Positions 1 through 36,268 are shown, numbered from the stretch's first letter. The stretch: 36,268 bases of DNA from Candidatus Magasanikiibacteriota bacterium (GCA_016214465.1 JACROI010000045.1:1-36268); one strand, 5' to 3'. Notes: a model not told the origin generated them from the letters alone. Program-made: numbers and translations.

Positions 1-1
1 T

Positions 2-1537
2 GGCCAATGGCAAACGGAAATCAGCGCGCCGCCACAGGCAGGAATTTATCAAGCTGTATTTTTAGTGAATTTTACTGACCAGACAAAAAATATCGTAAGT
101 TGGCAAATGGAATCCAAGTCGCCCGGACAGATTTATGAAAAAGTTAACGGCCAAAAGAAGGCCTTAGCCGGAGTGACTATTTCGCTTTGGCAAAATGGCG
201 TGTTGTGGCCGGCCAATGATTTTTTTCAGGGCAATCCTCAAGTGATCGGACAAGACGGCCTGTTTAGTTTTTTAGTTCCGGCCGGAAGTTATTTATTACA
301 AATTGAAAAAGACGGCTATTCTACGGAGAAGATTAATTTAATAAGCGATGGCGTTATTATCCACCCAAGCGTGGAGTTACTTTTCGTGCCGCCGCTTTTA
401 AAAGATGTGATTGATTTAAGCGCGCCGGTAGTGGAGAATTTGCAAAATATTGTTAAAAATTTAGGTGAGAAAGCTCAATTTATCAACAAAAAAATTGGTA
501 AAGAAGTTGGGCAAAGTGCGCAAAAAATCATTGGCGAGGCCGAAAAAATTATTGCCAATCCGGAAAATCAAAAAACAGCTGAACAGGTGGTCGCTCCAGT
601 CGTGGCCGGAGCAGCGGCCGCGGCTGCCACGGCCTCGGTGGGCTGGGTTTCGCTATTAAGTTATTTGCGCTTTTTATTCACCCAACCGGCTTTGCTTTTC
701 AAAAGAAGAAAACGCAAAAATTGGGGCGTGATTTACAACTCTTTAACTAAATTGCCTGTTGGTTTGATGACCGTGCGCTTGATTGACGCGGTTAGTGGCC
801 GTATTGTGCAAAGCCGTGTCACCGATGGCGAAGGTCGTTATGCCTTTTTTCCAGCTGTCGGCACTTATAAATTGGAAATTTCAGCTGACCAATTTGATTT
901 CCCTAGTCGATTTTTTGGCGGACTGCTTGAAGATGGTCAGTTTGTGGATTTGTATCATGGCGAAATAATTGAAGTAAAAGAAAAAGGCGCGACTATCACA
1001 GCGAATATTCCTTTGGATCCGGCTGGCGCGGAACGGCCGGTTGGGCATTTGATTTGGCAATTGGCTTGGCGTCGTATTCAGAATGTTTTGAGCGTTATTA
1101 GTTTAATAGTGGCTGTTGGTTTTGCTGTTTGGGTGCCGGGAATTATCACCGGCGGACTTTTGGCAGTGCAAATGGCTTTTTACGCCTTATTCAGGCATTT
1201 AGCCATACCACCCAAGCCAAAGAATTGGGGTATAATTTATGATGAACATACTCGTTTGCCCTTAGTCCAAGCCATTGCTCGTATTTTTGACCGGCAATAC
1301 AATAAATTATTGGAAACACAAGTAACTGATAAAAGCGGACGATATGCTTTTTTGGTTGGCCGTAATGAGTATTATGTAACTTATGAAAAAAATGGCTATG
1401 AAAAAAAACAGAGTGTATTGATTGATTTGAAAAATAGCTCTGAACCGGTTGCTTCTGTCGGTGTTGACACTGGTTTGAAACCGGCTGGTTTAGAGTTGGA
1501 GTTATCTGGGGATAAAAATGATATTATTAGAGAATAA
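2..1537 (+). CDS. Membrane protein with carboxypeptidase-regulatory-like (Ig-like) repeats, 5' truncated by window edge
   Basis: Reading frame stays open upstream of the listed GTG at 65 to the window start (GQWQTEISAPPQAGIYQAVFLVNFTD...). Two related domains NWGVIYNSLTKLPV...VTDGEGRYAFFP and NWGIIYDEHTRLPL...VTDKSGRYAFLV, with hydrophobic segments between them. Confidence 0.75.
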   Translation, partial: GQWQTEISAPPQAGIYQAVFLVNFTDQTKNIVSWQMESKSPGQIYEKVNGQKKALAGVTISLWQNGVLWPANDFFQGNPQVIGQDGLFSFLVPAGSYLLQIEKDGYSTEKINLISDGVIIHPSVELLFVPPLLKDVIDLSAPVVENLQNIVKNLGEKAQFINKKIGKEVGQSAQKIIGEAEKIIANPENQKTAEQVVAPVVAGAAAAAATASVGWVSLLSYLRFLFTQPALLFKRRKRKNWGVIYNSLTKLPVGLMTVRLIDAVSGRIVQSRVTDGEGRYAFFPAVGTYKLEISADQFDFPSRFFGGLLEDGQFVDLYHGEIIEVKEKGATITANIPLDPAGAERPVGHLIWQLAWRRIQNVLSVISLIVAVGFAVWVPGIITGGLLAVQMAFYALFRHLAIPPKPKNWGIIYDEHTRLPLVQAIARIFDRQYNKLLETQVTDKSGRYAFLVGRNEYYVTYEKNGYEKKQSVLIDLKNSSEPVASVGVDTGLKPAGLELELSGDKNDIIRE

Positions 1538-1587
1538 TTTGTGATATAATGTAGATAACAAAAGGAGAGGAGAGATCAGTCATTAAC

Positions 1588-4500
1588 ATGGCTGAAAAAG
1601 CTGAAAGAACAACTAAGATCAAATTGTTAAAAAAAGCCATTAACTTTGGGTTATTGGCAGTTTTTGCGTTTTTATTTTTTTGGATAAGTTCATCGCCGGT
1701 TGAGGCCGGTAATCAACAGCTCACTTTTCAAGGAAAACTCACTAATTCCAGCGGTAATAGTGTTACCAATGGCACTTATTATGTAAAATTAACGATTTAT
1801 GACGCTGCTACCGGCGGTTCTTGCCAATATACTGCTTCTTCCACTTGTTCTTCTGTCACCAGTACTCCGGTTACAGTTACCAATGGCATTTTTTCCATAA
1901 ATTTGGGTGATACTTCGGCCAGTTTGGCTGCCATCTCGCCGACTTTGTTTAATAGTAGCGCGTTATATCTAGGAATTACTGTCTGTTCCGGAGCTGGCAC
2001 AGGATGCGATAGTGAAATGACCCCACGCAAACGAATCACCGCGGCTCCTTACGCGTTTAACGCTGATTATTTGTCCGGCTTAGCTACTTCCACTATTGGC
2101 GGCCAAAGTTCTTATGTTCCTGTAACTGATTCCAGCGGGAATTTTATCATTAGTAATAAAGTTTTTGTTGCCACCACTACTGCCGGTCAGTTTGGTGTTG
2201 GCACTTCCACTGTGCCATCGGGCGTAAAAAGTTATGTTGAGGGTACCACTGCCACTGATAAATTGTTGGTGATTCGTGGTAATAGCAGTCAAAGCGGCAA
2301 TTTGCAAGAATGGCAGAATAGCGTCGGCACGGCTTTGGTAACAGTAAATTCTTCAGGTAATGTCAGTACTTCCGGCACTTTAGCGATTTTGAGCGCGGCC
2401 AGTTCCACTATTTCCAGCGCTTTGGGTATTAATTCAAGCACACCATCGCGTCGTTTGGTAGTGAATGGCGGTAGCGATACTATGGTAGGAATTTTTGAGC
2501 AAAATTTAAGTTCCAATACAGCTGCCATCTTACAATTGATTAATTATGATGGCGCCAACACTGATAAGACATTAGATTTTGTTTTACCGGGTGGCTCTAC
2601 TGCGGGAACTATTCAAGGATTATCTGCTGCCAATCGTGCTTCCATAAAAGCAACTAGTGACAGTCTTGTTATTGGAGCAGGTTCCGTAGTTGACGCTTTA
2701 GCTTTTAGTTTAAGCGATGTTCCTGTTTTGATTTTTGATGGAGTAAATAACAGAGCTATTTTTAAGAGTATCAGTATTCTTGTTGATGATGGTTCTACCA
2801 CCACCACTTTAACTAAAAATTCTTTGAAATTGGGTCAGACATCCACGATAGGCGCTGGAAAATTTTATGTTGACCTTTCCGGTAATACTTCTGCTTCCGG
2901 CACGCTCGGTGTTTTTGGCGATACAAATTTAATTGGCGGCGTTGTTTTAGGCGATAGTATTGCTGACAGCATTAGAGTGACCGGCATTTTAAGCACAATA
3001 AATATTTCCGACAATACTTCCGCCACCACTACTATTTCTAATAATTCTCTGACCTTGGGCATTGCTGCGAATTATAACGCTGGCGTATTTTCAGTTAATG
3101 ATCAAGGGATAGTTAAAGCATCAGGCACTATTACTGCTATTGGTATTACCAGTTCAGGCAGTTTAACTGTCAACGGCAATAGCACTTTAGGCGATTCTGA
3201 CGCGGCTGGCGGAGATACCGCGCGGATTTATGGCGCTCTCTCTATGGGTGTTGCTCCCACCGGCAACGCGCAAGTGTATTTGAAAGCCAGCTCCACTACG
3301 GCCGTACCGTTGTTGATACAGGATAACAATGGTTCAAGTTCTACGATTATTAATGGCTCTTCATTTATTTTGGGAAAAGGGACAAGTAGCTATAATTCCG
3401 GTGTGTTCAATATTGATTCCAATGGCAATGTGACAACTTCGGGCACTTTAAATTTAAGAAATACCACGGATTCCATTTCCGGTGTTATCTATAAAGGAAC
3501 ATCTCGCTTTATTCATAATTTTGCTTTGGCAGGGACTGAAGGGGAAAATACTTTTGTCGGCGTCAATGCCGGTAACTTTACGATGACCGGAAGTGTTGGT
3601 ACGCAAGGGAGTTACAATGTCGCAGTAGGGGGTAGTTCTTTGTTCTTCAACACAACTGGCTACTGGAATACTGCCAATGGTTATGCGTCTCTATACAACA
3701 ACACCACAGGCAATAACAACACCGCCAACGGTTATCAATCACTTTTCAATAACAACACTGGTTATTACAACACTGCCAATGGCGTTAGTGCCTTATACAA
3801 CAATACGACTGGTTATTACAACACTGCCAATGGCGTTAGTGCCCTGGCATCCAACACTACTGGCGCTGATAATACTGCCGTAGGTTTTCAGGCAGGTTAT
3901 AATTCGGATGTTTCGCTACAAATTTTCACCAGTTCCACATTTATAGGATCAAACGCTAATGCCAGCGTGAATGGATTGACCAATGTAATAGTTATTGGCT
4001 CGACCGCTCAAGCCACCGCTAGTAATCAAGTTGTATTGGGAAATTCCAGCATAACTCAGACACTTTTGCGTGGCAATGTTGGTATTGGTGTCGCACCAAC
4101 CGGCAATGCGCAGTTATTTATTAAGGCCTCTTCCACTACGGCTGTACCACTGCTGATACAAGACAACAGCGGTAATATTATCAGTCAGTTTTCCTCTTCA
4201 TCGGTGGAAGCCATTGTCAATGGCGCGCAGGTGACAGTAAATGGCTATTCACTTTTGTCACTTGGCCATTCCGGCAGTAAAGCCGGAGCATTATCAATTA
4301 GAGCGGCTAATTCCACCTCTCCAGGCGCAATAGTATTATACCGCGATGCCTCGGCAATAGGTGCGCAATTGACACCCGGCACTTTGATTGTTTCCGGCGG
4401 CGGTAGCGGTTCAACCAGCACTTTGGATTCATTAAATTTGACTATCGCTCAACAAACAAATTATAATAAAGGCGTGTTTTATGTTGACAATAATGGCAAT

Positions 4501-5865
4501 GCCTCTGTTTCCGGCACTTTGCGAGTTTTTGGCAGTACCACTACTGGCGGAGGACTGAAGATTACTGCGACAAATTCCACCACCACCATTACTTCATCTA
4601 TTTCCGGTTCCGGCATTGGAGCTTTTGTGTTGGATACAAGTTCTGTATTTGCAGCCAATGCCAGTAATATCTTATTATCAGTTCGCAATGGGGGAAATAA
4701 ACAATTCAGCATTGATACTTCCGGCAATGTGAAAGCAGTCGGTAGTTTTACCACGGATCCGAATCCTGGCGATTTTGCCGAAGTCGTTAATTTGGCGGTT
4801 GGCGAAGAAGCGGAACCCGGTGATGTGTTGACGGTGAATGCCGTTGGTTTAAATCAATTTCGCAAATCAACTTCCGCTTACGCTCGCAATGTCGCTGGCG
4901 TTATTTCTGACACCGGTAAATTTATCATTGGCGAGCCGGGGTCTGGTAAAGCCACTATGGCCTTGGCTGGTTTGGTTAAAACAAAGGTTTCGGATGAAAA
5001 TGGGCCGATTAATGCCGGTGATTATCTTGTTTCCGCTTCACTGCCCGGTTATGCGATGAAATTTGATTCTGCTTCTGGGAAAACTGCCGGTATTGTTGGT
5101 ATGGCCTTGGAACCATTGACCGCCGATATTGGAAAAATTATGATTTTGGTAAATAAAAGTCCAATCGGTGGTGGCGGCAACGCGGTTGGTTTGAATGTTT
5201 CTCAAAATAGTTCTGGTCAATTGGTGCAGAGCGGCGATTTGGATTTAGACGGGTATAGTATCTTGAATGTGAAAAAAGTTGTTGGCCAAAATAACAAATG
5301 GATGATTGATGAAGATGGATATTTAATTGCTAAAGTTACGACCAAAGAGGGCGACAAAAAATTATATGGTTTGCAATCTGGACAGGATAAAGAATTGGTT
5401 TTGTCAGGCTCGGCGCAATTAGAAAATGGTTTGAAAAAGATTGAATTGCCTTTGATTGATCAAGAAGTGATTGATCCTACCGCTGTTGTAAAAGTTTCAG
5501 TCACTCTCACTGGCGAAGCCAATGGTGTATTTGTGAGCGAAAAAAATTATCAGGGATTTATTGTTAAAGAATTGGGCGGCGGCACAAGCAATGCTTCGTT
5601 TGATTGGATGCTGATTGCCAAACGACGGGCGACGGATTATCAAGAACCGACAGTTGAGGCGCCTGCGCCAACTGCTACTGATGAAGTTGCTTCTTCCACT
5701 CCAAGCGAAGCGTCAGCGCCTGCTCCAATAGAAACACCGGCCGAAACTCCGTCCGATACCAGCCCAACCACTATTATTGAAGAAGTTCCGTCTCCTGTTA
5801 CCGAGCAGGCTAGTTCGCCAATTGAAGCGTCTCCAGCAGTATCGGTTGTTGTTCCGACTGAATAA
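1588..5865 (+). CDS. Large secreted surface/adhesin-like protein with YadA-head-like repeats and a Peptidase_G2-like C-terminal region
   Basis: 1425 aa. N-terminal hydrophobic signal (LLAVFAFLFFWISSSPVEAG), NTANGxxxLxxNTTGxx repeats, DFAEVVNLAVGEEAEPGDVLTVN...AGLVKTKVSDENGPINAGDYLVSAS, and a Pro/Ser/Thr/Glu-rich tail. Confidence 0.8.
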   Translation: MAEKAERTTKIKLLKKAINFGLLAVFAFLFFWISSSPVEAGNQQLTFQGKLTNSSGNSVTNGTYYVKLTIYDAATGGSCQYTASSTCSSVTSTPVTVTNGIFSINLGDTSASLAAISPTLFNSSALYLGITVCSGAGTGCDSEMTPRKRITAAPYAFNADYLSGLATSTIGGQSSYVPVTDSSGNFIISNKVFVATTTAGQFGVGTSTVPSGVKSYVEGTTATDKLLVIRGNSSQSGNLQEWQNSVGTALVTVNSSGNVSTSGTLAILSAASSTISSALGINSSTPSRRLVVNGGSDTMVGIFEQNLSSNTAAILQLINYDGANTDKTLDFVLPGGSTAGTIQGLSAANRASIKATSDSLVIGAGSVVDALAFSLSDVPVLIFDGVNNRAIFKSISILVDDGSTTTTLTKNSLKLGQTSTIGAGKFYVDLSGNTSASGTLGVFGDTNLIGGVVLGDSIADSIRVTGILSTINISDNTSATTTISNNSLTLGIAANYNAGVFSVNDQGIVKASGTITAIGITSSGSLTVNGNSTLGDSDAAGGDTARIYGALSMGVAPTGNAQVYLKASSTTAVPLLIQDNNGSSSTIINGSSFILGKGTSSYNSGVFNIDSNGNVTTSGTLNLRNTTDSISGVIYKGTSRFIHNFALAGTEGENTFVGVNAGNFTMTGSVGTQGSYNVAVGGSSLFFNTTGYWNTANGYASLYNNTTGNNNTANGYQSLFNNNTGYYNTANGVSALYNNTTGYYNTANGVSALASNTTGADNTAVGFQAGYNSDVSLQIFTSSTFIGSNANASVNGLTNVIVIGSTAQATASNQVVLGNSSITQTLLRGNVGIGVAPTGNAQLFIKASSTTAVPLLIQDNSGNIISQFSSSSVEAIVNGAQVTVNGYSLLSLGHSGSKAGALSIRAANSTSPGAIVLYRDASAIGAQLTPGTLIVSGGGSGSTSTLDSLNLTIAQQTNYNKGVFYVDNNGNASVSGTLRVFGSTTTGGGLKITATNSTTTITSSISGSGIGAFVLDTSSVFAANASNILLSVRNGGNKQFSIDTSGNVKAVGSFTTDPNPGDFAEVVNLAVGEEAEPGDVLTVNAVGLNQFRKSTSAYARNVAGVISDTGKFIIGEPGSGKATMALAGLVKTKVSDENGPINAGDYLVSASLPGYAMKFDSASGKTAGIVGMALEPLTADIGKIMILVNKSPIGGGGNAVGLNVSQNSSGQLVQSGDLDLDGYSILNVKKVVGQNNKWMIDEDGYLIAKVTTKEGDKKLYGLQSGQDKELVLSGSAQLENGLKKIELPLIDQEVIDPTAVVKVSVTLTGEANGVFVSEKNYQGFIVKELGGGTSNASFDWMLIAKRRATDYQEPTVEAPAPTATDEVASSTPSEASAPAPIETPAETPSDTSPTTIIEEVPSPVTEQASSPIEASPAVSVVVPTE
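3616..3903 (+). repeat. 51-nt (17-aa) tandem repeats within the surface protein gene
   Basis: Units NVAVGGSSLFFNTTGYW / NTANGYASLYNNTTGNN / NTANGYQSLFNNNTGYY / NTANGVSALYNNTTGYY / NTANGVSALASNTTGAD / NTAVGFQAGYN. Near-identical DNA copies start at about 3758 and 3809. Confidence 0.9.
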
Positions 5866-5878
5866 TCAAAAATTATTA

Positions 5879-5917
5879 AGGCGCTCATATAATGGGCGCC
5901 TCTTGTATTTTTAAGAA
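5879..5917 (+). terminator. Probable intrinsic terminator after the surface protein gene
   Basis: AGGCGC-tcatataatgg-GCGCCT followed by cttgtattttt. Confidence 0.55.
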
Positions 5918-5951
5918 AAGGGTGATAAAATTAAAAAATTGAAATTTTAAT

Positions 5952-6027
5952 GGGCCCTTAGCTCAGTTGGTAGAGCGTTCGCATGGCATGCGAAAGGTGA
6001 GGGGTTCGAGCCCCCTAGGGTCCACCA
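5952..6027 (+). tRNA. tRNA-Ala, anticodon GGC, CCA encoded
   Basis: GGGCCCT acceptor arm pairs with AGGGTCC. D-arm GCTCAGTTGGTAGAGC, anticodon loop ATGGCAT, T-arm GGGGTTCGAGCCCC, terminal CCA. 76 nt. Confidence 0.95.
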
Positions 6028-6043
6028 TTTCAGATTTGAATTT

Positions 6044-7120
6044 ATGTCTCTTTCAATCGGAATTGTCGGCTTGCCCAATGTGGGCAAGTCAACTTTATTT
6101 AAAGCCCTTACTAAAAAACAGGCTTTGATTGCCAATTATCCTTTTGCCACAATTGATCCAAATGTCGGCATTGTGGAGGTGCCTGATGATCGTTTGGCAA
6201 AACTGGCCGAGGTTTCTAAGTCGGACAAAATCGTCCCGACTGTTATTGAATTTACCGATATTGCCGGATTGGTAAAAGGAGCTAGCCAAGGCGAGGGTTT
6301 GGGCAATAAATTTTTGTCGCATATTCGCGAAACCGCGGCAATCGTGCAGGTGGTGCGCGCCTTTTCAGACCCTGATGTGATTCATGTTGGCGGTAGGGTA
6401 AATCCACAAGAAGATTTGGAAATTATTGGAGTTGAATTAGCTTTGGCTGATCTGGATTCTGCCAAAAAATACCTTAGTAATTTGAAGAGTAAGGCAAAGT
6501 CCGGGTCGACAATCGCATTGGAGCAGGAAATAAAATTGTTTGAAAGGATTGTTGATGCGTTAAATAAAGGACAGGCGATTCGCGATTTGTCTTTGACTGA
6601 TGATGAAAAAAAATTGATTAAAACATTGAATTTTTTAACCAACAAACCAATGATGGTGGTACTGAATATTGATGAGGCTGGCAGTGCCAAACAGTCAGTT
6701 CCGCCGTTAAAGTTTAATGGCCCGATTATTGAAATTTCCGCCAAAATTGAGGCGGAATTTGCTGATTTATCGCCAGATGAAGCAAAAGAATTTTTGTCAT
6801 CAATCGGCCAAAGCCAGACCGGTTTGGATAAATTGATTTTAGCCGGTTATAAATTATTGAATTTAATTACTTTTTTAACTTCCGGGCCAATGGAATCGCG
6901 CGCCTGGACTGTTGCGCGTGGCGCAAAAGCCCAGCAAGCAGCCGCAGTAATTCATTCTGATTTTGAAAAAGGATTTATCCGCGCCGAGATTTGCGATTAT
7001 TCAGATTTTATTAGTTTAGGCGGCTGGTCCAAAATGAAAGAGAGCGGCAAGATGCGTTTGGAAGGAAAGGACTATATGATGCGCGATGGCGATGTGGTGT
7101 TTTTTCATATCGGTAATTAA
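6044..7120 (+). CDS. ychF: Redox-regulated ATPase/GTPase YchF (OLA1 family)
   Basis: GLPNVGKST P-loop, NYPFATIDPNVG, DIAGLVKGASQGEGLGNKFL, C-terminal TGS-like MRLEGKDYMMRDGDVVFFHIGN. Confidence 0.95.
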   Translation: MSLSIGIVGLPNVGKSTLFKALTKKQALIANYPFATIDPNVGIVEVPDDRLAKLAEVSKSDKIVPTVIEFTDIAGLVKGASQGEGLGNKFLSHIRETAAIVQVVRAFSDPDVIHVGGRVNPQEDLEIIGVELALADLDSAKKYLSNLKSKAKSGSTIALEQEIKLFERIVDALNKGQAIRDLSLTDDEKKLIKTLNFLTNKPMMVVLNIDEAGSAKQSVPPLKFNGPIIEISAKIEAEFADLSPDEAKEFLSSIGQSQTGLDKLILAGYKLLNLITFLTSGPMESRAWTVARGAKAQQAAAVIHSDFEKGFIRAEICDYSDFISLGGWSKMKESGKMRLEGKDYMMRDGDVVFFHIGN

Positions 7121-7127
7121 AGTGTTT

Positions 7128-7160
7128 AAAAAAGACCCAGATTTATCTGGGTCTTTTAAT
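7128..7160. terminator. Bidirectional intrinsic terminator between convergent genes
   Basis: AAAAGACCCAG-atttat-CTGGGTCTTTT with T-runs on both strands. Confidence 0.9.
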
Positions 7161-8318
7161 TTTTACAATTTCTCTCCCAACTTTTTGATCAGGCCTGGCG
7201 TAAATTAGTGTCTGGCGCGGTGTTTTGAACTGTTGAAAATCAGGTGACAGAAGTGGCTCAATTCGTAGATTCATCGCGGCTAATTTTTCCAGTAAAGACA
7301 AAAAGATTTTTTGTTGCAATATAGGCCAAATCATTATTATCACTCCGTTTGGTTTTAAAATTTTGGCAAATTCATTCAAACTGGCGCAGTATAGTTGGGT
7401 TAATTCATTAACTATTTTTTGTAAATTTTTTTTTGTTTCGCGGTTTCTTAATGGCGGACCAAGAAATGGTTCTGTAATAATTGCGTCAATGGAATTGGCG
7501 AGAAAACATTTGGATAGCAAGATGGCGTTACATTTTGTTAATTTACAGTTTTTTAATTTCAGCCAGTCAATATTTTTTTGCGCGTCAGCAATCGCTTTGT
7601 CGCTATTATCGCTTCCGAGTACGTTGGTATATCCCATAAGCATGGCTTCAGTCAAAATTGTGCCAGATCCGCAAAAAGGGTCTAAAATTACGGCATCTGT
7701 GCTTATTTCAGCCAAATTTATCATTATTTTAGCCAGTTTGGGTGGTAACATACCGGAAAATTTATCACGTCCCGGCCGGCCATAGTCGCGTTCGCTAAAT
7801 TCAGCAAATGGCTGTATGGCCAATGTTTGGCCAAGCCAAATTTGATTTTTGTCACCGGCAATGATTATTTCTACTCCATTTTCATTCAATAGTTTGTTTG
7901 TTTTTACAACCACAGATGACAAGACCTTTTCTCGTGAGCTCACAAAACGCGCTTTGATGTCTTGATCGGACAATTCTTTTTTAATTTCCAATCCAAGTGT
8001 TGGAAATTTGCCAATGTAGGCGCTGATGCCGAAAAATATTTTTCTGTCTGTTGCCTTGTCTTTTATTAAATTCAGTATTTCTTTTTTAAAATCAATCATT
8101 TCAATTTTTCCCAATTGTTTTTTCACTTCGGCAATTTTTACGGTTCCGCCCAATTGCGCCATAATTTTCGCTAAGTCTATTTTTTCAATAACATCTAAAA
8201 TCAGATTTTCTTTTTGGAAAAAGGAAACTCTGTATTCTATTTTTAATCGTTTGAACAAAGAAAAAATTTCGGCCGTTGACAATTCAGGTTCTCGGCCGAG
8301 AATGAAAATATATTGCAT
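7143..8318 (-). CDS. Putative RNA methyltransferase (UPF0020/Trm11-like class I MTase)
   Basis: DPFCGSGTILTEAMLMGYTNVLGSDNSDKAI SAM-binding motif; TEPFLGPPLRNRE in the catalytic motif position. Confidence 0.75.
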   Translation of the reverse strand: MQYIFILGREPELSTAEIFSLFKRLKIEYRVSFFQKENLILDVIEKIDLAKIMAQLGGTVKIAEVKKQLGKIEMIDFKKEILNLIKDKATDRKIFFGISAYIGKFPTLGLEIKKELSDQDIKARFVSSREKVLSSVVVKTNKLLNENGVEIIIAGDKNQIWLGQTLAIQPFAEFSERDYGRPGRDKFSGMLPPKLAKIMINLAEISTDAVILDPFCGSGTILTEAMLMGYTNVLGSDNSDKAIADAQKNIDWLKLKNCKLTKCNAILLSKCFLANSIDAIITEPFLGPPLRNRETKKNLQKIVNELTQLYCASLNEFAKILKPNGVIIMIWPILQQKIFLSLLEKLAAMNLRIEPLLSPDFQQFKTPRQTLIYARPDQKVGREIVKIKRPR

Positions 8319-8332
8319 AAGAAAGGAATCGC

Positions 8333-8653
8333 CTATTTGGTAAGTGGCGCGGATGGAAACGGATTGCGCACTTCTTGCCAGTTGGCAACAGGCGCATTTT
8401 TACGATTTTCCGCGGTAGATTTTACTTTTTGATATAGGTCAATATCCAAAATATCCACGGCCAGCTGTGATTTGAGAATCACAATTTCTTCCGCTTGTAT
8501 AAGAGTCAAATAAAACCGTTGATACAAAAAAAGCAAAAAAATAATGAATGTTGAGCTGATTATAAACAAAATACCGTAAAAAGTCAATCGGATGACCAGC
8601 TCCTGTTTGGAGACATTTTTATCAAGATATTTTTCAAGATTAATTTTGAACAT
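8333..8653 (-). CDS. Small single-TM protein in the type IV pilus cluster
   Basis: 106 aa with one hydrophobic helix; overlaps the start of the pilO-like gene region. Confidence 0.6.
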   Translation of the reverse strand: MFKINLEKYLDKNVSKQELVIRLTFYGILFIISSTFIIFLLFLYQRFYLTLIQAEEIVILKSQLAVDILDIDLYQKVKSTAENRKNAPVANWQEVRNPFPSAPLTK

Positions 8654-9170
8654 ACACTTCAGCTTTCAATGACATGTTTATTAAAAATGAAGCGTCGCGA
8701 TTTAAGTTGACTTCTGAAATGGAAATAAGATAATCGCTGTGCTCCAATGCGGTTAAATATGACAATAAATCAACAAATTCCCCTTGAGTGTCAATTTGCA
8801 AATCTATTTTATCAATATCTCGGTTCTTTGTTTTATCAGCGCGGGCAATGTTGATTTTTTGTTTAATGGAGAATTTATCAGCCAAGCCCTCCAGATAAGA
8901 GATAAAGCCGATTTCTTCTCCATTTTTAATGAATAAGGACCTTAATTCAGTAGTGATTTGTTTGGCCTGCGCCAGAATATTTTGCGATTTGTGAAGATAG
9001 CGCACTTTTTCATATTTTAATTCCAAAGAAGTGCGCAGTTCTAAAATATGGTTGTTCATTTTTTGTATGCTTTGATATTGTGGGTAAATAATCAAAAAAC
9101 TCACTAAGAAAAAAAATGCTAAAATACCGCCTGTGATATAGATTAATTTTTTTTCATGTGTTTGAAACAT
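8640..9170 (-). CDS. pilO: PilO-like type IV pilus assembly protein
   Basis: N-terminal TM plus coiled coil followed by a small alpha/beta domain; position after pilM and pilN. Confidence 0.65.
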   Translation of the reverse strand: MFQTHEKKLIYITGGILAFFFLVSFLIIYPQYQSIQKMNNHILELRTSLELKYEKVRYLHKSQNILAQAKQITTELRSLFIKNGEEIGFISYLEGLADKFSIKQKINIARADKTKNRDIDKIDLQIDTQGEFVDLLSYLTALEHSDYLISISEVNLNRDASFLINMSLKAEVYVQN

Positions 9171-9178
9171 AAGGTGTT

Positions 9179-9709
9179 TTATGGCAGATTCATTTCAATG
9201 TTGATGATAAAATTGATGTTTTCTTTGGCGGTTAAAGTTGAGGCCGGCAAGTCAAGCTTTTTAACCCAGGGCAATTTGGTTAAATTGTCTTTCAACAACA
9301 ACAGATCGGCGCGGGTTTTAGCCATACCCTGAATGATCAGATTTTCGTTTTCTTTATTAAAATCAAGGCCGTTTAGGAAAATGCCGGTTGACAGGTTTTT
9401 TAAGGTTTCAGCCAAATATGGTGTCCAGAAAAAAAAGTTACTTTGCGCCTCGTCTATATTTTTTAAATCTTTGTTGATTTTTTGAATTTCCTGATTGATT
9501 TGATTGTAGACCGGTTCCAGATTGGTAGTGCGTGATTGAACAGACCCGAGATTGGAGAGGAGTATCTGGTTGGCCACGACCAAAGAAATCGCCACTATCA
9601 GTCCGTAAAGTAAAATTATTTCAATTAAAAAACGCGAATAAAGAACCAAATAAATATGGTTAATCAGCTTCTTTTTTTCCGGCGGCATTAAATTGATAAT
9701 GATTTCCAT
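9179..9709 (-). CDS. pilN: PilN-like type IV pilus assembly protein
   Basis: MEIIINLMPPEKK N-terminal motif (INLLP-like), TM and coiled coil; follows pilM. Confidence 0.75.
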   Translation of the reverse strand: MEIIINLMPPEKKKLINHIYLVLYSRFLIEIILLYGLIVAISLVVANQILLSNLGSVQSRTTNLEPVYNQINQEIQKINKDLKNIDEAQSNFFFWTPYLAETLKNLSTGIFLNGLDFNKENENLIIQGMAKTRADLLLLKDNLTKLPWVKKLDLPASTLTAKENINFIINIEMNLP

Positions 9710-9715
9710 AGAAAT

Positions 9716-10795
9716 CTACAAATTTATCGGCGTTTCCACCGCTCTCATCGCCAGTCCCACTGCCGTGGTATATAGAAGCGAGTGTTCTTCGTCAATTGGC
9801 GGTTGTCCGATTGGAAAAAGATTAACCCAAGGATTGGCTTTTCTCACTTTTAATTTTAATTTGGCTGACAGATAATTTTCCAATGCAGGCAAGTTGGCTC
9901 CGCCTCCGCATAGTCGAATGCCAGTTAAAGGATTTTTTTCCGGAAAATGCAGCTTGTAAAATTGAATGGCTTGAGTGATCTTGTCGGCCAATTCATTTAA
10001 ACTGCCCTCCAAGGCGGATTTAAGGTTTCCTTTACATTTTTTTGAGTCCAGCCCGCATTCTTTTTTCATTTTTTCAGCTTCGGACAATTCCAGATTCATG
10101 GCATTGGAAATTCTTTCAGTCACCTCTTGTCCTGCAAAAGCCAAAGAAAGTGAAAATTGTATTACTCCATGATCAAAAATTATAAAACTGGCTCTGGTGG
10201 CTCCCAAGTCCAAAATACCGCGAGCTTCGTGTGAAAGATCTTTTTGGCGATTGATAACAGCGCGGGTGATGGCAGTGGCTTCAACTTCCATTGCCAGAGG
10301 CGTGAGCCCGGCTATATTTAAAAGATAAGTATAGGTGTCCGCGATTCTTTTGGGTACAGCCGCGAGTAGCACCGAAACATTATTATCTTCTTGTCCAATA
10401 ACTTGCCAATCCAAATAAATATCATCCAAATCAAACGGTAAATATGATGGAGCAACTTCGCGGATAGTTTCTTCAGTAATTTCTTCTTCCGTTGTTTTTA
10501 ATTGAATCAATTGGATGTAAGTTTTGGTTTCCGGCAATGAAATGGCCACCCATGGAGAAACAGCCAGTCCGTCTTTTTGTTTGGCAATATGATTTTTTAA
10601 GATCTTCATTATTTCCTCCGGCTTTTGAAGTTCTCCGTCTATAATCCAACCCGGTGGCAGTGGAATTTGAGAATGGTGCGCTAATTTAAAATGTGGTTTT
10701 AAAAAATTATCGCGCATCTGTTGCAGCTGCACCAATTTAATGGAGCGGTCACCAATATCCAATCCGAAAGAGTTATGAAATGGGTTTAAAAACAT
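9716..10795 (-). CDS. pilM: PilM, actin-like type IV pilus assembly ATPase
   Basis: FGLDIGDRSIKLVQL, ILDLGATRASFIIFDHGVIQFSLSLAFAGQEVTERI, LCGGGANLPALENYL. Confidence 0.9.
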   Translation of the reverse strand: MFLNPFHNSFGLDIGDRSIKLVQLQQMRDNFLKPHFKLAHHSQIPLPPGWIIDGELQKPEEIMKILKNHIAKQKDGLAVSPWVAISLPETKTYIQLIQLKTTEEEITEETIREVAPSYLPFDLDDIYLDWQVIGQEDNNVSVLLAAVPKRIADTYTYLLNIAGLTPLAMEVEATAITRAVINRQKDLSHEARGILDLGATRASFIIFDHGVIQFSLSLAFAGQEVTERISNAMNLELSEAEKMKKECGLDSKKCKGNLKSALEGSLNELADKITQAIQFYKLHFPEKNPLTGIRLCGGGANLPALENYLSAKLKLKVRKANPWVNLFPIGQPPIDEEHSLLYTTAVGLAMRAVETPINL

Positions 10796-10802
10796 AAATA
10801 AA

Positions 10803-11891
10803 TTACATTGCTTGCGATAGGGAATACATTGGCATTATCACGGAAATTGCCAGTCCGCCCACTACTACGCCAAGGAAGATAATGAGCACCGGCTCGATAA
10901 TCGTGGAGATATTTTTCAGTGTCTGATCAATCTCTTCGTTGTAATATGCCGCCAGTTCATTTAGTAAGTCATCAGTGGTGCCAGAACGTTCTCCCACCAT
11001 AATCATTTGCGTGGCCAATGGCGGAAACAGTTTGGGATAAAATTCCAAAGAATCGGAAATGGTGACGCCGGTTTTGACATTTTTAGACGCCTCCAGAACA
11101 GCATTTTTGTAATGGACATTGTTTAAAACATCAGCAGTAATTTCCAAGGCCTCAATAATTGGTATGGCGCTTTTAGAAAGTGAGCTTAAAGTCATGGTAA
11201 ATCGAGCTAAATTTAATTGTTTGGAAATTTTGCCAAAAATAGGGAGTTTAAGCAGTAATGAATCCAAAGCCGAACGCATTGTTGGTTTCTTTTTTAGATA
11301 AATAAAACTGATTATCAGCAGAATCAAAAGTATTATCACCCAGATACCATAATTGATTAAAAATGAACTGACGGCAATAAGAATGCGCGTGGGCAGAGGC
11401 AACTCCACATTCATTTCACCAAACAGATCCAAGAGTTTCGGCAGAACAAATACCACCATTTCCACGCCTATGCCCGCCACTGCTGTCAAGACGACAATCG
11501 GATAAATCATAGCTCCTTTGACTTTAGAATTCAGCTCCTTATTTTTTTTCATTTGTTTAACAATCTCTGACAAGCTTTCATCCAATTTGCCTGACACCTC
11601 GCCAGCCGCCAGCATTTTTACATAAATCGCGGGCATTAATTCCGGAAACATAGTGAGAGTGTCGGCCAGTGTTGTGCCCTTGTTCACTTCTTGGCCAACG
11701 GCCTTCACCATTTCTTTTAGTTTGAGGTTGGGTGTTTGGGCTGCCAAAATGCGAAACGACTCGGTAATGGACAGTCCGGCTTTCAACATGACGCGCAGAT
11801 TATCCATTAAAAAGATTTTTTGCGCCACGCTGATGCGGTCGATTTTATCTGAAATTTTTTGCCAAAGAGTTTTGGTATTTTGTTTGGACAT
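10803..11891 (-). CDS. pilC: PilC/GspF inner membrane platform protein
   Basis: Duplicated T2SSF domains (FLMDNLRVMLKAGLSITESFRILAAQT / FTMTLSSLSKSAIPIIEALEITADVLNN); C-terminal TM MPMYSLSQAM. Confidence 0.93.
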   Translation of the reverse strand: MSKQNTKTLWQKISDKIDRISVAQKIFLMDNLRVMLKAGLSITESFRILAAQTPNLKLKEMVKAVGQEVNKGTTLADTLTMFPELMPAIYVKMLAAGEVSGKLDESLSEIVKQMKKNKELNSKVKGAMIYPIVVLTAVAGIGVEMVVFVLPKLLDLFGEMNVELPLPTRILIAVSSFLINYGIWVIILLILLIISFIYLKKKPTMRSALDSLLLKLPIFGKISKQLNLARFTMTLSSLSKSAIPIIEALEITADVLNNVHYKNAVLEASKNVKTGVTISDSLEFYPKLFPPLATQMIMVGERSGTTDDLLNELAAYYNEEIDQTLKNISTIIEPVLIIFLGVVVGGLAISVIMPMYSLSQAM

Positions 11892-11896
11892 ATTAT

Positions 11897-13615
11897 TTAA
11901 TCGCGAGTAGCCTCTAAAATTTCTTCCAGAGTCGTAAGGCCGAGTTTGGCTTTAATTATGCCATCTTGAAGCATGCTAGTAAAACCATTTTTAATAGCGC
12001 CTTGACGAAGCTCTTCTACGCTGGCTTTTTTATTGATTAATTCGGCAATATCCTTGCTGACTTCAAGAGTTTCATAAATTCCCAATCGGCCTTTGTAGCC
12101 ATCGTTGTTGCATTTTTGGCAGCCCTCGCCGCGATAAAATGTCCATGATTTCAAAGCGGCGTCGCCTGTTTTTAAACATTCGTGTTTTTTAAATAGCTCA
12201 ACCATTTTTTTTGTATCCACTATTTTTTCCAAATCAGCGATGTTTTCCATTGTTAATTTGTATTCTTTTTTGCAAAACGGACAGATTTTGCGCACCAAAC
12301 GCTGTGCCATAATCAGATTGGTGGTGAAAGCAACGAGAAATGATGGCACGCCCATATCAAGTAAACGCGGAAGAGCTGTCGGGGCATCATTGGTGTGAAG
12401 AGTTGAAAGGACTAAGTGTCCTGTTAGGGCCGCATGAGCTGAAATTTCCGCGGTTTCCGGATCGCGGATTTCACCCACCATGATAATATCCGGATCTTGG
12501 CGCAAAAACGCGCGTAGTCCGGTGGCAAAAGTGTAATTCACCCGCGGTTGAACCTGGCTTTGATTAATGCGTGGCATGTGGTATTCAATCGGGTCTTCAA
12601 TCGTCACGATATTTACACCGGGTTGATTGAGAATATTTAGAACCGAATAAAGTGTAGTGGTTTTTCCAGAGCCGGTCGGGCCGGTTACCAAAACCATACC
12701 GTGCGGCTTGTTAATTGCGTTTTCAATTCTTTTTTTATCATCTGGCAAAAAGCCTAATTGGTCCAAGGTTAATGGTTTGGTGCTTTCTGGCAACAAACGC
12801 ATGACGATTTTTTCGCCATCATAGACCGGCAAAATTGACACGCGCAAAGATATTTTTTCATCCTGGATTTCAATTTTAATGCGGCCGTCTTGTGGTTGTT
12901 GGTGTTCATCAAGTTTGAGATTGGCGAGAATTTTGATTCTGGCGATTATGCCGGCCTGTACGGCTTTGGGCAAAGTCATCACTTGCCGCAAAACACCATC
13001 CACGCGATAGCGCACGGCCATTTCTTTTTCCATTGGTTCAATGTGAATATCCGACGCTTTTTCAAACACCGCGTGTTCCAAAATGCTGTTGACGATGTTT
13101 ATAATTGGCAGGTCTTCGGCAATTTTTTTCAATTGTTTTTCATCGCCAGCATCTTCCAATTTAATGATTTGCAGTTCCGATTCTAAAGTGGCGTGGTATT
13201 TTCGCAAGACCTCTTTCAAAGAGCCTGGTGTTGTCAAATGGATTTTTACGTCAAGCCCAGTTTTCCGTTTGATAAATTCAGCGGTTTGTAAATCTAAAGG
13301 ATCCAAAACCGCGACTTTCAATTCTTTGCCTTCTTTGGCAAATATCACCACTTGCCGGGCCACGGCTAAGGGGCTGGGAATGAGAGAAATCACTTCTTTT
13401 TTGATTTCACGATTTTTCAAATCAATAAAAGGCAGATTAAAATGGTCGGCAATGGCTTGATAAAAAACCGTTTCATCAACAATGTTTTTACTGGTTAAAT
13501 ATGATTCCAAAGGCAGGCGCGTTTTTTCCGCGGCTTTCAGCGCCGCGCGCAATCCGGCTTCATCTAGAATTTTTTTGTCTTTAATAATTTTTTTAAGGAT
13601 ATCAATATTGATCAT
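11897..13615 (-). CDS. pilB: PilB/GspE family type IV pilus assembly ATPase
   Basis: MshEN-like N-terminus; Walker A GPTGSGKTTTLY, DPDIIMVGEIRDPETAEISAHAALTGHLVLSTLHTNDA; CPFC...CQKC zinc motif. Confidence 0.95.
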   Translation of the reverse strand: MINIDILKKIIKDKKILDEAGLRAALKAAEKTRLPLESYLTSKNIVDETVFYQAIADHFNLPFIDLKNREIKKEVISLIPSPLAVARQVVIFAKEGKELKVAVLDPLDLQTAEFIKRKTGLDVKIHLTTPGSLKEVLRKYHATLESELQIIKLEDAGDEKQLKKIAEDLPIINIVNSILEHAVFEKASDIHIEPMEKEMAVRYRVDGVLRQVMTLPKAVQAGIIARIKILANLKLDEHQQPQDGRIKIEIQDEKISLRVSILPVYDGEKIVMRLLPESTKPLTLDQLGFLPDDKKRIENAINKPHGMVLVTGPTGSGKTTTLYSVLNILNQPGVNIVTIEDPIEYHMPRINQSQVQPRVNYTFATGLRAFLRQDPDIIMVGEIRDPETAEISAHAALTGHLVLSTLHTNDAPTALPRLLDMGVPSFLVAFTTNLIMAQRLVRKICPFCKKEYKLTMENIADLEKIVDTKKMVELFKKHECLKTGDAALKSWTFYRGEGCQKCNNDGYKGRLGIYETLEVSKDIAELINKKASVEELRQGAIKNGFTSMLQDGIIKAKLGLTTLEEILEATRD

Positions 13616-13660
13616 ACCCCAACATTATACCAAATTTTGTAAAAGAAGCATAGATGTTTG

Positions 13661-13691
13661 AAAAAGGCCCACAGCAGTTGCTGAAGGCCAA
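13661..13691 (-). terminator. Intrinsic terminator of the 13.7-14.3 kb gene
   Basis: Minus strand GGCCTTCAGCA-ac-TGCTGTGGGCCTTTTTC: GGCC/GGCC and CAGCA/TGCTG stems, then a T-run. Confidence 0.75.
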
Positions 13692-13707
13692 ATCATCTCC
13701 TTTGTGG

Positions 13708-14265
13708 TTAGTCTTTGAAAACCCAAGCAAATCCAGGGTTTTGATATTTGCCGGTCGGGTCGGCGTAGTCAAGCTCGGTAATGTTGGCTCTAGTTAGCGA
13801 CTCGCTGAATAGGTCAATAATCATTGGCCCGGCATTGTTATCCATGGCCAATACCCAGGTGTAGCCGACACTGTCGGGTATAATTTTTCCGTAGGCCTTG
13901 GCAATTATTCCGCATTCTTTCAGCAAGATAAAGAGAAGCGCGTGATAGTAGCGGCAACAGGCCATGTGCTTCCTAAGCGCATAAGACAGATTGGTCTGCT
14001 CTTCCGTCGGTTGATTGACGAAAGAGTGGTAAAAAATCTGTTCTTCCGTTGTCTGAGCAGTGTTTTTTAGCGCCACGGCGTTTTTGGTAAAGACCTCCAA
14101 CACCTGCGCTTTCGCGGCCGCAATGCGGTCGTCTAGGTTCTCCAAACTGCGCCATGCTTTGGCGTTTTGGCACAGGTGACGAAGTTGAGGACAGTCATCA
14201 ATCACCACGCCATAGATACTGGCATTGAGCCAGTTCTTGCTTACCTGATATATTTTCTGTTCCAT
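13708..14265 (-). CDS. Hypothetical protein, possible divergent transglutaminase-like cysteine protease fold
   Basis: The ORF is listed to 14343, but a strong AAGGAGG sits at 14271-14277 next to ATGATGGAACAG, so the start is likely 14265 or 14268. Motif ACCRYYHALLFILLKECGIIAKAYGKI...GYTWVLAMDNNAGPMIIDLFSE resembles a transglutaminase core. Confidence 0.65.
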   Translation of the reverse strand: MEQKIYQVSKNWLNASIYGVVIDDCPQLRHLCQNAKAWRSLENLDDRIAAAKAQVLEVFTKNAVALKNTAQTTEEQIFYHSFVNQPTEEQTNLSYALRKHMACCRYYHALLFILLKECGIIAKAYGKIIPDSVGYTWVLAMDNNAGPMIIDLFSESLTRANITELDYADPTGKYQNPGFAWVFKD

Positions 14266-14315
14266 CATATCCTCCTTGTGGGTTGAATCGCTCTTTCCAG
14301 AGCGAGGTTGATTAG

Positions 14316-14343
14316 AGTATAGATGAATTGAGTATTTTGTCAA
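14316..14343 (-). promoter_or_regulatory. Sigma70-like promoter for the 13.7-14.3 kb gene
   Basis: Minus strand TTGACA (14343-14338), 16 bp spacer, TATACT (14321-14316). Confidence 0.75.
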
Positions 14344-14358
14344 TCATTTGAGTGCCTC

Positions 14359-14387
14359 TTGCCAAAAATTTAAGCCCATGATATACT
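14359..14387 (+). promoter_or_regulatory. Candidate sigma70 promoter for rpsF-ssb-rpsR
   Basis: TTGCCA, 17 bp spacer, TATACT. Confidence 0.6.
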
Positions 14388-14405
14388 TATTCTACATTAA
14401 AAATA

Positions 14406-14488
14406 CTTATAAATATCTATAAGCGAAGCTTGTAAATTGTTTGCTTTCAGCAAATAAATACATCGGGCTTCGCCCCGATATATCGGGG
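14406..14488 (+). promoter_or_regulatory. Structured 5' leader of the rpsF operon
   Basis: Hairpins CTTATA/TATAAG and TTTGC/GCAAA, then ATCGGG-cttcgc-CCCGAT overlapping the palindrome CCCCGATATATCGGGG. Confidence 0.5.
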
Positions 14489-14505
14489 ACTCATCCCTAG
14501 AAATT

Positions 14506-14937
14506 ATGCGAAAATATGACTGTTTATTTCTTTTGCCAGGCACTTTTTCCGATAGCGAAGTACCGGGTCTTTTGGAAAATATCAAAGGCATTTTAGCCGA
14601 GTTTGGTGCGGAGAGTTCGCAATTTGAAAATTTGGGTCGGCAGAAATTGGCTTATCCGATTAAGGGCGGCCATTTTGCCTATGTAGTCAATTCTTCTTTT
14701 TCATTGGCTCCCGAAAAAGTGTCTGTTTTAAAAAGTAAAATGATTTTGGAGCCGTTTGTTTGGCGTTTTTTGCTTTCCGACCATCAAGCTAAAGAAGTTA
14801 TTAGACGCCGTTTGGTTCAACCAATGTCTGATAAGACATCGTCCGCTCAATCCAAAGAATCCTGTAAAGGGGTTGATTTGAAAGCTATTGACAAAAAAAT
14901 TGAAGAAATTTTACAGCAGGAAAATATTGAGATATAA
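14506..14937 (+). CDS. rpsF: 30S ribosomal protein S6
   Basis: MRKYDCLFLLPGTFSDSEV...LGRQKLAYPIKGGHFAYVVNSSF; rpsF-ssb-rpsR order. Confidence 0.9.
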   Translation: MRKYDCLFLLPGTFSDSEVPGLLENIKGILAEFGAESSQFENLGRQKLAYPIKGGHFAYVVNSSFSLAPEKVSVLKSKMILEPFVWRFLLSDHQAKEVIRRRLVQPMSDKTSSAQSKESCKGVDLKAIDKKIEEILQQENIEI

Positions 14938-14976
14938 TAAAGAACAATGTTTGTTAAAAATTTAAAATAAGCAAAT

Positions 14977-15429
14977 ATGAATTTGAATCGCGCAATGATT
15001 ATCGGCAACCTTACTCGCGATCCGGAAGCCCGCACCACTCCGACCGGGAAATCAGTTGTTTCTTTTGATGTGGCCACCAACCACTCCTGGACCAATAGCG
15101 CCGGAGTAAAACAGGACGAGGTTGAATATCACCACATTGTGGCTTGGGCAAAATTGGCTGACATTTGCCGCCAATATCTTAGCAAAGGTCGTAAAGTTTA
15201 TGTGGAGGGTCGTTTGAAAACACGCGAATGGGTAGGCAATGATGGAGTGAAACGCACTCGCACTGAAATTATTGCTGATAATATGATTATGCTGGATAGG
15301 GGATCGAGTGTCGGTGGAGGAGCCGCGCCATCTTTCACGCCTCCTTTGCCAACAGTTGACGCCGGAACCACGCCACCTGTTCAACCATCTAATGAAGAAG
15401 AAATAAAAGTAGAAGATATTCCATTTTAA
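14977..15429 (+). CDS. ssb: Single-stranded DNA-binding protein
   Basis: MNLNRAMIIGNLTRDPEARTTPTGKSVVSFDVATNHSW...GRKVYVEGRLKTREW; acidic C-terminal tip EDIPF. Confidence 0.97.
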   Translation: MNLNRAMIIGNLTRDPEARTTPTGKSVVSFDVATNHSWTNSAGVKQDEVEYHHIVAWAKLADICRQYLSKGRKVYVEGRLKTREWVGNDGVKRTRTEIIADNMIMLDRGSSVGGGAAPSFTPPLPTVDAGTTPPVQPSNEEEIKVEDIPF

Positions 15430-15440
15430 ATAACACCATT

Positions 15441-15671
15441 ATGATAAGAGGCAGAAAAAAAAGAATCGTTCCAAAAATTTGTTATTTTTGCGTTAATAAT
15501 TTGAATAAAGCGGATTATAAAGACATCACTTTGTTGCGCCGGTTTGTTTCTTCTTTTATGAAGATAGCTCCCAAGCGCCGCAGTGGTTTATGTTCAATGC
15601 ATCAGCGTAAAGTGGCTACAGCCATCAAGCGCGCCAGAGAAATGTCTTTGTTGCCGTATTTGCCGAGTTAA
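15441..15671 (+). CDS. rpsR: 30S ribosomal protein S18
   Basis: YKDITLLRRFVSSFMKIAPKRRSGLCSMHQRKVATAIKRAREMSLLPY. Confidence 0.95.
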   Translation: MIRGRKKRIVPKICYFCVNNLNKADYKDITLLRRFVSSFMKIAPKRRSGLCSMHQRKVATAIKRAREMSLLPYLPS

Positions 15672-15696
15672 ATTATTTGATATATAGAAAAATTTT

Positions 15697-15725
15697 AATA
15701 GGGGCGAGATTTTCTCGCCCCTATT
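15697..15725 (+). terminator. Strong hairpin/terminator after rpsR
   Basis: AATAGGGGCGAGA-ttt-TCTCGCCCCTATT, 13-bp perfect stem. Confidence 0.75.
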
Positions 15726-15733
15726 TAATACCT

Positions 15734-16777
15734 ATGCGTTGGCAGGAATTAAAAAATAATCCAATAGCAAAAGAAAAATTGCGTCTGCGTGGAGAAATTT
15801 TAAAATTTATCCGCGAATTTTTTTGGCAGAACGGATTTTTGGAAGTTGAGACACCTTTATTGGTAAAAGACGGTAATTTGGAACCGAACTTGGAGTTGTT
15901 CAGAACCGAATTGAAAAAAAATGACGGAATAAAATGTAGCGCCCACCTGATTACTTCACCCGAATATGGTTTGAAGAAATTATTGGCAGTCGGTTTTCCA
16001 AAGATTTTTCAATTGGGCAAATGTTTTCGTAATAACGAACCTTGGGGTGGGGCGCACAATCCCGAGTTCACAATGTTAGAATGGTATGAGGCCAGTGAAA
16101 ATTATTTTGGTTTGATGTATAGAGTGGAAAAGTTGTTCCATGTCATTGCGAGCCACGCAGTGGCGAAGCAATCTCGTATTATTGAATATCAAGGTCGAAA
16201 AATAGATATTTCACAACCATGGCTCCGTTTATCAATGCGCGAGGTCTGGCAAAAATACGCCGATGCTGACTTGAATAATTTGATAACTTATGATACAATG
16301 CTCGCACTGGTTAAAGAAAAAAAATACTCTATTTCCGTCAGCGACACTTGGGCCGATTTGTTTTTTAAAATTTTTTTAAGCGAAGTTGAGCCAAAAGTCA
16401 CGGCCTTGAATCAGCCGGTTTTTCTTTATGATTATCCAGTGCCATTGGCCGCGCTCTCGCGAGTTAAAAAAGACGACCAGCGTTATGCCGAGCGGTTTGA
16501 GCTCTATATTGGTGGATTAGAAATTGCCAACGCCTATTCGGAATTGATTGATTGGCAAGAGCAGGAAAAACGATTTCAAGACGATGTGTTATTGCGGCAA
16601 AAGCTTGGTAAAGAAATGATTGATTACGACCGCGATTTAATTGCCGCACTCAAATCCGGCTTGCCTGAATGCGCTGGAATTTCCATTGGGGTTGATCGAC
16701 TAGTAATGCTTTTGACCAATTCAAAAAATATTGAAGAAATAATGCCGTTTACGGCTAGCGAATTATTTAATAAATAA
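15734..16777 (+). CDS. epmA: EpmA/PoxA/GenX-like EF-P lysine ligase (class II LysRS paralog)
   Basis: The listed ORF start at 15677 runs through the rpsR terminator, so ATG 15734 (MRWQELKNN) is preferred. FLEVETPLLVKDGNLEP, LITSPEYGLKKLLAVGFPKIFQLGKCFRNNE, HNPEFTMLEWYEA, GISIGVDRLVMLL; no anticodon-binding domain; adjacent to efp. Confidence 0.88.
   Translation: MRWQELKNNPIAKEKLRLRGEILKFIREFFWQNGFLEVETPLLVKDGNLEPNLELFRTELKKNDGIKCSAHLITSPEYGLKKLLAVGFPKIFQLGKCFRNNEPWGGAHNPEFTMLEWYEASENYFGLMYRVEKLFHVIASHAVAKQSRIIEYQGRKIDISQPWLRLSMREVWQKYADADLNNLITYDTMLALVKEKKYSISVSDTWADLFFKIFLSEVEPKVTALNQPVFLYDYPVPLAALSRVKKDDQRYAERFELYIGGLEIANAYSELIDWQEQEKRFQDDVLLRQKLGKEMIDYDRDLIAALKSGLPECAGISIGVDRLVMLLTNSKNIEEIMPFTASELFNK
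16141..16175 (+). repeat. REP-like palindrome inside epmA
   Basis: TGTCATTGCGAGCCACGCAGTGGCGAAGCAATCTC: nested ATTGC/GCAAT and GCCAC/GTGGC stems; resembles a dispersed genomic palindrome type; in frame as VIASHAVAKQS. Confidence 0.75.
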
Positions 16778-16805
16778 AGAAAGGGGCACGCCCCGAACAA
16801 CAACT

Positions 16806-17366
16806 ATGGCTTCGGTCAATGAAATTTCCAAAGAATCAATTTTGCGCTTGAATAATGAGATTTATCTGGTGATGGATTCACAGCATGTGAACCCCGGCAA
16901 GGGCGCGGCTTTTGTGCGCACCAAATTGAAAAATATTAAGAGTGGAAAAACCATTGAAATGACTTTTAAATCCAATGAGTCAGTGGAAATGGTGGAGGTG
17001 GAACGACGTAAAATGCAGTATTTGTATAATAATGGCGAGATGTATTCGTTTATGGATAATGAAAGTTATGAGCAGATTGAAATAAATGGTTCTCTGCTGG
17101 AAAGCAAGAAAGAATTTTTAAAAGAGGGCTTGGAAGTAATGGTAATTAAATTTGAAGGCGTGCCATTGAGCATGACCTTGCCAATGAAAGTGACATATAA
17201 AATAGTGGAGTCTGAACCGGGCGTGAAGGGCGATACAGCCGGCGGCAATGTGACCAAAGAAGCAACTGTGGAAAACGGCACGAAAATTCGTGTGCCGCTA
17301 TTTATCAAAGTGGGCGAAGAAGTAATTGTGAACACGGAAACAAGGGAGTATGTGGAAAGGGCTTGA
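16806..17366 (+). CDS. efp: Elongation factor P
   Basis: QHVNPGKGAAFVRTKLKN with the tip lysine; FKSNESVEMVEVERRKMQYLY; C-terminal VPLFIKVGEEVIVNTETREYVERA. Confidence 0.96.
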   Translation: MASVNEISKESILRLNNEIYLVMDSQHVNPGKGAAFVRTKLKNIKSGKTIEMTFKSNESVEMVEVERRKMQYLYNNGEMYSFMDNESYEQIEINGSLLESKKEFLKEGLEVMVIKFEGVPLSMTLPMKVTYKIVESEPGVKGDTAGGNVTKEATVENGTKIRVPLFIKVGEEVIVNTETREYVERA

Positions 17367-17379
17367 AAAAGGTAAATTA

Positions 17380-17413
17380 AAAATCCCGATCAATTTGATC
17401 AGGATTTTTTTGT
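17380..17413. terminator. Intrinsic terminator between convergent efp and recA
   Basis: AATCCCGATCAA/TTTGATCAGGATT stem with flanking A and T runs. Confidence 0.85.
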
Positions 17414-18474
17414 TATTCTTCAACCGGCGGCGGCTCTTCATCTGGCGGCGAGGTATCAATGATTTCCATTGTTTCTTTTTTCTTCACTTCTTCCATTATT
17501 CTTTCGCGGATTTCTTTCATCAGTTCCGGATTGGCTCTTAAAAATGATTTGGCTGTTTCACGGCCCACTCCAAGTTTAATGTCGCCATAAGTATAGGAAT
17601 TGCCAGATTTAGTAATAACTTTTTCCACGACCCCGAGGTCTGTTAAATCACCGGAAATGGAAATTCCTTCGTTATACATAATATCAAACTCGCAAGTGCG
17701 GAACGGCGCGGCCACTTTATTTTTAACTATTTTCGCTTTGACGCGATTGCCGATTATTTTTTCTCCCATTTTTATTTGCGCGGCGCGGCGAACTTCAATG
17801 CGCACCGAGCAATAGAATTTTAAAGCATTGCCGCCGGTCGTGGTTTCAGGATTGCCGAAAAATACGCCGATTTTATGCCGGATTTGATTGATAAAAATTA
17901 CCACTGTATTGGATTTGCTGATAATGGCCGTGAGTTTGCGGAGCGCTTGTGACATTAAACGCGCTTGCAATCCCATGTGTGAATCACCCATATCGCCCTC
18001 AATTTCCGCCTTTGGTGTCAAAGCCGCCACTGAATCAACCACAATCACATCAACTCCATTGGATCGCACCAGTGTTTCCACAATATCCAATGCCTGTTCG
18101 CCGGTGTCCGGCTGGGAAATCAACAATTCCTTGCATTTGACGCCAATTTTTGCCGCATAGTCAGGATCAAGCGCGTGTTCCGCATCCACAAAAGCGGCAA
18201 TGCCGCCGACTTTTTGCAACTCCGCCACAATATGCAGAGCTAAAGTGGTTTTGCCAGAGGCCTCTGGCCCGAAAATTTCTACGATTCTTCCTTTAGGCAC
18301 TCCGCCAACGCCCAGAGCCAAATCCAAAGAAAGACAGCCGGTCGGCACTGTCTCCACTTGCATTTTTTTAGCTTCCCCTAAACGCATGATTGAGCCCTCG
18401 CCAAATCGTTCTTTAATTTGATTAATGGCCTCCTCCGCCGCCGCCATTCTTTCGTCAGTCGCTTTTTTTGCCAT
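17413..18474 (-). CDS. recA: Recombinase RecA
   Basis: [13 protein letters not shown] Walker [37 protein letters not shown]. Confidence 0.98.
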
Positions 18475-18479
18475 AGAAA

Positions 18480-18866
18480 TTATTTCAAAGAAATATCTTT
18501 TTGTTCTTTAAAAATTACATTGCGAATTAAAGTTGTCGTCTGTCCGTATTTTTTTATCGCCCGCACTACAATCACATTCAAACCGGGATTTAAAATAATT
18601 GGTTCTTCAAAATTTCCTTTGATATTGCTGATTGTTTCATGTCCGTTGACTTGCACGCGCGTTTCCGGGTTAGTTAATCCTTTGACCAGCAAATCAGGCG
18701 CGGCATTCACCGAGTTATCAATCGGCGTTTCCAAATCCAATGGCGGAGCGCTGAAAGTTCCGGCCAGATTCATGCCTAGGTATATTAACAAACCAGCCAC
18801 AACAGTCAAGGCGATTGCGCGACGCAATATACCAGGTATGTCTTTTTGCAAAACCCAAGGCGCCAT
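18480..18866 (-). CDS. Small membrane-anchored Ig-like protein
   Basis: 128 aa; one TM then a beta-rich domain ([44 protein letters not shown]) resembling glucodextranase-B/Ig-like modules. Confidence 0.65.
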
Positions 18867-18867
18867 A

Positions 18868-21087
18868 TTAAATATCTACATTATTTTCTTCATCAATTTT
18901 CTCCTCTTGAATTATATTCTCATTTGTTCTTTTTATCAATAGTTCGCGGGGTTTGGCGCCGTCAGCAGGGCCGATAAATCCGATTTTTTCCAATAAATCC
19001 AACAGCCGCGCCGCTCTGGCGTAGCCGACTTTCAACCTTCTTTGCAAAAGAGAGGCTGAGCCCTTGCCCGCCTGAATTAATACTTCTTTGGCCTCGTCCA
19101 AAAGCGGGTCGTCGTCTTCAGAAGGAACATTCGCGCTATTAAATTCAAAAGTTTTTTGTTGTTTGGCGGTGATTTCATCATTATATTGCGGCAACTCGTC
19201 GCCTTTTAGAAATTCCACCACTTTTTTGGTCTCTTCTTCGCCAACAAACGCGCTTTGCAAGCGGCGTGGTTTTGATAATTCAGGCGGTTTCCATAGGCAA
19301 TCGCCACGACCCAAAAGTTTCTCTGCGCCGCTCATATCCAAAATAGTTCGCGAATCCATGAGAGACGTTACTGAAAAGGCTAAACGAGCAGGCATGTTTG
19401 CTTTAATAAGTCCGGTGATTATATCAACTGACGGTCTTTGTGTTGCTAAAACCAAGTGGATTCCCACAGCGCGCGCCATCTGTGCCAGCCGGATAATTCC
19501 AGCTTCCACTTCAGCCCCAGCTCCGGTCATTAAGTCGGCCATTTCATCAATAACAAAAACCAAATATGGCAATTTTTGATCCATTATTTTATTGTATGAA
19601 CTGATATCGCGCCGACCGGCTTTGGATAATAATTCAAGACGCCGCTCCATTTCGCCAATAGTCCAACGCAGCGCATTGACAACTTTTTGCACATCAGTGA
19701 TCACCGGTGTTAATAAATGTGGGATGCCGTTGTAATTTGGCAGTTCCACTCTTTTTGGATCAACCAAAATGAAACGTAGTGTTTCAGGTGTGTGTCGCAG
19801 AAGCAAACTTAATAATAATGAATTTATACTTACGGTTTTTCCGCTGTTAGTGGCGCCGGCAATTAATAGATGAGGCAAGTTGGTTAGGTCGGCAAACCAT
19901 GGTTTGCCGGAAACATCCTTACCTATCGGAATAATTAAATTGCCGCGCTGTTCGCGCGCCTCCGGAGTTTCTAAAAGTTCGCGCAAAGAAATCAAAGCCA
20001 CTTTTTGATTTGGCACTTCAATTCCTACAAGCGATTTGCCGGGGATTGGCGCCTCAATGCGAATTGGGTGGCTAGCCAAAGCCATAGCCAAATCATTTTG
20101 CAAAGCTGTCAAACGCGACAGTTTTACCCCATCAGCCGGTTTTAAAGTATATTGAGTTACAGTGGGCCCGACTTGCACCGCGCCCATTTCTACCACAATG
20201 CCGAAATTTTCCAATGTTTTTTGAATTGTAAAAAGATTAGCTTTGATATCGCCAGATGTGGGTTTGGATCGCATTGAAGATAGCAGATCAAGTGGCGGCA
20301 ATCCGCGAGTGTATTTGATGGCTGGAACAGTGTTTTCAAGAGCCGTCGTTGCATCATCGCCTATGTTGGGCGCGACCGCGGTCAAAGTCGTGTTTTCCTC
20401 TTCTTTTTTCAATGCACGAGTTTGAAAATCAAAAGCCGGTGCAGTTGATTCCTCGGCGCTGTAGTCAACCACCTTGGGAGTTTTTTTAATGAACAAAGAA
20501 ATCACGCCGATGATAATTTTTCCAAAAGTTCCAAGCTGCAGTAAAACAATTTTTTGCGCGTTGATGATGCGCGCGAGCGAAGTATTGAAAAGTAAAAGCA
20601 GTGATGCTAAAATCAGCGCTCCCAAAATTATCAATGCCGTCCAAAAGCCAAATAAGTATGACAAAGGATAGCCGGCGCCAAAGCCCATCAATCCACCAGC
20701 CTGGCCGGTCAGGGCAATTTTCCAAGCGCCAACAGTCGGTTCGTGAAAACGGATCAGATGAATTATTCCATTGACTCCAAAAAGCAAAAGAAAAAATCCC
20801 AGAAAATGCCGGACATCATGCGGATAATTCTGTTCCAATTCAATTAAAATACCAATAAGCACAAGTAGAATCGGCGCCAAAAATCGACTTTCGCCAAAAG
20901 CCACTCCCAACAGATAATCAATCATTGAGCCAGCTTGCCCGCCAATTCCTAAATAACTTAAAATCAAAATTCCGGCAATTAAAAAAAGCGCAATTACCAT
21001 GAGTCCGCGTTTAATTTCAGGATTAAGGCCGATTGATTCTTTGTGGCGCGGTTTGCGCTTTTCCACCTCTTTTTTTACATGTGGCAT
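18868..21087 (-). CDS. ftsK: DNA translocase FtsK
   Basis: N-terminal TM segments; PHLLIAGATNSGKTVSINSLLLSLLLRHTPE, VFVIDEMADLM, QRPSVDIITGLIKANMPARLAFSV; C-terminal gamma winged helix. Confidence 0.96.
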   Translation of the reverse strand: MPHVKKEVEKRKPRHKESIGLNPEIKRGLMVIALFLIAGILILSYLGIGGQAGSMIDYLLGVAFGESRFLAPILLVLIGILIELEQNYPHDVRHFLGFFLLLFGVNGIIHLIRFHEPTVGAWKIALTGQAGGLMGFGAGYPLSYLFGFWTALIILGALILASLLLLFNTSLARIINAQKIVLLQLGTFGKIIIGVISLFIKKTPKVVDYSAEESTAPAFDFQTRALKKEEENTTLTAVAPNIGDDATTALENTVPAIKYTRGLPPLDLLSSMRSKPTSGDIKANLFTIQKTLENFGIVVEMGAVQVGPTVTQYTLKPADGVKLSRLTALQNDLAMALASHPIRIEAPIPGKSLVGIEVPNQKVALISLRELLETPEAREQRGNLIIPIGKDVSGKPWFADLTNLPHLLIAGATNSGKTVSINSLLLSLLLRHTPETLRFILVDPKRVELPNYNGIPHLLTPVITDVQKVVNALRWTIGEMERRLELLSKAGRRDISSYNKIMDQKLPYLVFVIDEMADLMTGAGAEVEAGIIRLAQMARAVGIHLVLATQRPSVDIITGLIKANMPARLAFSVTSLMDSRTILDMSGAEKLLGRGDCLWKPPELSKPRRLQSAFVGEEETKKVVEFLKGDELPQYNDEITAKQQKTFEFNSANVPSEDDDPLLDEAKEVLIQAGKGSASLLQRRLKVGYARAARLLDLLEKIGFIGPADGAKPRELLIKRTNENIIQEEKIDEENNVDI

Positions 21088-21134
21088 AAGGCCTGTTTGA
21101 ATATCAGTCTATTATATCACATTTCGCCTCAAAA

Positions 21135-21309
21135 CCAAAAAGCGGCGAATTGGCTATCACTCTTTTGAACCGACTAGGGGCCAGAGTCCCTATCTAAATG
21201 TTTGTGTTTTTAGATAGCGCGTTATCGCTAACGATATTTAGTCGTTGGACAATCGCGTTTATGACTTTAGTATAACCGATTCATCGTATAGTTATTCGCC
21301 GCTTTTTAG
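21135..21309. other. Structured non-coding element (ncRNA or MITE-like)
   Basis: 14-bp perfect outer inverted repeat AAAAAGCGGCGAAT (21137-21150) / ATTCGCCGCTTTTT (21294-21307), extended by CTAT/ATAG. Internal hairpins CTATCTAAA/TTTAGATAG and CGTTA-TCGC-TAACG, and CGACTA/TAGTCG pairing. Confidence 0.6.
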
Positions 21310-21603
21310 GTCCTTTGCTCTAGTAAAAGGCCTAAATAATCATAACTTTTTAATAAAATTTTGTCAAAAAAATTTACTCTTGTTTCCAGCCGCAAAACCA
21401 AGACATTCTGTTTTTGAAAATTGAGATTTTTCAGGGTTTTGATTTTTGTAAGAATTATAAAACGGAAATGGCGCTTGTGTTTAAATTCAATAAATCATTT
21501 TTAGTTCGCATATTTGATTTATTAACGCTTACAGATTTTGTAAATAATTTCAGCAAAAATTTTAAAGAGATTTTTAGAAAAAAATTGAAGAGATGGGTCG
21601 TTC

Positions 21604-21632
21604 TTGACTTCCTCTACCCTTTAATATATACT
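21604..21632 (+). promoter_or_regulatory. Sigma70-like promoter upstream of rpsA
   Basis: TTGACT, 17 bp spacer, TATACT. Confidence 0.7.
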
Positions 21633-21692
21633 TAAATCATTAATTAACCCCTTAAACGGGGCCCCATAGCGGGGTAATTCTTTCATAAAAGA

Positions 21693-21716
21693 AAGAGTTA
21701 AAACTCTTCTTTTTTT
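21693..21716 (+). terminator. Intrinsic terminator/attenuator in the rpsA leader
   Basis: AAGAGT-taaa-ACTCTT-c-TTTTTTT, ending 6 nt before the rpsA ATG. Confidence 0.7.
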
Positions 21717-21722
21717 AATCTC

Positions 21723-22829
21723 ATGGCTACTTTAAAAGACGCTCTGGATAAGGAAATGGAGGAAAAGAAAAACAAGGATTTTAAACAATTGGTGGATGAC
21801 CCGCAATACACCAATATCCCCAAAGTCGGGGACATAGTGAAAGGCAAAGTGATAACTGCCGGCCGTTCTTTGATTCGTTTGGATTTGAATGGATTGGCCA
21901 TTGGCGTGGTGCGCGGAGCTGAATTGTATGAATCCGCGGCCTATTCCGGCCTCAAACATGGCGATGAAATAGAAGCGACTGTGGTGGATTTGGACAATGA
22001 AAACGGCGAATTGGAATTGTCTTTCCGAGCTGCCGGTCATCGCAAGGCCTGGGACAATGTTTTAGCTTTGCTTAAAGATGGCACTATCGTGGATGTAAAA
22101 GTTAAAGACGCCAATCAGGGCGGTTTGCTTTTGATGTATGGAACATTGGCCGGATTTATGCCAGTGTCCCAATTGTCTCCTGAACATTATCCTCGAGTGC
22201 CGGGCGGAGACCGGGCGCGCATTTTGGAAAAATTGCGCAGTTTTATCGGTCAACCATTGAAAGTAAAAGCAATTGATGTGGATGAAAAAACCAATAAATT
22301 GATTTTTTCGGAAAAAGCCGTGTGGGAAGAAGAAAAGAAAAGTATGCTGAGCGCTTACAAAGTCGGGGATTTGGTGGATGGAGTGATTTCCGCTCTTACG
22401 GATTTTGGCGCGTTTGTGAAATTCGGCGAGGTGGAGGGCTTGATACATATTTCAGAAATTGCTTGGCAGAGGTTGGATCACCCACGCGATGTTTTGAAAG
22501 TCGGGGACACTGTGAAAGCGCAGATTATTCAGATTGACGGTTCTAAAATTTTCTTGTCTCGCAAACGATTGTTGGATGATCCTTGGAAAAAAGTCGCGGA
22601 GAAGTATAAAGTCGGAGACACTGTGAAAGGCAAGGTCTTGAAAGTGAATCCGTTTGGCTTTTTTGTGGAATTGGACGAGGATATTCACGGCTTGGTGCAT
22701 GTGTCCAGCTTGGGAGCTGAAGCGCCAAAAGATTTGTCTGTGTTTGGCAAAGAAGGTGACGAAAAAGAATTTGAAATTATCACTTTAGAGCCGGGTGAGC
22801 ATAGGCTGGGATTGAAATTTAAGAAGTAA
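21723..22829 (+). CDS. rpsA: 30S ribosomal protein S1 (four S1 domains)
   Basis: Repeated S1 motifs: VGDIVKGKVITAG..., VGDLVDGVISALTDFGAFVKFGEVEGLIHISEIAW, VGDTVKGKVLKVNPFGFFVELDEDIHGLVHVSSL. Confidence 0.9.
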   Translation: MATLKDALDKEMEEKKNKDFKQLVDDPQYTNIPKVGDIVKGKVITAGRSLIRLDLNGLAIGVVRGAELYESAAYSGLKHGDEIEATVVDLDNENGELELSFRAAGHRKAWDNVLALLKDGTIVDVKVKDANQGGLLLMYGTLAGFMPVSQLSPEHYPRVPGGDRARILEKLRSFIGQPLKVKAIDVDEKTNKLIFSEKAVWEEEKKSMLSAYKVGDLVDGVISALTDFGAFVKFGEVEGLIHISEIAWQRLDHPRDVLKVGDTVKAQIIQIDGSKIFLSRKRLLDDPWKKVAEKYKVGDTVKGKVLKVNPFGFFVELDEDIHGLVHVSSLGAEAPKDLSVFGKEGDEKEFEIITLEPGEHRLGLKFKK

Positions 22830-22831
22830 AT

Positions 22832-24652
22832 ATGTCAAACTTACTCAAAAATTTTCTTTTGTTTGTTGGTATTTTTATTGTGTTGGCTTTGATTTTTAGC
22901 GGGTTTAATAAAACCGGCGTGAAACCGGAAGTGGTTGGCATTGGACAATTAGTGGCGCAAGTGCAAAATGAAGAAGTGAAAAAGATTGAGGTGCAGGGTG
23001 ATACTTTGTCGGTGTTGTTGAATAATAATAAAACAGAAGAGGTTAAAAAAGAAGCCAATGAATCACTCGGGGAGCTGTTGAAAAATTATGGCGCTGACGA
23101 AAGCAGGATAAAAAAAGTGGAAATAGTTGTGAAAGATAAAAGCGGCTGGTCGTATTGGTTGGGAAATTTGGCGCCTTTCATTCTGCCTTTTATTTTTTTT
23201 ATTGTTTTGATTTTTTTCATGACGCGGCAAGTTCAGAATGTTAATTCGCGGACCATGGGTTTTGGCGCGGCGGGCGCGAGGGAAAATCCTAAGGATGATA
23301 AAAACAAAACAACTTTCAAAGATGTGGCTGGCGCCAAAGAAGCCAAGGAAGAGTTGGAAGAAGTTGTGGAATTTTTAAGCAGTCCCAAAAAATTCGCGGA
23401 CATGGGGGCGAAAATTCCTAAGGGCGTTTTGCTTATGGGCGCGCCTGGCACAGGTAAAACCCTAATTGCCAAAGCAGTGGCCGGTGAGGCCAATGTGCCG
23501 TTTTTGCACATGTCAGGTTCAGAGTTTGTGGAAATGTTCGTTGGCGTAGGCGCTTCGCGAGTTCGGGATTTGTTCAAGCGTGCGAAAAAAGAAGCTCCGG
23601 CAATTGTTTTTATTGATGAAATTGATGCGGTCGGCCGTCGGCGCGGAGCCGGATTGGGCGGGTCGCACGATGAACGGGAGCAGACATTGAATCAAATTTT
23701 GGTGGAAATGGACGGATTTGAACCTAATGCAGGTGTGATTGTGATAGCGGCAACAAATAGACCTGATGTGTTGGACCCGGCGTTATTGCGCCCGGGCCGT
23801 TTTGACCGTCGTGTAGTAATTGATTTGCCTGATATTAAAGATAGAGAAGAAATTTTGGCAGTGCACGCGAAAAATAAACCATTGGCCACAGATGTGTCCG
23901 TGCGCAAGATTGCCGAGCGTACGCCTGGGTTTTCCGGCGCGGATTTGGCGAATTTGTTAAACGAGGCGGCTATTTTGGCAGTGCGGCGCGGTAAAAAGCA
24001 GGTTGAGGAAATGGAAATTTTAGAAAGCATTGAAAAGGTTTTGCTCGGGCCGGAGAAAAAATCTCGCGTGATGAGCGAAGAAGAAAGAAAAATGACCGCT
24101 TATCACGAAGCCGGACACGCCATTGTGGCTAATTTTTTGCCCAATTGCGACCCGGTGCGCAAAGTGTCAATTATTGGACGCGGCTTGGCCGGCGGCTACA
24201 CTTTGAGCATGCCTGACAAAGATGTGCGCTATCAGACACTGGCGAAATTTAAAGATGATTTGGCTATGATGTTGGGCGGGTATGTGGTGGAAAAAATGAT
24301 TTATGGCAATGAGCAGATTTCCACCGGGCCGTCGTCTGATTTGAAAAAAGCAACACAGTCAGTAACTTCAATGGTAATGCGTTTTGGAATGAGCGATAAA
24401 CTTGGCCCGCGTGTTTATGGCAATAATGAGGAATTGATTTTTTTGGCGCAGGAAATTCATGAAAAGAAAAATTACAGCGAAAAAACCGCCGAAATGATTG
24501 ACTTGGAAATCAGCCGTCTGTTAAAAGAGGCCGATGACAAGGCGTTGCGGATTCTCACAGAGCGCCGTCCGCAAATGGAGGCGTTGGTTAAAGTGTTGCT
24601 GGAAAAAGAAACCGTGGAGCAAGAGGAGTTTAGGAAAGCGGTGGCGGTTTAA
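22832..24652 (+). CDS. ftsH: ATP-dependent zinc metalloprotease FtsH
   Basis: [62 protein letters not shown]. Confidence 0.98.
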
Positions 24653-24660
24653 AATTAATT

Positions 24661-24689
24661 TTGACTGTTTAGACAAAATTCGCTATAAT
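24661..24689 (+). promoter_or_regulatory. Consensus-like promoter for the GHMP-kinase-like gene
   Basis: TTGACT, 17 bp spacer, TATAAT; the -10 lies in the loop region of the ftsH terminator. Confidence 0.7.
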
Positions 24690-24707
24690 TATAGCGAGTT
24701 TTGTTTT
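24673..24707 (+). terminator. Intrinsic terminator after ftsH
   Basis: ACAAAA-t-TCGCTAT-aatt-ATAGCGA-g-TTTTGTTTT. Confidence 0.85.
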
Positions 24708-24719
24708 ATAAAATCTTTA

Positions 24720-26554
24720 TGATAGAACGGATACCAATGAATTCAAAATCATTGCAAGTAGCTTTCCCAGAAGTATATCAGGAATTTTTTGCTAAATGCG
24801 ATTTAGTAGTTTCAGCCAATCGTCAAATTACTTGGACTGGCGATTACGGGGTGATCTATGGCGGCATTATGCTGCGCGAATCATTGCCAATTCGCACTTA
24901 TGTTGGGATAACACTTCGCGCTAGATCAAACAAAATTAAAATCGGCGGTTGTTTGGAATTTGATCCATCTAAACAGGTTTTTTTGTCGGCCGATCCGGAA
25001 ACTTATTATAAAAATAAATTCGAACATCATTTAAGTGAATTTTTGGAAAAGACAGCCGGTATTAAGTCCAATGGTTTTGAAATTCATATTTTAAATGAGA
25101 TACCATTTGAGCGTGGAATAGGACAAAGAGGCGCGTTTCTCTCTTCTCTGATTGCGGGTATATTATTGCTTAATGGCAAAATTAATCAAGCGGAAATCAA
25201 TAAATGGCGCGATTTAGATTCTCGTTCTCTTAAAGAGTCAATAAATAAGTTTGATTTTGTGTTTCGTCTAGCTTGGAAATTGGATAATTTTATTAATACA
25301 GCCGCATCTGGTAATACTATGTTTGGAGCATTATTTCCATCTTCCGAACCATTTGTATTTTTATCTAAATTGCCAAAAGAAATTTATCCAGAAGTTGGAC
25401 GAGGATTGTCACTTGACTCCTTGTCTTTGCTTGATCAGGGTGAATATTGGGGAGCGCGTTTATCAGAATTGACACAACAAAAAGAAGGGTGGCCTTGGTC
25501 TTTTGATTATGGATTAATCAACATCGGAGAGGCTAGTCATTCCCGGGTTTCAAATCTTTGGGCTGTTGAACAGATTAGGTCAATGAAAGATAATGGCATA
25601 AATTTTGAGAAACAATTTAATCAGCATTTTAATTTTTCTTCCAGTGCCGTTAAACCAACAGTTTATACTTTAGCCGCGGATTCGGATAATTTATGGTTTA
25701 ATTATGTTAATATCTTATTAATAAATGGATTGCAAACATTTCTTTGTTTCCGAGATATTTTTAAATTAAATTTATTGCCATCATTGGCAGATAGATTGAT
25801 TGAATTGTGGCAGCAGGAACAGCATTTATTTTATAATTTTAATTTATCTTCTTTAATGACAGATGAGATATGTTCTAGAATTCGTTCTTTATTTCAAGAA
25901 AAAGATAAAGCCAATTCTTTTGTCACAGTCAGGATGGCAGGTAGTCGGAGACAAAGTCAGGCCATATTTTTAATCAATTCTGACCAAATGAAAAATAAAG
26001 TCAACGAGGTAATTGTTGCTTTGAAAGCGGAGTTTAATGAGTCATCGGCTTTGGATTATGCCTCTTGGCTTGACGGTTATGAAGAAGAAGGCGGAATCAA
26101 AATAGAACAATATTTGGCTGATAATATTCATTCTCCACTGGTTTCAGCTGATATTTTAAAACTGGATTTGTACACCAAGGATGACATTGTAAATAAAATG
26201 GTCAAATTGGATAATTTGGATAAAAAAGAAATTGATTTGTTATTAGATACTGTTCACAATAAAATTTATATTAAAGGCAAGTCAGTGCACGCGGACCAAA
26301 TTCCAACCCAAATTGCCACGATTGAGATTGTAAAAAAACTTTTGGAACATTTGGGCAAAAATGTATCCAATAAAGAACTGCCTGCCAAGTCGTATTCCAG
26401 TTATCGCAATGAATTTCAAGGAAAAATTTCCAGTCCTTTGATGAAATTAATGGGCGACAAGATAAAAATTGATGTTGAGGGTGAGTTGATGAATTTTACC
26501 GTGCGATTGGAAATCAGTCGTGGTGCAAAAATTGGAGTATTAAAAATGATTTAA
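24720..26554 (+). CDS. Divergent GHMP-kinase-like protein with C-terminal extension
   Basis: The listed TTG start at 24701 falls in the terminator; ATG 24720 or 24738 is more likely. ITWTGDYGVIYGGIMLRESLPIRTYVGI resembles GHMP motif 1; NEIPFERGIGQRGAFLSSLIAGI resembles GHMP motif 2. Confidence 0.6.
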
Positions 26555-26574
26555 TTTGATAAATTAAATTTTAG

Positions 26575-26607
26575 CTAAAATAAGCCCAATTTTTGGGGTT
26601 TATTTTT
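26575..26607 (+). terminator. Intrinsic terminator after the GHMP-like gene
   Basis: AAATAAGCCCAA-tttt-TTGGGGTTTATTTTT. Confidence 0.7.
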
Positions 26608-26729
26608 GTTTTTCTCTATTTTTTCAGTATTTTTCTTTTGGTTTTTTGAAATAATAGCAGTGTTCTGAATCTAGGCAGGGTGTCTAGGTTTGGAATATAG
26701 TACCTTACAATAAATTAAGGAGGTGAATA

Positions 26730-27065
26730 ATGATGCCGCAATTCAAGCCGTTTGCTTGGTTGGATTTCCCAGGTCCTTTTAGATCGGTGAGTATATCCCC
26801 CTTGGAACCGGCGCCATTTATGAAGCTACCTGACCTCACGCCACCAGATCCATATCCGGATGTGGATCGCGTGTCTCGTAGCATGCTGGAGATTCATCGG
26901 TCGCTTCCCGATCCGCCACCTCCACTTCTCCGCCATCGTGAACCCGATGCGTTCGAGACCATCTCCGCGATGTTGGAAAAAAACAAGATTCAATACAGAG
27001 AAGAACGCGCTTACGCTGACGGCATCATGGATGGCTTGACGAGGTTCGGACGCTACCGGCCGTAG
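26730..27065 (+). CDS. Small proline-rich hypothetical protein (cassette gene 1)
   Basis: 111 aa; perfect SD AAGGAGGTGA upstream; multiple PP motifs (LPDLTPPDPYPD, SLPDPPPPLL). Confidence 0.65.
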   Translation: MMPQFKPFAWLDFPGPFRSVSISPLEPAPFMKLPDLTPPDPYPDVDRVSRSMLEIHRSLPDPPPPLLRHREPDAFETISAMLEKNKIQYREERAYADGIMDGLTRFGRYRP

Positions 27066-27084
27066 TACATCGGGCCATAACTAA

Positions 27085-27169
27085 TGAGGAGATGTAACAT
27101 CTCCTCACCTTTCTCCTGAATCCAATAAAATTGGAAACAGAAGAAAGGTTGAATCAAGGCGGATTCAAC
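27085..27169 (+). other. Three contiguous hairpins in an intergenic region
   Basis: TGAGGAGATG-taa-CATCTCCTCA; ACCTTTCT-c-CTG-aa-TCCAAT-aaa-ATTGGA-aa-CAG-a-AGAAAGGT; GTTGAATC-aaggcg-GATTCAAC. Confidence 0.8.
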
Positions 27170-27200
27170 TTAGCACATTGAAAATCAAAGAGGTGGAATC

Positions 27201-28142
27201 ATGATTATTCTTATTATCATTGGAGTTGTCGTTGGCGGTATGGCGCTCTCGTGGATCATCACCAGAGCTCCATATATCAGACCGGAAGATATTGATCACG
27301 CAACCAAGGAGACAGAGGGGCTATGGCAGGAGATTGTGCCAGTTATCAAGGATTTCACTGGCAAGGATCCGACCGAATCGTTGGCATTTCTCAAGAAATT
27401 GGTGGACATGCCGCAGTTCACTGCTATTGAATATCGGAGGCAGGCCGGCGAACTAATCAGACACTTAGAGGCGGCTGCTCAAGAAATCGCTGGAAAACTC
27501 TCGCAAGGCAAAAATGATTTTGCCGAGCGAGCTTGGCGCAATCTGTGCGATGAAATCAATCATTTGCGCCTCTCTTTGTCCTACGGAGTAGGTCCAACTG
27601 TTGAGGCCGGGCAGATTGAGAAAATTGTCAATCTTCTGCAGCAAGTCAATCAGAACAAAGAAAGGATCTTTGCTCTCACGAGCTTGTTTGCAGAGGCGCG
27701 CGAACTTCTCAAAACGGCATTGACTGCCTGCCAAGACGAAGATTGTGTGCGTGCCCTGCAGGCGCTCCGCAATAGATTGAGTGAACTCGTTTTGGCTGAT
27801 CTTTCTTTTACACGGCCAGATGAGATTCGCACCATTGAGCAGGAGTTGAAACAGGCGAAGCAGTACCTGATTGTCCTTCTTAATCAGGATATGGACGCAA
27901 ATGTTCCTCCAAGCTCAACTACTGGCGCTGATCCATTGTCAATCCTTGATGTGGACAAGACCGCCACCAAAGAGGAGATCAGGGACGCCTACCACAAAAA
28001 GATAGCAGCTTATCATCCGGATAAGATTGAGGCGCGCGTCAAACAGCTTTCGGACGAACCAGAAGTGCAGGAAAAGCTTCGTGCTTGGTTCACAGAGCAG
28101 GCACGTCAGATCAACGATGCCTATGAGAAACTCAAGAGCTAA
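27201..28142 (+). CDS. Membrane-anchored protein with C-terminal J-domain (cassette gene 2)
   Basis: N-terminal TM IILIIIGVVVGGMALSWII; helical middle; C-terminal DPLSILDVDKTATKEEIRDAYHKKIAAYHPDKI...QINDAYEKLKS with HPD. SD AGAGGTGG. Confidence 0.85.
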   Translation: MIILIIIGVVVGGMALSWIITRAPYIRPEDIDHATKETEGLWQEIVPVIKDFTGKDPTESLAFLKKLVDMPQFTAIEYRRQAGELIRHLEAAAQEIAGKLSQGKNDFAERAWRNLCDEINHLRLSLSYGVGPTVEAGQIEKIVNLLQQVNQNKERIFALTSLFAEARELLKTALTACQDEDCVRALQALRNRLSELVLADLSFTRPDEIRTIEQELKQAKQYLIVLLNQDMDANVPPSSTTGADPLSILDVDKTATKEEIRDAYHKKIAAYHPDKIEARVKQLSDEPEVQEKLRAWFTEQARQINDAYEKLKS

Positions 28143-28153
28143 GGAGGTAGCCC

Positions 28154-29017
28154 GTGGATACAACAAAAAAACCAGATTGGCTGATAAAGGCCATTCAACC
28201 TGTGTCTGGATTGCCGCGTCAGGAAGCGGTTTCAACGCCGTTGAGTATTACCCAGCGCATTCAAGCACTCTCCAGCAAGGGAGTGGCGTCGGGTAAACAC
28301 GCGGCTCTGCAAGTGGTATTTTTCTGCGACACCACCGGAAGCATGTACTCTTACTTTGACCGCGTGAGGTGTTCTATTAATCAAATTGTAGAACGAATCA
28401 CGCAAGAAGGCATCAGTGCGGAATTTGCGGTCTACGGCTATAAGAATCACGGCAAAGAAGAATGGATCATGAATGGGCTTCCATTCCAGCACCAAGCTTT
28501 CACTACCGATGCCGCAACTATCCTTAACATGAGGATGTGGAAGGGTGGCGGAGGAGATGGTCTTTGCGCTGTTGAGGATGCCTTTCATCACCTGAATCAA
28601 ACCATAAGCAGTCATCCCATTTTTTTCGGCGCCAAGCGCGTGGCCATTGTCATAGGTGATATGCCGCCGCATGGAGTGATAGACAGTGTGACGAACTGTC
28701 CATACCAATATGACTATCGCCAAGAAGTGAGAGAATTACATCGGCACGGTTTCACTTTCTATAGCGTCTTCTGTTGTTCAGAAGATGTGGCTAATCTCGG
28801 TTATGAAGAGATACCAAACTATTTCCGTTGGCTGGCTAAAGAAACCAACGGTCGGTATCTGGATATCTCTGACATTAATTCGCTCATTGACCTATTACTT
28901 GGTATCTGTATGAAAGAAATCAGGCGGCTAGATTCTTTCATCGCAGATTTGGAGAAACGCCGAACCCTTTCTCCAAACACCAAACGCCTGCTTCTCGCCT
29001 TGAAAGCAGGAAGTTGA
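28154..29017 (+). CDS. von Willebrand factor A domain protein (cassette gene 3)
   Basis: GTG start with AAGGAGG. MIDAS-like VVFFCDTTGSMYSY, GGGGDGLCAVEDAFHHL, VAIVIGDMPPHGV. Confidence 0.8.
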   Translation: MDTTKKPDWLIKAIQPVSGLPRQEAVSTPLSITQRIQALSSKGVASGKHAALQVVFFCDTTGSMYSYFDRVRCSINQIVERITQEGISAEFAVYGYKNHGKEEWIMNGLPFQHQAFTTDAATILNMRMWKGGGGDGLCAVEDAFHHLNQTISSHPIFFGAKRVAIVIGDMPPHGVIDSVTNCPYQYDYRQEVRELHRHGFTFYSVFCCSEDVANLGYEEIPNYFRWLAKETNGRYLDISDINSLIDLLLGICMKEIRRLDSFIADLEKRRTLSPNTKRLLLALKAGS

Positions 29018-29031
29018 CAACTCTAACCTGC

Positions 29032-29118
29032 AGAGGAGTGGCGTTGTAACTTAAATCAAATGTCATTCCTCTTCCCTTTTATCTCCATAAATTATTTTGT
29101 GGATATATAAGGGGAATG
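29032..29118 (+). promoter_or_regulatory. Alternative mutually exclusive hairpins upstream of cassette gene 4
   Basis: AGAGGAGTG (29032-29040) pairs with CATTCCTCT (29064-29072, one G-U). The same CATTCC...CCCTT arm can pair with AAGGGGAATG (29109-29118). Confidence 0.5.
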
Positions 29119-29160
29119 TTTCCCTCGTTCTTTTACAACTAACTTGATGGAGGTATCGTC

Positions 29161-30732
29161 ATGATCTCGGTCCAAAGCGTAGCCGTTATCGGCAAAAAGC
29201 TGTTCTGGAGGATTGCGCTAATCATTATTTTCTTGGTGTGCGTGCAGTACTTGGCCATCTTCGTTTTTCCTTTGACGATGAGTGGTGCCAAACAACTGTT
29301 CGGCGATGTATATCAGATCGGTGTCAATCACTATTTGGCGCAAGCCATTAATACTCTTCTGACACTGGCCATCACACTGTTGTCGATGAAATTCATCTTC
29401 GGCTGGGATGCCATGCTGAAAGCATTACTGATTGACCCAAAAAAGAAATACATCGGCTTCATTGGTATCGTGTTAGTGATAGTCGTGTATTTCTTGGGAA
29501 TGTGGTGGCTGACAAAGGATCAGCAGTTTGCAGCCGACGGCACGCCGTTCAGAGGCGCGTATAAGGATCCCATAACTGGAGTGCTTTCCGAGCATCCAAA
29601 TCCTTTTGGCATCACTGCCGAAGGCAATACTATAGAACCACTGACCAAGAAAAGCGCGACGGCTTTAATCTTTCAGGATCAGATCAAGAAAAACTTTCGT
29701 CCCCATCTTAATGAGTATGGGGAGTTCAATCGGGAATTTCTTCTTGATACAGAGAATATCAATAGAATACCTTGGGTAGATCAAACTACCGGTGATTCCA
29801 TGATATTCTACTGTCTTGATGCTGAAGGCAACCCGCATCTCTTCGCTTGGGAGGGTCGTTGCGCAGACGGCAAGGTGCGTGAACGAGCCGATAAGGGCAT
29901 TCAGATTATGCTCTTGTGCGACACCCGCCAACACAAAGAAGAGCAGAAGAAGATAGAAGAACAGCGCCAAAGCGCGGTTGACTTCAAAGCCGCGCTGGAA
30001 GCCACGAAGAAGAAGCAGGCCGACCTAGAGCAGCAAGTGGCGAGCAGTTCCGCTCAAGAAGTAGCTGGTCTGCGTGTTGAAGTGAAAATTCTTCGAGAGG
30101 CGCAGGCACGGCAAGCCAAAGGTATTCAAAACTGCGCAGAAGAGCAAAGAAATAATCTGCGCCGTCACAGGGCAGAATTGAAGAAAGACATGGATAGTTT
30201 GGCTGCGTATGAACTTGACCACGAAGCGCGTCTTCTTTACGACATAGCTTCTTGGAAGAGTAATATCTCTAGAGAGATTAACAGCTTCAACCAGCCATCT
30301 GTTCAGCCACAAGCCATAAATGTCGCGCATGCTCCTTCGTCAAAGTCAATGCATGCGCGAGTGATTCTAGAACAGCGCAGGATTCAAGGATGGGCGGGCT
30401 CTTATAATTCGTGGGTTTTGCGCGAGATCAATGGCGTCAATGTGACATTTGACCAGATGACGCTTACTATCTGGAAGCGCGGACGCAAGGATGAACCGAT
30501 TGAAATGGTAAAGCAACGCGCGCCAACAGTTTTCTCCAAACCCAATCTGTATCTCCAAGTTCCGGCAAAAGGCAAATTGGTTGTTTTTAATGAGCAACCA
30601 CCGCGTACTGATTTGCTGAATTTGAGAGATTATAGCGACTGGATGCACGGCTTGGTCTGGGTAGAAATAACTCTGACAGGCACGGATGTCAACGGCAACT
30701 CGCAACAACTCCTGCTCATGAAAGCAGGATAG
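29161..30732 (+). CDS. Membrane protein with cytosolic coiled coil and C-terminal beta-rich domain (cassette gene 4)
   Basis: 523 aa; three predicted N-terminal TM segments; charged Q/E/K coiled coil (HKEEQKKIEEQRQSAVDFKAALEATKKKQADLEQQV); SD GGAGGT. Confidence 0.75.
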   Translation: MISVQSVAVIGKKLFWRIALIIIFLVCVQYLAIFVFPLTMSGAKQLFGDVYQIGVNHYLAQAINTLLTLAITLLSMKFIFGWDAMLKALLIDPKKKYIGFIGIVLVIVVYFLGMWWLTKDQQFAADGTPFRGAYKDPITGVLSEHPNPFGITAEGNTIEPLTKKSATALIFQDQIKKNFRPHLNEYGEFNREFLLDTENINRIPWVDQTTGDSMIFYCLDAEGNPHLFAWEGRCADGKVRERADKGIQIMLLCDTRQHKEEQKKIEEQRQSAVDFKAALEATKKKQADLEQQVASSSAQEVAGLRVEVKILREAQARQAKGIQNCAEEQRNNLRRHRAELKKDMDSLAAYELDHEARLLYDIASWKSNISREINSFNQPSVQPQAINVAHAPSSKSMHARVILEQRRIQGWAGSYNSWVLREINGVNVTFDQMTLTIWKRGRKDEPIEMVKQRAPTVFSKPNLYLQVPAKGKLVVFNEQPPRTDLLNLRDYSDWMHGLVWVEITLTGTDVNGNSQQLLLMKAG

Positions 30733-30740
30733 GAGGCAAC

Positions 30741-30962
30741 ATGCTCTGGTACATCGTTCTACTTTTCATGGTGGCGGTGCTGGGAGTGGGGCTGGCCATG
30801 ATTTTTAACAAGATCACGGTTCCGCCCGAACACAAGGAGAAGTACCTCATCGGGGCGCTTACGGGCGGCACTCTGCTGGGACTTCTCAGCTTCATCCTTC
30901 CCAAGCCCAAAACGCCTGACTGGCTCAAGAGGAAGCCAGTCAACAACACTCCAGCCAAGTAA
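30741..30962 (+). CDS. Small two-TM protein (cassette gene 5)
   Basis: 73 aa; SD AGGAGG; MLWYIVLLFMVAVLGVGLAMIF and YLIGALTGGTLLGLLSFILP. Confidence 0.7.
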   Translation: MLWYIVLLFMVAVLGVGLAMIFNKITVPPEHKEKYLIGALTGGTLLGLLSFILPKPKTPDWLKRKPVNNTPAK

Positions 30963-30985
30963 AATTGTGCTTTCCTTTCAAAACC

Positions 30986-31046
30986 GGGGACGAGCTTCAA
31001 ATATAGGTATAAACAGAAAAAAACATCTGTTTGTATCCTCGTCCCC
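30986..31046 (+). other. Long stem-loop at the cassette 3' end
   Basis: GGGGACGAG (30986-30994) / CTCGTCCCC (31038-31046), enclosing AAACAGA/TCTGTTT. Confidence 0.7.
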
Positions 31047-31220
31047 CTTCCATTCCGTGGCACCAACCCGCCTGACAACCACGACGCCAAATGCAACATT
31101 CTCTCCATGTTCTACTCCTCGCACTATAGTGGTCGGGGTTGTCAAGACACATAAATCGATAAAATGAGAGAGAGGAAGTTTTTAAATAAATAGGTTGTTG
31201 ATAAGTTAGTAAAGTTTTGA

Positions 31221-32006
31221 TTATTGAAAATAAATGTCACTCGGAGTCTGGTAATTCAAAGATTGATGCCGGTGCCGGTTGTTGTAGAAAAGAAAATATT
31301 CATTTAAGCCCGTTCTGGTTTCCAAGATATTTTGATACGAATTTAAATAAATGTTTTCTTGTTTCACTGTCCGCCATAATCTTTCCACAAAAATATTGTC
31401 CAAACAGCGGCCGCGGCCGTCCATGCTCACCTGAATGTCATTGGCTTTTAAAATTTTGGTAAACCGATGGCTGGTGAAATTGCTTCCTTGATCCGAATTG
31501 AATATTTCGGGTCTGTTTTTGTTTTGGGTCATAGCATCATCAAGGCATTCCAGACAAAAATCAATTTCCAGATTGTTTGACAGTTTCCAGTTAATCACAT
31601 AGCGAGAATACCAGTCAATAATGGCAATAAGATAAGCGAAGCCTCGTTCCAATCTTACATAAGTTATGTCAGTGCTCCAAACTTGGTTTGGTCTCTTAAT
31701 TTCCGTGTTTCTTAACAAATATGGATAAATATGGTGTTCTTTGTTTGGCTGGCTTGAATTTGTTGGTTGAGGATAAATCGCTTGAAGACCGAGCTTATCC
31801 ATCAATGTTCTCACATGGCCGCGGCCAATAATGATTTGATGCGTCAGATTCAATTCAGCTCTAATTCTCCTGTTTCCATAGAAAGGATAAGCTGTGTAAA
31901 TTTCATCGATTAAGTCCATTATTCTTTTGTCTGTTTCACTTACGCCAAACGGCTGATAATAGAGGCTGGAACGAGCCACTCCCAACAGCTCGCATTGTCT
32001 GGCCAA
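31221..32006 (-). CDS. IS3-family transposase OrfB (DDE)
   Basis: ARQCELLGVARSSLYYQP, YPFYGNRRIRAEL, WSTDITYVRLERGFAYLIAIIDWYSRYVINWKLSN, NSDQGSNFTS, FVERLWRTVKQENIYL, RRHQSLNYQTP-like. Confidence 0.93.
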   Translation of the reverse strand: MARQCELLGVARSSLYYQPFGVSETDKRIMDLIDEIYTAYPFYGNRRIRAELNLTHQIIIGRGHVRTLMDKLGLQAIYPQPTNSSQPNKEHHIYPYLLRNTEIKRPNQVWSTDITYVRLERGFAYLIAIIDWYSRYVINWKLSNNLEIDFCLECLDDAMTQNKNRPEIFNSDQGSNFTSHRFTKILKANDIQVSMDGRGRCLDNIFVERLWRTVKQENIYLNSYQNILETRTGLNEYFLFYNNRHRHQSLNYQTPSDIYFQ

Positions 32007-32028
32007 AGATATCCTGTCATGATCTTTT

Positions 32029-32361
32029 TCAACCAGTCTCTTTTGTTCCGCAGGGGTGGAAAGTTGATAATTTTTTTTTAAGCCAGTCCAGCTCGGCGTC
32101 CCGCTGTCCTATGATTTTGTATAAATTGTCCAGTTGTTTTTGATATTCAAATTCTTGTTGTTTTTCTTTTTTACGATTGTCCTTGAATAAATCCGGAAAG
32201 TTTGCCAACGCATGTTTTTTCCACAATCCGATTTGAGTCGGATGCACTTGGAAATCTGAACTGATTTGAGACATAACTTTTTCTCCCCTGATGGCAGCTA
32301 ACGCCACTTGGGACTTTTCTTGCGGACTGAAGGTGCGCGGTGTTTTGGTCATATGATTCAA
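32029..32361 (-). CDS. IS3-family transposase OrfA (HTH)
   Basis: RTFSPQEKSQVALAAIRGEKVMSQISSDFQVHPTQIGLWKKHAL...LDNLYKIIGQRDAELDWLKKKL. Confidence 0.9.
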   Translation of the reverse strand: MNHMTKTPRTFSPQEKSQVALAAIRGEKVMSQISSDFQVHPTQIGLWKKHALANFPDLFKDNRKKEKQQEFEYQKQLDNLYKIIGQRDAELDWLKKKLSTFHPCGTKETG

Positions 32362-32403
32362 TCATATCCTTCCATCTCATTTGTGTAAATTTCGTATCTA
32401 GAT

Positions 32404-32980
32404 TTGTCAGACTATTATACTGCGGTTCGCGTTGGGCGACGAATGCCAAATACTGATCGGCCGCGAGCAGACCCAGCGCCTGATGCGAATCTTTGGCATA
32501 GAAGCAATCCACCCAAAACACCGGACCACTGTTCCTGCTCCGGGACACAAGATTTATCCATATTTGCTGCGGAATGTGCCTATCATCCGTTCCAATCAGG
32601 TGTGGAGCACGGACATTACCTACATTCCATTGGAAATTGAAACCGCCTTCTGTGCCCGCGCTTTGAAAAGCGCGCTCGCGCGCGCTGTTCCGGAAATCCA
32701 CAACTCTGATCAAGGTTCGCAGTTTACATCAAATGAATATGCCGGCATATTGGAAGCAAACAAAATTCAAATCAGCATGGATGGCCGAGGCAGATGTTTA
32801 GACAACATTTTCGTGGAAAGATTGTGGCGGACAGTGAAGTATGAAGATATTTATCTAAAACATTATTGCACCATGCAAGAAACGTACGAAGGACTGCAAA
32901 ACTATTTTCCATTCTACAACCAAAAACGAAGACACCAGTCCTTGAATTACAAAACGCCGGAAATAGTGTATCATGGTTAA
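32404..32980 (+). pseudogene. Decayed IS3-family transposase OrfB, 5' truncated with internal deletion
   Basis: Retains LIGREQTQRLMRIFGIEAIHPK, WSTDITYIPLE, NSDQGSQFTSNEYAGILEANKIQISMDGRGRCLDNIFVERLWRTVK. Lacks the segment equivalent to RGFAYLIAIIDWYSRYVINWKLSNN. Confidence 0.88.
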
Positions 32981-33214
32981 AGAAAAGATTAAAAAAGTCA
33001 AACTAAACAAAAAAATCCCGATTCTAATTGAGATTACGCAAATGTTCGTGGTTCAGGCCGATGTCTGATATGTTAAGAAACAATCAAATATCGCCCTGAC
33101 TCATGAACCAAAAAAGGTCGAAATCTTGTTCATGAAAAGGTGTTGATAACTGTCTTGACAACCCAGTCCAGCATAGTAGCGATATCTATTAAATAGGAAA
33201 CATCAATCCAACCC

Positions 33215-33245
33215 GACACCGCACTCCGTGTGGTGTCATTTTTAT
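33215..33245 (+). terminator. Intrinsic terminator downstream of the IS region
   Basis: GACACC-g-CAC-tcc-GTG-t-GGTGTC-ATTTTTA. Confidence 0.8.
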
Positions 33246-33293
33246 TTACCACTTTTCTTTTTTCTGATATAATGTGAGTATAACTTTTAAATA

Positions 33294-33321
33294 CTGGATT
33301 CCCGTTTTCACGGGAATGACA
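33294..33321 (+). repeat. REP-like palindromic repeat, copy A
   Basis: CTGGATTCCCGTTTTCACGGGAATGACA; matches copy B in reverse orientation. Confidence 0.8.
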
Positions 33322-33334
33322 GCATGGGAGGAAT

Positions 33335-34294
33335 ATGAAACATCAACCACTGTATCGCGAGGTGTTGCGTGAGGCCTTGGCAGTCACGCGGCATCATAAA
33401 ATAGTTTTAATTTTTGGTTTGTTCGCGGCTTTTTTGGGTACTGGCGGGGCTTTGGAGGTTTTGGCGAGGCATTTTGACGCGTTATTTAGCACGCAATCAC
33501 TACAAATGTCCTGGGTTTTTTCTTTTGGTAATTTTGATTATTCCATGGGATTTTGGGTGTTGGCTTTGGGAATCTTGCTTTTAGGTTTGGCCGTGCTTTT
33601 AATTTTTACCATTATTAATTCTTTCAGCACTTTGATTTTTACCACTGATAAATTTAGAAAAGACAAGAAAATGGATTTAGCCAAGGTCTGGCTCGCGATG
33701 AAGAAAAAATTCGCGCCGGTTTTGGGTTTGGTGGTATTTTTCAAGATTTTGATTATGATTTTCGGTTCTTTGAGCGTGGCGCCATTGTGGTTGGTAATGA
33801 ATGGGACAGCCGGAGTCGGAATGATTGCAATGTATCCCTTGATTTTTTTATTTAGCATTTTAGCGATTTTGATCTGTTCATTTTTATTGGTGTACTCGTC
33901 CGCTTTTGTGATTTTGGAGGACTATACCATTGGTCAAGCAATAAAAGAAAGTTGGCTCCTTTTTATCGGGCATTGGCTGGTGAATTTGGAAATGGCTATA
34001 ATAATTTTTTTCATAAATTTATTAGCAGGGTTAGTGTCCATTGTCGTCGCGGCCATAATCGGCATTCCGGTTCTGATTGTCTTTTTATTTTCTCTGTTTA
34101 TTCAATTTTCGCCATTGGCCACTGTGGCTATCGTTCTTGGCCTGCTCTTGTTTGTTTTGGTTGTTTTATTCATTGCTTCAGTCATGGGCGCGTATCAGGT
34201 GGCGGCTTGGGTTTTGCTTTTTAGAAGAATGCACGCGGGCACGGCTGTGAGCAAGTTGATGAGATGGGCAAAATTTTTAAAAGTATGCCGTTGA
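33335..34294 (+). CDS. Polytopic membrane protein of unknown function
   Basis: 319 aa; multiple hydrophobic segments; overlaps the downstream ATPase start by about 31 nt. Confidence 0.75.
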   Translation: MKHQPLYREVLREALAVTRHHKIVLIFGLFAAFLGTGGALEVLARHFDALFSTQSLQMSWVFSFGNFDYSMGFWVLALGILLLGLAVLLIFTIINSFSTLIFTTDKFRKDKKMDLAKVWLAMKKKFAPVLGLVVFFKILIMIFGSLSVAPLWLVMNGTAGVGMIAMYPLIFLFSILAILICSFLLVYSSAFVILEDYTIGQAIKESWLLFIGHWLVNLEMAIIIFFINLLAGLVSIVVAAIIGIPVLIVFLFSLFIQFSPLATVAIVLGLLLFVLVVLFIASVMGAYQVAAWVLLFRRMHAGTAVSKLMRWAKFLKVCR

Positions 34295-35946
34295 AAATCA
34301 CATCAGACGAACAAGAAGAGCAATTTGGTGTTAAGATGAAACAGATCCAAATTGATCAAAAAGAAAAAGAAGCCGAAGCCGCGGCCGCTGGTTTTGGTGT
34401 GCCATATATTAATCTTTTTCGTTTTCCAATTACAGCCGAGGCCTTGAATCTTTTGCCGCGCGCCAAGGCGGATGAATTAAAAGTAATTTGTTTTTTTTAC
34501 AATGGCACGGAATTGCGTTTGGGAGCAATTGATCCAACCAATCAAAAGATATTGGATTTACAACACGAGTTGGAAGAGCGTAATCATGCCGGTTCCGCGA
34601 TATATTTAATTTCCGAACACAGTTGGCAAGAAGGAATGAAGTTTTATGAAACACTGCCGGTAATCAAAACGCGCACGCGCGATGTGATGATCAGCGAAAC
34701 GGATATTGAACGATTTGGCGCGGCAGTGGATTCATTCATAGCTTTGGACAAACAAGTGAAAGGCGCTTCGGTAACTGATGTGTTTTCCGTGCTGATTGCC
34801 GCGGCTTTGAAGTTTGATGCTTCTGATATCCACATTGAAGCTGAGGAAACAAAAATCGTGGCGCGGTTTCGTTTGGATGGGATTTTGCATCCGGTGGCTG
34901 ATTTGCCCAATGATTTGTGGGTGCGCGTAATTTCCCGTTTGAAATTGATTTCAGGTTTGAAAATTAATATTATTGATAAACCGCAAGATGGACGGTTCAC
35001 CATTGCCATCAAAGGGCAAAAAATTGATGTGCGCGTGTCCACGATTCCAACTGTTTATGGCGAGAGTGCGGTGTTGCGTATTTTAAAACCAATGGCTGTG
35101 GTGCAGTTTGAGAATTTAGGCGTGCGCGGGCAGTCCTTGGAAGAATTGCAACGACAAGTGGAGAGGCCGAACGGCATGATTATGACCACCGGTCCGACTG
35201 GTTCAGGCAAAACTACCACTCTTTACGCTGTTTTGCAAAAATTAAACGAGCCTGGCGTGAAAATCATTACTTTGGAAGACCCTGTGGAGTATAAATTGGA
35301 GGGAATCAATCAGAGCCAGATTGACCCGAGCCATGATTACACTTTTGTCAAGGGATTAAAATCAATTTTGCGCCAAGACCCGGATGTGGTGATGGTTGGT
35401 GAAATTCGCGATCTGGAAACGGCTGAGGTGGCGATTCAGGCCGCTTTGACAGGCCATTTAATGTTGTCCACGATTCATACCAACAGCGCCGCCGGCGCGA
35501 TTCCGCGCTTTTTATCAATGGGCGTGAAGTCATTTCTTTTAGCGCCTGCTTTAAACGCGGTGATTGGCCAACGGCTGGTGCGCAAGTTGTGCGAGAAGTG
35601 CAAAAAAGAAACAAAATTGGATGAAGCTGTGGCAAAAAAAGTTAAAGAAACATTGGGCACTATTCAAAATCAGACAGTGAAAATTGATTTGAATAATTTG
35701 AAATTTTTCGCCAGTGTTGGCTGTGAGGCGTGTCAGGGCTTGGGCTATAAAGGCCGCATCGGAATTTATGAAATAATGGTGATGAACAAAGAAATTGAGC
35801 AGTTGATTTTGAAAAGCGAGGTGTCCGAGTATGTGATGCAAGAAATCGCGGTGAAAAATGGCATGATTACTATGGCGCAGGACGGCCTGCTCAAGGCCTT
35901 GGACAAGATGACTTCGGTGGATGAAGTTTTCCGCGTTGCCGAATGA
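34264..35946 (+). CDS. Second PilB/GspE-family ATPase
   Basis: TTGPTGSGKTTTLYAVLQKLNEPGVKIITLEDPVEY, RQDPDVVMVGEIRDLETAEVAIQAALTGHLMLSTIHTNSA; CEKC...CEAC zinc motif. Confidence 0.93.
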   Translation: MGKIFKSMPLKITSDEQEEQFGVKMKQIQIDQKEKEAEAAAAGFGVPYINLFRFPITAEALNLLPRAKADELKVICFFYNGTELRLGAIDPTNQKILDLQHELEERNHAGSAIYLISEHSWQEGMKFYETLPVIKTRTRDVMISETDIERFGAAVDSFIALDKQVKGASVTDVFSVLIAAALKFDASDIHIEAEETKIVARFRLDGILHPVADLPNDLWVRVISRLKLISGLKINIIDKPQDGRFTIAIKGQKIDVRVSTIPTVYGESAVLRILKPMAVVQFENLGVRGQSLEELQRQVERPNGMIMTTGPTGSGKTTTLYAVLQKLNEPGVKIITLEDPVEYKLEGINQSQIDPSHDYTFVKGLKSILRQDPDVVMVGEIRDLETAEVAIQAALTGHLMLSTIHTNSAAGAIPRFLSMGVKSFLLAPALNAVIGQRLVRKLCEKCKKETKLDEAVAKKVKETLGTIQNQTVKIDLNNLKFFASVGCEACQGLGYKGRIGIYEIMVMNKEIEQLILKSEVSEYVMQEIAVKNGMITMAQDGLLKALDKMTSVDEVFRVAE

Positions 35947-35952
35947 TTCATT

Positions 35953-35979
35953 TGTCATTCCCGTGGAAGCGGAATCCAG
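35953..35979 (-). repeat. REP-like palindromic repeat, copy B (inverted relative to copy A)
   Basis: TGTCATTCCCGTGGAAGCGGAATCCAG; reverse complement is near-identical to copy A. Confidence 0.8.
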
Positions 35980-36013
35980 TTGTAATATAAAATAATTTTT
36001 TAAAATAATATTT

Positions 36014-36268
36014 ATGCCACCACGCAAAAAATCCGCGTTGCCTCGCGCGCGAAAAAATAAAGAAGCCGCTGTTTTGGAAGATGTTTTTCCAATTCGCGTA
36101 GACAGCGCCGAGGAAGTGTCGGCGCCGGAAGACGGTTTTAGCCAGTCGCCGCGATTTTACAAAATAATTGCTACTACATTTTTAATCGCTACGATATTAT
36201 TGGTGGTGTTTGTCGTGTTTTTGACCGGCGGCCAGGCCACGATTTCTTTAAAATTAAAACCCCAAACA
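36014..36268 (+). CDS. Single-TM protein with basic N-terminus, truncated by window end
   Basis: No stop before the window edge, so not in the ORF track: MPPRKKSALPRARKNKEAAVLEDVFPIRVDSAEEVSAPEDGFSQSPRFYKIIATTFLIATILLVVFVVFLTGGQATISLKLKPQT. Confidence 0.7.
   Translation, partial: MPPRKKSALPRARKNKEAAVLEDVFPIRVDSAEEVSAPEDGFSQSPRFYKIIATTFLIATILLVVFVVFLTGGQATISLKLKPQT

Follow-up and report, generated by a model that had tools for sequence, protein, structure and literature searches.

A membrane-anchored J-domain protein encoded next to a vWA protein in Patescibacteria and other lineages: a putative DnaK co-chaperone with a vWA adaptor

What could be the common function of a J-domain protein, a vWA protein and three neighbors that match no known family, and do these genes belong together at all? 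This question is raised by a locus of a Candidatus Magasanikiibacteriota bacterium (GCA_016214465.1 JACROI010000045.1:1-36268), a stretch of 36,268 nt that was analyzed at its full length and is called the window here. The block consists of five co-directional ORFs on the plus strand (26730-30962; Table 1), all of which are present as claimed in the initial annotation, where the block had been delimited at 26690-31050. The statement that three of these ORFs match no known family stands as well: searches against Pfam, NCBIfam, PHROGs and PADLOC detect none, and an Rfam search returns no match.

The borders, too, are found where they had been placed, that is, a terminator-like hairpin on the left and an IS3-family element on the right. 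By contrast, the label "GHMP-like" for the upstream gene (24701-26554, 617 aa, GC 0.34) is not retained because its similarity to GHMP kinases scores 15.7 bits vs the Pfam cut-off of 22.3. This gene is not present in any of the three nearest genomes, so that a direct demonstration of insertion by empty-site comparison failed. The intact-looking IS3 copy is faced by a degraded second copy with an internally shortened integrase core (32432-32980, plus strand). At a distance from the block, reading of the translations reveals a type IV pilus-like run in the order pilB, pilC, pilM, pilN, pilO (8640-13615, minus strand). Co-directionality and borders agree with the description of the five genes as one block; however, the block need not be a single transcript because it contains terminator-like hairpins, one at 29110-29125 (pattern only) and one at 27085-27107. 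The latter is a perfect 10-bp inverted repeat, TGAGGAGATGTAACATCTCCTCA, located between the Pro-rich ORF and the J gene, and is terminator-like or operator-like. The GC content of the block is 0.47-0.55 vs 0.34-0.46 in the left-side neighbors. The vWA gene looks acquired, given that it is missing in the other 94 of the 95 genomes searched (own genus, family, order and class). The same genome encodes DnaK beside DnaJ, away from the block.

Table 1. Features of the block and its right border, and loci included in the vWA clade
Feature	Position	Strand	Evidence
Terminator-like hairpin after upstream gene	26577-26606	+	pattern only
Pro-rich ORF, 111 aa	26730..27065	+	ORF; start preceded by AAGGAGGTG
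TM-J, 313 aa, core gene 1	27201..28142	+	Pfam DnaJ 3.8e-8; homologues of like layout
HPD motif of J-domain, residues 272-274	28014..28022	+	sequence; alignment with 15 J-domains
vWA protein, 287 aa, GTG start, core gene 2	28154..29017	+	Pfam VWA 1e-5 (above cut-off)
MIDAS-like DTTGS, residues 59-63	28328..28342	+	vWA alignment
523-aa protein: three TM, coiled coil, C-terminal Ig-like beta domain	29161..30732	+	ORF, HMM, AlphaFold, Foldseek
C-terminal beta domain, GxDxNGxxQ motif	30361..30726	+	HMM; AlphaFold pLDDT about 85-90 in core
Two-TM protein, 73 aa, positive C-tail	30741..30962	+	ORF, topology
IS3-family element, right border, outside system	31221-32361	-	Pfam rve 1.6e-26; ORFs
IS3 orfB; orfA	31221-32006; 32029-32361	-	ORFs
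Patescibacteria members: window, L009, L012, L132-L136, L151			
Cyanobacteriota members: L014, L015, L018, L164, L165			
Planctomycetota members: L016, L171			
Archaeal member: L017 (Argoarchaeum)			

The membrane-anchored J-domain protein (hereafter TM-J) can be assigned to the J-domain (Hsp40) family by sequence criteria: its J-domain exceeds the Pfam cut-off (33.7 vs 27.8 bits) and contains the HPD motif, which is intact as initially read. The predicted N-terminal tether corresponds to a TM anchor at residues 2-20, followed by a helical middle and the C-terminal J-domain. The AlphaFold model (pLDDT 78.5) consists of an all-helical middle and a J-domain, and the modelled J part matches solved J-domains in Foldseek. 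The N-terminus is uncharged and the C-terminal part is long; the J-domain would be cytosolic, as it can meet DnaK only there. An alignment of 15 J-domains shows that the window sequence is divergent: it does not begin with YYxILGV, and it ends shortly past helix III, lacking the KR..YD tail found in the relatives. The HPD motif is kept in 14 of the 15, the archaeal protein having HSD instead. Given this divergence, the archaeal substitution and the loss of the J-domain from the TM partner encoded by the nearest relative, an Uhrbacteria locus (L012), the coupling to DnaK may be weakening in the branch of the window and in some other members.

The vWA gene starts 11 bp past the stop of the J gene and encodes a protein without TM or signal. 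Both motifs that had been noted in it are located, DTTGSM at residues 59-64 and GGGGD at 131-135, and the Pfam match bears out the domain assignment. Eight residues (D59, T61, S63, D135, D169, H173, C182 and C207) are invariant in 11 aligned members; the middle MIDAS Thr is away from its usual place.

A phylum-wide protein search identifies one clear homologue, on contig L009, where it is accompanied by TM-J, a two-TM protein, a multi-TM protein related to the 523-aa one and two beta-domain ORFs. Pattern-scanning 85,462 genomes with the two vWA sequences, and searching the class with the J protein, yielded further loci. Eleven vWA sequences, three of which (L132, L134 and L136) had initially been found by way of the J protein, were combined into a profile that was then run on the phylum, the class, Cyanobacteriota and Planctomycetota; the loci from the 85,462-genome scan and from the cyanobacterial and planctomycete profile searches were picked by vWA alone. 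True members are rare: 8 of the 287 class genomes contain one, and 2 of the 381 genomes sampled from the phylum. Altogether, the vWA clade comprises 17 loci from Patescibacteria, Cyanobacteriota, Planctomycetota and one archaeon; not counted are L172, which scores 215 bits and has a weak J, and L019, a shortened copy of the locus in Microseira that lacks J. In the GC-rich L164, L165 and L172, the vWA frames were placed by HMM, and longer antisense ORFs overlie them.

In 15 of these 17 loci, the gene directly adjoining vWA on the same strand encodes a J-domain protein, which is the co-occurrence across unrelated contigs that had been set beforehand as the test. Over the 15 loci, the gap is between -4 and about 60 bp, with one of about 250 bp; in two genomes the reading frames share 4 bp, and in six they are separated by 9-16 bp. 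TM-J homologues of equal layout are encoded directly upstream of vWA in eight Patescibacterial loci, the ninth being the Uhrbacteria locus. The J gene is also upstream in the archaeon and in the planctomycete L171, whereas it is downstream in Cyanobacteriota, so that the link has outlived rearrangement. Thus, the association of the two genes is more than chance. A coincidental neighborhood, in which unrelated genes were joined by an IS3-linked island or by an assembly chimera, would fit the IS3 elements at the right border, the GC shift and the absence from near relatives; it fails to explain why the pair and the relatives of the 523-aa protein are linked across independent genomes, contigs and phyla. 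Chance linkage is rejected on the basis of this recurrence, and we consider such an origin of the block very improbable.

The other exception among the 17 loci is the planctomycete L016, in which a single 742-aa frame contains both HSP70 (Pfam, 9.5e-91) and VWA (4.1e-8) domains and is followed by genes for GrpE (2.2e-9) and another Hsp70 (3.6e-55). Together with a 1324-aa protein without a Pfam match, these genes form an operon (4058-12822) that resembles a complete private Hsp70 machine. In a vWA tree, this clade is separated from a sister clade with 100/100 support, and the window sequence joins the Uhrbacteria sequence (100/98). None of the roughly 100 sister-clade loci carries a gene for a J or Hsp70 protein at a distance of up to 3 kb; in a single locus, a J gene is found 4.9 kb away on the opposite strand. 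The sister proteins (L020-L120, e.g., L021, L066 and L092) are about 360 aa long, have a conserved C-terminal domain of their own and come from myxobacteria, cyanobacteria, clostridia, Patescibacteria and large IMG/VR contigs. That the vWA gene came from a phage or a plasmid was considered and rejected, since phage, plasmid and IMG/VR searches retrieve only distant vWA proteins or this sister clade.

J-domain proteins direct Hsp70 to a particular place or client. Because adjacency of J to vWA is the rule in the clade, and because one member is fused to Hsp70, it is likely from these gene arrangements that the vWA protein is coupled to DnaK; the same constant pairing and fusion are the reason to propose that it serves as the client or docking reader of a DnaK co-chaperone. 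We infer that TM-J, located in the inner membrane with the J-domain facing the cytosol, would bind the vWA protein and hold it at the membrane; the vWA protein would read the client by its metal-ion (MIDAS-type) face, and the J-domain would then trigger ATP hydrolysis by the housekeeping DnaK at this client. In the extended forms of the locus, the likeliest clients would be the neighboring protein with three TMs, coiled coil and beta domain, and the two-TM protein, the assembly or turnover of which would be driven from the cytosolic side, the working domains being located outside. The result would be a vWA-chaperone couple in which DnaK takes the place of the MoxR AAA+ ATPase. We hold it somewhat more probable than the opposite that the block is such a dedicated membrane-docked DnaK co-chaperone, with the vWA protein selecting clients, likely the transmembrane proteins encoded alongside.

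The gene complement differs among the loci. Two genomes (L133 and L135) carry J-vWA alone, between mutS and mutL, and so the conserved core is two genes, TM-J followed by vWA. The fixed five-gene cassette that was initially envisaged has to be abandoned in view of these two genomes, the unmatched Pro-rich ORF, the weak relatives of the two-TM protein and the variability of the accessory genes. The clients proposed above are chosen by gene neighborhood alone, and the two-gene form has no such neighbors. The extras include three-TM relatives (L009, L012, L132, L134 and L136), with several paralogues per cassette, and coiled-coil TM proteins (L134, L136 and L151). One cassette contains a gene for a protein with a LIM domain and a DA1-like metallopeptidase (L132, 4440-5318), the product of which has a weak match to PADLOC peptidase_U41, and another one a TM transglutaminase-like protein (L136, 10171-11040). 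Such variable accessory genes might belong to a conflict system directed against phages or competitors, in which J, vWA and DnaK, as a "thresholding chaperone", would restrain variable membrane effectors until an invader is sensed. The patchy distribution (8 of 287 class genomes and 2 of 381 in the phylum sample, with none among 94 relatives) and the GC content of the block, above that of its neighbors, would be compatible with this role, and conflict systems with MoxR-vWA and with Hsp70, GrpE and DnaJ have been described (PMC7159879). However, apart from the weak peptidase match, a PADLOC search at E 0.001 finds no catalogued anti-phage system; the window has no nuclease, toxin or sensor domain; the pair in the mutS-mutL interval comes without effectors; and the neighbors in other genomes are housekeeping genes rather than defence islands. 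A conflict role is accordingly regarded as unlikely.

The 523-aa protein has the features initially described, with TMs at residues 9-27, 62-80 and 98-116, a coiled coil at 245-376 and a beta-rich end at 401-522; its soluble part carries the C215/C234 pair. The N-terminal part has relatives in five other Patescibacterial cassettes (L009, L012, L132, L134 and L136), and an HMM finds the beta domain also in L009 (twice), L012 and L132. AlphaFold is confident for the beta sandwich only, downstream of the coiled coil, and its Foldseek matches (Kir C-terminal domains, ApaG and TRAP-alpha) are weak, with E about 0.01 or worse, so that the modelled fold indicates no more than an Ig-like sandwich. In nine aligned three-TM proteins, the TM2-TM3 loop mostly contains 4-5 Lys/Arg and the TM1-TM2 loop mostly 0-3; judging from these loop charges, the family probably has the N-terminus inside and the long soluble part outside the cell. 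Two cysteine pairs are each kept or lost jointly in all nine sequences, a pattern expected of disulfides on the extracytosolic side. The large domain of the 523-aa protein being probably outside, this protein would join the cytosolic vWA/DnaK complex only via its membrane part. Hence, the membrane-docked, DnaK-recruiting complex of the initial annotation is kept in part: the TM anchors fit and the J-vWA pair recurs, but the large domain of the 523-aa protein probably lies on the other side. The same features could belong to a surface or secretion machine, with the transmembrane proteins forming a structure for host attachment or adhesion and J and vWA acting as a cytosolic assembly factor. Consistent with this possibility are the disulfide-type cysteine pairs, the coiled coil and the Ig-like beta domain of the extracytoplasmic parts, together with the several paralogues per cassette; nevertheless, the cassettes include neither a secretion ATPase nor a pilin, no sorting motif is seen, and the fold matches are as weak as stated. 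We consider this an improbable alternative, which, moreover, overlaps the preferred co-chaperone explanation and differs from it in purpose alone. The present evidence does not tell apart a role in defence, stress or surface assembly.

The two smallest ORFs differ in their standing. The 73-aa two-TM protein yields no match in a BLASTP search; however, it is probably related in sequence to the 104-aa two-TM protein of L009, with a shuffle-test score of 44 vs 23 +/- 4 (0 of 500 shuffles as high). For the Pro-rich ORF, phmmer against all fetched loci matches only the query itself, and its membership in the system is doubtful.

The recurrence of these genes in bacteria and an archaeon suggests an undescribed kind of Hsp70 machine around a vWA adaptor; no description of a vWA/J-domain pair was found in the open-access literature searched. 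A broader possibility, which we put forward tentatively and with rather less than even confidence, is that of cross-domain Hsp70-vWA machines, in which an ancient vWA clade always goes with Hsp70, through an adjacent J protein or by fusion, and has given rise in Patescibacteria to a transmembrane complex carrying DnaK-driven work across the envelope. The vWA domains often bind proteins via the metal site and act as adaptors for MoxR ATPases (PMC7159879), and it is mainly with these AAA+ enzymes that vWA adaptors are known. If correct, the present reading would extend the adaptor principle to an Hsp70 machine and offer a testable client-selection module. In the tiny genomes of Patescibacteria, a private DnaK co-chaperone with envelope-spanning partners would suggest that some task at the membrane repays the expense, possibly at the surface of contact with a host.

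Several known systems invite comparison. The TerY-P triads (PMC11090510) likewise contain stand-alone vWA proteins in accessory loci; unlike in these triads, no PP2C phosphatase or kinase is found among the five window proteins (Pfam) or in the other cassettes (by eye). The GAP1-N2 GTPase systems combine Hsp70, GrpE and DnaJ domains, including a DnaJ-fused protein, in accessory loci (PMC7159879), whereas here there is no FNIII-DnaJ fusion, Pfam scans of the window proteins detect neither a GAP1-N2 protein nor a TRAFAC GTPase, and vWA is the constant partner. DjlA, the best NCBIfam match of TM-J (2.2e-8), has the same arrangement of N-terminal TM, helical middle and C-terminal cytosolic J-domain with HPD, but TM-J reaches only 34 bits vs the NCBIfam cut-off of 162, over residues 186-312 (mainly the J end), and is tied to vWA. 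A TerB/DjlA identity of its middle is not supported: this part is predicted as a helical bundle, and Foldseek returns no significant match for it and no TerB-like fold among the matches. In the AtcJABC system of Shewanella (PMC6715715), a dedicated J protein encoded in an operon similarly brings DnaK to specific partners; AtcJ, however, is short and soluble, AtcA, AtcB and AtcC have no recognized domains, and neither vWA nor TM is involved. The MoxR-vWA couples and ternary systems (RavA-ViaA; Kaur et al. 2020, PMC7159879) resemble the block in placing a vWA protein, the presumed adaptor, beside an ATP-driven chaperone along with variable extra genes, and the vWA domain itself is present here, with MIDAS residues conserved. 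The difference is in the chaperone link, which here is J-domain/Hsp70: the window cassette contains no MoxR, and a MoxR partner from the same genome was rejected, with no PF07726 match above the cut-off. Thus, membership in each of these systems fails on a defining feature, and the working principle is the one common to MoxR-vWA and AtcJ.
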